A stretch of DNA of 64,000 nt, taken from Shewanella woodyi ATCC 51908. GTDB lineage: Bacteria; Pseudomonadota; Gammaproteobacteria; Enterobacterales; Shewanellaceae. The position numbers and the translations under genes were made by a program. The stretch is taken from NCBI RefSeq assembly GCF_000019525.1, contig NC_010506.1, positions 1,426,001 to 1,490,000 on the forward strand. Direction: 5' to 3'. Positions 1-64,000 of the stretch are shown piece by piece. Numbering within the stretch: position 1 is the first letter of the stretch; every line of letters starts with the position of its first letter. The notes beneath the pieces were generated by a model. That model was not told the origin of the DNA, did no database searches, and was given only the letters and a program-made list of their open reading frames with translations.

Positions 1-1
1 T

Positions 2-67
2 GAGGAGGAGCTGTTGATTACTTTAAAGGTGATCACCAAATTAATCGGACGCTTTGAAGGGCGATAA
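2..67 (+). CDS. 3' end of an unidentified gene (partial)
   Basis: An open frame enters from the left edge and runs 21 codons to a TAA. The visible C-terminus begins with three glutamates and ends in Arg-Phe-Glu-Gly-Arg. A strong inverted repeat follows 20 bases after the stop, which fits a gene end. The fragment is too short to assign to a family, and a chance open frame of this length is possible. Confidence 0.4.
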   Translation, partial: EEELLITLKVITKLIGRFEGR

Positions 68-86
68 TATTGGCTTAATACAATGA

Positions 87-116
87 AATATTCCGGCCCT
101 GCATGACCGGAATATT
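87..116 (+). terminator. Hairpin after the left-edge gene
   Basis: A perfect 10-bp inverted repeat (AATATTCCGG / CCGGAATATT) with a 10-base loop. No good T-tract follows on the plus strand, so it may be a Rho-independent terminator without a tail or an mRNA-stabilising hairpin. Confidence 0.45.
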
Positions 117-142
117 AATCTAAAAAAACAGTAGGTTACATC

Positions 143-176
143 TGTTAGTGTTAGTGTTAGTGTTAGTGTTAGTGTT
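143..176. repeat. Hexanucleotide tandem repeat (TGTTAG)n
   Basis: Five exact copies of TGTTAG plus a partial sixth. The tract runs over the stop codon of the minus-strand thioesterase-like gene. On the coding strand it reads CAC-TAA repeatedly, so every unit carries an in-frame stop and changes in copy number would not extend the protein. Confidence 0.9.
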
Positions 177-648
177 TCGCTGGCTTTTCTGAGATCCACA
201 GTTTTATCTCGCCTTTTACTACCACCACTCCCTCTGAGTCATAGGCCGTGACAGGTACCATAAGATCACCCGGTACCCACTGCTCAGGATTTACCTGGGC
301 AACGCAGCGAATATCACTTCCAGCTTTGGCGGTATAGTCTAAGCTCATTCCTTTAGGTATCCATCTTAAGTGATGGGGAATAGATGCCTCTGCCATCACC
401 CCCATTGCCATCTCTAGCCCATTACAGATGGCGATCACATGGACGGTTTTAATATGGTTGTGAACAGCATGGCGTTTCTTAATTAAACACTCACATCTAT
501 GGGGCCTAAGTTCGGTGATAAGAGGTTTAATCGTGCCAAAGTAGGGAGCCATGCGTGCCACCATGATAGAGAAGATCTTATTGCCGAAAGGAAATCGGGT
601 TACTCTGTTATACAGGGCCATCACCTTAGTAGGTTTCTGTGTTGTCAT
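169..648 (-). CDS. DUF4442 hot-dog-fold thioesterase-like protein
   Basis: A 159-residue cytoplasmic protein resembling the DUF4442/PaaI-like hot-dog family, which includes acyl-CoA thioesterases. It has the usual single-domain length. A helix-forming stretch (HVIAICNGLEMAMG, about residues 70-83) matches the central hot-dog helix, and beta-strand-rich segments follow. There is no signal peptide or membrane segment. The substrate cannot be read from the sequence. It is transcribed divergently from the DUF368 gene. The ribosome-binding site is weak (AGG ten bases before ATG). The family is fairly secure; thioesterase activity is inferred. Confidence 0.72.
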   Translation of the reverse strand: MTTQKPTKVMALYNRVTRFPFGNKIFSIMVARMAPYFGTIKPLITELRPHRCECLIKKRHAVHNHIKTVHVIAICNGLEMAMGVMAEASIPHHLRWIPKGMSLDYTAKAGSDIRCVAQVNPEQWVPGDLMVPVTAYDSEGVVVVKGEIKLWISEKPAKH

Positions 649-850
649 CTCGATATCGCCTGATTTTTATTGTTCTGGTCGGATGAGTTAGGTTATCTGA
701 ATAACATGGGATTAACAATATCTCTTTTTGATTGGATAAATATTGAATTTAGCGATCTATTTTTAAAATGAACCAAACTTCATTTTCACTTGTCTATCTT
801 TGAAACGTATAATCCCCTTTTTCGTAATTGCTCATTTTTAAGGATACAAA

Positions 851-1798
851 TTGAATTACCTGCTTACCTATTTAAAAGGAATGGCGATGGGAGCTGCAGA
901 TGTGGTTCCCGGTGTGTCAGGCGGAACTATCGCTTTTATTACCGGGATTTTAGATACCTTGCTTGAGAGTATTCGAAGGATCAATCCTAAGTTAATCTCT
1001 GTGATTAGAGAGCAGGGAGTTAAGCAGGCGTTTGAGTATATTAATGGCCCTTTTCTTGTCTGTGTTTTTGGTGGCATTCTGACAAGTATTTTTTCTCTAT
1101 CAAAGTTAATTACTTACCTCTTAGAAACTCACCCAATTCCCGTCTGGTCCTTCTTTTTTGGACTGATCCTCATCTCCGTTGTCCATATGTTGAAGCAGGT
1201 TAAAGGCTTCTCTTTCATCAGGCTTGTACTGTTTGCTCTAGGTACTGTGTTTGCTTGGGGGATCACCATGTTAAGCCCTATCGCACTTGAAATGACCTAT
1301 TTGAATATCTTTATTGGTGGCAGTATCGCCATCTGCGCCATGTTGCTTCCTGGTATCTCTGGGAGCTTTATTCTATTACTTTTAGGACTTTACCCTTCAG
1401 TACTCGCGGCTGCTAAGAACTTCGATATTACAATTTTAGCCATTTTTGCATCGGGTTGTATCTTTGGTCTGCTCACCTTCAGTCATCTCCTATCGGCTCT
1501 GCTTCGTAAGTTCCATGACGGTACTCTTATCTTTTTGACCGGCTTAATGCTTGGCACTTTAGGTAAGATATGGCCATGGAAAGAGGTTCTCACTTGGCGC
1601 ACAAACTCTTCAGGTCAGCAGGTTCCGCTCTTAGAGCAAAACTTGTCTCCATTACAGTTTGAACAGATCACAGGTCAGCCAGCCCATATCGCCTGGGCTG
1701 TGGCTGCATTAATTTGTGGTGTTGCGCTTGTTTGGGGATTGGAGCTATTTGCTGCAAGAAACGGTATGGCTAACGTTAATCAAGATAAAAAAGGGTAA
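851..1798 (+). CDS. popT: DUF368 polyprenyl-phosphate translocase (PopT family)
   Basis: A 315-residue polytopic membrane protein of the DUF368 family. The N-terminal GAADVVPGVSGGT signature lies at about residues 14-26 and a second, related LLPGISGSF motif at about residues 164-172, as expected for an internally duplicated transporter. Several hydrophobic segments span the length. DUF368 proteins have been shown in Vibrio and Staphylococcus to recycle undecaprenyl phosphate across the inner membrane for cell-wall and envelope polymer synthesis; that role is carried over by family. The start is TTG, 7 bases after AAGGA. A small lipoprotein gene begins 4 bases after the stop, so the two are probably cotranscribed. 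Confidence 0.85.
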   Translation: MNYLLTYLKGMAMGAADVVPGVSGGTIAFITGILDTLLESIRRINPKLISVIREQGVKQAFEYINGPFLVCVFGGILTSIFSLSKLITYLLETHPIPVWSFFFGLILISVVHMLKQVKGFSFIRLVLFALGTVFAWGITMLSPIALEMTYLNIFIGGSIAICAMLLPGISGSFILLLLGLYPSVLAAAKNFDITILAIFASGCIFGLLTFSHLLSALLRKFHDGTLIFLTGLMLGTLGKIWPWKEVLTWRTNSSGQQVPLLEQNLSPLQFEQITGQPAHIAWAVAALICGVALVWGLELFAARNGMANVNQDKKG

Positions 1799-1802
1799 GA
1801 AA

Positions 1803-2018
1803 ATGAATCTGAAAAATGTACTCCTGCTCACTACGCTATTGGGTATCTCGGCCTGCGCCACATCTGTTTATGACACTGTAGATATCAATGTTGAACAGGA
1901 GCCGCAGCAAGATGTATTGGATTCAAAGGCAGACCCTATGATTGAGCATAATGAGCGACTCATTAAAGAGGGAAGAGAGGATGAGTGGCGAAAAGACGTT
2001 AAAGGCTTATCTCACTGA
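1803..2018 (+). CDS. Small lipoprotein, hypothetical
   Basis: A 71-residue protein with a type II signal peptide: a basic start, a hydrophobic core and the lipobox ISAC with cysteine at about residue 17. The mature part is short, acidic and hydrophilic (DVNVEQEP-like region, then many Glu and Arg), with no recognised domain. The ATG start was chosen because it opens directly onto the signal peptide, follows a purine-rich stretch and lies 4 bases behind the DUF368 stop. It probably forms a two-gene unit with that gene. Function unknown. Confidence 0.75.
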   Translation: MNLKNVLLLTTLLGISACATSVYDTVDINVEQEPQQDVLDSKADPMIEHNERLIKEGREDEWRKDVKGLSH

Positions 2019-2040
2019 TAACAATTTGAATTAACGAAAA

Positions 2041-2066
2041 AAGGTGGCTTATGCCACCTTATTTAT
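2041..2066. terminator. Bidirectional terminator between convergent genes
   Basis: A perfect 8-bp stem AAGGTGGC / GCCACCTT with a TTAT loop. It has a T-rich tail on the plus side and a run of six T on the minus side, so it can serve both the lipoprotein gene and the DUF3634 gene. Confidence 0.85.
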
Positions 2067-2074
2067 TGATAGCG

Positions 2075-2419
2075 TTAACCCGCTTGACGACTATTATCTA
2101 CTTTCTTTTTATCATAGTACTCGAAGGGGAAAACGTTACGAATTCGCTGAGTCACACCGTCGCTGACATTGGCTGATACATGCAATCGAACTGCGCCAGA
2201 TTTTTCACATCTTACTGAACAGGTCAGCTTTTCAGACTTGGCGATGGCGCGGCACTCTTTTTGAAACTTTTCAGGGATCTTACCTTTATGGGAGATGAGC
2301 CGTCCGTCCTTGAAATGCATTTCGAAAATAGTCAGGCCCTTCTTGCCGCTAAATATAAGTTTATAAACAAGAAACAATCCAACAAGAATAAAGATTACTT
2401 TTAGTACATCTGGCGTCAT
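2075..2419 (-). CDS. DUF3634 family membrane protein
   Basis: A 114-residue protein with one N-terminal membrane helix (VLKVIFILVGLFLVYKLIF, about residues 5-23), then a small soluble domain with two cysteines in a TCSVRC segment near residues 66-71. This layout matches DUF3634, a family of unknown function common in Shewanella. The start has a strong AAAGGAGG site. It stands alone between convergent and divergent neighbours. Confidence 0.7.
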   Translation of the reverse strand: MTPDVLKVIFILVGLFLVYKLIFSGKKGLTIFEMHFKDGRLISHKGKIPEKFQKECRAIAKSEKLTCSVRCEKSGAVRLHVSANVSDGVTQRIRNVFPFEYYDKKKVDNSRQAG

Positions 2420-2534
2420 ATAGGCCTCCTTTTATGTAAAGATACGCTTTGATTTAACATTTTCATAGTAGATTAGATCACGTTTATCTAAGTCTCTTCT
2501 ATACTCACGGAGCTTAACTGTTAAGGATAACGCT

Positions 2535-2717
2535 ATGTTTGTATCGAATGCTGAGCGCTGGGCTAAATTGTGTCACCAACAGGCCGAGTTAATTGAGAGC
2601 TTATCTGAGAGCTTTCCTGAACGACGTGATAATCATATCAATTTAGGATTGAGTTGGCGTCAACTCGAGGAGCGGGTAAGTAAAGGGAGATCACCTAGAC
2701 TCAATGATATTAAGTAG
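2535..2717 (+). CDS. Small hypothetical protein
   Basis: A 60-residue hydrophilic, probably helical protein with no signal peptide or membrane segment. A good AAGGA site precedes the ATG by 7 bases and a classical terminator follows 17 bases after the stop, so expression is likely. No domain is recognised. Confidence 0.65.
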   Translation: MFVSNAERWAKLCHQQAELIESLSESFPERRDNHINLGLSWRQLEERVSKGRSPRLNDIK

Positions 2718-2734
2718 TGGCAATAGAATTCAAT

Positions 2735-2760
2735 AAAAAACCGCCTGATGGCGGTTTTTT
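2735..2760. terminator. Bidirectional Rho-independent terminator
   Basis: CCGCC / GGCGG stem with a TGAT loop, flanked by six A on the left and six T on the right. It can end both the small plus-strand gene and the minus-strand TorF gene. Confidence 0.9.
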
Positions 2761-2788
2761 GATCTAATGCTCTGTTATTAGTATTAAT

Positions 2789-3511
2789 TTAGAAAGCGTA
2801 GCTGACAGAAGCAAGCACAGTACCTTCGGTATTATACAGATCATCTGTGACCTGATTATCATCACTAATGTCAGTGTCTAGCCAAGCAAGTGATAAACCA
2901 ATACCAGCAACCTCAGTAGAAACACCGATAGAGTAATCAGCATAGCTATCGAAGCCTTCACCATCATCAATACCATCACCAAAGTTGTAGCCGTAATGGA
3001 GATCTAAGCTCCAGTTTTCATAGAATTCGTAGGAGTAGTTAACTTCGGTATAATGCAGATCCAGATCGCTTCCACCGTAATCATTGGTGTACCAATAAGC
3101 CAAGCGGAAACCGCTGAAATCAACACCTATGCTGGCCTCTAAGTAATCTAAATCACTGTCACCAGGATAGTTGTAACGATATAGTGTGACATCATAGCTT
3201 AAGTCATCATTGAGCTCGCCGTAGTAACCTGCGTAGATATCAAGTTCAATATCTGGTCCATTATAATCAGGTTCATCGAAGTCGACATTACTCGCCCAAG
3301 CTCCAAGGAAGAAACCACTGTCGTGGCTCCAATCAACGCCTGCTTGAATGGCAAAGTTACTTGCTGTTTGTGACACACCACGGAAACGATAGTCGTTAGT
3401 TAAGCTGACTTCGCCAGATACTTCGGCTGAGGCGATTGGTGAGATTAGCGCTGTGGCCAGAACAAGACCGGTAACTTGGGCAATCCGTTTTTTATTAAAT
3501 TTTTTATACAC
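2789..3511 (-). CDS. TorF-family putative porin (TIGR02001)
   Basis: A 240-residue exported protein with a Sec signal peptide ending near ISPIASA (about residue 29). The mature part consists of alternating aromatic and acidic beta-strands with many Asp, Gly and Tyr, and ends in a C-terminal phenylalanine (VSYAF) typical of outer-membrane beta-barrels. It matches the TorF/TIGR02001 family found across marine gammaproteobacteria. It probably forms a small outer-membrane barrel; its solute is unknown. The start is GTG, 8 bases after GGAG. Monocistronic. Confidence 0.83.
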   Translation of the reverse strand: MYKKFNKKRIAQVTGLVLATALISPIASAEVSGEVSLTNDYRFRGVSQTASNFAIQAGVDWSHDSGFFLGAWASNVDFDEPDYNGPDIELDIYAGYYGELNDDLSYDVTLYRYNYPGDSDLDYLEASIGVDFSGFRLAYWYTNDYGGSDLDLHYTEVNYSYEFYENWSLDLHYGYNFGDGIDDGEGFDSYADYSIGVSTEVAGIGLSLAWLDTDISDDNQVTDDLYNTEGTVLASVSYAF

Positions 3512-3660
3512 GGTAGTTTCTCCATTTTACTTTATTGTATGAACTCCCTGTAACAGGGGTTTTATGGTTACCATACAACAGCATCAATGCTGAGACCTCA
3601 TGGTGGTTATGAAACTTAAGTTTCAATTCGTTATGTTAGTTATCTATGTTTTTCAATTGT

Positions 3661-4023
3661 TTAGGGGGGTGCTTCAAACATGACATAGATCTTCTTGCAA
3701 CTATCTAACACCTCCCAGGTGCCAGAGAATCCAGCTGGGATCACAAAGCGGCTTCCCTCATTCACGGTAATGGTGTTGCCATTCTCGTCGGTTATCACGC
3801 TGCTGCCAGCTAAAATCTCGCAGTATTCGCTCTCGGTATAGTTGACCTTCCAGCTGCCTTTTTCACTTTCCCAAACGCCGCAATGAAACTGGTCACAAGG
3901 ACTTGAAAAGTGATTCTCTACTGCTTGAGCAGGATTACCTGAGATGAGCTTTTCGTCATCTAAATGGTAATGTTCACTCTCTGTCTTGTTGTTTGATATG
4001 TCGACAATGCTATTAATATTCAA
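3661..4023 (-). CDS. Small cupin-domain protein (DUF861/EutQ-like)
   Basis: About 120 residues forming one cupin barrel. Strands include a WKVNYTESEYCEIL segment, a Gly-rich turn, and FVIPAGFSGTWEV near the C-terminus, which resembles the cupin_3 (DUF861) family. I chose the TTG start at 4023 because AGGAA lies just upstream; an ATG 14 codons earlier is possible but lacks a site and would place the AGGAA inside the gene. It lies downstream of mmsA on the same strand, separated by a strong hairpin, so it may belong to the beta-alanine operon. The ligand is unknown. Confidence 0.75.
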   Translation of the reverse strand: MNINSIVDISNNKTESEHYHLDDEKLISGNPAQAVENHFSSPCDQFHCGVWESEKGSWKVNYTESEYCEILAGSSVITDENGNTITVNEGSRFVIPAGFSGTWEVLDSCKKIYVMFEAPP

Positions 4024-4062
4024 AATTCTGTTCCTAGATATCTTGGGTTGTAAATGAAATAA

Positions 4063-4087
4063 CAATGCGCAGACTCGCTGCGCATTG
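4063..4087 (-). terminator. Hairpin between mmsA and the cupin gene
   Basis: A perfect 10-bp inverted repeat (CAATGCGCAG / CTGCGCATTG) with a 5-base loop, only 10 bases after the mmsA stop. The minus-strand tail TTATTTCATTT is only moderately T-rich, so it could be a leaky terminator that lowers cupin expression. Confidence 0.5.
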
Positions 4088-4097
4088 GAGATATCTT

Positions 4098-5588
4098 CTA
4101 TTTCATTGTCGGCATCACAAACTCAGCTTTTGCCTCACTCGATTTTGGCCAGCGAGCGGTTATCGCCTTACGTTTAGTGTAGAAACGGACGCCGTCTGGT
4201 CCATGCATATGTAGTGGACCAAAGAGTGAACGTTTCCAGCCGCCAAAGCTGTGAAATGCCATTGGCACCGGGATAGGAACATTGACTCCCACCATTCCAA
4301 CTTGGACGTGATGGCAGAAGTGACGAGCGGCTTCACCACTTTGGGTAAAGATAGCGGTGCCATTACCGAACTCATGTGCATTGATAAGCTCAAGGGCTTC
4401 GGCGTAATCTTTTACTCGCACGATAGCGAGTACAGGACCGAAGATCTCCTCCTTGTAGATGGTCATATCTGGGGTGACATTGTCAAAGAGGCAACCACCT
4501 AAGAAGTAACCCTGCTCATGATCTTCGACACTGAGTGTGCGGCCATCGGCCAATAAACTTGCTCCTTCGGCAACGCCTGTATCCACATAACTGGTGACTT
4601 TGGCCAGGTGTTGAGCTGAGATAAGTGGCCCCATATCCATCTCTGGAGTCACTCCGTTACCCACTCTTAAAGCTTGAATTTGAGGCAGCAGTTTCTCGAC
4701 GAGCGCATCACCAGAATCACCCACTGCAAGTACCACTGAGATCGCCATGCAGCGCTCACCAGCAGAGCCAAATGCCGCGCCCATTAGCGCACCTACTGCT
4801 TGATTGATATCTGCATCAGGCATCAGTAACATATGATTTTTTGCACCACCGAGCGCTTGTACGCGCTTGCCATGCTTAGAGGCGGTCTCATAGATATATT
4901 CAGCAATCGGTGTTGAGCCGACAAAGCTAACCGCATGAATATCTGGATGGCTCAGTAGGGTATCAACCGCTTCTTTATCGCCATTAACCACGTTAAATAC
5001 GCCGTCGGGAAGACCCGCTTCGGTGAGCAGCTGAGCCATACGCATCACTGAGCTTGGATCTTTCTCTGAAGGCTTCATGATAAAGGTGTTACCAGCTGCA
5101 ATGGCGATAGGGAACATCCACATAGGCACCATTACCGGAAAGTTAAACGGGGCAATACCTGCGACCACACCTAGAGATTGATTCACACACCAAGCATCAA
5201 CGCCGCCGCCAACCTGCTCTGTATGTTCACCTTTTAATAGGTGAGGGATACCACAGGCAAACTCAACCACTTCAAGACCACGGATGATCTCGCCTTTAGC
5301 ATCATCGAGAACCTTGCCATGTTCGCGGGTAATGAGCTCTGCCAACTCATCCATATTCTGTTCAACCAAGGCCTTAAATTTAAACAAAACCCGTGAACGA
5401 TTGAGGGGAGAGACTTGTGACCAACTGCTGTGTGCTTTTTTAGCCAGCTCGATAGCACCAGCCACTTCAGCTGCACTGGCCAATGAAACTTTGGCTTTAG
5501 GCTCGCCTGTTGCAGGCTCAAAAACTGGGCTAGAGCGTTCACTCTTATCTGTGTGAGCGCCATTAATATAGTGGTTGATCTGTTGCAT
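4098..5588 (-). CDS. mmsA: CoA-acylating methylmalonate/malonate-semialdehyde dehydrogenase
   Basis: A 496-residue aldehyde dehydrogenase of the MmsA class, which converts (methyl)malonate semialdehyde plus CoA and NAD+ to acetyl- or propionyl-CoA with release of CO2. Visible family marks are the PFNFPVMVPMWMFP segment (about residues 145-160), the GSTPIAEYIY cofactor-binding region and the catalytic cysteine in GSAGERCMA (about residue 280). Full length for the family. The ATG at 5588 is preferred over an in-frame TTG three codons earlier because AGGA lies 9 bases before it. It sits beside the beta-alanine aminotransferase, so malonate semialdehyde is the likely substrate here. Confidence 0.9.
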   Translation of the reverse strand: MQQINHYINGAHTDKSERSSPVFEPATGEPKAKVSLASAAEVAGAIELAKKAHSSWSQVSPLNRSRVLFKFKALVEQNMDELAELITREHGKVLDDAKGEIIRGLEVVEFACGIPHLLKGEHTEQVGGGVDAWCVNQSLGVVAGIAPFNFPVMVPMWMFPIAIAAGNTFIMKPSEKDPSSVMRMAQLLTEAGLPDGVFNVVNGDKEAVDTLLSHPDIHAVSFVGSTPIAEYIYETASKHGKRVQALGGAKNHMLLMPDADINQAVGALMGAAFGSAGERCMAISVVLAVGDSGDALVEKLLPQIQALRVGNGVTPEMDMGPLISAQHLAKVTSYVDTGVAEGASLLADGRTLSVEDHEQGYFLGGCLFDNVTPDMTIYKEEIFGPVLAIVRVKDYAEALELINAHEFGNGTAIFTQSGEAARHFCHHVQVGMVGVNVPIPVPMAFHSFGGWKRSLFGPLHMHGPDGVRFYTKRKAITARWPKSSEAKAEFVMPTMK

Positions 5589-5701
5589 AACCTTCAATCC
5601 TATCGTCTTAATAATCTCATCCCCAAGCTGGTTGGAGATGAGTTAGATTCATTGTGTTTGATTCATTGTGTTTAGTTATTGAGTTAGTTTGCTGCTAACC
5701 G

Positions 5702-7039
5702 TTAATCGACGGCTCTGATCGCATCGCTTAAGGTATTTACTATCTGATCTATCTCCTGCTTATCCACGATAAGGGGAGGCGAGATTGCGATAATATCTGC
5801 AGTGGCTCGCACTAGCGTGCCTTTGGCAAAACACTCTTCGAAGATAGCGAAGCCGCGTTTACCCACTCCTTGTGCACTGGGAGAGAACTGAATTCCACCT
5901 ACTAAGCCTATGTTGCGAATGTCGATGATATTGGGCAGACCTTTAAGGCTATGGATGGCATCTTCAAAGTAGCTTTCAAGCTCTTTTGTGCGCTCAAATA
6001 GCTTCTCATTTTCATAGATATTTAAACTGGCGATGGCCGCCGCTGCTGCAACTGGATGACCTGAATAGGTATAGCCATGAAACAGTTCAATACCTGCTGG
6101 CCCCTGCATACAAGCATCATAGATGTTGTCGTCAATCAGCACTGCGCCCATGGGAATAGCCCCGTTATTGAGGGCTTTTGCCGCTGTGATCATATCTGGT
6201 GTTACTCCCCAGCGTTGACTGGCAAACGCATCACCGACACGGCCAAAGCCTGTGATAACCTCATCAAAAATCAGTAAGATCCCATGTTTCTTAGTGATCT
6301 CTCTTAAGCGTTGCAGATAACCTTCAGGAGGTAATATCACGCCCGCTGAGCCGGACATTGGCTCTACGATGACGGCGGCAATATTCTCGGCGCCATGAAG
6401 TGCGACAAGTTGCTCAAGAACCTCCGCTTTCTCGGCGCCAGTTTTAGGCATGCCACGGCTAAAGGCGTTATCTTGCATATCTAATGTGTGGGGAAGGTGG
6501 TCGACGCCAGGCAGTAGTTGTTGGCTAAAGGTTTTGCGATTGCCACCTATGCCACCGACTGAGATCCCGCCAAAGCCAACGCCATGATAACCAAGCTCGC
6601 GGCCGATAAATCGAGTACGAGTCGACTCACCATTGGCTCTGTGATAGTTGATGGCAATCTTAAGAGCACTGTCGACAGACTCTGAACCTGAGTTAGTAAA
6701 GAAGACCTTGTTTAGCCCTTCTGGACTAATACTGGCTAAGCGTTCAGCAAGTTCAAATGCAAGGGGGTGTCCCATCTGAAAAGAGGGAGCGTAATCCATT
6801 TGGTGGATCTGATGGCTTACGGCTTCAGAGATCTCTTTGCGACCATGGCCAGCGTTGCAACACCAAAGTCCTGCTGTACCATCGAGAACGGGGCGGCCAG
6901 ACGTGTCCTTGTAATACATACCTTCAGCTTCTGCGAGCATTCTTGGGCTCGCTTTGAACTGTCTATTGGCAGTAAAGGGCATCCAATAGTTTTCAAGTGT
7001 TTGAGTTTCACTATGCTTACTTGTCTGAATATCTGTCAT
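5702..7039 (-). CDS. Class III aminotransferase, probable beta-alanine:pyruvate transaminase
   Basis: A 445-residue PLP-dependent class III (omega) aminotransferase. The cofactor aspartate is in IFDEVITGFGRVG, and the PLP lysine is in ITAAKALNNGAIPMGAV (about residues 280-300). The N-terminal NYWMPFTANRQFK segment matches omega-amino acid:pyruvate transaminases. With mmsA 113 bases downstream on the same strand, the pair would convert beta-alanine to malonate semialdehyde and then acetyl-CoA. Activity toward GABA, or toward putrescine as in related enzymes, cannot be excluded, and no other GABA aminotransferase gene is in the window. Divergent from puuC, with which it shares a 271-bp promoter region. 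Confidence 0.87.
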   Translation of the reverse strand: MTDIQTSKHSETQTLENYWMPFTANRQFKASPRMLAEAEGMYYKDTSGRPVLDGTAGLWCCNAGHGRKEISEAVSHQIHQMDYAPSFQMGHPLAFELAERLASISPEGLNKVFFTNSGSESVDSALKIAINYHRANGESTRTRFIGRELGYHGVGFGGISVGGIGGNRKTFSQQLLPGVDHLPHTLDMQDNAFSRGMPKTGAEKAEVLEQLVALHGAENIAAVIVEPMSGSAGVILPPEGYLQRLREITKKHGILLIFDEVITGFGRVGDAFASQRWGVTPDMITAAKALNNGAIPMGAVLIDDNIYDACMQGPAGIELFHGYTYSGHPVAAAAAIASLNIYENEKLFERTKELESYFEDAIHSLKGLPNIIDIRNIGLVGGIQFSPSAQGVGKRGFAIFEECFAKGTLVRATADIIAISPPLIVDKQEIDQIVNTLSDAIRAVD

Positions 7040-7111
7040 ATCGTCTTACCCTATCCAGTTTATTTAGTTATTTGTTGTTATTCTGAGCGATTGATATTTG
7101 CTATGCTATGT

Positions 7112-7127
7112 TAGAAATAATGAACAT
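7112..7127. promoter_or_regulatory. Candidate PuuR operator between the aminotransferase and puuC
   Basis: The sequence AAATAATGAACAT resembles the E. coli PuuR recognition sequence as I recall it (core ATAATGAACA). It lies in the divergent promoter region and a puuR gene is present in this window. No footprint data; this is a motif match only. Confidence 0.45.
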
Positions 7128-7310
7128 GAAAGCTTTTTGTGCATTTATTTATAGCAAAATACACATTTTTGTAAAATATATTGAAACTAATATTGAAAAC
7201 TAGCCTGCTTCCAGCGTAATCTTGAAGCCTGTCCACAGCCCGCTGTTGCACTTATCTGTGTTTGGCGAGTGTGAGTGGGAAAAGTATTAATTACCCGTTA
7301 AGAGGTCATC

Positions 7311-8819
7311 ATGAGTACACCGACAAATCATCAAGAGTGGCAAACTTTAGCCGAAACCTTACTAGCACAAGGGGTGAAGGCTGATGCCTATATTGAGGGG
7401 GAGTATCGCCCCGCTGTATCGGGGGAGAGGTTTGATTGTGTCAGCCCTATCGATGGCCGTGTACTCTGCCAAGTTGCGAGCTGTTCACTTGAAGATGCCA
7501 ATATTGCGGTAAAGAGTGCGCGTGAGGCATTTGACTCAGGCGTATGGTCTCAATTGCCACCGGTGAAGCGTAAGCAGGTTATGATACGTTTTGCTGAGCT
7601 GCTTGAAGCGAATAAAGATGAGCTAGCGCTCCTTGAAACCTTAGATATGGGTAAGCCTATTCGTTACTCTGGCGCAGTCGATGTGATGGGGGCTGCCCGT
7701 GCGATTAGCTGGTCCGGCGAGGCGATCGATAAGATATATGATGAGATAGCACCAACGGCCCATAACGAGATCGGCATGATCACCCGCGAGCCTGTGGGTG
7801 TGGTTGCGGCTATCGTACCTTGGAACTTTCCTATTTTGATGGCCTGTTGGAAACTAGGTCCTGCGCTGGCTACTGGCAATAGCGTTATTTTGAAACCCTC
7901 AGAGAAGTCACCGTTAACCGCGCTCCGCATGGCACAAATTGCACTAGAGGCGGGTATTCCAAAAGGTGTGCTCAACGTCCTCCCAGGGTTTGGACACACA
8001 GTAGGTAAAGCACTGGCTCTACATATGGATGTAGATACCATAGTGTTTACAGGCTCAACTAAGATAGCAAAGCAGTTGATGATCTATGCGGGTGAATCAA
8101 ATATGAAACGGGTGTGGCTAGAGGCGGGGGGTAAGAGTCCTAATATCGTCTTTAATGATGCGCCGGATCTTCAAAAAGCAGCGGAAGCCGCCGCAACGGC
8201 TATCGCCTTTAACCAAGGTGAGGTTTGCACCGCTGGCTCCCGTTTGCTGGTGGAGGCGGGCGTTAAGGATGAGTTGCTAAGTTTAATTGCCAAAGAGATG
8301 CAAGCTTGGAGACCGGGACATCCACTGGATCCTGACACCACTTGCGGCGCTGTTGTTGATAATCAACAGCTAGATAATGTACTTAAATATATTCGCGCTG
8401 GTGTTGCCGAAGGTGCTGAGTTGGTCCATGGTGGCAGCCAAGTGATGGCTGAAACTGGTGGGGCTTATGTTGAGCCGACTATCTTTTCAAATGTGAGCAA
8501 TGGGATGACGATTGCCAAGGAGGAGATCTTCGGTCCAGTGCTTTCAGTTATCACCTTCGACGGTATGGAGGAGGCGATCAGCATAGGCAATGACAGTATC
8601 TATGGTCTTGCGGCTGGCGTATGGACCTCAAATATCAGCAAAGCCCATAAGACGGCAAAAGCGCTGCGCAGCGGTATGGTGTGGATTAATCATTATGACG
8701 GCGGCGATATGACAGCACCATTTGGTGGCTATAAACAGTCGGGTAATGGCCGTGATAAGTCACTGCATGCGTTCGATAAGTACACAGAGATTAAGGCAAC
8801 TTGGATAGCGCTAGATTAG
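7311..8819 (+). CDS. puuC: Gamma-glutamyl-gamma-aminobutyraldehyde dehydrogenase
   Basis: A 502-residue NAD(P)+-dependent aldehyde dehydrogenase. It oxidises gamma-glutamyl-gamma-aminobutyraldehyde to gamma-glutamyl-GABA in the Puu pathway. Seen are VVAAIVPWNFPILMACWK (about residues 162-180), the nucleotide-binding FTGSTKIAKQ, the general-base region LEAGGKSPNIVF and the catalytic cysteine in FNQGEVCTAGSR (about residue 303). Length and sequence match PuuC rather than betaine-aldehyde or succinate-semialdehyde dehydrogenases. GAGG lies 6 bases before ATG. It is separated by about 14 kb from the other puu genes but has a PuuR-like box upstream. Followed by a very strong terminator. Confidence 0.88.
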   Translation: MSTPTNHQEWQTLAETLLAQGVKADAYIEGEYRPAVSGERFDCVSPIDGRVLCQVASCSLEDANIAVKSAREAFDSGVWSQLPPVKRKQVMIRFAELLEANKDELALLETLDMGKPIRYSGAVDVMGAARAISWSGEAIDKIYDEIAPTAHNEIGMITREPVGVVAAIVPWNFPILMACWKLGPALATGNSVILKPSEKSPLTALRMAQIALEAGIPKGVLNVLPGFGHTVGKALALHMDVDTIVFTGSTKIAKQLMIYAGESNMKRVWLEAGGKSPNIVFNDAPDLQKAAEAAATAIAFNQGEVCTAGSRLLVEAGVKDELLSLIAKEMQAWRPGHPLDPDTTCGAVVDNQQLDNVLKYIRAGVAEGAELVHGGSQVMAETGGAYVEPTIFSNVSNGMTIAKEEIFGPVLSVITFDGMEEAISIGNDSIYGLAAGVWTSNISKAHKTAKALRSGMVWINHYDGGDMTAPFGGYKQSGNGRDKSLHAFDKYTEIKATWIALD

Positions 8820-8834
8820 AGGTAAAGTTTCTGA

Positions 8835-8855
8835 GAACCTAGAACCTAGAACCTA
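8835..8855. repeat. Triple tandem heptamer GAACCTA
   Basis: Three exact head-to-tail copies of GAACCTA, starting 15 bases after the puuC stop. No coding role; a short slippage-type repeat. Confidence 0.8.
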
Positions 8856-8879
8856 CTGTAATTTCAGCTATTAGGTGTA

Positions 8880-8927
8880 CCCATACACAAAAGCCCCGAA
8901 GTTATCTTCGGGGCTTTTGTGTATGGG
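8880..8927 (+). terminator. puuC terminator, 21-bp perfect hairpin
   Basis: A 21-bp perfect inverted repeat around a GTTATC loop. The core GCCCCGAA / TTCGGGGC is followed by TTTTGTGT on the plus strand, and AAAA precedes the core for the minus strand. Unusually long, and able to act in both directions. Confidence 0.85.
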
Positions 8928-8937
8928 GGACTGCCTT

Positions 8938-9203
8938 ATACCAATCAGTATAAGAAGTTGATCTACTCAGAGTGTCTTTTGGCAAACTAATTCAAGGTGA
9001 ATGAATGATAGAATGGTTGTTCCCTTGTGAGTTCATTCAACGCAGAAGTAGGCAGCCAAAAACACTCCTTACAGGCGAGTTTTAGCGGTTCTGATACTGC
9101 GTTAACGAGCTAAACCGTAGAATCACTATGCTCTTCACTCGTTGCCTTGCCTCAGGACCGCTAAACTCTCGCTGAGCGATCAAATCTTTATACTGATTGG
9201 TAT
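8938..9203. mobile_element. MITE-like element with 26-bp terminal inverted repeats
   Basis: The ends ATACCAATCAGTATAA (8938-8953) and its exact complement (9188-9203) form a 16-bp perfect terminal inverted repeat. It extends to 26 bp with three mismatches (8938-8963 and 9178-9203). TTA occurs at both outer edges (8936-8938 and 9203-9205), a possible target-site duplication. The roughly 266-bp interior has no plausible gene. The right end overlaps the stop codon of the symporter gene. No transposase is present, so it would be non-autonomous. Its repeat status elsewhere in the genome cannot be seen from here. Confidence 0.7.
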
Positions 9204-10429
9204 TATTTATGCTCTGGATTGAACTTGTCCATGACAACGGCGCAGACAGCATCACCTGTAATGTTCACTGAAGTACGGATCATATCGAAAACCCTGTCCA
9301 GTGCGAAGAGTAGTGGTAAACCATCAATAGGAATGCCCGCCGCAAGAAGCACGGCTACCACAAGAAACGAGGGGCCTGGTACTCCAGCTTGTCCTATGGC
9401 ACCTAAAGTTGAGGTGAAGATGATAGCGGCATAGGCTGTCATCGTCAGATCCACCTGAAACATCTGGGCGAAGAACATAGCCACTAGCCCGTAATAGATG
9501 GCATTACCTGTCATATTGATGGTGGCACCTAAGGGCAGAACAAAGGCCGATGTTGCTTTAGAGACATTGAGCTCCTTTTCACAAGTATCCATAGTGATAG
9601 GAAGCGTTGCCATGGAGGAGGCGGTAGACATCGCCATCGCCTGAGGCTTTTTCATGGCGGAGATAAACTTAAGCACAGGGACGTCAGATAAAAACTTCAC
9701 CACTAGTGGGAAGAAGATAAAGGCGTAGATAAGGATAGAGGCGACAAAGACCACAAATAGATTGATCACCACTTCAAGGGCTTGGAAGCCAAATGTACCA
9801 ACAGAGTGAGCCATTAAGCCAAAGACGCCGATAGGTGCAATCAACATCACTTTATTGATCATCCAAACGAACGCTTCAACGATGGCGTTAAGTGCTTTGA
9901 CAATCGGCTCTGCACCGTCACCTTTTACCTTGGTCAGTGCGATACCTAAGAAGATACAGAAAACTAAGATCTGCAGGATATTACCTGAGGTCAGTGACTC
10001 GAACACATTGGTTGGGATCATGCCAATGATGGTATCCATCGCACCAGGTAGTGCGCCTTGCTCGGCTGTCACTTGGGTGAATGAATCGCCATGGTTACTA
10101 AAGTCGACGCCTGAGCCCGGTTTAAAGATACTGCCCATAACAAGGGCTAACGTTACCGCGATAGCAGAGGTGGCGATAAAGAAGCCAAAAGTGCCCATGC
10201 CTATTTTGCCTGCCGAAGGGCTATTACCTAAGCTTGCGGCACCTGCAATAATGGATACTGCAACAAGTGGGATCACCAACATCTTGATCAGATTAATAAA
10301 TAGGTCGCCTAAGGGGCCAAATATGGCGGCACTCTCTCCCATATACAGGCCAACTAAGCCACCTATGATCATGGCGATGATGACTTGTAGGCCTATGTTG
10401 CCCATTAATGATTTTGCTCGATTTCCCAC
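9203..10429 (-). CDS. Dicarboxylate/amino acid:cation symporter (DAACS family)
   Basis: A 408-residue inner-membrane symporter of the GltP/DctA family, which takes up glutamate, aspartate or C4-dicarboxylates with H+ or Na+. Visible are several hydrophobic helices, the serine-rich reentrant loop MSTASSMATLPIT (about residues 265-280), the TINMTGNAIYYG motif in helix 7, and GQAGVPGPSF in the second hairpin. I chose GTG at 10429 because GAGG lies 5 bases upstream; upstream codons in frame are Cys-rich and unlike the family. The substrate cannot be fixed by sequence. The stop codon lies within the end of the adjacent MITE-like repeat. Confidence 0.88.
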   Translation of the reverse strand: MGNRAKSLMGNIGLQVIIAMIIGGLVGLYMGESAAIFGPLGDLFINLIKMLVIPLVAVSIIAGAASLGNSPSAGKIGMGTFGFFIATSAIAVTLALVMGSIFKPGSGVDFSNHGDSFTQVTAEQGALPGAMDTIIGMIPTNVFESLTSGNILQILVFCIFLGIALTKVKGDGAEPIVKALNAIVEAFVWMINKVMLIAPIGVFGLMAHSVGTFGFQALEVVINLFVVFVASILIYAFIFFPLVVKFLSDVPVLKFISAMKKPQAMAMSTASSMATLPITMDTCEKELNVSKATSAFVLPLGATINMTGNAIYYGLVAMFFAQMFQVDLTMTAYAAIIFTSTLGAIGQAGVPGPSFLVVAVLLAAGIPIDGLPLLFALDRVFDMIRTSVNITGDAVCAVVMDKFNPEHK

Positions 10430-10605
10430 TTTTACCTCGGTACTGCAATGTTTGCAATTTGATAGTGGCGGTAAATTAGCATAGCGCACCACTTCACTCT
10501 GTGAAATAGCACCTAGTTAGCATGAAAATCGAGATTTATATAGATAAAGTGATATTTAGATGAGAAATGTTTAATTAATAATTAAAATAATGATAAAGCC
10601 ATAAT

Positions 10606-10636
10606 AAAAAGGCCGATATGCTTGTTGATATCGGCC
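10606..10636 (-). terminator. Terminator of the metallo-beta-lactamase-fold gene
   Basis: A 9-bp stem GGCCGATAT / ATATCGGCC with an 8-base loop. On the minus strand it runs into TTTTTATTAT. It lies 105 bases after the minus-strand stop at 10741. The rest of the 10430-10740 gap shows nothing else recognisable. Confidence 0.75.
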
Positions 10637-10740
10637 AATCGTTAATTGTGCTGAAAAATCCTACGGGCTTACTCGCCAAGGTGTTGAGGGGGTTGGCCTA
10701 CTCTTTAACCAATAAACTGTTTTTTTGAGCAGAAGAGCTC

Positions 10741-11808
10741 CTATTGGTAGGAGAGTAAGGTATCGAGAACAAGCTCAGCCTGTTTAGGTACGGATGCTTC
10801 GAAGCCATAATAGTGACCATATTTAGGTCTTAAGGTATTGGTGATATCTTGACTGGCAGCTTCAAACCACTTGGCGCCAAATACCGCGTGGTTGTTATTC
10901 TCCACTGTGGTGAACTCGGCCCAATCAGTCCTGTTCATGGCTCTGTTTGCCGCAAGGTTGAGATCGGTGAGATAGTGCTGCATAAAGTCGAGATCGGCTC
11001 GACTGCCTATATTGCCATGTCCACCAGAAAGGTACTGCCACTTTTGAGCCGAGACTTTAGCTAAATTCTGCCTGTAGTAGGTGAAGTTTTCCGAGCCGCC
11101 AAATCCTAGCCAAGGCAGTTGATCTGGATTGATAAGATCCGGTGTGTGTATCACCCCTTCATCGACAAGCAGCAGTGCGGCAGAGTCGTCAGTGTGTGCA
11201 GCATGTTCAAAGCCGATAAACTTAAGCCGTGTATCTTCAAATTGATAGACACCATCATTGAAATCGACAGTCTTAGTTGGACGAGGAAGTTGGCTATTGA
11301 GTCGCTTCATTTTGTCGGCGGTAGCATCACTGGACAAGATGGTGAGATCCACTTTTTGGCGTTTTGCTTCAGCAACAAAAACCTCAGCATCACCAATATG
11401 GTCTGCGTGATTATGGGAGTAGACCAAGGTGGTGACAGGTTTATCTGTCACCTGTTTTATGGCCGAAAGCAGGGCTCTTCCTGCGCCATAGGCTAGGGGA
11501 TCTAATACCATAACACCCTTGTCACCGACAAAGAAAAGGCTGTTATAGAAGTGATTTTGCACCCAGTAAACCCTATCTGTAATGCGCTGAACGAGAGTCT
11601 CTCCAGCCATGTTTCGTTCAAACAGCTTATCTATTTTCACATCAGCAGAGATATTTACCTGACTGTTTGGCGCTTGATATTTCGCGCCTACGGTTGAGGT
11701 GTAACCGCCATCAGGTTTGAACTTGATATCATGAATGTTATGGGCTGAAGCTCCAGCCGCGAAGAGCTGGGAGGTGATGATTGCAAGTGAGTTTAATGGG
11801 TGTTTCAT
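10741..11808 (-). CDS. Exported metallo-beta-lactamase-fold hydrolase
   Basis: A 355-residue protein with an N-terminal signal sequence (hydrophobic to about residue 22, ending in an ASA motif) and an MBL-fold domain. Zinc ligands are visible as SHNHADHIGD (about residues 130-139, the HxHxDH motif), FEHAAHTDD (about residue 203) and GGHGNIG (about residue 262). It is probably periplasmic. The family includes lactonases, alkylsulfatase-like and quinoprotein-associated hydrolases; the substrate is unknown. A LysR regulator is divergently transcribed 78 bases away and may control it. Beta-lactamase activity should not be assumed. Confidence 0.8.
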   Translation of the reverse strand: MKHPLNSLAIITSQLFAAGASAHNIHDIKFKPDGGYTSTVGAKYQAPNSQVNISADVKIDKLFERNMAGETLVQRITDRVYWVQNHFYNSLFFVGDKGVMVLDPLAYGAGRALLSAIKQVTDKPVTTLVYSHNHADHIGDAEVFVAEAKRQKVDLTILSSDATADKMKRLNSQLPRPTKTVDFNDGVYQFEDTRLKFIGFEHAAHTDDSAALLLVDEGVIHTPDLINPDQLPWLGFGGSENFTYYRQNLAKVSAQKWQYLSGGHGNIGSRADLDFMQHYLTDLNLAANRAMNRTDWAEFTTVENNNHAVFGAKWFEAASQDITNTLRPKYGHYYGFEASVPKQAELVLDTLLSYQ

Positions 11809-11886
11809 ATCTTTACCTTGATTACGTTTTCCCCAGTATGATAAAAACCTAATTAATCCATCAATCTGATAGGTTCGATAGTATAT

Positions 11887-12804
11887 ATGGGTGAAACTGA
11901 TTATTTGGCATTGGATGGCCGCCTATTAAGGCTGTTTTTAACTGTTTTTGATACCGGCTCAGTCTCTGGTGCTGCCGACAAATTAGATCTTAATCAGTCA
12001 ACGGTAAGTAACGGCTTGGATAGATTGAGACGGATTATCGGTGAGCCCCTGTTCGTTCGCTCTGGGCGCGGGATAATTCCGACTCAGGAAGCGAGTAGAC
12101 TCGCGCCTTTAGCCAGAGAGTTACTCGCAAAGTTTGAGCAGTTTGTTGAGGCTCAGGAGTATCGTGCTGAAGATGAGAGCAGACCCTTTGTTATTGCTGC
12201 TAACGATTATGAGCGAGATATATTGCTACCTCAGTTGTTGGTTAAATTAAGGCTGCTTGCGCCTAATGCGCCCCTTAAGGTATTGACGGCTGGAGCCAAA
12301 GAGACGGTATTGGAGCAGCTTAGACAGGGAGAGATAGATCTGGTGCTGTCGCCGAGTATTGAGGCGAATGTGGATGATTTAAAACAGCAGTGGCTATTTT
12401 CAGACTGTGATGCGGTTTTTTACGATCCTGAGGTGATAAAGGGGCCGATCGATTTAGCCCAATATGTGGCGCTGCCCCATGCCAGAGTTGTATTCAACTA
12501 CTCAGGTCGTTCAGAGATAGATGAGGTGCTGACAGGACTTAAACTTGAGCGTGAGATAAAGCTTGAGGTGGCAAACTTCTCAGCACTTTCCTCAATGATG
12601 AGAGGGAGTGAGCTTGTCACTACACTTCCCTCTAGAGTCGGTATTTCGCTGCTGGATAAGATGGCTCAACAAACTCCGCCAATCTCATTGAACGACATCA
12701 ATATCTACCAGTTTTGGCATCAGGCCTACACCCACTCCCCTAGGCACAGGTGGCTAAGAGAGTTAGTCAAAGCGCTTGCCGAAGAGTTACCAATGCTAAA
12801 CTAG
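11887..12804 (+). CDS. LysR-family transcriptional regulator
   Basis: A 305-residue regulator with an N-terminal winged helix-turn-helix (LRLFLTVFDTGSVSGAADKLDLNQSTVSNGLDRLR region, about residues 13-50), then a periplasmic-binding-protein-like effector domain (about residues 95-300). By the usual LysR arrangement it may regulate the divergent MBL-fold gene, from which 78 bp separate it. Its last 9 bases overlap the 3' end of convergent rbsK. Confidence 0.87.
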   Translation: MGETDYLALDGRLLRLFLTVFDTGSVSGAADKLDLNQSTVSNGLDRLRRIIGEPLFVRSGRGIIPTQEASRLAPLARELLAKFEQFVEAQEYRAEDESRPFVIAANDYERDILLPQLLVKLRLLAPNAPLKVLTAGAKETVLEQLRQGEIDLVLSPSIEANVDDLKQQWLFSDCDAVFYDPEVIKGPIDLAQYVALPHARVVFNYSGRSEIDEVLTGLKLEREIKLEVANFSALSSMMRGSELVTTLPSRVGISLLDKMAQQTPPISLNDINIYQFWHQAYTHSPRHRWLRELVKALAEELPMLN

Positions 12805-13704
12805 CTCAGAACGATAGGGGATGCTGCGCTGGGCGCCGGGTTTAGTGACGGCTTTGGCTGCAGCTCTATTGGCAAATTTAACGGCCTCGACTATGGATCC
12901 ACCTTCGCTTAAGGCGATAGTAAGGGCGCCATTAAAGGTATCACCCGCTGCCACCGTATCTACGGCATCAACCGCTGGTGCGGTGATCTGGCCTTTAAAC
13001 TCATCGCAGCTTAAATAAGCCCCCTGTTGCCCTAAGGTGATAATCACAATACTAGGGCCCAGTTGATGCAGCATCTGGGCGGCAAGCTTTGCTGTGGCGA
13101 TATCGCTAACCTCTATACCAGTAATCGCCTGAGCTTCGGTTTCGTTAGGGGTGATGATATCAACAGCTCTGAGTATGTCGTGACTCAGTGTAGCGGCGGG
13201 AGCGGGATTGAGTATGGTGCGAGTACCATGACTTTTCGCCAGGTTAAGGGCATGGGCCACGCTGGCTGTTGGTGTCTCGAGTTGGATCAGCAGCCAGTTA
13301 GCATCGGTTATCAAAGATCTGTGTTTTTCCAACGATTGTGGAGTTAAGCTGGCGTTTGCTCCCAGTGCAACACCGATAGCATTAGCCCCTTTTTCACCGA
13401 GAAATATCATGGCGCTGCCTGTTTGCTCTCCCGCAAGCTTACTTATTCCTTGGGGAGAGATGCCATCTTTTATCCAGCTGGCTGACATCTCATCTGCGAT
13501 GGCATCACAGCCTAAGTGGCAGATAAAATCTATCTGGCTTTGGGCTGTTGCTAATCGGGCACACGCCAATGCTTGATTAGCGCCTTTGCCACCATGCTCA
13601 ATACGATACTGCTGACTGAGTAAGGTTTGGCCGGGACTTGGCAGGTAGTCAAATGACATTACGTGATCCACATTGGCACTGCCGATGATGACGATTCTAC
13701 TCAT
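12796..13704 (-). CDS. rbsK: Ribokinase
   Basis: A 302-residue PfkB-family kinase that phosphorylates ribose to ribose 5-phosphate. Marks are the N-terminal GSANVDHVM, the GGKGANQALACARL signature (about residues 38-51), and the catalytic-base region VDTVAAGDTFNGAL (about residues 245-258). It starts 15 bases after the rihA stop, in the same direction, so the two form an operon in which the ribose freed by nucleoside hydrolysis is phosphorylated. AAGGAAG precedes the ATG. The 3' end overlaps the convergent LysR gene. Confidence 0.9.
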   Translation of the reverse strand: MSRIVIIGSANVDHVMSFDYLPSPGQTLLSQQYRIEHGGKGANQALACARLATAQSQIDFICHLGCDAIADEMSASWIKDGISPQGISKLAGEQTGSAMIFLGEKGANAIGVALGANASLTPQSLEKHRSLITDANWLLIQLETPTASVAHALNLAKSHGTRTILNPAPAATLSHDILRAVDIITPNETEAQAITGIEVSDIATAKLAAQMLHQLGPSIVIITLGQQGAYLSCDEFKGQITAPAVDAVDTVAAGDTFNGALTIALSEGGSIVEAVKFANRAAAKAVTKPGAQRSIPYRSELV

Positions 13705-13719
13705 CTGTTTAGCTTCCTT

Positions 13720-14658
13720 TTAGCGCGAGTAGGTTTCGAGGCTTTGTGCCAAGAGATCAATAAAGCCTGCTCTATCGATATCGAAGAGTACAGTGGCATT
13801 GGCTTGGTTGCCCGTCAGCCCATATCGGTCAACGACTGTCATCCCTTGGGTGTGCTCACCTTTGGTCTCTATACCGACCCAAGCTTGTTGTGCGGTAAAA
13901 AGTTCAGGTTTGAGTAACCAGGCGATAGTGCAGGGATCATGAAGCGGCGCGCCTGTGAAGCCCCATTTAGGATCTCTGTGGTAGAGAATGAAAAAATCCA
14001 GTAGATCGGCGACGCATTGTGCTATTGGATTTTCGATGGCTCGGATCCGAGCGATATCTTCATCCATTACCTGAGCTTGATGGGTGACATCTAGGCCGCA
14101 CATGGTAATAGGGATCCCCGCTTTAAACACCATATCGGCAGCTTCAGGATCAACAAAAATATTAAACTCAGCCGCTGGAGTCCAGTTACCCACACCCGCA
14201 GCGCCGCCCATTAAGACTATCTGCTCTATATTTGAGTGTAGCTCTGGGTGTGTTGCCAATAACAGCGCGATATTTGTCAGTGGCCCGGTAGGCACTAAAG
14301 TGACAGGTGCCTGGCTCTGCTTAATTTTTAGTGCCATTAACTCAACAGCCGTCATCGCTTGTGGAGCAAAGCTAGGATCAGGTAGGACTGGGCCGTCTAG
14401 CCCGGTTTCTCCATGAACGTTATCGGCAATAATAAGCTCACGAGCCAAAGGTTTTACTGCGCCACCGGCAACAGGAATATCACTGCGGCCCAAGAGTGTG
14501 AGAATTCTGAGAGCGTTATTGAGTGTTTTGTCTGGCGTTTGGTTTCCCGCGCTAGTTGTCACGGCAAGTGGTGAAAAAGCGTCGCTGCTTAGGGCAAGAA
14601 TAATGGCGATAGCATCGTCATGGCCGGGGTCACAATCAAGAATAATTGGGCGTGTCAT
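13720..14658 (-). CDS. rihA: Ribonucleoside hydrolase, RihA-type
   Basis: A 312-residue nucleoside hydrolase that cleaves ribonucleosides (pyrimidines preferred in RihA) to base and ribose in the cytoplasm. The calcium/ribose-binding motif is [14 protein letters not shown] (about residues 6-19). Other family segments are [28 protein letters not shown] and [16 protein letters not shown]. It is close to E. coli RihA throughout and the same length. First gene of the rihA-rbsK operon; adenosine deaminase is divergent, which groups nucleoside salvage together. Confidence 0.92.
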
Positions 14659-14836
14659 TGTTAGATTCCATTAACAGGTAGGCTGGCAGATTATCATGAA
14701 TGTTTCCCCCTGCGAGTATGCCTAATGAGATAAATGTGAGTTCACGCGTTAATGAGTTCGTAGGTTAAGTTATCGGTCTGTGTACTGATTGCAGAAAGTG
14801 GGCGCAGATGTTAATCTTTGCCTCCACAAAACTTAA

Positions 14837-14905
14837 GCTTCGTATAATCCCAATGATATGGTTTGGGAGTTTCTACCAAGAGCCTTAAATTCTTGATTAT
14901 GAAGT
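14837..14905 (+). promoter_or_regulatory. Adenine riboswitch upstream of add
   Basis: A purine-riboswitch aptamer, read directly from conserved blocks: TATAATCC, ATGGTTTGGGAG, TTTCTACCAAGAGCC and GATTATGAAG. P1 pairs GCTTCGTA with TATGAAGT (one wobble). The specificity base in junction J3/1 is T (14897, in GATTATG), which marks adenine rather than guanine binding. It closely resembles the Vibrio vulnificus add riboswitch. The ATG of add is about 157 bases further on, longer than in Vibrio. The leader holds an AAGGAGT/ACTCCTT hairpin near 14985-15001 and complementary AAGAGGC/GCCTCTT arms, which could be the expression platform. Confidence 0.93.
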
Positions 14906-15061
14906 CTGTAGCTTTATATACCCAAACGACCTGAATATGTTCGTTTAAGAGGCCTTGCGCAGTTTTATCGAAGCGCTTTGGCGAAGGAGTGTTGACTCCT
15001 TTGTATGATTGCGCCTCTTTGGCATTTTCAGACCGGTACTATCCAATAAAGGTAGAGACTT

Positions 15062-16057
15062 ATGAATTATCAAGCATTACCCAAGATCGATCTACATTGC
15101 CACTTAGATGGCAGCGTTCGCCCTCAAACAATTATCGACCTTGCTAATCAGCAAAATGTCACTATCCCAAGTCAGGATATTAATGAGATAAGCTCATTGA
15201 TGATCGCCCCTGAGACTTGCCAAAACCTTGAAGAGTATCTGATGCGTTTCGAGCTACCTCTCTCTGTGATGCAGACCGAGGAGGGGATTGAGCGGATCTC
15301 TTTTGAGTTGTTTGAAGATGCGGCCAAAGAGAATGTGAAATACTTCGAGGTGCGCTTTGGGCCTCAACTTCATCAGTTGCAGGGCCTGAGTTTCGATCAG
15401 ATCATCAGTAGTGCTGTTAAAGGGATGCAGCGAGCAGAAGCCATGTACGACATTAAAGGCAACTATATACTCTCTATTCTGAGAACTATGGATAAGGGCA
15501 ACATCAATGATGTTATCGATGCTGGCGCCGCTTACCTCAACAAGGGTGTTGTCGCTTTCGACCTAGCGGGGGCCGAGCTTCCTGGTTTCTGCCATGAGTT
15601 TATCCCATATGTGAATTATGCGATTGAAAAAGGTTACCGCATTACTATCCATGCTGGCGAACAAGGTGTGGGTCAGAACGTATTTGATGCTGTATCTTTG
15701 CTAGGCGCTGAGCGTGTAGGCCATGGTATCCATATCAAAGGGCATCAAGGTGCCTATGATTTAGTTAAAGAAAAGTCAGTCGCACTGGAGACCTGTCCAA
15801 GCAGTAATATTCAGACTAAAGCGGTCGATGTATTAAGTAATCATCCGATTAAAGCCTTCTACCAAGGTGGCGTGCTTATTACCATCAACACAGACAATCG
15901 CACGGTTTCAAATACCACGATGACCGATGAAGTGCGTAAGGTGATGGAGGAGTTTAATCTAAGTCGTGAAGATTACTTCGCTATTTACAGGGTGAGTGTT
16001 GAGCAATCATTTGCATCAGATGAGGTTAAGCAAGAACTGCTTAAGTTAGCTGAGTAA
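15062..16057 (+). CDS. add: Adenosine deaminase
   Basis: A 331-residue metal-dependent hydrolase converting adenosine to inosine. Zinc ligands are HCHLDGS near the N-terminus (about residues 12-18), HAGEQG (about residues 197-202) and the Asp of TINTDNR (about residue 279). Catalytic and structural motifs ERVGHGIHI and [10 protein letters not shown] are present. Length is standard. Expression is probably switched on by adenine through the upstream riboswitch, as in Vibrio. A strong terminator follows. Confidence 0.95.
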
Positions 16058-16179
16058 TCTTACTTTAATACAGAAGCTATATTTTCCAATCGCATCTATC
16101 CTAATTGAGATATGATTGGTCTAGTGTTTAAGAATAACGCTACAAACTAGTAGTTTAAGAGAGTTTATTGAATAGACGT

Positions 16180-16206
16180 AAGGCGGCCGCAAAGGCCGCC
16201 TTTTTT
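16180..16206 (+). terminator. add terminator
   Basis: AAGGCGGCC / GGCCGCCTT stem with a 5-base loop, then a run of T on the plus strand. Confidence 0.9.
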
Positions 16207-16226
16207 ATGTGCATTCGTCAAAGGAT

Positions 16227-16250
16227 AAAAAAGCCGGTTGTGAAACCGGC
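16227..16250 (-). terminator. Nitroreductase gene terminator
   Basis: GCCGGTT / AACCGGC stem with a 4-base loop; on the minus strand it is followed by six T. It lies 27 bases beyond the stop of the minus-strand nitroreductase gene. Confidence 0.85.
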
Positions 16251-16276
16251 GATAAACTAAGGGAGCTAACGCTCTT

Positions 16277-16879
16277 TTAAAAATAGTTTTCAGCGAGCAC
16301 TTCGTTTAATGGTAATTGTCCACCGCGAGGGTGAGCTGACTTCTCTGCTGTTCCTATGGCAATCATCATGGCAATCACATAGCCTTGTGGCAGGCGAATG
16401 AGTCGAGCTAACTCCTCTCTGTCAAATCCCACCATAGGGCAGGTATCGTAGCCTAGCTCTTTGGCAGCCAACATCATAGTCTGCGCAGCGATGCCACAAG
16501 AGCGCATCGCTTCATCTCGCTGTATCTGCTCTTTGCCGTTGTAAAAGGCATCCATCATGGGCAGCAGCATATCTTGGGTTTCCTGAGGGCTGTTGATGAC
16601 ATAGCGCTCTGGCCTATCATTCCACGCGTTAATGTCAGCACATAAAATGACTAACTCGGACGCATCGGCTACTTGAGCTTGTCCCCATGCTGCACTTTTT
16701 ACTTTATTTCGTTGTTCCTTATCTGTAACGCGAACAAAACGCCAGTGCTGGATATTGTAGGATGTTGGTGACAAGATCACCGCGGACATAATTTTATCAA
16801 AATCCTCTGCAGGCATCTCGGCATCAGCATGATAGTGTTTTACGGCTCTGCGCTGTTTAATTGCTTGAAAAACTTCCAT
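16277..16879 (-). CDS. Nitroreductase-family flavoprotein
   Basis: A 200-residue FMN-dependent NAD(P)H oxidoreductase of the nitroreductase family. The N-terminal FMN-phosphate region IKQRRAVKHYH (about residues 7-17), the SPTSYNIQHWRFV segment (about residues 37-49) and the C-terminal GYDTCPMVGFD and RGGQLPLNEV regions are seen. The natural substrate is usually a quinone or nitro/ene compound and is not predictable here. AAGGAG precedes the ATG. Divergent from a LysR regulator 164 bp away that may control it. Confidence 0.85.
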   Translation of the reverse strand: MEVFQAIKQRRAVKHYHADAEMPAEDFDKIMSAVILSPTSYNIQHWRFVRVTDKEQRNKVKSAAWGQAQVADASELVILCADINAWNDRPERYVINSPQETQDMLLPMMDAFYNGKEQIQRDEAMRSCGIAAQTMMLAAKELGYDTCPMVGFDREELARLIRLPQGYVIAMMIAIGTAEKSAHPRGGQLPLNEVLAENYF

Positions 16880-17043
16880 GGTTTTCTCCTTAATAAGTGA
16901 ACACTTAACTCACTGCTTTTGGCTTGGATTCAATCTAATAAATCAAGTGGTTATTCATGCTTTACTTTATAAGGTTTTAGGTTGACTGATTAGCGGGTAT
17001 GTCGGAAACTCATCGTTGACTTTAAGTTGACAATGGTAAAAGT

Positions 17044-17955
17044 ATGGACACTTTTTCGGCAATACCTGTGTTTGTCGCTGTGATAGAGAGCGGCAGTTTT
17101 TCTCAAGCAGCGTCACGCTTAGGGATCAGTAAGTCGGCGGTCAGTAAAAGAGTTCGCCAGCTTGAGGATAAACTTGGGGTTCAATTGCTACACCGAACAA
17201 CTCGCCAGCTCAGTTTGACTGAGGCGGGAGAGCGCTATTTTGAGTACGCACTGAAATCCTATATTGCTGCTGCAGAAGGTGTTGATTCGGTGACTCAACT
17301 GCAGGGAAACCCTAAAGGTGAGCTTAAGGTGAATAGCCCCATGTCATTTGGCCGTTTGCATATTGCGCCACTTGTGGCCGACTTTTTAGCCAAATACCCA
17401 GATATCACCCTGAACATGGTGATGGATGATAGGGTCGTTGATCTGGTTGAGGGGGGATTTGATCTGGCTATTCGTGCTGGAAGTTTGCAGGACTCAACCC
17501 TGATAGCTCGCCGTTTAGCGCCATGTCGCAGTGTGATATGCGCAGCGCCTGAGTACCTTAAAAAGTATGGAACTCCATTAATTCCGACAGACTTGAGCAG
17601 GCATAACTGCATCAATTATGCCTATTTTAGTGGTGGCAGTGAATGGACCTTCCATATGGATACGGGTCCGCTCAAAGTGAAGGTCAGTGGTAACTATCGG
17701 GTGAATAACAGTGAAGCGCTGCAAAAGGCTATCCTATCTGGCTTAGGTATCGCTAAGATCCCCACATTTATCGTCGGCCAAGATATTGCAGAGGGCAAGC
17801 TTGTTCCACTGTTAACCGACTATCAGCTGCCTATGCAGACATTCTATGCTGTGTTTCCAGAGCGGCAACACCTACCCGCCAAAGTTAGGGTTTTTCTTGA
17901 TTTTATTTTGGAAAGATTAGGTGGTGAGCAGCCCTATTGGGATAGAGGTTTTTAA
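17044..17955 (+). CDS. LysR-family transcriptional regulator
   Basis: A 303-residue regulator with an N-terminal winged helix-turn-helix (SFSQAASRLGISKSAVSKRV, residues about 19-38), then the LysR effector-binding domain from about residue 90. It resembles the broad AaeR/DmlR-like group that often sits beside and controls oxidoreductase genes. Here it is divergent from the nitroreductase gene. Confidence 0.87.
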   Translation: MDTFSAIPVFVAVIESGSFSQAASRLGISKSAVSKRVRQLEDKLGVQLLHRTTRQLSLTEAGERYFEYALKSYIAAAEGVDSVTQLQGNPKGELKVNSPMSFGRLHIAPLVADFLAKYPDITLNMVMDDRVVDLVEGGFDLAIRAGSLQDSTLIARRLAPCRSVICAAPEYLKKYGTPLIPTDLSRHNCINYAYFSGGSEWTFHMDTGPLKVKVSGNYRVNNSEALQKAILSGLGIAKIPTFIVGQDIAEGKLVPLLTDYQLPMQTFYAVFPERQHLPAKVRVFLDFILERLGGEQPYWDRGF

Positions 17956-18194
17956 TATCAATCGGTATTTGAATCATATTGTGATCTCAATATAGGAATG
18001 CCATACGGTAAGTGGGTTATTGTATCGGCCGTTAAGGATGATGATTGTCAACCAGCCTCAGAGTCTAAACTGTTCACCTGTTTACTTCATTTTGTGTATC
18101 TCTATTGCCTCAAATAGAGGAGGGGAGCTGCTGAGAGCTGAGTGTAATAAAACCAATAATTAATCGATATTATTATCAGCTAAGGTCATATTCC

Positions 18195-19079
18195 ATGAAA
18201 AAACTTCTACTTTGTACTCTATGTGCAATCTCTCCTTTTGCCTACTCATCAAGTAATGATGTGCTTTATCTGCATTATGATGAGGTGTTGGACGGTGCTA
18301 CCGATTATCAAAAACAGCTTAAGTTGAATATTGATCTATCGGGGAACACGGTTATCGGGAAGACGGCAGCGGGCGAGCTGATCTCTGGTCGAGTTGAGAA
18401 TACCGATAGCCAGTATATTGGCTCAGGTGATAAACCGAGATTCCAGTTTGAGATCCACCAAGGTGAGACTCGAAATTGGTATTTTGGTCAGGTTGATGGC
18501 AAATATTGGGAAGGTGTCTGGTTTGGAGCTAACGGTGAGAAGGGCGACTTCTCACTGTACACAGATTTGTTGACCAAAGAGGTGCCTCAGTTTGAGAATA
18601 TCATCGCCTATTATGCCGATGAGGTGTTCAATTTTGGTGGTAATAACTCTCACAACAGCTTGAATTCAAGCTTTCTTGTCGACTCTGATAGTTTAGAGCC
18701 TCACTTTACCAATCTGGAACACTTTGATACCAGCCAAGGCCTGTTTCTTCAGGCTGATGTGCTCCACGGCAATCTGCCCATGTCATTTTACATGGACTTT
18801 GAAAAGCCAATGGGGATGAAAACTTTTCGTCTAGGTTCATATAATAACGGTGAAGGCACTCGATTACGCACATTCACTTTTGATATATGGAAACATGGTG
18901 AGTGGGAAACCGTAGGCAGTTTTGAGTTTGCACCTATATACGCACCATCGTATCAAAGACAGGAGTTTAACCTACCACGTATGGTATATGCCGATCGCAT
19001 TCGTATCTCAGCCACCGCAACCGATGATTACACAAATGGTAGCAAGGTTCTGATGTGGGGCCTCTCTTTTAAACGTTAG
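18195..19079 (+). CDS. Exported protein of unknown function with a possible discoidin-like C-terminal domain
   Basis: A 294-residue protein with a clear Sec signal peptide (basic start, hydrophobic core, cleavage near AYSSS at about residue 19). The remainder is rich in beta-strand and aromatic residues. The C-terminal 100 residues (FYMDFEKPMGMKTFRL to the end) read like a galactose-binding/F5-8 type C jelly roll, with paired strands ending in MWGLSFKR; this is a pattern impression only. No catalytic motif is recognised. AAGGT precedes the ATG. Monocistronic, followed by an inverted repeat. Confidence 0.6.
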   Translation: MKKLLLCTLCAISPFAYSSSNDVLYLHYDEVLDGATDYQKQLKLNIDLSGNTVIGKTAAGELISGRVENTDSQYIGSGDKPRFQFEIHQGETRNWYFGQVDGKYWEGVWFGANGEKGDFSLYTDLLTKEVPQFENIIAYYADEVFNFGGNNSHNSLNSSFLVDSDSLEPHFTNLEHFDTSQGLFLQADVLHGNLPMSFYMDFEKPMGMKTFRLGSYNNGEGTRLRTFTFDIWKHGEWETVGSFEFAPIYAPSYQRQEFNLPRMVYADRIRISATATDDYTNGSKVLMWGLSFKR

Positions 19080-19103
19080 TCTTGCATTATTGGATTAGCC
19101 ACT

Positions 19104-19132
19104 AGGTAGAAGTAAATCAATGACTTCTACCT
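19104..19132 (+). terminator. Hairpin after the exported-protein gene
   Basis: AGGTAGAAGT / ACTTCTACCT perfect 10-bp stem with a 9-base loop, 24 bases after the stop. The following sequence is only weakly T-rich. Nothing else is recognisable between 19133 and 19327. Confidence 0.5.
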
Positions 19133-19327
19133 TACTCTGTTACTTACCTACGCTAGATACAGTTCCCTTCCTTAATAATATTAGCTACAGCTTAATTTTA
19201 ATACTTGATCGGTAATCATTATGAGTGTTACTGTCATGCTTTATTTGTAGTATAAATAATACTAGTAATTGCTTAGGGATGAGCCAGTTGTTTAACAAAG
19301 GAGATTAATAATAAGAAGAGGATAACA

Positions 19328-20665
19328 ATGAGACTAAATCAAGTATTAAGTTTAAGTTTTTTGGGATGCACCCTTTTAACAGGATCATTTTTAAGTATTC
19401 CAACGGTGTCTGCTGCGAGTGATTTGAAAGCCTCTCCCTCCGGTGCTGTTATGCGAGGTAAAGGACCTAGTGGTATCAGTTATTGCGATCTTGCAAGAGG
19501 AACGAATGTAGATGGTGGTTATTGCCAAATTTTATGGTCAGATCTGCAACGAGCTCGATTCAGCCAGAAAGAATACGATGCACTAACGACAACAGCAGAG
19601 AAAGATACCTATCTCGATAGTAAGTTTCAGTTCGAGCTTATTGATGAGGCATTAGCTGCTGCGAAGGCGTTCAATGATCAGCATGACAGAGGTGATGCTG
19701 ATAAATTTAAGGTTCTGCTTAGGATCCGAGCAGGTGTCGACTCTCCTGATTGGGTAAGAAATAGAACTAAGGAAGTTGACTGGTACTTTAAGAGTTTTGC
19801 TGATACGCAAAAACATAAACTGCCGGCGTTTTGGACTGAGAAATATCAGGATAGCTATCTTTCATTGATGAGAGGTTTGGCGGCCAAATATGATAATAAC
19901 GAATTAATCGGTGCGGTTGCTGCCTCTATGTGTATGACAGTTCATTCTGAGATTATGTGGAATCGTACTGGTCGCAAAAAAGATGCAGACGGTAATGAGA
20001 TCCGCAATGCTGATGGTAAAAATCCCCGCCAGGTAAATATTGCTGCAATGACAGATGCCTCAGTATTAGGGAGTGATGTGTACACTAACCCTAAGGATTA
20101 TGCATGCCTAGAAAGACAAGTTGATATCCACAAGAACACCTGGAAGCGCACACCGAGTATTTTCGGTAGCCACCTTTACCAAAAGTATTATCTGACAGAA
20201 AAAGATGCGAATCATGCTGCCGATGAGCAGGGTAAAAAGCGCAGTAAAATAGATGCTGGTGATGCGACGACTGTAGTCAATAAAACCCACGATATATTTA
20301 GTTACTGTCGTGAGAAGTTGGGTGACCGCTGTATACTTGGTAACAATAGCTTACGAGATGATGAAGTTGCGATAAATGAGAACATTTATGATCTATTGTC
20401 TACTTATGGACCACCACTTTATTTCCAAACCAATGTTTTTGGATCGCTAGAAGACAAAGAGCCTAAAGATGCTTTTAGCTATGAGCAGATGTTAGCTGCT
20501 ATGGATTTAGCTGGGAGTACTTTTGGTGCCCTTATGGTTGAGATGGCTATGGGCTGGGATTGTGATAATGAATATGACAAAACAGATTGTACCAAAGCTG
20601 ATGTGCACTCCGAGGCTCCTAATTTCAAAGCTCCTCGTGATGTGTTGAAGGCTAACGGCAGTTAG
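19328..20665 (+). CDS. Exported protein, possible glycoside-hydrolase-like TIM barrel
   Basis: A 445-residue protein with a signal peptide ending near VSAAS (about residue 31). Two pairs of cysteines suggest disulfides. The segment KVLLRIRAGVDSPDWV (about residues 128-143), a helical LAAKYDNNELIGAV and the strand MCMTVHSE with a glutamate at about 208 resemble strands 3-4 of clan-A glycosidases. A second glutamate at about 405 (ALMVEMA) could be the nucleophile on strand 7. This is an inference from pattern, with no family named. AGGATAAC precedes the ATG and a strong terminator follows. Confidence 0.6.
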   Translation: MRLNQVLSLSFLGCTLLTGSFLSIPTVSAASDLKASPSGAVMRGKGPSGISYCDLARGTNVDGGYCQILWSDLQRARFSQKEYDALTTTAEKDTYLDSKFQFELIDEALAAAKAFNDQHDRGDADKFKVLLRIRAGVDSPDWVRNRTKEVDWYFKSFADTQKHKLPAFWTEKYQDSYLSLMRGLAAKYDNNELIGAVAASMCMTVHSEIMWNRTGRKKDADGNEIRNADGKNPRQVNIAAMTDASVLGSDVYTNPKDYACLERQVDIHKNTWKRTPSIFGSHLYQKYYLTEKDANHAADEQGKKRSKIDAGDATTVVNKTHDIFSYCREKLGDRCILGNNSLRDDEVAINENIYDLLSTYGPPLYFQTNVFGSLEDKEPKDAFSYEQMLAAMDLAGSTFGALMVEMAMGWDCDNEYDKTDCTKADVHSEAPNFKAPRDVLKANGS

Positions 20666-20694
20666 TAGTTAAAGATAGTTCATTTAATCGATGT

Positions 20695-20720
20695 AAGGCG
20701 GCCTATATGGCCGCCTTTTT
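20695..20720 (+). terminator. Rho-independent terminator
   Basis: AAGGCGGCC / GGCCGCCTT stem with a TATAT loop and a T-tract; nearly the same stem as the add terminator. The region 20721-21132 after it shows only short palindromes and no gene. Confidence 0.9.
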
Positions 20721-21132
20721 GTGTGAGAAGCACAAAGAGATCCATCGCCAATTTCTACAAGCAGAACAAGTATTTCAGTTTGAAGCCTAAATCATTTCAA
20801 CACTTTTATAAAATAGCCAGTAGTACCAAATCGCTCAAGCCATAAGGCTAACTTATAAGCGCTAGCATAATAGGTATGCAACTTATGGTGATGCTGTAGC
20901 GCCATAATGGCGAGTGATTCACGTTGTTATAAGGATGAGTTTCATCGAGTTAAAACCAGCTCAGTGACATCAACATAGTCGCTATATTCATTTTAAGTGC
21001 ATTGAAATCGCTTTCGAAGTAGTCTGGATTGCAGATTATTAAGGGAGGGGACATTGCCATAGATTAATGAGCAATGCCTGAATGGGTTGATTCCCCCATT
21101 TTGAATCGAATTATCACTAACAGGGAGTTTAT

Positions 21133-22140
21133 GTGAATAGATATATATTGGTTTTTACTTTAGTTATTGCATCATTTGGAGCCCAAGCATCCAACTTAAT
21201 CAATGATGAACGAATCAAAAAACAAACAGACTGCTTTAGTAAAATCTTTTCTGATTATGATTCATGGCGTGGCTTTATAGAGAAAAAATACAGAAAAAGG
21301 GCAAAGTCTGATACTAAGGTAGAACAAAAGTTGGCTCAATTTGACGTTATTTTTGGTAAAGAAAAATTTAACTATTTCAAAGACAAGTTAGCTTGTAGAA
21401 ACTTCGAATACTCTGTTGATGGACAAGCTGTTTACGGTTATGTCATTAAGCCCAAATTAGCTAAGAATGACCTGCCAGTGTTAATTTATAACCGCGGTGG
21501 CAACGGAGGATTTGGCGGAGTTGTTTTAGGCGCAATGATACAAAACCTATTTCCTATTGCTGAGAAAGGGTTCGTTATTATCGGTAGCCAATACCGAGGT
21601 ACATTTACAAAAGATGACTCTCTTGATCAGTTCGGTGGCAAAGACGTCGATGATGTTATTGCGCTGTTAGACTACATTCCAAGTATTGAAGGTGCAGATC
21701 ATAACCGTATTGGAATGTATGGGGCTAGCAGAGGTGGAATGCAGACACACTTAGCGACCAAGCGAATCAAGAATATAAAGGCTATTGCAACCCTTGCTGG
21801 CCCATCTGATCTGTTAAAAGGGCTCACTTATAGACCCAAAATGGAAAAAGTATTTAAGCACCGAATTCCTGATTATGAGAAGAATAAGGTGTCTGAACTA
21901 GAGAAACGTTCAGTACTGAGCTGGGTAGATGAGTTATCTGCAGATGTCCCTATCTTGCTTCTTCATGGCACTAATGACAAAAGAGTGTCAGTAAACCACT
22001 CCATTGATCTTGCTGATGCCTTATCAAAGCACAAGATCCCCCATAAACTCGTGTTATACCCAGAAGATAATCATGGCTTGATGCAAAATAAAGAGAAAGC
22101 CAACATAGAACTCGTTAACTGGTTTAGAGAGTATCTATAA
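21133..22140 (+). CDS. Exported alpha/beta hydrolase, prolyl-oligopeptidase (S9)-like
   Basis: A 335-residue protein with a signal peptide (cleavage near AQASN, about residue 20) and an alpha/beta hydrolase domain. The nucleophile elbow is GASRGG (serine about residue 199). The acid is the Asp in LHGTNDKRV (about residue 279) and the histidine is in PEDNHGL (about residue 315). The oxyanion region YNRGGNGG precedes it. This fits a periplasmic peptidase or esterase of the S9/DLH type. The start is GTG; an overlapping ATG two bases earlier is followed at once by a stop. GGGAG precedes it. Substrate unknown. Confidence 0.8.
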   Translation: MNRYILVFTLVIASFGAQASNLINDERIKKQTDCFSKIFSDYDSWRGFIEKKYRKRAKSDTKVEQKLAQFDVIFGKEKFNYFKDKLACRNFEYSVDGQAVYGYVIKPKLAKNDLPVLIYNRGGNGGFGGVVLGAMIQNLFPIAEKGFVIIGSQYRGTFTKDDSLDQFGGKDVDDVIALLDYIPSIEGADHNRIGMYGASRGGMQTHLATKRIKNIKAIATLAGPSDLLKGLTYRPKMEKVFKHRIPDYEKNKVSELEKRSVLSWVDELSADVPILLLHGTNDKRVSVNHSIDLADALSKHKIPHKLVLYPEDNHGLMQNKEKANIELVNWFREYL

Positions 22141-22155
22141 TTCGCCCACTCGGCC

Positions 22156-22178
22156 CGCCCAAGGCATCCCCTTGGGCG
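22156..22178 (+). terminator. Hairpin after the hydrolase gene
   Basis: CGCCCAAGG / CCTTGGGCG perfect 9-bp stem with a 5-base loop, 15 bases after the stop. No T-tract follows, so termination is uncertain. The remaining 22179-22665 holds no supportable gene; ACCACGGAG at 22211 and 22302 matches the start of the direct repeats near 58.8 kb and may be decayed copies. Confidence 0.4.
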
Positions 22179-22665
22179 TCCAAGATCTTCATTCCAAGAT
22201 AAAGCAATTCACCACGGAGGGAGAGTATAACGATAGTTATAAGGTCACGAACGAGAGACACGATGTCGAACTGGCACTTAGATATGGACATCATTACGAA
22301 GACCACGGAGAAGAGCAACAGCGGGTAAGGCGTCATAGGAATTCACTTCAATTGGCTCATGCTTAAGATCAATTCGTGATTCCAGTAAAAACTTAAATCG
22401 AAGAGATGAATAATTAGGTGTAAGTAGGATCGAGGGCTTCGGTTTCAAGGATGAAACCGTAGAGCGTATAGGGATATATTCACAGCGTACCGAGAGATTA
22501 CTTGCACATTTAGCACGCTGCAGGCGATAGATTACATTAAGGTTATGGTTACTAATAAACCAACTAAATACCAAACCTGCCCAATGAACCCAACCCAAAA
22601 AGATATTTAGAAACTTGTTATCAGACAAGTGAAACCGATTTGTTATCCGACAAGTTAGCCAATGA

Positions 22666-23973
22666 CTAAAAAAGGTCCTTCATCCGATGATACAACATTC
22701 CTGCTGCCAACATGGGTGAGCGAAACACTGGCCCGCCGGGGAAGGTCATATGCTGCACCTTGTCAAAAATATCGAAGCGCTCAGCTTGTGCGGTAAGCGC
22801 CTCGGCAATTAATTTCGCTGCCATATGGGTGGCGTTGACGCCATGGCCTGCATAGGCTTGGGCGTAGAGAATATTGGGACAATCCGGTAGTCGTCCAATT
22901 TGTGGCAGGCGGTTGGCGCCTATGCCTATCATGCCGCCCCATTCGAAATCGATTCTTACTCCCTTTAACTGAGGGAATACCTTCTCAAGATTTGGGCGTA
23001 GAGCTGCCTCAATATCTTTAGGATCTTTACCTGAGTAAGTACAAAGACCACCAAAGAGTAGGCGGTTATCTTCTGAGAGGTGGAAGTAATCTAAGTCGAT
23101 ACGCAGATCTGCAAAAGCCATGTTTTGCGGAATAATCTCTTTGCACTGCTCATCGGTGAGTGGCTCGGTGGCCAGCAAATAACTGCCAGCCGGGAGCACT
23201 TTCCCACCTAGGTAACTGTCGAGTTTATGGCCAATATAGGCGTTACCAGCCAGCACCAGATATTGGCAGTTGACCTGACCTTTAGCTGTGATGACTTGGG
23301 GCTTATCTCCCTTGATGATCTTCTCTGCTGCGCTGTACTCAAACATCTTAACGCCCAAAGCCTTCGCCACTTTGGCTTCACCTAGCGCGAGGTTGAGTGG
23401 ATGAAGATGGCCGCTATTCATGTCCACAAGGGCGCCTTCATAGCAGTCTGAACCGATAACCTGTTTGATATCCTGTTTCTGTAACAGGGTAAAACCTTCG
23501 CCTCGCCCTTGAGACAGAAGGTCATCGTAATCCTCTTGAAGTTCTGCCATATGACGGGTTTTTATAGCCAAGTCGCAGTAACCCATCTGCAGGTTACAGT
23601 CGATATTATGCTCTGCAACACGCTGCCTGACGATGTTGACTGCTTCATAGCCCATCTGATTGATGGCTTCGACGCCTTCGCTGCCGATGATGTTTTTAAA
23701 TTGAGCGACGTTGTGGCCAATACCACGAATAAGCTCACCACCATTTCTTCCCGAAGCGCCCCAGCCAATGCGCTTAGCTTCCAGAAGCACTACTGAGAAC
23801 CCTTTTTGAGCCAGTTCGATGGCAGTGTTTATTCCACTAAAGCCACCGCCAACAATGCATACATCGGCGCTTATCTGCTCCTGCAGCTGAGGGTGCTCAT
23901 GGAGCTCCTTAGCGGTACTGAAATAGTAGGAGGCGGGGTATTGGTCGCTGTGAACTGGGCTGCTGACGGACAT
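22666..23973 (-). CDS. puuB: Gamma-glutamylputrescine oxidase-like FAD oxidoreductase (paralogue 1)
   Basis: A 435-residue FAD-dependent DAO-family oxidase of the PuuB group, which oxidises gamma-glutamylputrescine to the aldehyde with H2O2. The Rossmann motif VCIVGGGFSGINTAIEL lies at about residues 38-54. The GWGASGRNGGELIRG flavin signature lies at about residues 69-83, and GHLHPLNLALGEA and a C-terminal AYAGHGVNATHMA segment are present. It is divergent from puuR and a second PuuB-like gene lies at 32030, so the two may differ in substrate or expression. Strong GGAGAGA site before ATG. Confidence 0.82.
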   Translation of the reverse strand: MSVSSPVHSDQYPASYYFSTAKELHEHPQLQEQISADVCIVGGGFSGINTAIELAQKGFSVVLLEAKRIGWGASGRNGGELIRGIGHNVAQFKNIIGSEGVEAINQMGYEAVNIVRQRVAEHNIDCNLQMGYCDLAIKTRHMAELQEDYDDLLSQGRGEGFTLLQKQDIKQVIGSDCYEGALVDMNSGHLHPLNLALGEAKVAKALGVKMFEYSAAEKIIKGDKPQVITAKGQVNCQYLVLAGNAYIGHKLDSYLGGKVLPAGSYLLATEPLTDEQCKEIIPQNMAFADLRIDLDYFHLSEDNRLLFGGLCTYSGKDPKDIEAALRPNLEKVFPQLKGVRIDFEWGGMIGIGANRLPQIGRLPDCPNILYAQAYAGHGVNATHMAAKLIAEALTAQAERFDIFDKVQHMTFPGGPVFRSPMLAAGMLYHRMKDLF

Positions 23974-24254
23974 TATCTCTCCAAACTTTATTATTGTTAT
24001 TAGATATACGTTTTCAGTTATTAGGTTTTACTTATCGGTTATCGCAATTTAGTTATAAAATACGGTTTTTTAAGAATCTTTGGGACTTAGAGCGCTATAC
24101 ATCTGCTGGTAGTCCTATATAATTCACGGGTGTTGATTATATTTAACATGCTTTTTGGTCAGATACAAATTAGTATGGGGAATAGATTGAGTGATTTTGA
24201 TACAAAGGTTGACGAGTTTCGCCTTGGTAGCGTGTTTTGATAGGAGAGATAGAT

Positions 24255-24803
24255 TTGGATATTGGAGCTAGTCTCAAGGCTGTCCGCAAAATTAAGGGGT
24301 TATCCCAGCGTGAGCTTGCGAAAAGAGCTGGCGTCACCAATAGCACTATCTCTATGATTGAGAAAAACAGTGTCAGTCCATCGGTAAGTTCCTTGAAGAA
24401 GGTGCTATCTGGATTACCTATGTCGCTAGTCGATTTCTTCTCTATGGAGGACACGGCTGCAAGTGAAGCTAAAGTTGTTTATCGCAGTGACGAGCTGCTT
24501 GATATTGGCGATGGAAATTTAGATTACAAGCTGGTGGGTCGGGACTATCCCAACCGAGCTATGTCTGTGATGAGCGAAACCTACCCACCTGGTTCTGATA
24601 CTGGTGAAGAGATGCTTAAGCATGAGGGTGAGGAAGCGGCCATCGTGATAGAGGGCAAGTTTGAGCTTACGGTCGGTGACGAGGTGTTTATTCTTGAAAC
24701 TGGAGATAGCTATTATTTTAATAGTGAGACGCCCCATAGGTTTAGAAACCCTTTCGATGAGGACTGCCGAATAGTGAGCGCCACCACGCCAGCTAATTTC
24801 TAA
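24255..24803 (+). CDS. puuR: PuuR-like repressor: XRE helix-turn-helix with cupin
   Basis: A 182-residue regulator with an N-terminal XRE-type helix-turn-helix (LSQRELAKRAGVTNSTISMIE, about residues 16-36) and a C-terminal cupin sensor domain (KHEGEEAAIVIEGKFELTV, then a FNSETPHRFRNP strand). This is the PuuR arrangement; in E. coli PuuR represses puu genes and responds to putrescine. The start is TTG at 24255, 8 bases after AGGAG; the upstream in-frame TTG overlaps no site. It lies between divergent puuB and puuD. Confidence 0.85.
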   Translation: MDIGASLKAVRKIKGLSQRELAKRAGVTNSTISMIEKNSVSPSVSSLKKVLSGLPMSLVDFFSMEDTAASEAKVVYRSDELLDIGDGNLDYKLVGRDYPNRAMSVMSETYPPGSDTGEEMLKHEGEEAAIVIEGKFELTVGDEVFILETGDSYYFNSETPHRFRNPFDEDCRIVSATTPANF

Positions 24804-24837
24804 TTTTTTTCAGCGAGTTTCTAATGTTTAATCGTAT

Positions 24838-24861
24838 TAAAAGGGCCTAGGCCCTTTTTTT
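24838..24861 (+). terminator. puuR terminator
   Basis: The palindrome AAAGGGCCTAGGCCCTTT is followed by a run of T, 35 bases after the puuR stop. Confidence 0.85.
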
Positions 24862-25320
24862 GTGCCTGAATCTTGCTGTCAATCATCAACACTCATGTTC
24901 AGTGCATCTACCTACTGGTTTTAACATCTTATTTACTGTTAGCGCCTGTTGAGCTTAATTCTAAACTCCTCACCCCCCTTCAAAACCCTGCTCTATATAA
25001 TTCTACTGGTTAGAAATGCTGCTCTTTAGAAATACCTTAGTGCTTACAGCCTGTTGGCGCTATTTGATTGCTTGTTTACTGTACAGTCTATGTAAATAAT
25101 ATTGGTCATGAAGGGTGTGTTTATGTGAACTGTGTCAAGGTTGAATTACACCGAGATTTTGACTGAATATCTTGCTAAATGGCTCGGAAGCTGCAAGGTG
25201 ATGACAATGCTTTAATGCTTATCTGTATGTTATTAATCGCGTTTTTATTGTTTTTGTTTAGTGTTTAAAATTGTATTCATTTATGCGCTTGCCTGTGTGC
25301 TTTTTTCAGTGTAGTGTTTG

Positions 25321-25356
25321 ATAAAGTGAACATGCGGTTAAGTCGTGTTCATTAAT
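25321..25356. promoter_or_regulatory. Candidate PuuR operator pair upstream of puuD
   Basis: ATAAAGTGAACA (25321-25332) and the inverted TGTTCATTAAT (25346-25356) give two opposed copies of the TGAACA core, about 65-100 bases before puuD. The second, read on the minus strand, is ATTAATGAACA, close to the E. coli PuuR core as I recall it. The remainder of the 617-bp gap (24804-25420) is AT-rich with no gene seen. Confidence 0.5.
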
Positions 25357-25420
25357 ACCGAACAGCATATGTACTCTTATAAACATAATAAAAACGAAAA
25401 TATAACGAGAAAGGTGATTT

Positions 25421-26182
25421 ATGTCGGATGCAGGGCTTGCTGTCATTGGGGTGACAGCGTGCAATCAGAAGTTAGGCTTACATCCTTTTAATATCGTGGG
25501 CGAAAAATATCTGTTATCCATTGCAGATGCGACTAACGCGTGGCCATTGGTGATCCCTTCTCTTGGGCATTGCCCTGCGGAGTCAATTCTACCTAGGTTA
25601 GATGGCATTTTATTTACCGGTTCACCATCAAATATTGAGCCGCATCACTTTCAAGGGCAACCCAGTGAAGCGGATACCCACCACGATCCTAAGCGAGACG
25701 CGACCACACTTCCTTTATTAAAAGCAGCTATCGATGCAGGGGTTCCTGTGCTGGCAATCTGCCGTGGTTTTCAGGAGATGAATGTGGTTTATGGCGGCAC
25801 ACTTCATCAGAAACTCCATGAAGTGGGCGGTTATATTGAACATAGAGAAGATAAAACTAAGCCAGTAGATGTGCAGTATGGGATCTCCCATGAGGTACAG
25901 ATAGAACCTGGAGGGTTGCTTCACGAGGCATGGGGCCGTAGCTCTGCAGAGGTTAACTCTGTGCATACCCAAGGCGTTGACCGTCTGGGTGTCGGGTTGC
26001 GGCCGGAGGCGTTTGCCTCAGATGGATTAGTCGAAGCTTTCTCTGTGAGAGAGGCTAAAAATTTCGCACTGGGCGTCCAGTGGCATCCGGAATGGAAGGT
26101 GCTTGAACATCCTTTTTACACCGCCATTTTCAAACTGTTTAGTGATGCTTGCCAGCGCCATGCAATGAACCGAGTGAGATAA
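25421..26182 (+). CDS. puuD: Gamma-glutamyl-GABA hydrolase
   Basis: A 253-residue class I glutamine-amidotransferase-like hydrolase that releases GABA and glutamate from gamma-glutamyl-GABA. The catalytic triad is visible as Cys114 in AICRGFQEMN and His222 and Glu224 in GVQWHPEW, at the positions expected for E. coli PuuD. The oxyanion strand is LFTGSPSNI. AAAGGTGA precedes the ATG. puuA begins one base after the stop, so the two are translationally close and cotranscribed. Confidence 0.93.
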   Translation: MSDAGLAVIGVTACNQKLGLHPFNIVGEKYLLSIADATNAWPLVIPSLGHCPAESILPRLDGILFTGSPSNIEPHHFQGQPSEADTHHDPKRDATTLPLLKAAIDAGVPVLAICRGFQEMNVVYGGTLHQKLHEVGGYIEHREDKTKPVDVQYGISHEVQIEPGGLLHEAWGRSSAEVNSVHTQGVDRLGVGLRPEAFASDGLVEAFSVREAKNFALGVQWHPEWKVLEHPFYTAIFKLFSDACQRHAMNRVR

Positions 26183-26183
26183 A

Positions 26184-27533
26184 ATGAAGAAGTTAACCGC
26201 TTATTTAAAAGAACATAAAATTACCGAAGTTGAGTGTGTGATCAGTGATATGACGGGGATTGCCCGTGGCAAGATTGCACCGGTTGATAAGTTTATCGAT
26301 GAGAAAGGGATGAGAATGCCTGAGAGTGTGCTGCTGCAGACAGTCACAGGCGATTATGTGGAAGATGAGCCCTACGATGAGCTATTGGATAAAGCGGATA
26401 TCGACTTTATCTGTGTTCCCGATGAAGATGCTGTGTTCAAGCTGCCTTGGACAATAGAGGCCACGGCTCAGGTTATCCATGATACCTATGACAAGATGGG
26501 CAATCCGATTGAGCTTTCACCTCGTAATGTCTTGAAAAAAGTGCTCAAACTTTATGAAGATAAGGGCTGGAAACCTGTGGTAGCTCCTGAGATGGAGTTC
26601 TATCTTACCCGCAGAAATGAAGATCCAGATCAAGCCCTTATCCCACCTGTTGGTCGCAGTGGCCGCCAAGAGTCAGGCCGTCAATCTTTCTCTATTGATG
26701 CTGCCAATGAGTACGACCCACTGTTTGAAGATATGTATGACTGGTGTGAAGAGCAGGGGTTAGATATCGATACCCTGATCCATGAAGAGGGTACGGCCCA
26801 GATGGAGATCAACTTCAGTCACGGCGATGCTCTATCTCTAGCCGATCAGGTGTTTGTGTTTAAACGTACCCTACGTGAAGCGGCATTAAAACATAATGTG
26901 TGTGCCACCTTTATGGCCAAACCTGTCGCTGATGAGCCAGGTAGCGCGATGCACTTACATCAAAGTGTGGTGAACATTAAATCAGGGAAAAACATCTTCT
27001 CTTTAGATGACGGCACTAAGGGGCCACTCTTCTTTAGCTATATCGGTGGCTTACAAAAATATGCCCCTGAATTTCTGCCTCTGTTAGCCCCCAACGTGAA
27101 CTCATTTAGGCGTTTCCTACCTGGCACCTCTGCACCAATTAATCTTGAGTGGGGCGAAGAGAATCGAACCTGTGGATTGAGGATCCCTGAATCCTCTCCA
27201 CAAAACCTGCGCATTGAGAACCGTATTGCTGGCGCTGATTCCAACAGCTATTTAGCTATCGCAGCGAGCTTACTCGCGGGCTATATCGGCATGGTCGATG
27301 ATGTGAAGCCCTCGACTCCAGTACAGGGTAGGGCGAATGAATCTCGCCAGAGTATTAGTCTACCGCTAACACTCGAGGAAGCTTTGGCCGTGATGTCTGA
27401 AAGTACAGCATGTCGTGAATACCTAGGTGAGGCATTTACCACAGGTTATATCGCGGTGAAGCAGGCGGATCTGGCCAGTTATAAGCGGGTGATCAGTTCA
27501 TGGGAGCGTGAGTATCTGCTGCTGACGGTTTAG
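26184..27533 (+). CDS. puuA: Gamma-glutamylputrescine synthetase
   Basis: A 449-residue glutamine-synthetase-family ligase that joins glutamate to putrescine with ATP, the first Puu step. It has the short N-terminal beta-grasp domain and the catalytic domain with PEMEFYL (about residues 134-140), HEEGTAQMEINF, GSAMHLHQS, and the ENRTCGLRIPES and RIENRIAGADSNSYLAIA segments. There is no adenylylation loop like that of GlnA. It follows puuD with a one-base gap. Confidence 0.92.
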   Translation: MKKLTAYLKEHKITEVECVISDMTGIARGKIAPVDKFIDEKGMRMPESVLLQTVTGDYVEDEPYDELLDKADIDFICVPDEDAVFKLPWTIEATAQVIHDTYDKMGNPIELSPRNVLKKVLKLYEDKGWKPVVAPEMEFYLTRRNEDPDQALIPPVGRSGRQESGRQSFSIDAANEYDPLFEDMYDWCEEQGLDIDTLIHEEGTAQMEINFSHGDALSLADQVFVFKRTLREAALKHNVCATFMAKPVADEPGSAMHLHQSVVNIKSGKNIFSLDDGTKGPLFFSYIGGLQKYAPEFLPLLAPNVNSFRRFLPGTSAPINLEWGEENRTCGLRIPESSPQNLRIENRIAGADSNSYLAIAASLLAGYIGMVDDVKPSTPVQGRANESRQSISLPLTLEEALAVMSESTACREYLGEAFTTGYIAVKQADLASYKRVISSWEREYLLLTV

Positions 27534-27664
27534 CCCAAAGTGATCTCAGGGCCATGTTGGGATGGCTCTGAGTATGAGTAAGGTGTCAATGAAGTAAGAA
27601 AGTGATCGGGAATACGTTTGAATAGACCTCTATTCAGATGTTGGCTGTGCAAACTGCCTATGCG

Positions 27665-27739
27665 ATATACCCAAGCGACCTTAATGTTCAGCGGTGCTGC
27701 GGCAACACTGAATTAGCTGCTGAAGTGGTTTGGGTATAT
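27665..27739. repeat. Palindromic intergenic repeat
   Basis: ATATACCCAA (27665-27674) and TTGGGTATAT (27730-27739) bracket a 55-base interior that holds a further CAGCGGTG/CAACACTG-like imperfect pairing. The first 27 bases resemble 14916-14942 in the add leader (ATATACCCAA-CGACCT-AAT-TTC), which suggests a dispersed family. It lies between puuA and potF. Confidence 0.6.
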
Positions 27740-27811
27740 AGGGTGTAGCATTGGTTAAAATAAGAACTAAAACCGGCTTGACCGGTAAACAATGACAGAC
27801 AACAGTCGTAG

Positions 27812-28942
<1,131 letters not shown>

Positions 28943-28952
28943 TAGACCTAAA

Positions 28953-29027
28953 TTGGGCCAGCGCTGCTGGCCCAAGTTCCACCTCTCGTTAAAAATTGCC
29001 GAAGGTGCCACTGATATGTGGCGCCTT
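28953..29027 (+). promoter_or_regulatory. Two intercistronic hairpins between potF and potG
   Basis: Hairpin 1 is TTGGGCCAGC / GCTGGCCCAA with a 3-base loop (28953-28975). Hairpin 2 is AAGGTGCCAC / GTGGCGCCTT with a 6-base loop and one G-T pair (29002-29027). Neither has a strong T-tract. By analogy with other ABC operons they may protect potF mRNA or attenuate potGHI, giving an excess of binding protein. Confidence 0.6.
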
Positions 29028-29042
29028 TAGTGGAGAAGTATT

Positions 29043-30179
29043 ATGACTACCACCTCAAGCGTCACCAATAAACCAACAACAAAGACGCCAGGAAAAGTCC
29101 TGCTTAAAATAGAGCGGGTCAGTAAGTTATTTGATGATGTTCGCGCTGTCGATGATGTGTCGCTAGACATCAATCAAGGGGAGATTTTTGCACTGCTGGG
29201 AGGCTCAGGTTCTGGCAAGTCTACCTTGCTGCGTATGCTGGCAGGTTTTGAGAAACCCTCTGAGGGACGTATCTATCTCGACGGTGTCGATATCACAGAT
29301 ATGCCGCCACACGAGCGACCGATAAACATGATGTTTCAATCCTATGCGCTGTTTCCTCATATGTCGGTTGAGCAGAATATCGCCTTCGGTTTAAAGCAAG
29401 ATAAGTTACCTAAAGATGAGATCGCCGCTCGCGTGGCTGAGATGCTCAAACTGGTGCATATGGAGGAGTACGCTAAGCGTAAACCTGCTCAGTTATCTGG
29501 CGGTCAGCGTCAACGTGTCGCATTGGCGCGCTCTTTAGCAAAGCGGCCAAAATTACTGCTACTCGATGAGCCTATGGGGGCTCTGGATAAAAAACTGAGA
29601 ACTCAGATGCAGCTTGAGGTCGTCGATATTCTTGAGGCTGTCGGCGTGACTTGCGTCATGGTGACCCATGATCAGGAGGAGGCGATGACCATGGCTGAGC
29701 GTATCTCCATTATGAATGAGGGCTGGATAGCACAGACTGGCTCGCCGATGGATATCTATGAGAGTCCTTCGTCACGAATGGTGGCTGAATTTATTGGTTC
29801 TGTGAACCTCTTTGAGGGGGAGATAGTGGTTGATGTGGCGGATCACGCCATCATACAGTCGCCCAATCTTGAAACTAAGTTCTATATTGGTCACGGGGTA
29901 TCGACCAATGTGGAAGATAAGACAGTTTGGTTAGCAGTGAGACCTGAGAAAGCGCGTATTAGTCGTGAACAGCCAGAGAATGAATACAACTGGTGCCAAG
30001 GCGTGGTTGAAGATATTGCCTACCTTGGTGGGATCTCAGTCTATTACATTCGTCTGACTAATAATCAGGTGATCCAATCTGTGATGACTAACCGTGATAG
30101 ACGCTCAGATCCTCCTACATGGGAAGATAAGGTCTTCATCAGTTGGGAGGCCACCAGCGGAGTGGTCCTCAGATCATAG
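29043..30179 (+). CDS. potG: Putrescine ABC transporter ATPase
   Basis: A 378-residue ATP-binding subunit. Walker A is GGSGSGKST (about residues 53-61), the Q-loop is MMFQSYALFPHM, the ABC signature is LSGGQRQRVALARS, Walker B is LLLLDEPMGALD and the switch histidine is in VMVTHDQEE. A C-terminal TOBE-type domain from about residue 290 is usual for PotA/PotG. GGAGAAG precedes the ATG. potH begins 11 bases after the stop. Confidence 0.93.
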   Translation: MTTTSSVTNKPTTKTPGKVLLKIERVSKLFDDVRAVDDVSLDINQGEIFALLGGSGSGKSTLLRMLAGFEKPSEGRIYLDGVDITDMPPHERPINMMFQSYALFPHMSVEQNIAFGLKQDKLPKDEIAARVAEMLKLVHMEEYAKRKPAQLSGGQRQRVALARSLAKRPKLLLLDEPMGALDKKLRTQMQLEVVDILEAVGVTCVMVTHDQEEAMTMAERISIMNEGWIAQTGSPMDIYESPSSRMVAEFIGSVNLFEGEIVVDVADHAIIQSPNLETKFYIGHGVSTNVEDKTVWLAVRPEKARISREQPENEYNWCQGVVEDIAYLGGISVYYIRLTNNQVIQSVMTNRDRRSDPPTWEDKVFISWEATSGVVLRS

Positions 30180-30190
30180 GAGGGCATAGT

Positions 30191-31096
30191 ATGAAAAAGC
30201 CACTCACGTTTAAACTGCCCAAGGGGCAATGCTGGACCATAGGGGTTCCCTATTTCTGGCTACTGTTATTCTTCGCACTTCCCTTTGCTATTGTCCTTAA
30301 GATCAGTCTGTCGACAGCAGCCATCTCTATTCCACCTTATGAATCGCTATTTAACTATGCCGATGAGTCGCTGCAGATCTTGCTGAACTTAGGCAATTAT
30401 CTGCTGATCTTCGATGACTCGCTCTACTTGTACGCTTACTTAGGCTCATTGAAGATGGCCTTTATCACCACCTTAGGCTGCCTCTTGATTGGTTATCCGA
30501 TGGCCTACGCCATTGCCAGAGCGCCTAAGGAGAAGCAGACCTTGTTGATTCTGTTGGTGATGCTACCTTCATGGACTTCGTTTCTTATTCGTGTGTACGC
30601 CTGGATGGGGATCTTGAGTAACAATGGGGTCATTAATAATATTCTGCTCTGGTCTGGTGTTATCTCTGAGCCAATCCAGATGCTGAATACCAATTTTGCC
30701 GTCTATATCGGGATTATCTACAGTTACCTGCCGTTTATGATTCTACCTCTCTATGCGACCTTGTCTCAACTCGATGGCAGCTTGCTTGAGGCTGCATCAG
30801 ATTTAGGCTCACGCTCCCTAAATACCTTCTGGAAAATCACGCTGCCTCTTTCTAAAGGTGGGGTGATAGCTGGCTCTATGTTGGTGTTTATCCCTGTGGT
30901 GGGTGAGTTTGTGATCCCTGAGTTACTGGGTGGTCCAGATTCTCTGATGATAGGTAAAGTACTGTGGCAGGAGTTCTTCAATAACCGAGATTGGCCTGTG
31001 GCCTCTGCACTGGCGATTGTGATGTTAGGTTTGCTGATTATCCCTATCACTCTATTCCATCGTTACCAATCTAGAAGCATGGAGAAAGAGGTATGA
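30191..31096 (+). CDS. potH: Putrescine ABC transporter permease
   Basis: A 301-residue inner-membrane permease with about six helices and the binding-protein-dependent transport EAA loop (LLEAASDLGSRSLNTFWKITLPL, near residues 197-219) that contacts the ATPase. The ATG at 30191 is preferred because AGGAGGG lies just before it; upstream in-frame codons overlap potG. It overlaps potI by four bases (ATGA), which implies coupled translation. Confidence 0.93.
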   Translation: MKKPLTFKLPKGQCWTIGVPYFWLLLFFALPFAIVLKISLSTAAISIPPYESLFNYADESLQILLNLGNYLLIFDDSLYLYAYLGSLKMAFITTLGCLLIGYPMAYAIARAPKEKQTLLILLVMLPSWTSFLIRVYAWMGILSNNGVINNILLWSGVISEPIQMLNTNFAVYIGIIYSYLPFMILPLYATLSQLDGSLLEAASDLGSRSLNTFWKITLPLSKGGVIAGSMLVFIPVVGEFVIPELLGGPDSLMIGKVLWQEFFNNRDWPVASALAIVMLGLLIIPITLFHRYQSRSMEKEV

Positions 31097-31920
31097 GTAA
31101 CAGATTAAAGAAGATGAGCTTCTCGACCATCATGCTCTGGGCTGGAATGTTTTTTCTCTATGCGCCGATGTTTATCTTAGTTATCTACTCATTTAACGAG
31201 TCGAAACTGGTCACCGTTTGGGGCGGTTTTTCACCTAAGTGGTATGGTGAGCTGTTTCGGGATCAACAGATATTAGATGCAGTATGGACCAGCTTGCGAG
31301 TTGCTTTTTTTGCCTCCACCATGGCGGTGATATTGGGCACCATGGCGGCCTTTGTGATGACGCGATTTAAGCGCTCATGGGGCAAGATGACCCTGTCTAA
31401 TATGATCACCGCGCCGCTGGTTATGCCTGAAGTGATCACGGGTCTGTCGTTACTGCTGCTCTTTGTGCATATGGCCGATCTATTTGGCTGGCCGGCTGAG
31501 CGAGGCATGTTAACGGTATGGATAGCCCACTCCACTTTCTGCGCTGCGTATGTGGCAGTGGTGGTATCGGCAAGGTTGCGTGAGCTTGACCAGTCGATTG
31601 AGGAGGCAGCTCAAGATTTAGGTGCAACCCCTCTTAAGACCTTTTTCTATATCACAGTGCCTATGATAACGCCCTCACTGATGGCGGGTTGGTTACTCTC
31701 ATTTAGTCTATCACTGGATGATTTAGTGATTGCCAGCTTTGCCTCGGGACCTGGCGCGACGACGTTGCCTATGGTGGTGTTCTCGTCAGTACGTATGGGG
31801 GTTTCACCTAAGATTAATGCGCTGGCGACCTTGATCATTTTGACTGTCTCCTTAATCGCATTTATCTCTTGGTATTTTGCAAGGCGCAGCGAAAAGAAGA
31901 GTTTACCGCCAGCAATGTAG
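31093..31920 (+). CDS. potI: Putrescine ABC transporter permease
   Basis: A 275-residue second permease subunit, PotI/PotC type. It has about six helices and an EAA loop (IEEAAQDLGATPLKTFFYITVPM, near residues 176-198). It pairs with PotH to form the channel. Start overlaps the potH stop. Confidence 0.93.
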   Translation: MSNRLKKMSFSTIMLWAGMFFLYAPMFILVIYSFNESKLVTVWGGFSPKWYGELFRDQQILDAVWTSLRVAFFASTMAVILGTMAAFVMTRFKRSWGKMTLSNMITAPLVMPEVITGLSLLLLFVHMADLFGWPAERGMLTVWIAHSTFCAAYVAVVVSARLRELDQSIEEAAQDLGATPLKTFFYITVPMITPSLMAGWLLSFSLSLDDLVIASFASGPGATTLPMVVFSSVRMGVSPKINALATLIILTVSLIAFISWYFARRSEKKSLPPAM

Positions 31921-31962
31921 TGAACATATATTTCCATGTGGAATATGGTGAGTAAAAATAAG

Positions 31963-31997
31963 CGTCATAACAAGATGTATAACCCCTTGTTATGACG
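31963..31997 (+). promoter_or_regulatory. Intercistronic hairpin between potI and puuB paralogue 2
   Basis: CGTCATAACAAG / CTTGTTATGACG is a 12-bp perfect stem with an 11-base loop. No T-tract on the plus strand; probably an mRNA processing or stabilising hairpin, or a weak terminator. Confidence 0.5.
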
Positions 31998-32029
31998 TCA
32001 GACTGAACAATTAACAGTAGGTGAAGGTT

Positions 32030-33316
32030 ATGACAAGCGTACCTCATGCAGCTTCCTATTACGCGGCATCGGCTAATGACAAAGTAGAGCGGGCTCTACT
32101 CGCCGACAATATTGAGTCTGATGTTTGTATTATTGGTGCCGGATACACGGGCCTATCGACAGCAATCCATCTGTTAGAGTTGGGTTTTAGTGTCACTATA
32201 CTTGAAGCCGCCAGAATTGGTTGGGGAGCATCTGGCCGCAATGGCGGACAGATAGTTAACAGCTTTAGCCGCGATATCGACTCCATCGAAAAAACCGTGG
32301 GCGTTGAAAATGGCAAACTGTTTGGCGAAATGGCCTTCGAAGGCTCTAAGATCATTAAAGGGCTAATTAACAAATACCAAATTCAGTGTGACCTAAAAGA
32401 TGGTGGCGTTTTTGCTGCCATTAACCCGAAGCAGATGGGGCACCTTGAGGCACAAAAGTCTCTATGGGAGAAGCACGGGCATATGGGACACCTTGAGTTA
32501 CTTGATGGCCAAGGGATCCGCAATGTGGTAGGCACTGAGCGTTATGTTGGCGGCCTACTTGATAAGAGTGGTGGTCATATTCATCCCCTCAATCTTGCAT
32601 TAGGAGAGGCGGCTGCAGTTGAATCTTTGGGGGGCAAGATATTTGAAGACTCTGCCGTGATCCGCGTCGATCAAGGTGATAATCCTCTGGTCCATACGGC
32701 TAAAGGCTCGGTGAAAGCGAAATTTGTGGTGGTGGCAGGTAACGCCTACCTCAATGGTTTGATGCCTGAGCTGCAAGCGAAATCCATGCCTTGTGGAACC
32801 CAAGTGTTAACCACTGAGCCATTAAGTGATGAACTGGCCAATAGCTTGTTGCCACAGGACTACTGCGTTGAAGATTGTAACTATCTGTTGGATTACTTTA
32901 GGTTGTCTGGTGATAAGCGTCTTATCTATGGTGGCGGTGTGGTCTATGGGGCGCGAGATCCCGCTGATATCGAGGCGATTATTCGCCCTAAGATGTTAGA
33001 AACCTTTCCACAGCTTAACGATGTGAAGATAGATTTTACCTGGACAGGTAACTTTCTACTGACTCTGTCGCGTTTGCCGCAAGTTGGACGTATTGGCGAT
33101 AATATCTATTACTCCCAAGGTTGTAGCGGCCACGGTGTGACTTACACTCATCTTGCTGGAAAGATTTTGGCCGAGGCGATAAAGGGTCAAGCGACTCGCT
33201 TCGATGCATTTGCGAGTCTCCCTCACTATCCTTTCCCTGGCGGTCATATGTTTAAGGTGCCATTTAGTGCAATTGGCGCTTGGTATTACACCATGAGAGA
33301 CAAGTTCGGGATCTGA
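32030..33316 (+). CDS. puuB: Gamma-glutamylputrescine oxidase
   Basis: A 428-residue FAD-dependent oxidase of the PuuB/DAO family. VCIIGAGYTGLSTAIHL lies at about residues 35-51, GWGASGRNGGQIVNS at about residues 66-80, and GGHIHPLNLALGEAA and CSGHGVTYTHLAGKI are later. It oxidises gamma-glutamylputrescine to gamma-glutamyl-gamma-aminobutyraldehyde. Its length matches E. coli PuuB and it follows potI in the same direction, so it is the likelier true PuuB. ATG at 32030 is preferred (AGGT 7 bases upstream) over an in-frame GTG three codons before. The paralogue at 22666 shares all motifs. Confidence 0.87.
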   Translation: MTSVPHAASYYAASANDKVERALLADNIESDVCIIGAGYTGLSTAIHLLELGFSVTILEAARIGWGASGRNGGQIVNSFSRDIDSIEKTVGVENGKLFGEMAFEGSKIIKGLINKYQIQCDLKDGGVFAAINPKQMGHLEAQKSLWEKHGHMGHLELLDGQGIRNVVGTERYVGGLLDKSGGHIHPLNLALGEAAAVESLGGKIFEDSAVIRVDQGDNPLVHTAKGSVKAKFVVVAGNAYLNGLMPELQAKSMPCGTQVLTTEPLSDELANSLLPQDYCVEDCNYLLDYFRLSGDKRLIYGGGVVYGARDPADIEAIIRPKMLETFPQLNDVKIDFTWTGNFLLTLSRLPQVGRIGDNIYYSQGCSGHGVTYTHLAGKILAEAIKGQATRFDAFASLPHYPFPGGHMFKVPFSAIGAWYYTMRDKFGI

Positions 33317-33358
33317 TAACTTCATTTATACAAGTTTAACTGCTTTTATTTCTGCCAA

Positions 33359-33381
33359 TGCCACCCCTAAAAAGGGTGGCA
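33359..33381 (+). terminator. Hairpin after puuB paralogue 2
   Basis: TGCCACCC / GGGTGGCA 8-bp stem with a 7-base loop, 42 bases after the stop. The following tail is not T-rich, so function as a terminator is uncertain. Confidence 0.45.
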
Positions 33382-33496
33382 ATATCCTCTATCCCACTGT
33401 TTATCGCCTCTGCCTCATTTAATCTTGGATCGTATTGAAAGTTACCAATAATCTTGCCTATAGATGAGTACAAAAAATCACCCATTTTGTTTTAAA

Positions 33497-33510
33497 TTAA
33501 TGTACATTAA
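33497..33510. promoter_or_regulatory. 14-bp palindrome before the 2-oxoacid oxidoreductase operon
   Basis: TTAATGTACATTAA is a perfect palindrome 41 bases before the first ATG of the operon. Its size and place fit a dimeric repressor operator; the regulator is unknown. Confidence 0.4.
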
Positions 33511-33551
33511 ATAGACAAGGTAAAATTATACCCATCAGTATTAAGGTTGTT

Positions 33552-35348
33552 ATGTTGAAAAAAACAGATACCTCTAATTTCCGATACTTTCTCAACGTGG
33601 TTGATTGTCAACAAGCCTGCCCCGCCCACACTCCAGTTCCAGAATATATTCGCCTTATCTCAGATAGAAAATACACTGAATCCTATATGCTCAATTGGGA
33701 GTCGAATGTTTTTCCCGGCATCTTAGGGCGTGTTTGTGACCGTCCCTGTGAGCCTGCGTGTCGTCGGGGACGAGTGGAGGAGGAACCTGTTGCTATCTGC
33801 CGTTTAAAACGAGTGGCGGCGGACAATAAGGAGGATATTAAGTCCTACCTTCCCATCATCCCTAGTGATAAAAATGGTAAACATATTGCCCTGATAGGCG
33901 CAGGCCCCGCCTCGTTAACCGTGGCCAGAGATCTACTGCCTATGGGGTATAAAATTACTCTGTTTGATAGGGAGGAAAAAGCAGGCGGCATGATGCGCAC
34001 TCAGATCCCAGCGTTTCGTTTACCGGAAACGGTACTCGAAGAGGAGCTGGATTTGATCCTCGATATGGGTTTGAAGACCTGTTTCGGAGAGGGCATTAGT
34101 AGCATGAAAAGCCTGCTAGATGAGAAGTACGACGCCATTTTTGTGGGAACGGGTGCTCCCCTTGGTCGAGAGTTAAAGATACCGGGCCGAGATGAAGCTG
34201 GTGATCATCTAAGCATAGGGATAGATTGGCTCTCGAGTGTGGCCTTCGGTCATACCAAAAAGATTGAGAAGCGGGTCATTGTCCTTGGTGGAGGTAACAC
34301 CGCCATGGATTGCTGTCGCACCGCGAGGCGTTTAGGCGGCAAACAGGTCAAGGTGGTGGTTCGATCGAGTTTAGAGGCGATGAAAGCCTCTCCTTGGGAG
34401 AAAACCGATGCGATGGCTGAGGATGTCGAACTTATCGGTAACCATAAGCCGCTTGAGTTTGTGATGCGAGAGGGCAAGTTTGTTGGCGTCTTATTTGAGG
34501 AGGTGCAGTCTCACTATGACGATGATGGTAAGCGCACCTTGATTGATACCGGCAACACTGTGCTGATGGAGTGTGACAAGGTCTTGATCGCTATCGGCCA
34601 AGACACAGCTTTTCCTTGGATTGAGCGTGATATTGGCATCGACTTTAATCAATGGGACCAACCAGTATTAGAGGAGGCCTCCCTTCAAGCCAGTATCCCT
34701 AAGCTCTTCTTTGGTGGCGATGCGGCTTTTGGTCCTAAAAATATCATTACTGCGGTTGCTCATGGTCATAAAGCGGCTATCTCAATTGACCTTTTTTGTC
34801 AGGGTAAAGATCCTGTTGCAGAGCGTCCAGTCAGTGACTTTAATCTTGTTAGTCAGAAGATGGGGATCCATGAGTGGAGCTACCATAACAAGATAAAGCA
34901 AGATGTTCGTTATGCTGTGCCCCATATGGACAGGAAGCAGGCCATTAAACAGTTAGCCAGCGAAGTGGAGCTTGGGTATGACGAGGAGATGGCGCTAGCA
35001 GAGGCCAGTCGCTGTCTTAATTGTGATATCCATACCGTGTTTAGCGAATCTATCTGTATTGAGTGCTCCGCCTGTGAAGATATCTGCCCAGTCGATTGCA
35101 TCAACTTTCTTAAGGTCGATGATGAGGTGGAGCAGGTGAGCGATGAGCGCGTGTTAAGTCAGCTCAGAGTGAGCGATATCAATCCCCAGCAGGAGATACT
35201 GATCTCCGCACCGTTAAAGACAGGTCAGCTGATGATTAAAGATGAGGATATGTGTCTTCATTGCGGTCTTTGCGCCGAGCGTTGCCCGACCGGGGCTTGG
35301 GATATGAAAAAATTCACCTTAAAAGATCTGAAGGCGACCATTCTATGA
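33552..35348 (+). CDS. FAD/NAD(P)-binding oxidoreductase with ferredoxin domains (KorC-like)
   Basis: A 598-residue fusion. The N-terminal domain has the GltD-type Fe-S cysteine pattern (CQQACPAHTPV, CDRPCEPACRRG). The middle has two dinucleotide folds (HIALIGAGPASLTVA about residue 118 and KRVIVLGGGNTAMDC about residue 240). The C-terminus has two 4Fe-4S motifs (CIECSACEDICPVDC and CLHCGLCAERCPTGAW). This is a glutamate-synthase-small-subunit/NfnB-like electron-transfer module. It overlaps the alpha-subunit gene by four bases (ATGA), so it probably links the KorAB enzyme to NAD(P). It is comparable in design to the NADP-linked 2-oxoglutarate oxidoreductase described in Azoarcus. Confidence 0.83.
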   Translation: MLKKTDTSNFRYFLNVVDCQQACPAHTPVPEYIRLISDRKYTESYMLNWESNVFPGILGRVCDRPCEPACRRGRVEEEPVAICRLKRVAADNKEDIKSYLPIIPSDKNGKHIALIGAGPASLTVARDLLPMGYKITLFDREEKAGGMMRTQIPAFRLPETVLEEELDLILDMGLKTCFGEGISSMKSLLDEKYDAIFVGTGAPLGRELKIPGRDEAGDHLSIGIDWLSSVAFGHTKKIEKRVIVLGGGNTAMDCCRTARRLGGKQVKVVVRSSLEAMKASPWEKTDAMAEDVELIGNHKPLEFVMREGKFVGVLFEEVQSHYDDDGKRTLIDTGNTVLMECDKVLIAIGQDTAFPWIERDIGIDFNQWDQPVLEEASLQASIPKLFFGGDAAFGPKNIITAVAHGHKAAISIDLFCQGKDPVAERPVSDFNLVSQKMGIHEWSYHNKIKQDVRYAVPHMDRKQAIKQLASEVELGYDEEMALAEASRCLNCDIHTVFSESICIECSACEDICPVDCINFLKVDDEVEQVSDERVLSQLRVSDINPQQEILISAPLKTGQLMIKDEDMCLHCGLCAERCPTGAWDMKKFTLKDLKATIL

Positions 35349-37174
35349 CTCTGTTCCAATCGATTAATGAATTTGTGGTGCGTTTTGCGAATACAAACGG
35401 GACAGGTTCGGCGAGTGCGAATAATATGTTTGCCAAAGCCATTATGCGTATGGGCCTGCCAGTAAGTGCTAAGAATATCTTCCCCTCTAACATACAGGGG
35501 ATGCCAACTTGGTTTGAGGTAAGGATCAGCGAGAAAGGCTTTTTGGGACGTCGTGATGGTGCACCTGAGCTGGTGGTCGCGATGAATGCTCAATCTATTG
35601 AGGAGGATATTCAATCTGTCCAGCCGGGCGGTTTTTTGCTCTATGATTCCAGCCGCATCTTGCCCCAGAGGTTGATGCGAAAAGAGATTAACTTTTTAGG
35701 CATGCCTATCTCAGATATCTGCCGCGCAGAGTACAGCGATCCCCGTCAACGTCAGCTGTTTAAAAATGTTATCTATGTGGGGGCGCTCGCTGCGCTACTT
35801 GATATCGATTTTCAGGTGCTTAAAGATCTCGTTTCAGACCAGTTTAAGGGCAAAGATAAGCTAATTCGGCCCAATATCTATGCTTTAGAGCTAGGTTTTG
35901 AGTTCGCCAATAAGCAGTTTTCTTGCCCTCTGCCAATCTGTGTGGAGAGGCGTGACTTGATAGGTGACAGGATCTTAGTTGATGGCAATACCGCTTCTGG
36001 TTTAGGGGCGGTTTATGGTGGCGCTACTGTGGTTGGCTGGTACCCGATCACGCCATCTACCTCTGTGATAGAGAAGTTTGCCTCCTACTGCCAGCGCTTA
36101 CGAATAGACCCAGCAAACGGGCAAAAAAACTATGCCATCGTGCAGGCTGAAGATGAGTTGTCTGCTATTGGTATTGCCATGGGAGGTGGCTGGAATGGTG
36201 CTAGGGCATTTACTGCCACCAGTGGGCCGGGGATCTCCTTGATGACAGAGTTTCTTGGTTTGGCTTATTTTGCTGAAATCCCTCTAGTGTTGATGAATGT
36301 GCAACGGGCTGGGCCTTCAACGGGGATGCCTACTCGAACTCAGCAATCGGACATGTTGACCTGTGCTTATGCCTCTCATGGTGACAGCAAGCAGGTATTG
36401 TTAATCCCATCAACTCCAAAGGAGTGTTTTGATTTTAGTGCTCAGGCATTTGATCTGGCCGATAGGCTACAGACACCGATCATTGTGATGACAGATCTCG
36501 ATATGGGGATGAATATTCACTTGAGTGATCCCTTTGGCTGGGATGATAAGCATGAGTACGATCTGGGTAAAGTATTGGATGCTGACGACTTAGAGAAGGC
36601 GAGTGACTTCGGTCGCTACTTAGATGTTGATGGTGATGGCGTATGTTATCGAACACTGCCGGGAACCCATCCGAATAAAGGTGCTTTCTTTACCCGAGGC
36701 ACCTCCCATAACGAGTATGCGGCTTACACAGAAAAGGGGGAGGATTACATCAAAAATATGGAGCGCTTAGAGCATAAGTTTGCCATGGGCGTTAAGCGAT
36801 TACCCGCCCCTGAAATTACCATCAATACCAAGGCTAAACGTGTTGGGCTTGTTTACTACGGCTCGACTGATGAGGCGATTCCTGAGGCGGTGAGTTTGCT
36901 CTGTGAGCAGGGAGTGAAAGTCAATACCTTAAGGATTAGAGCTTTTCCCTTCAGCCCTCAAGTGGCCAGTTTTATCAGCGAACATGACGGTGTGTTTGTG
37001 GTGGAGCAGAATCGAGATGGGCAGGTTAAGAAGCTATTGTGTAATGAGCTGACCATTGACCCTGCCTCCATGTGCGCGGTATTGCACTATGATGGCTTGG
37101 CTATCACTGGACAATTTATTGCTGAGTCAGTTCAAGCCCAGCTCTCAGTTCAAACCGATCAGGCTGCAGGATAA
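35345..37174 (+). CDS. korA: 2-oxoacid:acceptor oxidoreductase, fused gamma-alpha subunit
   Basis: A 609-residue protein with an N-terminal gamma-type domain (about residues 1-190) joined to an alpha domain. DGNTASGLGAVYGGATVVGWYPITPST (about residues 215-240) is the KorA signature, and QRAGPSTGMPTRTQQSD carries residues used for substrate and CoA handling. It oxidatively decarboxylates a 2-oxoacid to acyl-CoA together with the beta subunit. 2-Oxoglutarate is the likeliest substrate by resemblance, but branched-chain or aryl 2-oxoacids are possible. The start was set at the ATG overlapping the previous stop. The next gene begins 9 bases downstream. Confidence 0.83.
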   Translation: MTLFQSINEFVVRFANTNGTGSASANNMFAKAIMRMGLPVSAKNIFPSNIQGMPTWFEVRISEKGFLGRRDGAPELVVAMNAQSIEEDIQSVQPGGFLLYDSSRILPQRLMRKEINFLGMPISDICRAEYSDPRQRQLFKNVIYVGALAALLDIDFQVLKDLVSDQFKGKDKLIRPNIYALELGFEFANKQFSCPLPICVERRDLIGDRILVDGNTASGLGAVYGGATVVGWYPITPSTSVIEKFASYCQRLRIDPANGQKNYAIVQAEDELSAIGIAMGGGWNGARAFTATSGPGISLMTEFLGLAYFAEIPLVLMNVQRAGPSTGMPTRTQQSDMLTCAYASHGDSKQVLLIPSTPKECFDFSAQAFDLADRLQTPIIVMTDLDMGMNIHLSDPFGWDDKHEYDLGKVLDADDLEKASDFGRYLDVDGDGVCYRTLPGTHPNKGAFFTRGTSHNEYAAYTEKGEDYIKNMERLEHKFAMGVKRLPAPEITINTKAKRVGLVYYGSTDEAIPEAVSLLCEQGVKVNTLRIRAFPFSPQVASFISEHDGVFVVEQNRDGQVKKLLCNELTIDPASMCAVLHYDGLAITGQFIAESVQAQLSVQTDQAAG

Positions 37175-37183
37175 GGAGGCGCT

Positions 37184-38236
37184 ATGAGTTACATCAAACC
37201 ACAATTTAAGCACCCAAGACTGCAGGTCAATGATCTTGGCTTAACCCACAGAGATTATGAAGGCGCACTGTCCACCTTATGTGCAGGCTGTGGGCATGAC
37301 TCTATCACCTCTGCGGTTGCGCAGGCTTGTGCTGAACTCTCTCTGCCACCACATAAGATAGCTAAGTTATCAGGCATAGGTTGCTCCTCGAAAGCGCCCA
37401 CCTATTTTCTTAACAACGCCCATGGTTTTAATACTGTACATGGACGTATGCCTTCGGTTGCAACGGGGGCGAATATGGCCAATCGGGAGCTTATCTATCT
37501 TGGAATGTCCGGTGATGGCGATAGTGCCTCCATTGGATTTGGCCAGTTTGCCCATGTGGTCAGGCGCCGTTTAAACATGCTCTATATGGTGGCCAATAAC
37601 GGCGTATATGGTTTAACTAAGGGCCAGTTGGCAGCCACTGCTGAGCAGGGAATGAAGAGTAAATCCGGTGAGGCGAGTCTGTTTACTGATATTGACCTGT
37701 GTGTGAGTGCACTGCAGTTTGGCGCGACCTTTGTGGCGCGCAGTTTTTCCGGTGATAAGTCGCAATTGGTGCCCTTAATTAAGGCGGCGATTAGCCATAA
37801 GGGGTTTGCGTTTATTGATATCATCTCCCCCTGCGTGACCTTTAATAATAACCCCGATTCAAATCGCTCCTATGATTATGTCCATGATCATATTACCACT
37901 GCTGCGGTGGCAGATTTTGTGCCTGTTAAGCAGGAGATACGCTGCGAGAATGGCCAATCAGATAGCGAGGATATCTGCCTTCATGATGGATCCATTTTGC
38001 GTCTGTCGAGAATAGATGCCGATTATGATGCCCATGATCGTATCAAGGCGATGACAAAAATAGAGCAGTTAAAGTCGGAGGGGAAAATACTCACAGGCCT
38101 GATGTATATCGATCCAGAAGCCGATGATTATCATGAGATAAACGGCACATCTGATGCCCCACTAAACTCTTTAAAGCAGGAAACTCTCTGCCCCGGCAGC
38201 CATGTATTGAAAACCATCAATGAGAGCTTTAGGTAG
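37184..38236 (+). CDS. korB: 2-oxoacid:acceptor oxidoreductase, TPP-binding beta subunit
   Basis: A 350-residue thiamine-diphosphate-binding subunit. LCAGCGHDSI (about residues 32-41) and KLSGIGCSSKAP (about residues 61-72) carry Fe-S/TPP cysteines. VHGRMPSVATGANMAN and the TPP/Mg motif GDGDSASIGFGQ with VANNGVYGLTKGQ follow, as in KorB/PorB. There is no fused ferredoxin domain here, since the Fe-S clusters are supplied by the first gene. AAGGAGG precedes the ATG. It ends 12 bases from the convergent DUF6445 gene. Confidence 0.87.
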   Translation: MSYIKPQFKHPRLQVNDLGLTHRDYEGALSTLCAGCGHDSITSAVAQACAELSLPPHKIAKLSGIGCSSKAPTYFLNNAHGFNTVHGRMPSVATGANMANRELIYLGMSGDGDSASIGFGQFAHVVRRRLNMLYMVANNGVYGLTKGQLAATAEQGMKSKSGEASLFTDIDLCVSALQFGATFVARSFSGDKSQLVPLIKAAISHKGFAFIDIISPCVTFNNNPDSNRSYDYVHDHITTAAVADFVPVKQEIRCENGQSDSEDICLHDGSILRLSRIDADYDAHDRIKAMTKIEQLKSEGKILTGLMYIDPEADDYHEINGTSDAPLNSLKQETLCPGSHVLKTINESFR

Positions 38237-38248
38237 TAGAGAGCATCA

Positions 38249-38962
38249 CTATTTAAAGTTGATAAAAATATTGCTGGTGAGCCGGCCTGTTTCTGGCTTG
38301 CTATCGATATCGGTATCGAGATCCACTAAGGTTGAGTGGAGTAGATTTCCCGGATAGATAATTAGCCGGTTTGGGCGATACTCCACTTGATGGTAGATCT
38401 CATAGTGTTCATTACTATGAGTAAAGTATTGCGGAGTTTGACGCTTTATCTCATCTAAACACACCTGGGCCTTGTTAAAATATTCATCAATCCTCTCGCT
38501 ATTAATACGCTCATATCCCGTAGGCTTATGTTTAAAAAAAGCGGTCGCACCATGGGGAGCACTATTGAGGTAGTGCAGTATGGCAAAGTAGTTGGGCTCC
38601 TTAGTATCAAAATGCGGCAGGCATTGCAGGGGCTGTAACGACTCCGGCGTTTGGGTGATCAAGGAGAAGCTATATATATGGGGCGTTATTCTTAAGTGGT
38701 GCGGAATTCGGTACACATCATAAATTAATTGAAATACCTGATTAATCACCTCTATGGCATAGGGCTTAGGTAACCTTGCCCTGACTCCTGGGTAGTAGGA
38801 ACCATTATCTTGTTTAAAGATAGCTTCATGAGCAAAAGAGAGCAGGGGAGCAAGATCTTCAGCAAAATCATCAATAATGATAATGGGGGTAGCTTCCTCC
38901 CCAATCTTGATTACTTGAGGGGAGAGTGATGAGATGCGTATCAGTGATGTCTGAGTATTCAT
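38249..38962 (-). CDS. DUF6445 protein, possible 2-oxoglutarate/Fe(II) oxygenase
   Basis: A 237-residue cytoplasmic protein matching DUF6445. It shows an HxD pair in LPHFDTKEPNYFAILHYLN (about residues 118-136) and a distal histidine in RLIIYPGNLLHSTL (about residues 203-216), an arrangement like 2-oxoglutarate-dependent oxygenases. That catalytic role is inferred. It is the last gene of a five-gene minus-strand operon, 8 bases behind a halogenase-like gene. DUF6445 genes commonly accompany tryptophan halogenases and TonB receptors. Confidence 0.78.
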   Translation of the reverse strand: MNTQTSLIRISSLSPQVIKIGEEATPIIIIDDFAEDLAPLLSFAHEAIFKQDNGSYYPGVRARLPKPYAIEVINQVFQLIYDVYRIPHHLRITPHIYSFSLITQTPESLQPLQCLPHFDTKEPNYFAILHYLNSAPHGATAFFKHKPTGYERINSERIDEYFNKAQVCLDEIKRQTPQYFTHSNEHYEIYHQVEYRPNRLIIYPGNLLHSTLVDLDTDIDSKPETGRLTSNIFINFK

Positions 38963-38970
38963 AACCCCTC

Positions 38971-40473
38971 TCAGACTACCGTTGATTTACAGTAATGCTG
39001 AACAAAATCAAAATGGGGCGGCAGGGTTTCCACCTTGCGCTTTGCCGCTGACTTTATCTGATGTAAAAAAGAGGTTAGCTCCTCATCTTCCATCGAATCC
39101 ACAATGCTATGGTACTCTTTGGGCATGATCCCTTGCCCTATCATTACCTGTATCCAAGAGCTTTCACCAAACAGCTCATTGCCAAACTTATAGATATTGC
39201 CTGTTTCATTGAACATCTCAATTCGATGGCGAAGCGAGTCGGGGATAGACATCTCTTTGCAGTAGCGCCAAAAGCGGCTGTCATCTCGATTGGTGGCTTT
39301 ATAGTGGAGAATGATAAAGTCGCGAATATTATCCATCTCAAACTTGGTTTGAGCATTAAACTCATCGGTATTTTGCTGAGCAAACTCTTGGGTGGGAAAG
39401 AGCTGCATTAGCCTGATAATACTGCGCTGGATTAGGTGAATGCTGGTGGACTCTAAAGGCTCTAGAAAGCCGCTAGAGAGCCCGATAGCAACACAGTTTT
39501 TGTGCCAATGTAAGCGACGTGTGCCTGTTTTGAACTTGATCACTCTTGGCTTGTTAATGGGTTCTCCCTCAATGTTACTCAGTAGCTGCTGTGTGGCGTC
39601 ATCATCTGAGATAAATTTACTGCAAAATACCATGCCATTACCGGTTCTATTTTGCAGAGGGATCCGCCACTGCCAACCCGATTGATGGGCGATAGAACGA
39701 GTGTAGGGGATAGGTGAATTGGTGGCCTCTGTTTGCACTGCGATGGCACTGTCACAGGGCAACCAGTGACTCCAATCTTCAAAACCCGTGTTAAGGGTTT
39801 GCTCTATCAGCAACGCTTTGAAACCGGTGCAATCGATAAAGAGGTCACCATTGATAACTTGACCACTTTCAAGAACTAACGCTTTGATATGACCATTACT
39901 GTTTGATTTAGAGTCTTGGTGTTGCAGCACATCGGCTATCTTGCCCTCTATTCGACTCATGCCATGTTGTTCGGCAAACTTTCTGAGGTATTTGGCGTAT
40001 AAACTGGCATCCATATGATAAGCATGGTTTTGATCTTGGTTTGGTAAAATGGCAAAGCGTCCCTCTCTAGCGGCGACATGTTCAGTGCAGTAATCACCTA
40101 TCTCACTGGCAATGCCCTGTTTTTTGCCTTTTAACCAAAAGTGTTGAAAGCCGCAAGCCCAGCAATCTTTTCCCAGAAAGCCAAATGAGTGTAGGTAGGA
40201 TTGATTGAGTTCTTTCCAGTTTTCAAATGAGATCCCTAATTTAAAGGTCGCATTGGTGGCTGCCATCACCTCCTGCTCCTTTAATCCCAGTAACCGATGG
40301 AATATATGCAGTGTTGGGATAGTGGCTTCACCTACCCCGACTGTGCCTATCTCATCTGATTCGACTAACACGATATCAAGGTGTTTCCCCATGAGTTTGC
40401 TTAGTGCTGCTGCTGTCATCCAGCCTGCGGTTCCTCCACCAGCGATGACGACTTTTTTGATTTTATTATCCAT
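38971..40473 (-). CDS. Flavin-dependent tryptophan-halogenase family protein (paralogue 1)
   Basis: A 500-residue protein of the PF04820 family. FADH2 from a reductase and halide give HOX, which a lysine guides to the substrate. Seen are the flavin motif GGGTAGW (residues 12-18), the catalytic-type lysine at 78 in ATFKLG, the WQWRIP motif (WxWxIP) typical of halogenases near residue 270, and the glutamate in EPLEST near residue 360. No secretion signal. The substrate is unknown; relatives from similar TonB-receptor loci halogenate indoles in vitro. GAGGAG precedes the ATG. Confidence 0.85.
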   Translation of the reverse strand: MDNKIKKVVIAGGGTAGWMTAAALSKLMGKHLDIVLVESDEIGTVGVGEATIPTLHIFHRLLGLKEQEVMAATNATFKLGISFENWKELNQSYLHSFGFLGKDCWACGFQHFWLKGKKQGIASEIGDYCTEHVAAREGRFAILPNQDQNHAYHMDASLYAKYLRKFAEQHGMSRIEGKIADVLQHQDSKSNSNGHIKALVLESGQVINGDLFIDCTGFKALLIEQTLNTGFEDWSHWLPCDSAIAVQTEATNSPIPYTRSIAHQSGWQWRIPLQNRTGNGMVFCSKFISDDDATQQLLSNIEGEPINKPRVIKFKTGTRRLHWHKNCVAIGLSSGFLEPLESTSIHLIQRSIIRLMQLFPTQEFAQQNTDEFNAQTKFEMDNIRDFIILHYKATNRDDSRFWRYCKEMSIPDSLRHRIEMFNETGNIYKFGNELFGESSWIQVMIGQGIMPKEYHSIVDSMEDEELTSFLHQIKSAAKRKVETLPPHFDFVQHYCKSTVV

Positions 40474-40494
40474 TGGGTCACTCCTCAGTTTGGG

Positions 40495-41511
40495 CTATCG
40501 CTTTAACTTATTGGTTAAATCGGCTCTTAGTTTTCGAGCATTAAGCTCATCGAGTGGTTTATGTAGGCAGCCCTGTGCGTGTGGGGGAATATGGTCTTGT
40601 GGCTGATCATCATGTTCAAAAATGTAGTGATCAAACAGGGCTTTCCAAGCAAGGCGTTGTGCTTTTGGCAAAGATCGCAGGCTTAACATGCTGTGAAGTA
40701 ATGCGTTATTAGGGCGTCCAAGGTAAGCGGGTGTATCTCGCCACCAATGGGTTATAAGCACATTAAATTCATCTAGGCTGCTGACATGGTGCCACCACAT
40801 GCTAGGGATAAAGAGTATATCTCCGGGGTCGAGTTCTGCGGTTTGAGAGGCCGCTAATGCTGTTGAAAATTTGGGGAATTTTTCTAAATCTGGCTGCTGT
40901 AAGTCAATCAAACTAATATCTTGACCGCCAGGGGAGAACTCCATTGGGCCTATGTATAGGTTACTGACTTGCTCAGGTGGAAAGAGGGTAAACCTTCTAT
41001 GTCCAACCGCATTGCAGGCTAGGTTATGTGGGAAATCAAAGTGAGCGGCAACATGGGTCTGGTTGCCAAGCCAGATATTCGTCAGAGGGGATATATCTCC
41101 AAGCATTAGGCTGTTTTCAGCCCCTAACCCTGGCAGACATTGGTTGATATCTGTTGATCCCATGTAGATCCCAGCAGGAGTTGGCCTATTGGCTTCCTGA
41201 ACTAGGTGTGAGAAGAGCTGCTTTAAATCCAGTCGTCCTGCTTGGTAGTTAAAACCGTTGAACTCACTGTTGTAGAAGACTCTTCCTTTGTGCTGCGGTG
41301 CAAGTTGATAGGCGGTGACAGGCATACCTTGATAGAAGGAGGCTAGGTATTTCATCGCTTCCTGATTCGATTCAAGCCCCGCTTTTACCAAGGGCCAATC
41401 TGAGCACAGCCCTTTAAAAACAAGCGGCTCATCAGCTGTCTCTATCTGAGACAGTAGCTCATCGATGTTGGACACTGTGATTGCTCTAACTTGAGTGTTG
41501 CCGGTGTTCAT
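40495..41511 (-). CDS. JmjC-type cupin (cupin_8) protein
   Basis: A 338-residue cytoplasmic protein. The Fe(II)-binding HxD is seen in VAAHFDFPHNLACNAVG (about residues 175-191), and the distal histidine is in DILFIPSMWWHHV (about residues 230-242). The N-terminal EPLVFKGLCSDWPLV motif is typical of FIH/JmjC-like hydroxylases. Members hydroxylate protein side chains or small molecules; the target here is unknown. It lies 13 bases after the SapC gene and 21 bases before the next halogenase gene. Confidence 0.82.
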   Translation of the reverse strand: MNTGNTQVRAITVSNIDELLSQIETADEPLVFKGLCSDWPLVKAGLESNQEAMKYLASFYQGMPVTAYQLAPQHKGRVFYNSEFNGFNYQAGRLDLKQLFSHLVQEANRPTPAGIYMGSTDINQCLPGLGAENSLMLGDISPLTNIWLGNQTHVAAHFDFPHNLACNAVGHRRFTLFPPEQVSNLYIGPMEFSPGGQDISLIDLQQPDLEKFPKFSTALAASQTAELDPGDILFIPSMWWHHVSSLDEFNVLITHWWRDTPAYLGRPNNALLHSMLSLRSLPKAQRLAWKALFDHYIFEHDDQPQDHIPPHAQGCLHKPLDELNARKLRADLTNKLKR

Positions 41512-41524
41512 TGGCTTTGCCTAC

Positions 41525-42247
41525 TTATTGTTTTGCATTTTTTAACGTTAACAGATCGCGGATCTTTGATTGCGATGCCATTGCCATATAGATGGCTTGT
41601 AGGTGTCCAGTCTTATGCAGTTGCGTTAACACTTCAGGCGCAAGGCCAGCCAGTATCTCCTCATTGATGGTATAGAAGCCTATCATCTGCTTCTGCTCCC
41701 CATTGTCGAGGGTGATATCTAAGGTGAATGACTCAAGCAGCTGATGTTCAATCAAGGTATCGATAAAGCGTTGACTGTCTTGCAGCCCGTAGTGGATTGT
41801 TTCTAGCATCTCTGCGGCGGCATCGAGAAAATCTGTATTACCACCAAAAGGGTGAAATAGAGCTTCCCCTTCGGTATCTGAAACTCTAGGACTCTCCATG
41901 TCGACATGAATTACCCTTTGTTGCTGCTCAATACCATCTTCACGTACTGTTTGCTGTCCAATGAGAAAAGGCTGACGTCTGACAGACAAAGGGATGTAGG
42001 ATGCTTGCCAACCCTCATCATTTAAAAAGAGGTTCTCATTGTGCTGAAAGCCAAATAGGGCGACAGAAAAGAACTGACCAGTAGCGCCATCTTTGTGAAA
42101 AAAGATAGGGTAGCTTGCCTGAATACTGCGAAACTCTGCGGGAAAGGTCACGCTGTACCACATATTGTCCCCGAGCTCCTTTGAGCGTTCGGTTATCACT
42201 TTAAGATCTTTATGCTCTAGGCTATTAAGTAGTACATGTTTGCTCAT
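41525..42247 (-). CDS. SapC family protein
   Basis: A 240-residue cytoplasmic protein of the SapC family (PF07277). It has the conserved start H-V-LLN-H-DLKV, the YPIFFHKDG segment (about residues 46-54) and YIPLSVRRQPFLIG (about residues 84-97). The family was first linked to Campylobacter S-layer export but is found widely beside TonB receptors and tryptophan halogenases; its biochemical role is not known. AGGAC precedes the ATG. Confidence 0.83.
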   Translation of the reverse strand: MSKHVLLNSLEHKDLKVITERSKELGDNMWYSVTFPAEFRSIQASYPIFFHKDGATGQFFSVALFGFQHNENLFLNDEGWQASYIPLSVRRQPFLIGQQTVREDGIEQQQRVIHVDMESPRVSDTEGEALFHPFGGNTDFLDAAAEMLETIHYGLQDSQRFIDTLIEHQLLESFTLDITLDNGEQKQMIGFYTINEEILAGLAPEVLTQLHKTGHLQAIYMAMASQSKIRDLLTLKNAKQ

Positions 42248-42291
42248 TTGATAGGTCCTAATGGTTGTTCGATCGAGTCGAATTTTTATTG

Positions 42292-43878
42292 TTATAAAGT
42301 AGGGAAACCAAACTGTTTAACTTTGTCGAGTAACTCTCTGTTGCTGGGTAAGGTCTGGCTCAGGGAGCGAGTTCGCTTCTGATTCTCAACGAACATGGTT
42401 TGTGCTTGTTGAAGCATAGAGGGTTTGATGCAAGTTGGCTTTTGAGTCTGAAACCCCATTCCATAGAGTACGTATTGAAAACTTGCCGCAGGAAATAGTG
42501 GGTCTTTGTGATCGATATCTTGCGAGCATGGCACTTGGTAGTGCCAGAATTCAAGCTGTGATTGTAAACTGTCGGGGATGGAGCTTGTTTGTTGATGATC
42601 ACGCCAGTAGGGCGTGTTGTTTCGACTGCTAAGCACGTAATGAAGTTTTAAAAAATCGATTATCTGTTGCCAGTGCTGTACATAGCGGTTGTTTACCCGA
42701 GTTGCTATTAGCTCCATGGATGCTCTATTTGGCGGCAGCTGTTGGGCGAGAGTCGTAGCACTCCATTCTACTAGGGCTAATGCCGAAGCTTCTAAAGGCT
42801 CAATGAATCCAGCAGCCATCCCAATGGCAATACAGTTATTTCTCCAGCACTTTTGATGATATCCCGGGGCTATCTCCAGCTTTCTTATCTCTGTTTTAGC
42901 CCGTTTATAGGCATCTTTTCCTATATAGTCCAGTAGTGCTTTCTCTGCTTCTTGATCCGATGCATGTTCTGATGAGTAGACATAGCCCACTCCTTTGCGT
43001 GTGGGCAGGCCTATATCCCATATCCAGCCACTCTCTTGTGCAGTGGACAGAGTACAGGAGGCGATAGGGCTATTTTCTTCAGGATAGGGGATCTGTATGG
43101 CCAGAGCACTATCATTAAATAGGACCGATTTTTGAGAGAGAAATGGCTCTTGATAATGCTTGCCTAGCAGTAGTGATTTCAGCCCTGAGCAGTCAACGAA
43201 TAGGTCGCCACTAACAGAACCTGACTGAGTGCACTGCACACTTTTAATGTCACCATTGGTGTGTTCATTGATCCCGACTACGTGGTCGCTAATATAGTTG
43301 ACACCTAATTTCTCAGTGCAGTGTTTCATTAGTAGCTGGCTAAACTTTCCTGCATCAAGGTGGTAGCCATAGTTATTATGAAAGTGATACTCGGGGGTTG
43401 AGATGGATTTAGGGGCTAATCCAAGTTGAGTTAACTGATCTTGGCTCGATACCGCTAAGGCAAAGCTGACCTCCTCTTGGTGAGCCAGCCAAAATGGTGC
43501 TAGGTCGATCTCTTGATGTGCAAAAGGAAGGCTAAAAGGGTGGAGGTAATCATTGGCATTGTTTGGCGTATGGGGTGCTGAAAGCTCACTGTGCCAGTTA
43601 ATAAACCTCGAACCTTGCTTAAAGCTTGCATCACACTCAATGATAAACTGAGTTTCACTAATCCCAATTTTAGTCAAAGTGTTACGCATGGAAGGCCAAG
43701 TACCTTCACCCACACCGATTGGAGGGATATCTGGTGACTCGATTAAGGTGATATTGAGTTTGGGGGTAGTGAGGAGTTTGCCATTATCTGTATTATGCTC
43801 AGCAGCCAGTATTCCAGCAGTTATCCAGCCAGCGGTGCCGCCGCCTACAATAATGATATTACTGATCGCTTGGTGCAT
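42292..43878 (-). CDS. Flavin-dependent tryptophan-halogenase family protein (paralogue 2)
   Basis: A 528-residue PF04820 protein and first gene of the minus-strand operon. GGGTAGW lies at residues 12-18, the catalytic-type lysine at 87 in ASFKQG, and EPLEAS near residue 360. The halogenase WxWxIP motif appears as WIWDIG, with glycine in place of proline. It is clearly diverged from paralogue 1 and longer. The substrate is unknown. A palindrome TAACGT-4-ACGTTA lies 20 bases upstream (43898-43913). Confidence 0.84.
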   Translation of the reverse strand: MHQAISNIIIVGGGTAGWITAGILAAEHNTDNGKLLTTPKLNITLIESPDIPPIGVGEGTWPSMRNTLTKIGISETQFIIECDASFKQGSRFINWHSELSAPHTPNNANDYLHPFSLPFAHQEIDLAPFWLAHQEEVSFALAVSSQDQLTQLGLAPKSISTPEYHFHNNYGYHLDAGKFSQLLMKHCTEKLGVNYISDHVVGINEHTNGDIKSVQCTQSGSVSGDLFVDCSGLKSLLLGKHYQEPFLSQKSVLFNDSALAIQIPYPEENSPIASCTLSTAQESGWIWDIGLPTRKGVGYVYSSEHASDQEAEKALLDYIGKDAYKRAKTEIRKLEIAPGYHQKCWRNNCIAIGMAAGFIEPLEASALALVEWSATTLAQQLPPNRASMELIATRVNNRYVQHWQQIIDFLKLHYVLSSRNNTPYWRDHQQTSSIPDSLQSQLEFWHYQVPCSQDIDHKDPLFPAASFQYVLYGMGFQTQKPTCIKPSMLQQAQTMFVENQKRTRSLSQTLPSNRELLDKVKQFGFPTL

Positions 43879-44050
43879 GTGCTATTTATTATCCCCGTAA
43901 CGTTAAGACGTTATCTTTGTATAACATACTTTTATCTATTCTGATCGCTATTGCGTTGCTTCCACATTATAGGAAAGAGATCACTTCCTTGTGATTCAAG
44001 TTTGTCATTAGAGCCAAAATTGACTGGCTCTATTCACTATGACATTAAAA

Positions 44051-44073
44051 TGAGGTAACAAATTTATACCTCA
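44051..44073 (-). terminator. TonB-receptor gene terminator
   Basis: TGAGGTA / TACCTCA 7-bp stem with a 9-base loop; the minus strand continues TTTTAATG. It lies 20 bases after the receptor stop. A second inverted repeat, AGAGCCA / TGGCTCT, lies at 44010-44031. Termination is probably incomplete. Confidence 0.5.
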
Positions 44074-44093
44074 AGACCTCTAGCAGAACTCAG

Positions 44094-47090
44094 TTAGAAG
44101 GTGTAACGTGCGCCTAAACTGTACCTAGCTCCAGTTTGTGTATAATTTAGGACCTGCTCATTAGCACGGCCATGCACGCGAGTATTCTCATCTGTGATGT
44201 TGAGACCTTCGATAAAGACTGTTAACCCTTCGACCATTGGAACGTCATAGCCAATGTTAAAATCAACTTGCGAATAGGCTTCAGTGTATTGTGGATTCGC
44301 ACCTGTACCTTGTCCTTGAGAGTTTAAAAACTCATCACGCCAGTTGTAGGCGATACGGGCTGTAAATCCATAGTTTTCATAGATACCCACTAGGTTAGCG
44401 GTGTCACTGATACCATTAATCACATTTTGCGACGGATCTCCTGGGCGACCCAAGTTGGCATTATTGTAGCTATCACCTGCATTAACTAAGGTGTAGTTAG
44501 CCTGCACGCCAAAGCCTGACTCACCAAAGAAGTGCTGAATGGCAAACTCCCAACCGTCGATAACATTGCTTAAATCGCTGTTGGTTGGTTTAGTGATGAG
44601 GAAGTTGAGATCCGGATCGCCAGGATTACCAGCTATCTCAATATTGCCGTTAGCTGGGTTGATGCTAACGTTAGGATCTGTGCTGCCATAATTATCAAAA
44701 ATCCATTGTCTCTGCTCAATTGCAGTTGATGCACCAGCCGCGATGGCTTCCTGAACATACTGACCATTTGATGGATCTGGAATATTGTAGAGGTTTGAAT
44801 TTTCAGGGTTTGAGCTAATAAAGTTAGTGACATCTTTTCTAAAGTAGCCGACAGAGACGTAGCTGCCTTCATCATAGTACCACTCCGTTGAGATATCATA
44901 GTTAGTTGACTCTAACGGTAACAAACTCGGGTTACCGGCTTCGCCACTGCCTCCGCCTCTGTTGGCAAGAGTACCGACTGTGGTACCACCTTGAATGGAG
45001 GTGTAGTCTGGACGGCCTATGGTTTCACTAAACGCCATGCGGACATAGATATCTTCAACCACTTCAATATTGAAGTTTACGCTTGGCAGTAGGTAATCAT
45101 AATCACCGGTTTGGGTCTGGAATACTCGGTTATCAGCCGCTGAACTCGATAGCGCAATCTCAGTTTCGGCAATCCAAGTTGCCGTGTCGTAGGCTGATAC
45201 TGCAGAGGTTGAGGTGACGTCAGTCTTTTCATAACGTAAGCCCACATGCACATCAAATGGCATATCGCCTAGGTCACCCGCATAATTATATTGAATATAG
45301 GCTGATTGTGACTCCTCTTGGGTAAATCTATCGGTGTCACTGGCATAATCTGTTGAGGGGCAGAACCCATTACCACAGTCACCAACGGCGCTCGATGCAT
45401 AAAGCTCTGCTGCGCGAGCTCTCACCGCTTCAAAGTCCCAAAGGAAGATGGTGTTTAGTGGATCTGTTGCCGCCGAGCCTTGGTAGTCTGAGAAATCACC
45501 TTGTGAGCCATCAAGCTTGTCCAATACTGTGTCTTGTGGGAACCAAGCTGCATCGAGATCTCCCTCTGAACCAACGCCTCCCCAATCGTTTCGCTGAACA
45601 TTGACCGATTGAGAGTGGTTATTCACATCTGTCATGGCTATGCCAAAGTCGATAGTGCCAGCCTCTTCAAGATCATAGCTTCCTGAAATCTGTAACTGCT
45701 CTATCTCTGAGCGGTTAATTGCGTTGGTAAATACTGACCCTGTCACGCGCATATCTTCAGGTCTAACGGCATTGCCACCGCCAACGGCCAATACGGGCAC
45801 ATCACCAGTAAAGTCTGTCGCTGCACTGGTTCTAACAAAAGCGGCTGTGCTTAATAAGCTGCTACTACCGTTCGGACTGTTAGGGGTACGCTCTGCGTAT
45901 GAGTCATGATAATCCAATGCTAAAGAGAGGTTTTCACTCACTTCCCAATCGATATTTAAGCCTAATGAACCACTTTGATCTCGGGTGCCATAGTCACCAG
46001 CCGCCATAGAGAGATCCGCTGGTGCATCATAAAGTTCAGAATAAACCAGTGGCGAGGAGACAGGGCCATCGCTCCACGTACTCTCCTGTGTTGGCACAAA
46101 GTTGAACCAAGCTGAGACATCGTGAAATTGAGTATCGACATCATTGCGCATATAGGTGTAGTCGAGGGTGGTACGAATTGAATCTGTTGGCTGATATTGC
46201 AGCACGAGTTGACCATTGGTACGTTTACGCTGCTGCTCTTCAAATCGATAGACTGTGGTTTGCGGTACGCTATACACATCATCGTCACCTGGACGATTTA
46301 TCTGATTTGCATCTTTTGGTACGCCGCCCCATTCAGCATTTGAACCAGCCCAATCTTGGTCGACTATGCCAGGAAAACTGCGCCAGCCTGTTCCAACTTG
46401 TGCTTGCTGATTACCACTTTCACGTTCCTGATAGCTGCCTGAAATAGAGATCCCGAATTTGTCATCGGCAAAGGTATTTGAGTACAGGCCTGATAACTCA
46501 GGAGTGACAGAGCCTTTATCTGTTGATGAGTCATCAACGGCTTTAGCCCCAAAAGAGGCTTTTAGACCTGGAGAGCTTAGTGGTCTGTGGGTCAATACAT
46601 TGATAGTGGCACCAATACCACCCGTTGGGTTTGATGCTTGCGCTGTTTTCTCTACTTCAACGGCGCTAATGGCCTCTGATGCGATATTGGCAAAATCAAA
46701 AGAGCGAGATCCTGTGGTCACAGGCATCTGGCGATTATTAAGTAGGACTAAGTTTTGATCGGCACCGAAACCACGAACCGATACTCGGCTACCTTCGCCG
46801 TTTTGACGATCGATTGAAACGCCGGTGATACGTTGTAGTGATTCAGCCAAGTTACTGTCGGGGAACTTACCTATGTCCTCGGCGTTAATGGCATCGACAA
46901 TTCCTTCTGAGCCACGCTTAAGATCCATTGATTTAATTAAACTGCCGCGGATACCTGAAACCTGAATCACTTCGATATTTTTATCTTGGCTAGTATCATC
47001 TGCAGCCATAGCAGGCATGATACCGCTTACCCCCAATATTAAGGACAAGCTGCTAGCCAGTTTAGTTTTAGTAAAATGCTTACGTTCCAT
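44094..47090 (-). CDS. TonB-dependent receptor (TIGR01782-like)
   Basis: A 998-residue outer-membrane receptor. A signal peptide ends at AMAAD (about residue 29). A TonB-box-like IEVIQVSG lies at about residues 39-46, then the plug domain (about residues 60-170; FPDSNLAESLQRITGVSI, VSVRGFGADQNLVLLNNRQMP) and a long barrel ending in YSLGARYTF. It resembles the TonB-Xanth-Caul class that imports oligosaccharides in Shewanella, Xanthomonas and Caulobacter. With GH1, GH3 and two sugar permeases nearby, beta-glucosides are the probable cargo. A LacI-type palindrome lies about 100 bases upstream. Confidence 0.88.
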   Translation of the reverse strand: MERKHFTKTKLASSLSLILGVSGIMPAMAADDTSQDKNIEVIQVSGIRGSLIKSMDLKRGSEGIVDAINAEDIGKFPDSNLAESLQRITGVSIDRQNGEGSRVSVRGFGADQNLVLLNNRQMPVTTGSRSFDFANIASEAISAVEVEKTAQASNPTGGIGATINVLTHRPLSSPGLKASFGAKAVDDSSTDKGSVTPELSGLYSNTFADDKFGISISGSYQERESGNQQAQVGTGWRSFPGIVDQDWAGSNAEWGGVPKDANQINRPGDDDVYSVPQTTVYRFEEQQRKRTNGQLVLQYQPTDSIRTTLDYTYMRNDVDTQFHDVSAWFNFVPTQESTWSDGPVSSPLVYSELYDAPADLSMAAGDYGTRDQSGSLGLNIDWEVSENLSLALDYHDSYAERTPNSPNGSSSLLSTAAFVRTSAATDFTGDVPVLAVGGGNAVRPEDMRVTGSVFTNAINRSEIEQLQISGSYDLEEAGTIDFGIAMTDVNNHSQSVNVQRNDWGGVGSEGDLDAAWFPQDTVLDKLDGSQGDFSDYQGSAATDPLNTIFLWDFEAVRARAAELYASSAVGDCGNGFCPSTDYASDTDRFTQEESQSAYIQYNYAGDLGDMPFDVHVGLRYEKTDVTSTSAVSAYDTATWIAETEIALSSSAADNRVFQTQTGDYDYLLPSVNFNIEVVEDIYVRMAFSETIGRPDYTSIQGGTTVGTLANRGGGSGEAGNPSLLPLESTNYDISTEWYYDEGSYVSVGYFRKDVTNFISSNPENSNLYNIPDPSNGQYVQEAIAAGASTAIEQRQWIFDNYGSTDPNVSINPANGNIEIAGNPGDPDLNFLITKPTNSDLSNVIDGWEFAIQHFFGESGFGVQANYTLVNAGDSYNNANLGRPGDPSQNVINGISDTANLVGIYENYGFTARIAYNWRDEFLNSQGQGTGANPQYTEAYSQVDFNIGYDVPMVEGLTVFIEGLNITDENTRVHGRANEQVLNYTQTGARYSLGARYTF

Positions 47091-47183
47091 CGAACTCTCC
47101 CCAGTTAAGCTTGGCGACTGCTTCTCTGCCTACTTTGATTATTATTGATCTGAGCACTTTTTGTTTTTTTATATAAACCCAAT

Positions 47184-47197
47184 TGTAAGCGCTTACA
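47184..47197. promoter_or_regulatory. LacI-type operator at the TonB-receptor promoter
   Basis: TGTAAGCGCTTACA is a perfect 14-bp palindrome with the central CG step of LacI/GalR-family operators. It lies 94 bases before the receptor ATG; the LacI-type gene is next door. The rest of the 47091-47395 gap has no gene. Confidence 0.75.
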
Positions 47198-47395
47198 TTT
47201 AAGGTAGAGTAATTATTAAACACAGTCAACAGAAAGGTTGCGCCAAGGTTAATTTGAGTTGATTTTTTGTTGCTTTAAAGCGGTTTTTTGTGGTGCACAG
47301 TGACTGTTTTTATATTAGTTAATAGTGGGTTATCTTATGTTTATGAGATGGCAGCCAAGCTGCCACACTCATTTCAATTTTTATCTTTCAGTGCG

Positions 47396-48397
47396 CTATT
47401 TTAAGCTTTTGACTGAATCTCGCAGAATTAATTGAGGGGTAAATGTGTTTACTATGCTCAAATCTGGCTTGTTGTATACATTCTTTAATACCCAAAGTGC
47501 AGCCATTTTGCCCATCTCTTGAATTGGGTTACTGACGGTTGAGAGCTTAGGGGAGATATATTTGGGAAAAGGGGAGTTATCATAGCCGATAAATGACAGC
47601 TGTTTGGGGACGCTAATATCGCGCTCTAAGCTGACGGCGATAGCCCCTGATGCCATCTGGTCGTTGGCACTGATCACGCAGGTAAATTGCTTATCCTGTT
47701 TGAGCAGATACTCCATAGCGCTTACCCCACTGGGTTCACGAAAGTTGCCCTCAAAAAAAAGAGTCTCATCAAAGGTCACTTCAAATTCAGCTAAGGCCTG
47801 TTTATGCCCCTCTAAGCGCTCTCTTGCATCGGACTTAAATTGTGGCCCAGCAATGTAAGCTAGCTGTGTGTGCCCCTGAGACAGAACATGTTTTGTCGCT
47901 AGGTATCCACCTAAAGCGTTATTGAGGTAGATACATCTCTCCTCTATTTCGCTGATAAATCGGTTAATTAATACGATAGGCGTGCTTTGCTGACATAAGT
48001 TAATGATGTACTCATCACTGAGTGCTTCAACATCTAAGATGAGGGCATCACAGCCTCTATCAAGGAGAAACTCTACAGCCTCTTTCTCTTGAGTCTCGTT
48101 GCTGTGTCCTGCTGCGATAATGACATGCTTGTTGGCATCGCGAAGCGCAGTTTCAATCTCGGTCATCATGGGGCCATAAAACGGACCATCGAGCTGAGAG
48201 ACTAGCACACCAATGCTGTTAGAGCGGTTTGACGCCAGTGATTGGGCTATGGAACTGGGTCGATAACCCAGTTGATCCATCGCATCTTGCACTTTCTTTT
48301 TAGTCTTCTCACTGACATTGGTGTTTTTATTCATCACCCTAGACACAGTCGCTAGGGAAACACCTGCCAATACTGATACATCATAGATGGTGGCCAT
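47396..48397 (-). CDS. LacI-family transcriptional repressor
   Basis: A 333-residue regulator. The N-terminal helix-turn-helix and hinge are TIYDVSVLAGVSLATVSRVMN (about residues 3-23) and YRPSSIAQSLAS (hinge helix, about residues 46-57). A periplasmic-binding-protein-like sugar sensor follows (about residues 60-330). It probably controls the surrounding beta-glucoside genes through the palindromes at 47184 and 51345. Last gene of the GH1-permease-lacI unit. Confidence 0.88.
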   Translation of the reverse strand: MATIYDVSVLAGVSLATVSRVMNKNTNVSEKTKKKVQDAMDQLGYRPSSIAQSLASNRSNSIGVLVSQLDGPFYGPMMTEIETALRDANKHVIIAAGHSNETQEKEAVEFLLDRGCDALILDVEALSDEYIINLCQQSTPIVLINRFISEIEERCIYLNNALGGYLATKHVLSQGHTQLAYIAGPQFKSDARERLEGHKQALAEFEVTFDETLFFEGNFREPSGVSAMEYLLKQDKQFTCVISANDQMASGAIAVSLERDISVPKQLSFIGYDNSPFPKYISPKLSTVSNPIQEMGKMAALWVLKNVYNKPDLSIVNTFTPQLILRDSVKSLK

Positions 48398-48447
48398 ATT
48401 GTCCTTGATTGCCCCGATGAAACTATTTTTAGCAGATTAGCATGCTT

Positions 48448-49776
48448 TTATTTTTCCATTCTATTTAATTCGAGATGGATCTCATCAACTTTGCTGTTTT
48501 TTAGGGTGTATTTGCGCATAACGATGGCAACTAAAATAGAACCTACTGCTGGGTAGACGGTGAAAGAGAGTAAAATACCATTTAGGGTTTGTGGTGTTTG
48601 TTCTACATCTGCCTGGTAACCGTAACCTGAGAGTAACCAGCCAGCTGCTGCTCCGCCTATGGCTACGCCAAGTTTGATAAAGAAAATAATTGAGGAGTAG
48701 ATAATGCCGGTGAGCCTAACCCCATCTTTATACTGGCCGTAATCAACCGTATCCGCCATCTTTGCCCACAACAGTGGTGTGGCCATATTGAACGCAAATC
48801 CCCATAGGATAAACATGGCGAAAGCGAGTTCCACCTGCTCCTTCGGGACAAAATAGGTGGCAATACATAAGGCCGCCGCAATCAATTGCAGTGAGATGTA
48901 CGCGTTGACTTTACAGACGCGTTTCGCCAATGGCTGAGCTAACATGCAACCAAAAATATTACCTACCATACCCAATGTGATGAAAAGAGTTATCTTATCC
49001 GGCATCTGCAGGAAGTATTTTACATAGTAGATGGCTAGGCTAGTTTTTAGCACCATACCTGAGAGCAGACATACTGATGCGATACATAAGATGCGCCATT
49101 GATCATTCTTCACCAAATAACCGACATCTTGCTTAAAGCTTGATTGGTGGGGCTGAGAAGGAGTGAGCCTCTCTTTAGTATTCCAAAAGCAGATTAAAAA
49201 CATCGCCACGCCTAAAATACTCATGGCAGTGATAGTGAGTTGATAGCCTTTAGCTTGATCTCCCTCACCGAGAAACTCAACCAAAGGTAAGGTCAGTCCC
49301 GAGACTAATAGCCCTCCTAACATCGCAAATACGAAGCGGTAGGATTGCACTGAAACACGCTCTTTAGGATCGGAGGTGAGTACCCCACCTAATGCGCAGT
49401 AGGGGATATTAATTGCGGTATAAACCATCATCAACGCAGTGTAAGTGACAAAGGCGTATATCATCTTTCCCTGCTCAGAGAGGTCTGGCGTAGTAAAAGC
49501 CAAGACACTGAAGAGTCCAAAGGGGAGGGCAAACCAGAGCAGATAGGGCCTAAATTTTCCATAGCGTGTTTGGGTTCTGTCGGTCATCGCCCCCATTAAG
49601 GGATCGGTAATAGCATCTATAAGACGCACGGCTAAGAACATGGTACCGACAAAGGCGGGAGGGATCCCAAAAATATCAGTATAGAAAAACGTTAGAAACA
49701 ACATGACCGTCTGAAATACGATATTACTGGCAGTATCTCCTAATCCATATGCAATCTTCTCTTTAACACTGACCAT
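48448..49776 (-). CDS. Glycoside-pentoside-hexuronide:cation symporter (MFS)
   Basis: A 442-residue inner-membrane transporter of the GPH (MelB-like) family. KEKIAYGLGDTASNIVFQ starts the protein, DAITDPLMGAMTDRTQTRYGKFRPY (about residues 53-77) is the family's cation/loop signature, and about twelve helices follow. It lies 44 bases after GH1 in the same direction, so the likely cargo is a beta-glucoside cleaved by that enzyme. Confidence 0.88.
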   Translation of the reverse strand: MVSVKEKIAYGLGDTASNIVFQTVMLFLTFFYTDIFGIPPAFVGTMFLAVRLIDAITDPLMGAMTDRTQTRYGKFRPYLLWFALPFGLFSVLAFTTPDLSEQGKMIYAFVTYTALMMVYTAINIPYCALGGVLTSDPKERVSVQSYRFVFAMLGGLLVSGLTLPLVEFLGEGDQAKGYQLTITAMSILGVAMFLICFWNTKERLTPSQPHQSSFKQDVGYLVKNDQWRILCIASVCLLSGMVLKTSLAIYYVKYFLQMPDKITLFITLGMVGNIFGCMLAQPLAKRVCKVNAYISLQLIAAALCIATYFVPKEQVELAFAMFILWGFAFNMATPLLWAKMADTVDYGQYKDGVRLTGIIYSSIIFFIKLGVAIGGAAAGWLLSGYGYQADVEQTPQTLNGILLSFTVYPAVGSILVAIVMRKYTLKNSKVDEIHLELNRMEK

Positions 49777-49820
49777 GGTGAGTACCTTTTTATTGTTATT
49801 ATCTATTTATTTATCAAATT

Positions 49821-51161
49821 TTAGTTATCGGTATGACGTGCTGTAATAAAGTCTCGATAGGCAAGTCCACTGGCTTTTATCGTGCGAACTTGCGTATTGT
49901 AGTCAACATATACCAATCCGAAGCGTTTTAGGTAGCCTTCAGCCCACTCAAAGTTATCCATTAAACTCCATGCGAAGTAGCCCTGAATATTGACGCCCGC
50001 TTCTATCGCTTTGTCCAATGCTTCAAGGTGACCTTGGTAATATTGAACTCTGTCTAGATCATTGACCGATTGCGCTATCAGTTTATCGTCCATCGCTGCA
50101 CCATTTTCGGTGATGTAGATAGGAGGCAGTTGATAGGATTTATCCAGAGAGATAAGTAGGTCCGTAAAAGCTTGAGGGTAGATCTCCCAGCCAATATCTG
50201 TTCTAGGAACATCAGGCATGGTTATCTCTTTAAATCTTTGCTCTGGACAGTGTTGATATCGATTTCGGGTATAAAAATTAACGCCCAAGAAATCGAGAGG
50301 TTGAGTCAGAATATCCATATCTCCCGCCAAAATAACGGGTTTATCCTTATCCTCTAAGCTGCCCATAATATCTGGGTAACGGCCATCGAAAAGTGGCTTG
50401 ATATACCATTGGTTAAAGTATTCATCGGCAAGGGCTGCTGCTTTCTTATCTTGCAGAGAATCGCTGACCGGATAGCAAGGGGTAAAGTTCAGTACGATAC
50501 CATTGAGGCTATGTGGGGCGTTTTTTTGCAGCACCTGCATCGCGAGTCCATGGGCGAGCAGTAGATGATGTGCTGCTTGTCTGCCATAGGATACCTGTGC
50601 CAACCCCGGAGCATGAATACCTGCCTCGTAACCTAAGTATGAGCTGCAAAACGGCTCATTGAGTGTCGCGTAAGAGTAGACTCTATCGCCGAGGATTTGG
50701 CTGACTTTATCAGCATAGTCTTGAAACAGGAAGGCGGTTTCGCGGTTGAGCCAGCCGCCATTGTCTTCAATATGTTGTGGTAGATCCCAATGATAGAGAG
50801 TGACAAAGGCTTTAATCTTCTTGCGTTTGAGGGCATCAAGTAGCTGAATATAAAAATCTATTCCTTCAGAATTAACGCTGCCATCTTGATTGATCACCCT
50901 GCCCCAAGAGAGTGAAAGTCGGTAAGCATCTACGTTCAGTGAATCAATCAGTTCAATATCTTCTTTCCATAGTTTCAGGTGCTCACAGGCTGATTTGCCA
51001 TCAGAACCATCACGGATCTTCCCTTGGGTTGAACAGAAGGTATCCCAAATGCAGGGGAGTCGGGAGTCATAGCCCCCCTCAATTTGAAACGAAGCGGTGG
51101 CAACGCCGTAAGTAAACTCTTTTTGGTTAAGCCTCGACGCTTCTGGTAAAGATATTTTCAT
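49821..51161 (-). CDS. GH1 beta-glucosidase
   Basis: A 446-residue cytoplasmic glycoside hydrolase family 1 enzyme. FTYGVATASFQIEGG (about residues 16-30) is the N-terminal signature. The acid/base is Glu169 in TLNEP and the nucleophile is Glu352 in ITENGAA; both are intact. It hydrolyses cellobiose-like or aryl beta-glucosides. The ATG at 51161 gives the usual GH1 N-terminus and length; an in-frame extension upstream to 51275 lacks family similarity. First gene of an operon with the GPH permease and LacI. Confidence 0.9.
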   Translation of the reverse strand: MKISLPEASRLNQKEFTYGVATASFQIEGGYDSRLPCIWDTFCSTQGKIRDGSDGKSACEHLKLWKEDIELIDSLNVDAYRLSLSWGRVINQDGSVNSEGIDFYIQLLDALKRKKIKAFVTLYHWDLPQHIEDNGGWLNRETAFLFQDYADKVSQILGDRVYSYATLNEPFCSSYLGYEAGIHAPGLAQVSYGRQAAHHLLLAHGLAMQVLQKNAPHSLNGIVLNFTPCYPVSDSLQDKKAAALADEYFNQWYIKPLFDGRYPDIMGSLEDKDKPVILAGDMDILTQPLDFLGVNFYTRNRYQHCPEQRFKEITMPDVPRTDIGWEIYPQAFTDLLISLDKSYQLPPIYITENGAAMDDKLIAQSVNDLDRVQYYQGHLEALDKAIEAGVNIQGYFAWSLMDNFEWAEGYLKRFGLVYVDYNTQVRTIKASGLAYRDFITARHTDN

Positions 51162-51344
51162 TAAATCATCACTTATTCTAATTCTGGGTTGTTGTTCGAC
51201 GCTAGCGTGTTCACTTTTGATAATGTGCTTGGCTCTGTTGACCATGGTTCTCGAAGTTCTGGTTTTTGAGAGCACGGTTATTGTGCGCAGTTGTCGAAAT
51301 ATAGTCGCAAAACATGTTGACTTTGGTTATCGCGATGTTAACAA

Positions 51345-51358
51345 TGAAAGCGCTTACA
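51345..51358. promoter_or_regulatory. LacI-type operator in the GH1/MFS divergent region
   Basis: TGAAAGCGCTTACA matches the palindrome at 47184 in 13 of 14 positions. It lies between GH1 (minus) and the FucP-type permease (plus), 112 bases before the latter's ATG, so it could serve both promoters. Confidence 0.7.
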
Positions 51359-51469
51359 TCGAGATTAGTGGCTTCTCTGAGAAAGGTCAATCATTGATTA
51401 GGATATTTTATGGTCCGGCTCAATTTGTCACTTAACGATAACGAAAAATTCAATTGGGATGGGTAGTGT

Positions 51470-52756
51470 ATGGCGAGTACATCAGTATTAAATGAGCAAT
51501 CACAGAGTGCGCACCAAAGTGGGGACTTTCGCTTTGCTTTAGTGGCGCTAACCTCACTCTTTTTTATGTGGGGTTTTATCACTTGTCTCAATGATATTCT
51601 TATCCCTTACCTGAAAAACATGTTTGATCTTAACTACACCCAAGCGATGTTGGTTCAGTTCTGCTTTTTCGGGGCTTACTTTATCGTCTCTATTCCTGCG
51701 GGAAGTTTAGTGGGAAAAATTGGCTATCAGAAGGGGATTGTCACTGGACTTGCCATTGCATGTTTGGGGTGCTTACTCTTCTATCCATCGGCAAGTTTCG
51801 CCTCCTACTGGATGTTTCTTGTGGCTTTTTTTGTGTTGGCTTCGGGCATCACTATACTGCAAGTTGCCGCTAATCCTTACGTGAGTGTACTTGGCCCTGC
51901 CAACACTGCTTCGTCTCGATTGACTCTGACTCAGGCTTTTAATTCATTGGGGACGACAGTTGCGCCATTTTTTGGTAGCTGGTTAATTTTATCGACCTCA
52001 GAGCATGGGGGCACAAACTCTGAAGTATTGAATGATGCCGCTTACCAGGCAAGTACGGTACAGGTGCCGTATCTGATCTTAGCGGGTACATTAATCTTGA
52101 TAGCGGCACTCTTTTTACGTTTAAAATTGCCACTTTTGGGGATGAAGAAAAGCTCATCATTGCCTGAAAAGCCAGGTGTTCATAGTATCAGTGCTTGGCA
52201 TTATCCTCATTTAGTTCTTGGCGCCGTGGGCATTTTTGTCTATGTGGGAGCTGAGGTGTCAATCGGTAGTTTTCTGATCAGCTTTTTAGGTCAGGAGGAG
52301 ATTGCCGGGCTTAGCCATGCAGAAGCTGCAAACTATATTGCTTACTATTTTGGTGGCGCTATGGTGGGACGCTTTTTGGGTGCGGCGGTCATGCAGAAGA
52401 TTAAAGCTGGTAAGGTGCTGGCATTCAATGCGGTATTAGCCTGTGTGTTGATTGTGTTTGCAATCTTTAGCACTGGGAGTCTTGCCATGTGGGCACTGCT
52501 TCTCGTGGGTTTGTGTAACTCAATCATGTTTCCTACAATTTTTAGTTTAGCGCTGCAAGATCTTGGGCAATTCACCAGTCAGGGATCGGGTATCTTATGT
52601 TTAGCGATAGTCGGTGGTGCCATTATTCCTCTGCTTCAAGGAGGCTTAGCTGATATTTTTGGTATTCAATTAGCTTTTGCTTTACCACTGCTTTGCTACG
52701 GGTTTATTGCTTATTACGGCATGAAAGGCTGTGATGCAAAACGGCCATTACACTAG
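51470..52756 (+). CDS. Sugar MFS permease, FucP/GluP (glucose/galactose) type
   Basis: A 428-residue inner-membrane permease. [28 protein letters not shown] (about residues 23-50) is characteristic of the FHS (fucose-glucose-galactose:H+) family. It has about twelve helices and [15 protein letters not shown]. It would import the glucose released by the exported GH3 enzyme. First gene of the plus-strand operon with GH3 and ROK kinase. The ribosome-binding site is weak (GGGT). Confidence 0.87.
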
Positions 52757-52804
52757 TTTTTCACTCTCTCAAATGACGCATTATAATTAAAAGGTTTTGA
52801 TACT

Positions 52805-55393
52805 ATGAGTGTGCTTGCATACAAACGTTCGCTACTTTCCATCACGATACTAGCAATAACCATGACCAGTGGTTGCAGTAAAGAGGTAGCACCTCAAAAG
52901 GAAGATCTAGAGCCTAAAGAGGGCCTCCAAAGCTATGCTTTTGGCGGTAAGGCAGTGGATATCAATATCTGGCCAGCACTTGAGCTCCCCCACCGTAATA
53001 GCAGTGAGGTTGAAGGTAAGGTCGCTGAGATTTTAGCGGGGATGACTTTAGAGCAAAAAGTAGCGCAGATGATCCAGCCTGAGATCCGCGATATTAGTGT
53101 CGAAGATATGCGTCAATATGGCTTTGGCTCCTACCTAAATGGTGGTGGGGCATACCCCAACAATGATAAGCATGCACTCCCCTCCGATTGGATTGCTCTT
53201 GCTGAGAATATGTATCAAGCATCGGTTGATGCAAGCCTTGATGGGTCAAGCATTCCAACCATGTGGGGAACCGATGCCGTACACGGACACAATAATGTGA
53301 TTGGGGCGACTCTGTTTCCTCACAATATTGGCCTAGGCGCTGCTAACAATCCTGAGCTTATCCGTGAGGTTGCTGCTATTACCGCAAAAGAGGTGATGGT
53401 GACAGGGATAGATTGGGTGTTTGCCCCAACCGTTGCTGTTGTACGTGATGACAGGTGGGGGCGAACCTATGAGGGGTACTCTGAAGATCCTGAGATTGTA
53501 CTGGCTTACTCTGCCGCAATAGTTGAAGGTTTACAAGGCGAGGCCAGTGGTGATGAATTTCTCTCATCTGAGCACGTAATCTCAACGGTTAAGCATTTTC
53601 TCGGTGATGGCGGTACTGAAAAGGGCGTTGATCAGGGAGATAACTTGATTGATGAACAGGGGCTGTTTGATCTTCATGGACAGGGTTATGTGGGAGGCTT
53701 GGTCGCTGGCTCGCAAAGTGTGATGGCCTCGTTCAATAGCTGGCACGGGGTAAAAAACCACGGTAATGAGTATCTGCTAACCGATGTTCTTAAAACTCGA
53801 ATGGGTTTCGATGGTTTCGTTGTGGGAGACTGGAACGGTCACGGTCAGGTGTTAGGTTGTACAAATGAGACTTGTCCACAAGCAGTCAATGCTGGACTTG
53901 ATATGTTTATGGTGCCCACTGATGCGTGGAAACCTCTGTATGAAAACACCATCGCAGAGGTGAGAAGTGGCCAGATATCTCAAGCGAGGATCGATGATGC
54001 GGTGAGCCGTATCTTACGTGTCAAAGTGCGTGCTGGATTATTTAATAAACCTAGCCCTGCAAATCGCCCATTATCTGGAAAGCTTGAGCTCATTGGTCAT
54101 GAAAGTCACCGCCAAGTTGCCAAGCAAGCGGTGAGGGAATCTTTGGTGCTGTTGAAAAATGGCCATAATACCCTACCTCTCTCCCCTAAGATGAGAGTAC
54201 TGGTTGCGGGAGATGGTGCAAATAACATAGGTAAACAGTCTGGTGGCTGGAGTATTACTTGGCAGGGAACGGACAATCAAAATAGTGACTTTCCAGGTGC
54301 AAGCTCTATCTATGATGGGATAAAAGAGACCGTACTTAAAGCGGGTGGCACTGCAACACTGGATATTGCTGGCCAGTATAGCGAGGAAAACCGACCCGAT
54401 GTGGCGATTGTCGTCTTTGGTGAGGAGCCCTACGCCGAAGGTAATGGTGATATTGATAACTTAGAGTATCAAAGGGGTGATAAAAGAGATCTGGCACTAC
54501 TGAAAAGACTTAAAAGTGAAGGGATCCCTGTTGTTTCGATTTTTATTACCGGACGTCCTTTATGGGTTAATCCAGAACTCAATGCATCGGACTCCTTTGT
54601 GGTAGCTTGGCTTCCAGGAAGTGAAGGTGATGCGGTCGCTGACGTTCTGTTCTCATCCTCTGACGGTCAAGTTGTCAATGATATGACAGGAAAGCTCTCT
54701 TTCTCTTGGCCATCAACGCCTATGCAGGCTGTGGTAAATCGCTTTGATAAGGATTACCAACCTCTGTTTAAGTATGGTCATGGTTTATCTTACGCTGATA
54801 AAGGTGACTCAGCCTTAGTATCAGAGATTAAGCCTGTCGACTCAGATATTTTACGCCCCTTAGTAATACTTAAAAATGCCGTGAAGGCGCCTTGGCGATT
54901 ATCCATAGGGACAAGCGCTGATCAAGACTTGATTAACACCAGTTTACAAACCAGTGGTCCTGTGGTGATGCGAACCATTGATAGGGTGGTGCAGGAGGAC
55001 GCACGTAAGTTTAACTTAGATGGTAAAGAGCAGGGCGTTATCCGTTTTGGGGCAAACTTTACTCGAGACTTACGTGCATATGAGCAGGGAAATACAGCGG
55101 TTTCGTTTGATATTAAGCTTGATGAATTCACCCCGCAGAGCACACAACTATCAATGGTTTGTGACAAGGCCTGTGGAGTCCCAGTGGCGCTAGAAGAGAA
55201 ATTTAAGCAGATCGCGGGCACGGGGTGGCAAACAATATCGGTGGATCTTGCCTGCTTTGAGTTAAGCAGTGATCAGCTTTCAAAAGTTCAAAGCCCATTT
55301 CTGTTCTCCTCGAAGGCGAAAATTACCATGAGTCTATCGAATATCTATTGGCTCCCTGATTATCAAGGTCAGCCAGATGTCTCATGTCATTAA
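52805..55393 (+). CDS. GH3 beta-glucosidase / exo-beta-glucan glucohydrolase, lipoprotein
   Basis: An 862-residue exported enzyme. A lipobox TSGC (cysteine 24) indicates lipid anchoring. The GH3 N-terminal barrel (about residues 70-420) has WGTDAVHGHNNV, KHFLGDGGTEKGVDQG and the nucleophile Asp342 in GFVVGDWNGHG. The C-terminal alpha/beta domain (RESLVLLKN onward) is followed from about residue 680 by a beta-rich extension of the ExoP type. It removes glucose from the non-reducing end of beta-glucans or oligosaccharides at the cell surface or periplasm. It lies 48 bases after the permease gene. Confidence 0.9.
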   Translation: MSVLAYKRSLLSITILAITMTSGCSKEVAPQKEDLEPKEGLQSYAFGGKAVDINIWPALELPHRNSSEVEGKVAEILAGMTLEQKVAQMIQPEIRDISVEDMRQYGFGSYLNGGGAYPNNDKHALPSDWIALAENMYQASVDASLDGSSIPTMWGTDAVHGHNNVIGATLFPHNIGLGAANNPELIREVAAITAKEVMVTGIDWVFAPTVAVVRDDRWGRTYEGYSEDPEIVLAYSAAIVEGLQGEASGDEFLSSEHVISTVKHFLGDGGTEKGVDQGDNLIDEQGLFDLHGQGYVGGLVAGSQSVMASFNSWHGVKNHGNEYLLTDVLKTRMGFDGFVVGDWNGHGQVLGCTNETCPQAVNAGLDMFMVPTDAWKPLYENTIAEVRSGQISQARIDDAVSRILRVKVRAGLFNKPSPANRPLSGKLELIGHESHRQVAKQAVRESLVLLKNGHNTLPLSPKMRVLVAGDGANNIGKQSGGWSITWQGTDNQNSDFPGASSIYDGIKETVLKAGGTATLDIAGQYSEENRPDVAIVVFGEEPYAEGNGDIDNLEYQRGDKRDLALLKRLKSEGIPVVSIFITGRPLWVNPELNASDSFVVAWLPGSEGDAVADVLFSSSDGQVVNDMTGKLSFSWPSTPMQAVVNRFDKDYQPLFKYGHGLSYADKGDSALVSEIKPVDSDILRPLVILKNAVKAPWRLSIGTSADQDLINTSLQTSGPVVMRTIDRVVQEDARKFNLDGKEQGVIRFGANFTRDLRAYEQGNTAVSFDIKLDEFTPQSTQLSMVCDKACGVPVALEEKFKQIAGTGWQTISVDLACFELSSDQLSKVQSPFLFSSKAKITMSLSNIYWLPDYQGQPDVSCH

Positions 55394-55435
55394 TTCTAAT
55401 CATTAAATTTACTTATTATCGTTGGAGAGAGGCTC

Positions 55436-56338
55436 ATGTTTAGAATTGGCATCGATTTAGGTGGTACCAAAATTGAGTTAATTGCGTTAGATGCTAGTGG
55501 TGAAGAGCGCTTTCGTAAGCGAGTACCCACACCAAGGCAATACCCATCAACCTTGGATGCTATTGTTGAACTGGTCAATGAAGCTGAGCTTGTGATAGGT
55601 GAGAAAGCAAGTATTGGCGTTGGGATCCCTGGAATCGTGTCTCCCTTTACTGGCTTGGTAAAAAATGCCAACTCAACCTGGATTAATGGTCACCCCTTAG
55701 ATGTTGATTTAGGTAAGCGGTTAGCACGGAAAGTAAAGGTGGCGAATGATGCCAACTGCTTTGCCGTATCGGAAGCGGTAGATGGTGCGGCTAAAAACAG
55801 CGCAGTGGTGTTTGGGGTTATTATCGGTACTGGCTGCGGCGCAGGTATCGCGATTAATGGTCAAGTACACGCAGGTGGTAATGGCATAGGTGGAGAGTGG
55901 GGCCATAACCCGCTTCCATGGATGACACCTGATGAACACCACTCAACTAGCTGTTTTTGTGGCAATAGAGACTGTATCGAAACCTTTATCTCAGGCACAG
56001 GGTTTGTCCGTGATTTTCGAGAGTCTGGTGGGGAAGCCGCTAGTGGCATTGAGATAGCCCAGCTGATGGAGCAGGGCGATGCATTGGCTACCCAAGCTTT
56101 TACGCGTTTTATCGACAGACTTGCACGCTCCTTAGCCCATGTCATTAACGTACTTGACCCTGATGTCATCGTATTGGGCGGCGGCGTATCGAATATCGAT
56201 GCCATCTACACTGAGCTACCTGCGGTGCTTCCCAACTATGTGCTAGGTCGAGAGTGTGAAACCCCAGTGGTTAAGAATCTCTATGGTGCCTCATCCGGCG
56301 TTAGAGGCGCAGCCTGGTTATGGGGAAGAGATAGTTAA
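55436..56338 (+). CDS. ROK-family sugar kinase (Mak-like)
   Basis: A 300-residue ROK kinase. The ATP motif is IGIDLGGTKIELIALD (residues 3-18), the catalytic region is VANDANCFAVSEA, and the zinc motif is CFCGNRDCIETF (about residues 178-189). It is similar over its whole length to E. coli Mak (fructokinase), but in this operon glucose or another hexose from beta-glucosides is a plausible substrate. GGAGAGAGG precedes the ATG and a clear terminator follows. Confidence 0.87.
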   Translation: MFRIGIDLGGTKIELIALDASGEERFRKRVPTPRQYPSTLDAIVELVNEAELVIGEKASIGVGIPGIVSPFTGLVKNANSTWINGHPLDVDLGKRLARKVKVANDANCFAVSEAVDGAAKNSAVVFGVIIGTGCGAGIAINGQVHAGGNGIGGEWGHNPLPWMTPDEHHSTSCFCGNRDCIETFISGTGFVRDFRESGGEAASGIEIAQLMEQGDALATQAFTRFIDRLARSLAHVINVLDPDVIVLGGGVSNIDAIYTELPAVLPNYVLGRECETPVVKNLYGASSGVRGAAWLWGRDS

Positions 56339-56364
56339 CCCCCTCTAGATGACTCACATCAAAA

Positions 56365-56391
56365 CAAAAACCTGCAATGATGCAGGTTTTT
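56365..56391 (+). terminator. Terminator of the MFS-GH3-ROK operon
   Basis: AAAAACCTGCA / TGCAGGTTTTT stem with an ATGA loop, 27 bases after the kinase stop; T-rich on the plus side. Confidence 0.9.
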
Positions 56392-56598
56392 GTATTTATT
56401 AGGGGTAATGCTATCTGCTCCATTTAGCAATTAACTATGGCTGTTCGTACTCTCTGTTGTTTGATTTTCACTTAAATTGTCGATAGTTTACCCATGATTC
56501 ATGTTCTACTTTCGATACTGAGACTAGGTAAAATATGAGTCAAAGCAGCTATTTTAGCTGCCTTAGTTAACTAACTATTGCGTGTTGAGGTATATCGA

Positions 56599-58299
56599 TT
56601 GCTGAAGTCCCTACCATTTCTGCTGTTCTTGTTAACCGGCGTTGAATTATCCGCAACGGAATTCGAGATACAAATTCAGCTTGAAGAGTATCAAACACAT
56701 TCAATACCCATTGCCGATGGCAGCCAATGGCAATTTCAAAGCCGATATGAACTCCCCATCACCTTAGATGCAGTAGAGAGCTACGCCAAACACCAACAGC
56801 TGGAAATTAAAATTCAAGAGCGCAGCTTCAACCAAAGCAGTGGCGGTGGAGGATGCGGACACTCCCCCGCATGCATTATCGTCCTACCATTTTATCTGCT
56901 GGATATGTTAACGGCCGATACGGTCACGCTGGATCAGGTGAGCTTTTATCACCAGGGCGCATGGCAGATAGATATGTTTTACAGCAGACCTCATGGCCAA
57001 CTTGTTCGAATCAAGTCGGACACCATCAGCATGTTGTCCAGCACCCTCATACAACAAACCATTATCGGGGCAAATCAACAGGCCATGGTGCAACTGTCCC
57101 AACAGTTGATTGCCCAACTCCCTAAGCTGCAAACCACAGAAGAGTTGAGCTTGTTTAAAAAGGAGTTGTCTGGCATGAGTTACCCAGTGCAGAACCTCCC
57201 CCTTACACGTACTCAACAGCTAATGGCGCTGGAGTTACTGCGCCAATCCAGTTTATCTGAAGCACAATTTATGACGCTGGCATCTGGCTGGTGCGATCTT
57301 CCCAAATATTACCCAACACTTGTCGGCCCTGAATACTCTCCGTTGAACTTACTGGTTTATTCATCTCCTCTCACTCAAGGAGAAAATGCCAGTTATCTAT
57401 TGGATTGTGTGAAGAGCGCCGATGTATTTTCGGTCGAGCAACAGGCATCGATTGACAGACTGGTAGGCCTGCAGGAGCAGGCGCTGACTCAACTTGGTCA
57501 TTTTATATCTGCTGAGTGGTGGGACGACTCGGTCAAACAGTACTTTCTTGAGTACCTGCCAATGACAAGTCACCGTCAAATGACAACCCTTAACCCTCTG
57601 CTTGGTATTTATCAAGGGTGGTGGATAGAAAACACTATATCAAAAGCTGACTACATCACGCTCGTCAAAGACTATCCTGAAAAATCTGCACCATTGAGAG
57701 AACAACTCAAGGTTACTAACCCCCATGTTCTGCAAGCGAGAATGACATTGGTTGAGGAAGGCATATTGTCACCGATCCCCTTACTTGAGGAGTTAACAGT
57801 TGCGGGAGTGGCAATCGATAGCCAACTGGCGCAAAGGCTGGCAAAGCTATATTGGCAAGATCATTATGCCATTGAACGATTTGCTATCCTGCCTCGCCAG
57901 GACAAGGATATTCAGAAACAAGCCTATATTCTTGGGTTACTCGCTCCATTACCTGAATCGCTCAGGCAAGCGCTACCGGTTGAAAGTGGCAGTTTTGATG
58001 CCCGCCCAGCCTGGGACATCGCAATATTGAATACTCAAATTCAAAAGCTGGAAATCAGCTTACAGCAAAGACCGCGTTTGGGTGACCTAACACCATCCAC
58101 ACCACAACGGGTCTCAACCCGGGTTGATGAACATGGCTCTCCAACCTACGCAGGACTAATCTGGTATGCCCTGTCGTTTCATCCTGAGCAGTATAAACAA
58201 ATAGGCCAACGTCGTCTGGAGGCATTGGAAGAAGAGCAGCAAGATAGCTGGCTAGAGAAAGGCCGGTCATTGTGGGAACAACTTCCGCAGCCCCAGTAA
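56599..58299 (+). CDS. Large exported protein of unknown function
   Basis: A 566-residue protein with a signal peptide (LKSLPFLLFLLTGVELSA, ends about residue 18). After a beta-rich N-terminal part comes a glycine run with two cysteines (SGGGGCGHSPACI, about residues 82-94), which resembles a disulfide or metal loop. The rest is helical and Leu/Gln-rich without a recognised domain. I chose TTG at 56599 because GAGG lies 8 bases upstream; an in-frame TTG seven codons earlier has no site. Lone gene with no clear partner. Confidence 0.68.
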   Translation: MLKSLPFLLFLLTGVELSATEFEIQIQLEEYQTHSIPIADGSQWQFQSRYELPITLDAVESYAKHQQLEIKIQERSFNQSSGGGGCGHSPACIIVLPFYLLDMLTADTVTLDQVSFYHQGAWQIDMFYSRPHGQLVRIKSDTISMLSSTLIQQTIIGANQQAMVQLSQQLIAQLPKLQTTEELSLFKKELSGMSYPVQNLPLTRTQQLMALELLRQSSLSEAQFMTLASGWCDLPKYYPTLVGPEYSPLNLLVYSSPLTQGENASYLLDCVKSADVFSVEQQASIDRLVGLQEQALTQLGHFISAEWWDDSVKQYFLEYLPMTSHRQMTTLNPLLGIYQGWWIENTISKADYITLVKDYPEKSAPLREQLKVTNPHVLQARMTLVEEGILSPIPLLEELTVAGVAIDSQLAQRLAKLYWQDHYAIERFAILPRQDKDIQKQAYILGLLAPLPESLRQALPVESGSFDARPAWDIAILNTQIQKLEISLQQRPRLGDLTPSTPQRVSTRVDEHGSPTYAGLIWYALSFHPEQYKQIGQRRLEALEEEQQDSWLEKGRSLWEQLPQPQ

Positions 58300-58396
58300 C
58301 AGGTATGCGTTCAGGCTTACGTTAGAGGTGCTGCTTGAGTATGGGGCAGTCTAATCAGGTGGTAATTTTGTGTGCCACTACAGGTGAACAGCGAAT

Positions 58397-58768
58397 ATGA
58401 GAGAGACCATTAAGCAGAAGCTAGATTCAGAATTAAGAAATAAAAAATTTAAACAGTTTATCTACTTTTTCTTTGCTCTTGTAACTATTGCAGTAATTGT
58501 TTCTTTTATAGTCAATAGGGCTGAAACTAAAGGAACATACGTAATAGGGCATGTAGTAAACCGTCATACTAAACTTCATGATGAAGGCCATACAAATTAT
58601 CTTATCGTTGAGGTGCCTACTGAAAATAAGTTGGTATATGTTAGAGTGCCGACTAAAGATATTGTGAAAGTTAACACTAAAGTACAGTTACGCAGAATGA
58701 TGAAAACTTCATCAGGTAAGTCTAGATATATTTTCCTTAAGTATATTGAGCAGCCCCCAAGCTCCTAG
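58397..58768 (+). CDS. Small single-pass membrane protein, hypothetical
   Basis: A 123-residue protein with a charged N-terminus, one membrane helix (FIYFFFALVTIAVIVSFIV, about residues 21-39) and a basic C-terminal domain of beta character (NYLIVEVPTENKLVYVRVP). It is AT-richer than its neighbours, with many AAA and ATA codons, which hints at a different origin. Only 4 bases separate its stop from the 229-bp direct repeats. No family recognised. Confidence 0.6.
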   Translation: MRETIKQKLDSELRNKKFKQFIYFFFALVTIAVIVSFIVNRAETKGTYVIGHVVNRHTKLHDEGHTNYLIVEVPTENKLVYVRVPTKDIVKVNTKVQLRRMMKTSSGKSRYIFLKYIEQPPSS

Positions 58769-58772
58769 ACAG

Positions 58773-59378
58773 AAAAAGCGATTTACCACGGAGGACACGA
58801 AGCTCTCGGAGAGAAGCAAAAGAGGAGCTAAATCGGAGAGGTAAATTTCTTGAAAATCAGTCTGTGTGGATGCGGCTACGAGTTTCGATTCTAGAGATAA
58901 CTTTGGGTGCCTAAGTTAGTTGTTAACCGTTTAATCCCCAGCAAACCTCTGTTCGTTCATCACAAAATACATGATTGTCCCGTCTTTTCTTTAACCAAAC
59001 GAAAAAGCTATTTACCACGGAGGACACGAAGCTCTCGGAGATAAGCAAAAGAGGAGCTAAATCGGAGAAACAACTTTCTCGAAAATCAGCCTGTGTGGAT
59101 GCGGCTACGAGCTTCTATTTCAGGAATAATCTTAGGTGTTTAAGTTAGTTGTTAACCGTGTAATACCCAGCAAACCTCTGTTCGTTCATCATAAAATACA
59201 TGAGTGTCCCGTCTTTTCTTAAACCAAACGAAAAAGCTATTTACCACGGAGTACTCGAAGTTCTCGGAGAGAGGCAAAAGAGAAGAAAAAGAGGAGAGGT
59301 AAGTTTCTCGTAAATCAGTCAGTGTGGATGCAGCTACGAGTTTCGATTCTAGAAATATTTTTGGGTGTCTAAGTTAGT
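58773..59378. repeat. 229-bp direct repeats, two full and one partial copy
   Basis: Copies start at 58773, 59002 and 59231, exactly 229 bases apart. Each opens with AAAAAGC-ATTTACCACGGAG and includes CTCGGAGA, GTGTGGATGCGGCTACGAG and AAGTTAGTTGTTAACCG. Copies 1 and 2 are highly similar; copy 3 diverges from them more and its similarity stops after about 148 bases near 59378. No credible protein is encoded. Function unknown. Confidence 0.9.
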
Positions 59379-59477
59379 GTCTAGATAACTAGGGTCTTAC
59401 CAGCTAGTTAGTTTTGATGCATTTCTTGTGTTAGCAACTTACACAAATAAAGTAAAATCGAAGAGGAACATTAACAG

Positions 59478-59567
59478 GTGCAGATGCGGCTGTGGCCGTT
59501 GACAGCAAGGATGCTGTCGTCGAGCTTACAGGGACGTACTTGCAGCGTGTCACAGAAGTATCTGCAC
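59478..59567. repeat. Structured 90-bp intergenic element
   Basis: The ends GTGCAGAT (59478-59485) and ATCTGCAC (59560-59567) are complementary, and an inner perfect hairpin GACAGCA-AGGA-TGCTGTC lies at 59501-59518. It looks like a folded dispersed repeat. Beyond it, TTATGCCA near 59713 and TGGCATAA near 59801 form another long-range inverted repeat. No gene is supportable in 59379-59850. Confidence 0.5.
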
Positions 59568-59819
59568 ATACGCCCACCGCAGGTGATAAACAGCAATGAA
59601 GGTTCAACCTTCAATAATCAGATCCAACACCAAACTCAGCCAGAAGCTAAGCCAGAAAATGTAATCAGTCTTCATTCGAAGGCTAGAGTAAATTCCAGAC
59701 ATGAATCCCTCTTATGCCATCCATGGCATTCGGGATAAGTACATCCTGTACACAAAAGCCTTATGAATCTCTTCAAGCGGCTTATCCATCCATGGGGTGT
59801 GGCATAAATGTTCCAGACA

Positions 59820-59851
59820 CAAAAAAGCCTACACAAGGTAGGCTTTTTTGT
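59820..59851 (-). terminator. tRNA terminator
   Basis: AAAAAAGCCTAC / GTAGGCTTTTTT stem with a 5-base loop, 8 bases beyond the tRNA CCA end on the minus strand, with T-runs on both sides. Confidence 0.9.
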
Positions 59852-59858
59852 TTTAAAT

Positions 59859-59935
59859 TGGTGGCCCCTCCCAGACTCGAACTGGGGACCTGACGATTAT
59901 GAGTCGTATGCTCTAACCAACTGAGCTAAGGGGCC
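59859..59935 (-). tRNA. ileX: tRNA-Ile2 (CAU anticodon)
   Basis: A 77-base tRNA with encoded CCA. The acceptor stem is GGCCCC / GGGGCC, the anticodon CAT is at 59901-59899 in CGACTCATAATCG, and the T-arm GTTCGAGTC is intact. A CAU anticodon could mean Met, but the acceptor and anticodon stems match E. coli Ile2 tRNA rather than elongator Met (GGCTACG acceptor), and in E. coli ileX also lies beside rpoD. The C would be converted to lysidine by TilS to read AUA. Automatic tools often label it Met. Confidence 0.88.
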
Positions 59936-60105
59936 TACTTAAGGAAGTCGTCACTACCGAAAGCGAACAGAAGTATACGAGGTTTAAATCTGCTTGTCAC
60001 CTGTGATTTGATAAGAAATTGCAACTTTGAACTCAACTGCTTATCTGTTAAACGATATGTCCATTTTCTAGTTCAGGATCAGTTTTAAAATAGAGGCTTA
60101 AATAT

Positions 60106-60134
60106 AAAAAAACCTGCCGAGTGGGCAGGTTTTT
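60106..60134 (-). terminator. rpoD operon terminator
   Basis: CCTGCC / GGCAGG stem extended by A/T pairs, loop GAGTG. On the minus strand it is followed by seven T. It lies about 27 bases after the rpoD stop. Confidence 0.9.
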
Positions 60135-60160
60135 ACTGTTTATCTATCTGAGACTGAGGA

Positions 60161-61996
60161 CTACTCGTCTAGGAAAGATTTTAAGATCTCTGAGCGAGAA
60201 GGGTGACGTAGCTTACGCAGCGCCTTAGCTTCAATCTGACGAATACGCTCACGTGTTACGTCAAACTGCTTACCTACCTCTTCAAGCGTGTGGTCAGTGT
60301 TCATGTCGATACCAAAACGCATACGCAGTACTTTAGCTTCACGAGCCGTTAGGCCTGCTAAGACTTCGTGAGTAGCGTTCTTCAAGCTTTCGCCTGTTGC
60401 TGAGTCTAAAGGTAGCTCAAGCGTAGTATCTTCGATGAAATCACCTAAGTGCGAATCTTCATCATCACCGATAGGGGTTTCCATTGAGATTGGCTCTTTA
60501 GCAATCTTAAGGACCTTACGGATCTTATCTTCAGGCATCAACATGCGTTCTGCCAACTCTTCAGGAGAGGGCTCACGACCCATCTCTTGTAGCATTTGAC
60601 GAGAGATACGGTTTAGCTTGTTGATTGTCTCAATCATGTGCACTGGAATACGGATCGTTCTTGCTTGGTCAGCAATTGAGCGAGTGATCGCCTGACGGAT
60701 CCACCAAGTTGCATAGGTCGAGAACTTGTAACCACGACGGTATTCAAACTTATCAACCGCTTTCATTAGACCAATGTTACCTTCCTGGATAAGATCCAAG
60801 AACTGTAGGCCACGGTTGGTGTACTTTTTGGCGATTGAGATAACTAGACGTAAGTTAGCTTCAACCATCTCTTTCTTAGCACGGCGAGCTTTAGCTTCAC
60901 CGATTGACATACGACGGTTGATATCTTTGATAGCCGCAATCGCAAGTCCAGTCTCTTTTTCTATCGCATCAAGCTTTGCACGACAACGTCGAACATCAGG
61001 CTCAACCATCTCTAAACCTTCAACATAAGGCTTTTTCGATGCAAGTTCTTCATCAAACCATGCGATGCTGCTTTCGTCAGAGGTATAACCTTTAACGAAG
61101 TTTTTCTTCGGCATCTTAGCTTGTTCAACACACAGCTTCATGATGAGGCGTTCTTGAACACGCACTCTGTCCATCATGGCGCGCATGCTTTTCACTAAGC
61201 GGTCAAACTGCTTAGGCATTAAGCGGAACTCTTTGAAAATCTCACCGATCTCAAAAAGAGCTAAGGTAGACTCTGGGTGTCCACGGCCTTTTAGGTTGAT
61301 AACTCTAAGTGTGTTCTCATGAGCTTCACGAAGTTGAGTAAAGCGCTCTTTCGCTTCTTCAGGATCTGGACCTTTTGGGCCTTCCTCTTCATCTTCATCA
61401 TCTTCGCTATCTTCATCATCTTCATCGTCCAGATCTTCATCTGAAAGTTCTGAACCGACGTGGGTAGCTGTTGGCGCAACATCTTCAGCATTTGGGTCAA
61501 CAAAACCTGAGATAATGTCCGATAGGCGGATCTCTTCAGCTTCGTAGCGGTCATACTGCTCAAGGATCATCGCGATCGCTTGTGGGTATTCAGCAACCGA
61601 TGCCTGAACTGTGTTGATCCCCTCTTCAATACGCTTAGCGATAACAATCTCGCCTTCACGGGTAAGAAGTTCAACAGTACCCATCTCACGCATATACATA
61701 CGAACTGGGTCAGTTGTACGGCCTAGCTCGGCCTCTACTGTTGCAAGTGCAGCAGCAGCTTCTTCAGCAGCATCATCATCGGTGCTGTCTTCAGACATCA
61801 TCATCTCATCAGCATCCGGCGCCTGTTCATAGACGCGAATACCCATGTCGTTGATCATCTGGACAATATCTTCGATCTGATCAGCATCGACCATATCTGC
61901 AGGCAAGTGATCGTTCACTTCTGCATAGGTTAAGTAACCTTGCTCTTTACCTTTGGCAAGCAACAATTTAAGTTGCGACTGAGGAGTTTGCTCCAT
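60161..61996 (-). CDS. rpoD: RNA polymerase primary sigma factor RpoD (sigma-70)
   Basis: A 611-residue housekeeping sigma factor that directs RNA polymerase to -35/-10 promoters. Region 1.1 starts [24 protein letters not shown]. An acidic stretch of Asp/Glu (about residues 190-213) lies in the non-conserved region. Region 2 is [20 protein letters not shown] and [15 protein letters not shown] (about residues 385-435), and the region 4.2 helix-turn-helix is [20 protein letters not shown] (about residues 570-590). The internal ATG at 61996 gives the standard N-terminus and length; an upstream in-frame extension is not family-like. 125 bases separate it from dnaG in the same operon. Confidence 0.97.
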
Positions 61997-62121
61997 AGAT
62001 ATCATCCAAGTTGGGTAACAGTTAAAACGATGCGCATTGATTGCCGCGCAAATCGTCAATTATAGCCTTGTGTGTTTCAGTGTGCTAGTCCAAAATGCTT
62101 ACTTTTGAGGCAGGGTATGCC

Positions 62122-63849
62122 TTATTTCAGCCCTTTTATGACAGCGATAAGCTTAGTCAGCTGTATCCTTTCTTCTTTAGTATGGTTCTGTTTTAGACTC
62201 AATTCCTGATATCGTTGTTCAATATATTGGTTGTTCAACCAGATCAGGGTTTTTCTAAACTCGAGTTGCAGGTTTTCATCCGCCACTTGATGGTCCCATT
62301 GGGTCAGTTTTTTTAGGGTGCTGAGTTGCTCATCTCCCCTAAACTGCTCAAGTAGTTGTGCGCTGTTTTTTACCTGTACACGGGTTATGTCTAATAACAG
62401 GGTCAGCAACTCTATGCCGGCCATCTTTATGTGTTTCAGTGCTGGTTGCTCTGGCAAACCTTCACCTAAAAGAGGATTTTGTACTAGCAAGGCGATGGCT
62501 AATCGCAATGGGGTTCCTCGTCCTTTTAATGCTTTTGTTTGAAGCGGTTTTGCTTGCTCTTTACTAGAGAAGCCCAGCTTCCTTTTTAGCTCTTCAGCAC
62601 TGTTCATACCCAGTTTATAAGCTAGGTTCTCTAGCAGTAAACTTTGTAAGACCGTGTCTTGAATCTTTTCAATCAGCTTGATTGCCTGTTTAGCTAACGT
62701 GCCTTTGTCTGAGCCATATTGTGCGGCTAAGGTTTCAAATAGAAACTCGGGCAGTAGTTTGGCTTCTTCAATCTGATTTTCAAATACCTCTTTTCCCACC
62801 TGACGGACCATAGTATCAGGGTCTTCACCTTCAGGTAGAAACATAAACTTCACCTGATTACCTGGTTTTAGCAGGGGGAGTGCTGTTTCCAGAGCTCGCC
62901 AAGCGGCCTCTGTTCCAGCTCTGTCGCCGTCATAACAGCAGACAACCTCTTTGGCACTACGTAGCAATAGCTGAAATTGATCAGCGGTTGTCGATGTACC
63001 TAATGATGCCACGGCGTAGTCGACACCAAATTGAGCCAGTGCAACCACATCCATATAGCCTTCGACAATGAGCACTTTTTGCGGATCTCTGTGCTTTTGT
63101 TTCAGCTCATAGAGACCATAGAGTTCATTGCCCTTATGAAATATGGGCGTTTCTGGAGAATTCAAGTACTTTGGCGTACCATCGCCTAAAACTCGACCAC
63201 CAAAACCGATAACTCGGCCTCTTCTGTCACGAATTGGGAACATTAATCTGTCCCTAAATCTATCGTAACGTTTGCCGTTATCGTTCTCTATCACCATACC
63301 AGCGGTGAGAAGTTTATCTTGTGCATCCTGACTTTGGCGGTAGCGGCTTAGTAAACCGTCCCAGCCGTCGGGTGCAAATCCAATATTGAAGTGTTCGACC
63401 ACGTCATTGGAGAGTCCTCGATGTGCTAAATAATCAAGAACCTTTTGTTTATCATTATTTTGTCTAAGCTGATTCTGAAAGTACAGACTCGCTTCTTCCA
63501 TTAATTGATACAGATCACGACTTAATCCTTCGTCGCGTCTTGGCCCTGTTCCTTTCTCTCTTGGGACTTCTACACCAAGTTGTCCAGCGAGATCTTCAAT
63601 GGCATCGATAAAGTCTAGCCTGTCATATTCCATGACGAAATCAATGACGTTGCCATGTGCACCACAACCGAAGCAATGGTAGAACTGTTTATCCCGGCTT
63701 ACGGTAAAAGAGGGGGATTTTTCGCTGTGAAAAGGGCAACAGGCAGAGTGGTTCTTACCCGCCTTTTTTAGGGGTACTTTTGCGTCGATTAGATCGACTA
63801 TGTCAATTCGAGCTACTAGCTCATTGATAAAATCACGAGGTATCGCCAT
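62122..63849 (-). CDS. dnaG: DNA primase DnaG
   Basis: A 575-residue primase that makes RNA primers at the replication fork. The N-terminal zinc finger (CCPFHSEKSPSF ... HCFGCGAHG, about residues 37-66), the TOPRIM domain (VLIVEGYMDVVAL and YDGDRAGTEAA, about residues 260-320) and a helical DnaB-binding C-terminal domain (from about residue 430) are seen. Length matches the family. Middle gene of the yqeY-dnaG-rpoD operon. Confidence 0.97.
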   Translation of the reverse strand: MAIPRDFINELVARIDIVDLIDAKVPLKKAGKNHSACCPFHSEKSPSFTVSRDKQFYHCFGCGAHGNVIDFVMEYDRLDFIDAIEDLAGQLGVEVPREKGTGPRRDEGLSRDLYQLMEEASLYFQNQLRQNNDKQKVLDYLAHRGLSNDVVEHFNIGFAPDGWDGLLSRYRQSQDAQDKLLTAGMVIENDNGKRYDRFRDRLMFPIRDRRGRVIGFGGRVLGDGTPKYLNSPETPIFHKGNELYGLYELKQKHRDPQKVLIVEGYMDVVALAQFGVDYAVASLGTSTTADQFQLLLRSAKEVVCCYDGDRAGTEAAWRALETALPLLKPGNQVKFMFLPEGEDPDTMVRQVGKEVFENQIEEAKLLPEFLFETLAAQYGSDKGTLAKQAIKLIEKIQDTVLQSLLLENLAYKLGMNSAEELKRKLGFSSKEQAKPLQTKALKGRGTPLRLAIALLVQNPLLGEGLPEQPALKHIKMAGIELLTLLLDITRVQVKNSAQLLEQFRGDEQLSTLKKLTQWDHQVADENLQLEFRKTLIWLNNQYIEQRYQELSLKQNHTKEERIQLTKLIAVIKGLK

Positions 63850-63903
63850 TAGTCAGTAAATAACGCCTTTCGCGAAGAAAAAACATAAACAATATAAACA
63901 AAC

Positions 63904-63925
63904 AAGCCGCGCAAGAGCACGGCTT
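63904..63925 (-). terminator. Possible terminator after yqeY
   Basis: AAGCCG / CGGCTT stem with a 10-base loop; on the minus strand it is followed by TTGTTTGTTTAT. Weak, so read-through into dnaG is likely. Confidence 0.45.
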
Positions 63926-63945
63926 ATTCACGCATTAAACATAAG

Positions 63946-64000
63946 TTACTTAAGTTTTGCTCTGATCATAGCGCCAATTGCCGCCATGTCCGCTCTGCCT
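63946..64000 (-). CDS. yqeY: GatB/YqeY domain protein (3' end only)
   Basis: The final 18 codons enter from the right edge. The protein end GRADMAAIGAMIRAKLK fits the C-terminus of GatB/YqeY-like proteins (typically GRADM... KL). Its position just before dnaG agrees with the rpsU-yqeY-dnaG-rpoD order of Shewanella and related bacteria. The function of YqeY is not established. Confidence 0.8.
   Translation of the reverse strand, partial: GRADMAAIGAMIRAKLK

Follow-up and report, generated by a model that had tools for sequence, protein, structure and literature searches.

A TonB-dependent receptor and its companion halogenase-like, SapC and oxygenase-like genes in Shewanella woodyi: a candidate system for receptor modification

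Introduction

QhpG, LodB and GoxB are protein-tryptophan monooxygenases, and they are work-alikes of the system considered here, whose proposed substrate is also a tryptophan within a protein. Genes for oxygenases of the PiuC/YbiX type adjoin those of iron TonB receptors. These systems share with the present locus the placing of an oxygenase beside a TonB receptor, and differ from it by serving iron; they are not known to contain a halogenase or SapC.

The closest described sugar pathway is the Bgl pathway of Shewanella reported by Rodionov in 2010, which comprises the LacI regulator BglR, the symporter BglT, the receptor OmpBgl and glucosidases (PMC2996990). The terms halogenase and SapC are absent from the main text of that paper. 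The closest described enzymes are Xcc4156, BrvH and other flavin-dependent halogenases which halogenate free indole compounds in vitro (PMC7336383, PMC5945002). The first of these papers states that the natural substrates of Xcc4156 and other Xanthomonas halogenases, and of BrvH, are unknown, and the second that another halogenase gene adjoins that of BrvH, as in the locus described below. Both describe indole halogenation, and neither TonB nor SapC appears in their main text. The literature search found no paper that connects such halogenases with SapC or with TonB receptors; a prior description is possible, subscription papers on Xanthomonas halogenases and on N-acetylglucosamine loci lying outside the scope of the search.

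A beta-glucoside locus with a receptor and five companion genes

The window, a stretch of 64,000 nucleotides from Shewanella woodyi ATCC 51908 (NC_010506.1), contains on its minus strand the gene of a 998-residue TonB-dependent receptor of the TonB-Xanth-Caul type (TIGR01782; 44094..47090), with TonB barrel and plug domains in Pfam and a score of 621.8 bits where the cut-off is 310. Downstream on the same strand lie the genes of the halogenase-like HAL1 (42292..43878, 528 aa), of SapC (PF07277, E = 3.7e-71; 41525..42247, 240 aa), of a Cupin_8/JmjC-type Fe(II) oxygenase, CUP (PF13621, E = 7.1e-68; 40495..41511, 338 aa), of a second halogenase-like protein, HAL2 (38971..40473, 500 aa), and of a DUF6445 protein (PF20043, E = 3e-68; 38249..38962, 237 aa). 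The two halogenases match PF04820 with E-values of 3.4e-189 and 9e-114. The five genes are separated by gaps of 8, 21, 13 and 44 bases, and the receptor gene lies 215 bases from the first of them; no consensus terminator is listed between the receptor and HAL1, and terminator-like and promoter-like sites across the region occur only at the level of shuffled sequence. A signal peptide, judged by eye, is present in the receptor and absent from all five companions. The first-pass annotation, made from the letters of the window, had placed the five companion reading frames on the minus strand just after a TonB receptor gene, named their families, read HxD...H motifs in the cupin and in DUF6445 and seen no secretion signal in the five proteins; the list of open reading frames, the Pfam searches and a second inspection bear it out on each of these points.

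The setting is that of the Bgl pathway, since a LacI-family, BglR-like regulator (47396..48397), a BglT-like sugar:cation symporter of the GPH family (48448..49776) and a GH1 beta-glucosidase of uncertain start codon (49821..51275) follow one another on the minus strand beside the receptor. The perfect palindrome TGTAAGCGCTTACA (47184..47197), 93 bases before the receptor start, is a candidate operator of the adjacent LacI-type regulator. A second copy with one mismatch (51345..51358) lies between the beta-glucosidase operon and the divergent genes of the plus strand, so that a candidate operator is shared by the two units. As many matches to the pattern were obtained within the window in 2 of 100 shuffles; in the relatives, its matches come from the fetched loci and are uncorrected for chance.

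Co-inheritance of the five-gene set with the receptor

The five-gene set has stayed with receptors of the TonB-Xanth-Caul type across very different bacteria. Among 398 genomes drawn from the phylum, at least 63 contain the halogenase, at least 78 the receptor and at least 53 both (Fisher 2.7e-36, genomes being counted as independent); these counts are lower bounds, as scoring was limited to 2 or 4 candidate receptors and 4 or 8 candidate halogenases per genome and the lists were capped, and 10 of the 63 halogenase genomes have no strong receptor match among the candidates scored. The gene arrangement is not due to chance, because the fetched stretch contains the receptor in 74 of the 80 loci around the best HAL2 relatives in other genomes, and the receptor, SapC, cupin and HAL2 together in 62. 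Lysobacter, Luteimonas and Pseudoxanthomonas are among the relatives whose neighborhoods were examined, and Shewanella frigidimarina contributes one of the loci (L100). Exceptions were also observed: the halogenase stands without a receptor nearby in 8 of 56 cases checked, as well as in loci L186 and L187.

The enzymes and the receptor have divided together. The halogenase subfamilies track the receptor clades, even where a single genome contains several receptors and several halogenases; this count leaves out the 32 halogenases, of 212, to which no receptor could be assigned, and clades I, II and M (a mixed group) were cut by hand on a midpoint-rooted tree. In the gammaproteobacterial sets, which by the way they were built over-represent the HAL2 query, a receptor was called linked when at least one of the five families lay directly downstream of it on the same strand (SapC alone in 3 of 115). 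Twelve receptors with the enzymes near yet not directly downstream were left out, spurious reverse reading frames in GC-rich genomes break some gene chains, and the unlinked receptors were checked over some 9 to 20 kb of sequence each. The gap between the receptor and the first gene has a median of 138 bases and is below 90 in 29 of 117 cases, so that space for a separate gene encoding a RiPP precursor peptide is scarce there. The 78 clade I receptors also provide a natural experiment, 48 having HAL1 nearby and 30 not; no receptor residue tracks its presence convincingly, the best, F329, reaching at most 4:0 pairs among the matches listed.

Relatives of the enzymes and of SapC

Both window halogenases have the sequence features that define flavin-dependent halogenases (PF04820), and may transfer halogen to a substrate. 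The GxGxxG motif for FAD is visible by eye in both; the catalytic lysine and glutamate are kept in HAL1 (K87 and E363, with Ala replacing Ser after the Glu) and in HAL2 (K78 and E341). In the family alignments, the lysine is kept in 128/129 HAL2 and 83/83 HAL1 sequences, the glutamate in 127/129 and 83/83, the first tryptophan of the WxW motif in all 129 and all 83, and the second in 127/129 and 82/83. The nearest solved structure of HAL1, matched from end to end with 834 bits, is the "tryptophan halogenase" 2PYX, an unnamed halogenase from unpublished structural-genomics work according to PMC7336383. Those of HAL2 are Xcc4156 (6Y1W, 643 bits), 9LUQ and BrvH (6FRL, 478 bits); Xcc4156 and BrvH align over nearly its full length and have the FAD, Lys and Glu motifs in common with it.

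When HAL2 is aligned with the halogenases of free tryptophan (PrnA, RebH, PyrH and others), whose C-terminal part binds the substrate, PrnA and four of the five RebH rows end at residue 422-423, while the fifth RebH row, the Trp-5 and some Trp-6 halogenases extend to 490-491; the alignment of HAL1 with RebH runs to 517-518. In NCBIfam, HAL1 matches the QhpG model, and HAL2 matches the QhpG, GoxB and LodB models weakly (best E 2.4e-10). The window halogenases are not members of these families, because the scores fall far under the curated cut-offs (39.9 against 240 bits for QhpG, about 20 against 400 for GoxB and LodB). The best NCBIfam match of HAL2, also far under its cut-off, is the small-molecule halogenase CmlS.

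For the two oxygenases, most of the closest relatives of solved structure are protein hydroxylases. CUP, whose HxD...H iron triad is present in 77/77 sequences, resembles FIH and JMJD5 (best E 6.6e-18) and has their iron site, but the best matches span only about residues 142-262 of its 338; the match list also contains C2orf60, which acts on tRNA. DUF6445 combines HxD...H and a basic residue on a predicted jelly-roll fold, as expected of a 2OG-Fe(II) oxygenase, and its structure model resembles OGFOD1, PHD2 and the Pseudomonas putida P4H, which are protein prolyl hydroxylases. The identity with these is only 10-15%, and a common fold does not mean a common substrate. The model also matches PiuC (9qn0) and the Shewanella putative oxygenase 3dkq, and the match lists contain the small-molecule oxygenases HygX, GriE, PolD and PasI as well.

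SapC has a confident AlphaFold2 model which matches none of the solved folds; its fold is possibly new, and no enzyme match was found for it. SapC genes are found apart from halogenases too, where their neighbors often encode very large proteins or two-partner-secreted ones. Among ten such neighbors searched in Pfam, three were large, one with a TPS domain and two without any family; the others were ShlB (2), OEP (1), FecR (2), a TPR-methyltransferase (1) and one small protein without a Pfam family.

Two tryptophans in the linked receptors

Two tryptophans of the receptor are candidate targets, W503 in RNDWGGV (codon 45582..45584, minus strand) and W917 in AYNWRDE (codon 44340..44342, minus strand). 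Both would lie, by inference from the sequence, on stretches leading to extracellular loops. W503 followed by G/S and W917 followed by R/K occur together in 97/135 linked receptors and in 1/75 unlinked ones, the only such unlinked receptor being a paralog in the window's own S. woodyi genome. W503 was singled out in Gammaproteobacteria before other classes were compared, and W917 was found in both sets together. The comparison set consists of 40 receptors from genomes outside the class of the window, which we take to be mostly Alphaproteobacteria, hand-picked from listed coordinates and initially for a signal-peptide test: 20 linked, all with a listed halogenase within 2.3 kb, and 20 unlinked, with no halogenase within 50 kb by full search (10 of them in genomes without any). 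The pair is present in 15/20 of the former and 0/20 of the latter. It is absent from 38/135 linked receptors, chiefly those of clade II (27/33). A further tryptophan, W254 in NAEWGGV (codon 46329..46331, minus strand), is conserved in an otherwise variable loop in clade I receptors only.

Alternatively, the pair could simply serve some receptor clades for stacking against sugars, and have been inherited alongside a linked operon that has nothing to do with it. This reading bears on the targets and is compatible with a modification of the receptor; we regard it as a serious possibility, if somewhat short of even odds. The phylogenetic contrasts are too few to set shared ancestry aside, as tree-controlled pairs give 2.8:0.0 for W503, in the right direction and not significant, and 1.6:0.6 for W917, too few for significance. 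In addition, the receptors of loci L048 and L277 have W[GS] at 503, and the sequence fetched around them contains no halogenase belonging to them. Against it, all nine top results among 9,600 aromatic-dipeptide-by-slice tests, in the gammaproteobacterial and the other-class sets alike, are W503/W917, and residue 917 is mostly Tyr in unlinked receptors (37/75; Trp in 11/75) and Trp in linked ones (102/135).

A proposed modification of the receptor before export

The best reading, to which we give a probability of about 0.55, is that the five genes form a cytoplasmic system dedicated to the receptor and modifying it before export. Beta-glucosides would derepress the LacI-type regulator, and the receptor and the enzymes would be made together. 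SapC would hold or present the unfolded precursor, the halogenase-like flavoenzymes would oxidise tryptophan side chains, by halogenation or hydroxylation, with W503 and W917 as candidates, and further residues would be hydroxylated by the cupin, which is FIH-like, and by DUF6445, which is OGFOD1/PHD-like. All of this would precede export and insertion into the outer membrane, and the modification would adjust how well the receptor captures sugar at the surface or how stable it is there. The first-pass annotation had suggested that a protein, possibly the receptor before its export, is modified on aromatic residues in the cytoplasm, and had made this idea dependent on the co-conservation of the operon genes with the receptor. 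The co-conservation is very strong and follows the receptor clades; together with the enzyme relatives, the other neighborhoods of SapC and the tryptophan signature, it supports that suggestion in part; the cytoplasmic site, the order of events, the role of SapC, the targets and the chemistry are deductions.

Among the rivals, the product of the enzymes may be a small aromatic compound, halogenated or oxidised, that serves as ligand, signal or antibiotic and whose synthesis is tied to the supply of sugar; the receptor would then only share their regulon. The first-pass annotation had itself named a small halogenated ligand or signal as the alternative. In vitro, relatives of HAL2 do act as halogenases on free indole compounds (PMC5945002, PMC7336383), and co-regulation by a sugar regulator would suffice to explain the operon structure. 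This is nevertheless unlikely, given that the enzymes follow the receptor clade within multi-receptor genomes, that the other homes of SapC often contain giant or two-partner-secreted proteins, and that, in the neighborhoods compared, no further family recurs in the interval from the receptor to DUF6445 itself. It is less probable again that the enzymes act inside the cell on the sugar ligand or its aglycone, such as an aromatic beta-glucoside imported by the receptor. Aromatic glucosides are plausible substrates and the locus does contain a beta-glucosidase, a symporter and a LacI regulator, but the enzyme set is also found in loci without GH1 or GPH in the fetched stretch (present in 29/80 and 34/80 of the best HAL2-relative loci, respectively), and FIH- and OGFOD1-like enzymes act mostly on proteins. 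Finally, TonB receptors are common receptors of phages and bacteriocins and both tryptophans would lie in stretches leading to the surface, but a modification masking or altering the receptor against such entry is very improbable, as PADLOC defence models match none of the five proteins and control through a sugar operator is more in keeping with nutrition.

A more specific form of the receptor-modification reading is put forward tentatively, with doubt prevailing: nutrient receptors would be rebuilt before export, flavoenzymes oxidising or brominating W503 and W917, two Fe(II) oxygenases hydroxylating other residues, and SapC, possibly of a new fold, carrying these receptors as well as giant and two-partner-secreted proteins. 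Many orphan "tryptophan halogenases" would then have this as their native role. If true, a large orphan group of the BrvH and Xcc4156 kind would gain a function, the chemistry of outer-membrane receptors would be richer than suspected, and a way to modify protein tryptophan site-selectively would open. The data name a protein, two residues and a control class of receptors, which makes the question directly testable.

A leader motif in the receptor signal peptides

A motif in the n-region of the signal peptide (F, then K/R/P one to two residues on) was considered as a general mechanism and dropped, as it occurs outside the class in 1/20 linked against 3/19 unlinked receptors; independent pairs give 2.7 to 1.0, which is not significant. 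With signal peptides and secreted-like reading frames called by a home-made rule, the motif is found among linked receptors in 62/77 of clade I, 25/32 of clade II and 1/5 of clade M, and further in 11/55 unlinked receptors and in 43/319 other secreted-like reading frames. At equal divergence of the mature protein, linked receptors of clades I and II resemble one another in their signal peptides more than unlinked receptors do, in pairs that are not independent, and the motif may be lineage-specific.

Organization and probable sugar control of the receptor locus

The TIGR01782 TonB receptor of the window (44094-47090, minus strand, signal peptide judged by eye) is separated by 215 bases from HAL1, which is followed by SapC, a Cupin_8/JmjC protein (the cupin), HAL2 and DUF6445, with successive gaps of 44, 13, 21 and 8 bases. 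HAL1 and HAL2 are flavin-dependent halogenase-like proteins (PF04820). The first-pass annotation had described five tightly packed minus-strand genes after the receptor, and both its gaps of 8-44 bases and its family names are accurate. On its upstream side, the receptor is accompanied by a LacI-family regulator, a GPH symporter and a GH1 beta-glucosidase, a set similar to the Bgl arrangement of Shewanella (PMC2996990). The perfect palindrome TGTAAGCGCTTACA is located 93 bases ahead of the receptor start, with a second copy, differing by one mismatch, at 51345. Half of the 80 related loci L078-L157 (40) carry the pattern TGNAAGCGCTTNCA, mostly just ahead of the receptor as positioned by eye, and receptor and enzymes therefore probably constitute a single sugar-controlled unit.

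Two neighboring gene groups on the plus strand were tentatively assigned by reading their translations. In the divergent group (51470-56338), the products resemble an MFS glucose transporter, a GH3 glucosidase and a ROK glucokinase, which would complete the Bgl pathway. The group convergent to the operon (33552-38236) comprises three genes resembling a 2-oxoacid ferredoxin oxidoreductase with a glutamate-synthase-like FAD protein.

Linkage of the receptor and the enzymes

In the 5.94 Mb genome, a single contig, 12 PF04820 matches were detected. The 8 strong ones (>380 bits) are distributed over five places, each less than 4 kb from a TIGR01782 receptor, and halogenases accompany 5 of the 9 such receptors above the cut-off. 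The best relatives of HAL2 are Shewanella proteins (identity up to 81%), and the class and phylum sampled below are accordingly taken to be Gammaproteobacteria and Pseudomonadota. The neighborhood comparison called for by the first-pass annotation gave, in the best 80 HAL2 loci, the order receptor, (HAL1), SapC, cupin, HAL2, (DUF6445), with the receptor in 74, the cupin in 70, SapC in 69, HAL1 in 52 and DUF6445 in 38, some stretches stopping at contig ends. Of the 219 halogenase genes in the whole set of loci, 175 follow a receptor as part of a run of system genes on one strand; the other 44 lie at stretch ends (7) or are blocked by another gene (18) or by an opposite-strand ORF (19, in part spurious).

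Among the matches listed for 20 whole genomes, 89 of 150 halogenases lie no more than 10 kb from a receptor, where 5.7 were expected; inspection of 56 of the remaining 61 revealed a receptor near 48 and none near 8. Co-conservation with the receptor, on which the earlier proposal had been made to depend, was observed at two taxonomic levels, genomes being treated as independent: in the class draw (185 genomes) halogenases are present in at least 9, receptors in at least 8 and both in at least 6 (Fisher 4.5e-8), and in the phylum draw (398 genomes) in at least 63, 78 and 53, respectively (Fisher 2.7e-36). In 12 of 20 hand-picked linked receptors from other classes, the receptor is divergent from the nearest halogenase instead of upstream on the same strand, so that adjacency persists without a shared transcript. 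The linkage of receptor and enzymes is solid.

Co-division of receptors and enzymes

The co-division of the receptor and enzyme families is likewise solid. Mapped onto a tree of 170 receptors, the system is gained or lost 10 times; after removal of the signal peptides (169 rows) the count is again 10, compared with an average of 46.5 when the labels were shuffled 100 times. A tree of 212 halogenases, 180 of them labelled with the clade of their receptor (I, II or the mixed group M, cut on a midpoint-rooted receptor tree), shows 6 changes of clade, and the HAL1-type and HAL2-type enzymes each fall for the most part into one form for clade I and another for clade II. This pattern is not accounted for by species history alone, since clade I and clade II loci coexist in single genomes such as that of the window (L049; L042 and L045). 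Inheritance of the operon as a block does account for it; such inheritance is expected of dedicated enzymes but is by itself no proof of action on the receptor. In the Catenovulum loci L109 and L111, two receptor-halogenase pairs stand in tandem (receptor, HAL1, receptor, HAL2), one receptor being of clade II and the other of clade I.

A two-tryptophan signature on the receptor

All 135 linked receptors (in the gamma set, those with at least one of the five families directly next on the same strand) were compared with all 75 unlinked ones by 40-residue slices. In slice 481-521, a tryptophan followed by G or S occurs at a frequency of 0.76 in linked and 0.03 in unlinked receptors, and of 0.75 and 0.05 in the other-class receptors only (20 + 20); no second slice comes near this difference in both sets. 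The choice of W503, the tryptophan concerned, was made in gamma clade I and preceded the comparison of the other-class receptors. When 9,600 aromatic dipeptide-by-slice tests were required to differ in both sets, the top results were WG at the W503 place and WR and NW around W917. Position 917 is Trp in 102/135 linked versus 11/75 unlinked receptors, with Tyr in 37/75 of the latter.

Both motifs are present in linked receptors of clade I (75/77), other classes (15/20), clade II (6/33) and clade M (1/5), and in unlinked receptors of clade M (0/49), other classes (0/20), clade II (0/5) and clade I (1/1). As most clade II receptors are devoid of the pair, the signature is not universal. A full search of the 16 genomes of the 20 unlinked other-class receptors detected no halogenase within 50 kb of them. 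Tree-controlled pairs favored the association by 2.8 to 0.0 for W503, over 9 pairs, too few for significance, and by 1.6 to 0.6 for W917.

The sole unlinked receptor with both motifs (L048:6693-9689) belongs to the window's own genome and is the closest paralogue of the window receptor (566 bits). It carries the signature yet has no enzymes of its own, and could be served in trans by enzymes encoded elsewhere; the operator pattern is absent from the gathered L048 stretch. In the same genome, L042 (2707326-2711422) combines a receptor with a single HAL2 gene; receptors of its group have neither tryptophan but share, by eye, a loop rich in aromatic residues where W503 would be.

The enzymes and their candidate substrate

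The nearest solved relatives are Xcc4156, 9LUQ and BrvH for HAL2 and 2PYX for HAL1. The catalytic Lys and Glu are retained in both families, and the residue after the Glu differs consistently: Ala in 82/83 HAL1 and Ser in 127/129 HAL2 proteins. FIH and JMJD5 are the best matches of the cupin, and the HxD...H motif of Fe(II) oxygenases previously noted in it is conserved in 77/77 sequences. For DUF6445, a sequence search of the PDB gave no significant match; its confident predicted model (pLDDT 95.5) has OGFOD1 as best fold match, followed mostly by protein hydroxylases, with the small-molecule oxygenases PolD, PasI, HygX and SnoN among them and HygX on top of the Foldseek list. HAL1 is missing from all 4 Paraglaciecola loci and from 7 of the 9 named Rheinheimera loci, and is thus an optional part of the system, as is DUF6445.

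The first-pass annotation had proposed the modification of a protein, perhaps the receptor. Linkage and co-division stand; the most likely interpretation is that the enzymes act on the receptor, with a probability of about 0.55. The two tryptophans are perhaps the targets of this modification, a more doubtful proposition. A literature search found no report of this function for the system.

SapC beyond the halogenase loci

The name SapC derives from Campylobacter S-layer loci. Fold searches with its confident predicted model (pLDDT 95.1) returned no fold match. SapC is present in 27 of the 185 class genomes, versus at least 9 with strong halogenase matches. Among 23 gathered SapC loci without a halogenase, 16 contain a non-receptor ORF of more than 900 aa (L158, L159, L161-L169, L172, L176, L189, L191 and L192), a few possibly spurious in GC-rich DNA; an ShlB/FhaC-like transporter occurs in 7 and a TPS-like domain in 3, and no such transporter or TPS match was found in the 160 halogenase/receptor loci. 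We infer that in many loci the partner of SapC is an exported protein encoded next door; large exported proteins may be among its partners. A TPR-methyltransferase fusion protein adjoins SapC in L188 (6963-8576), where Pfam detects the methyltransferase domain, and its homologue does so in L190 (10075-11688). In the Steroidobacter-type loci L139, L140, L141, L143 and L152, an extra SapC gene lies upstream of the receptor on the opposite strand.
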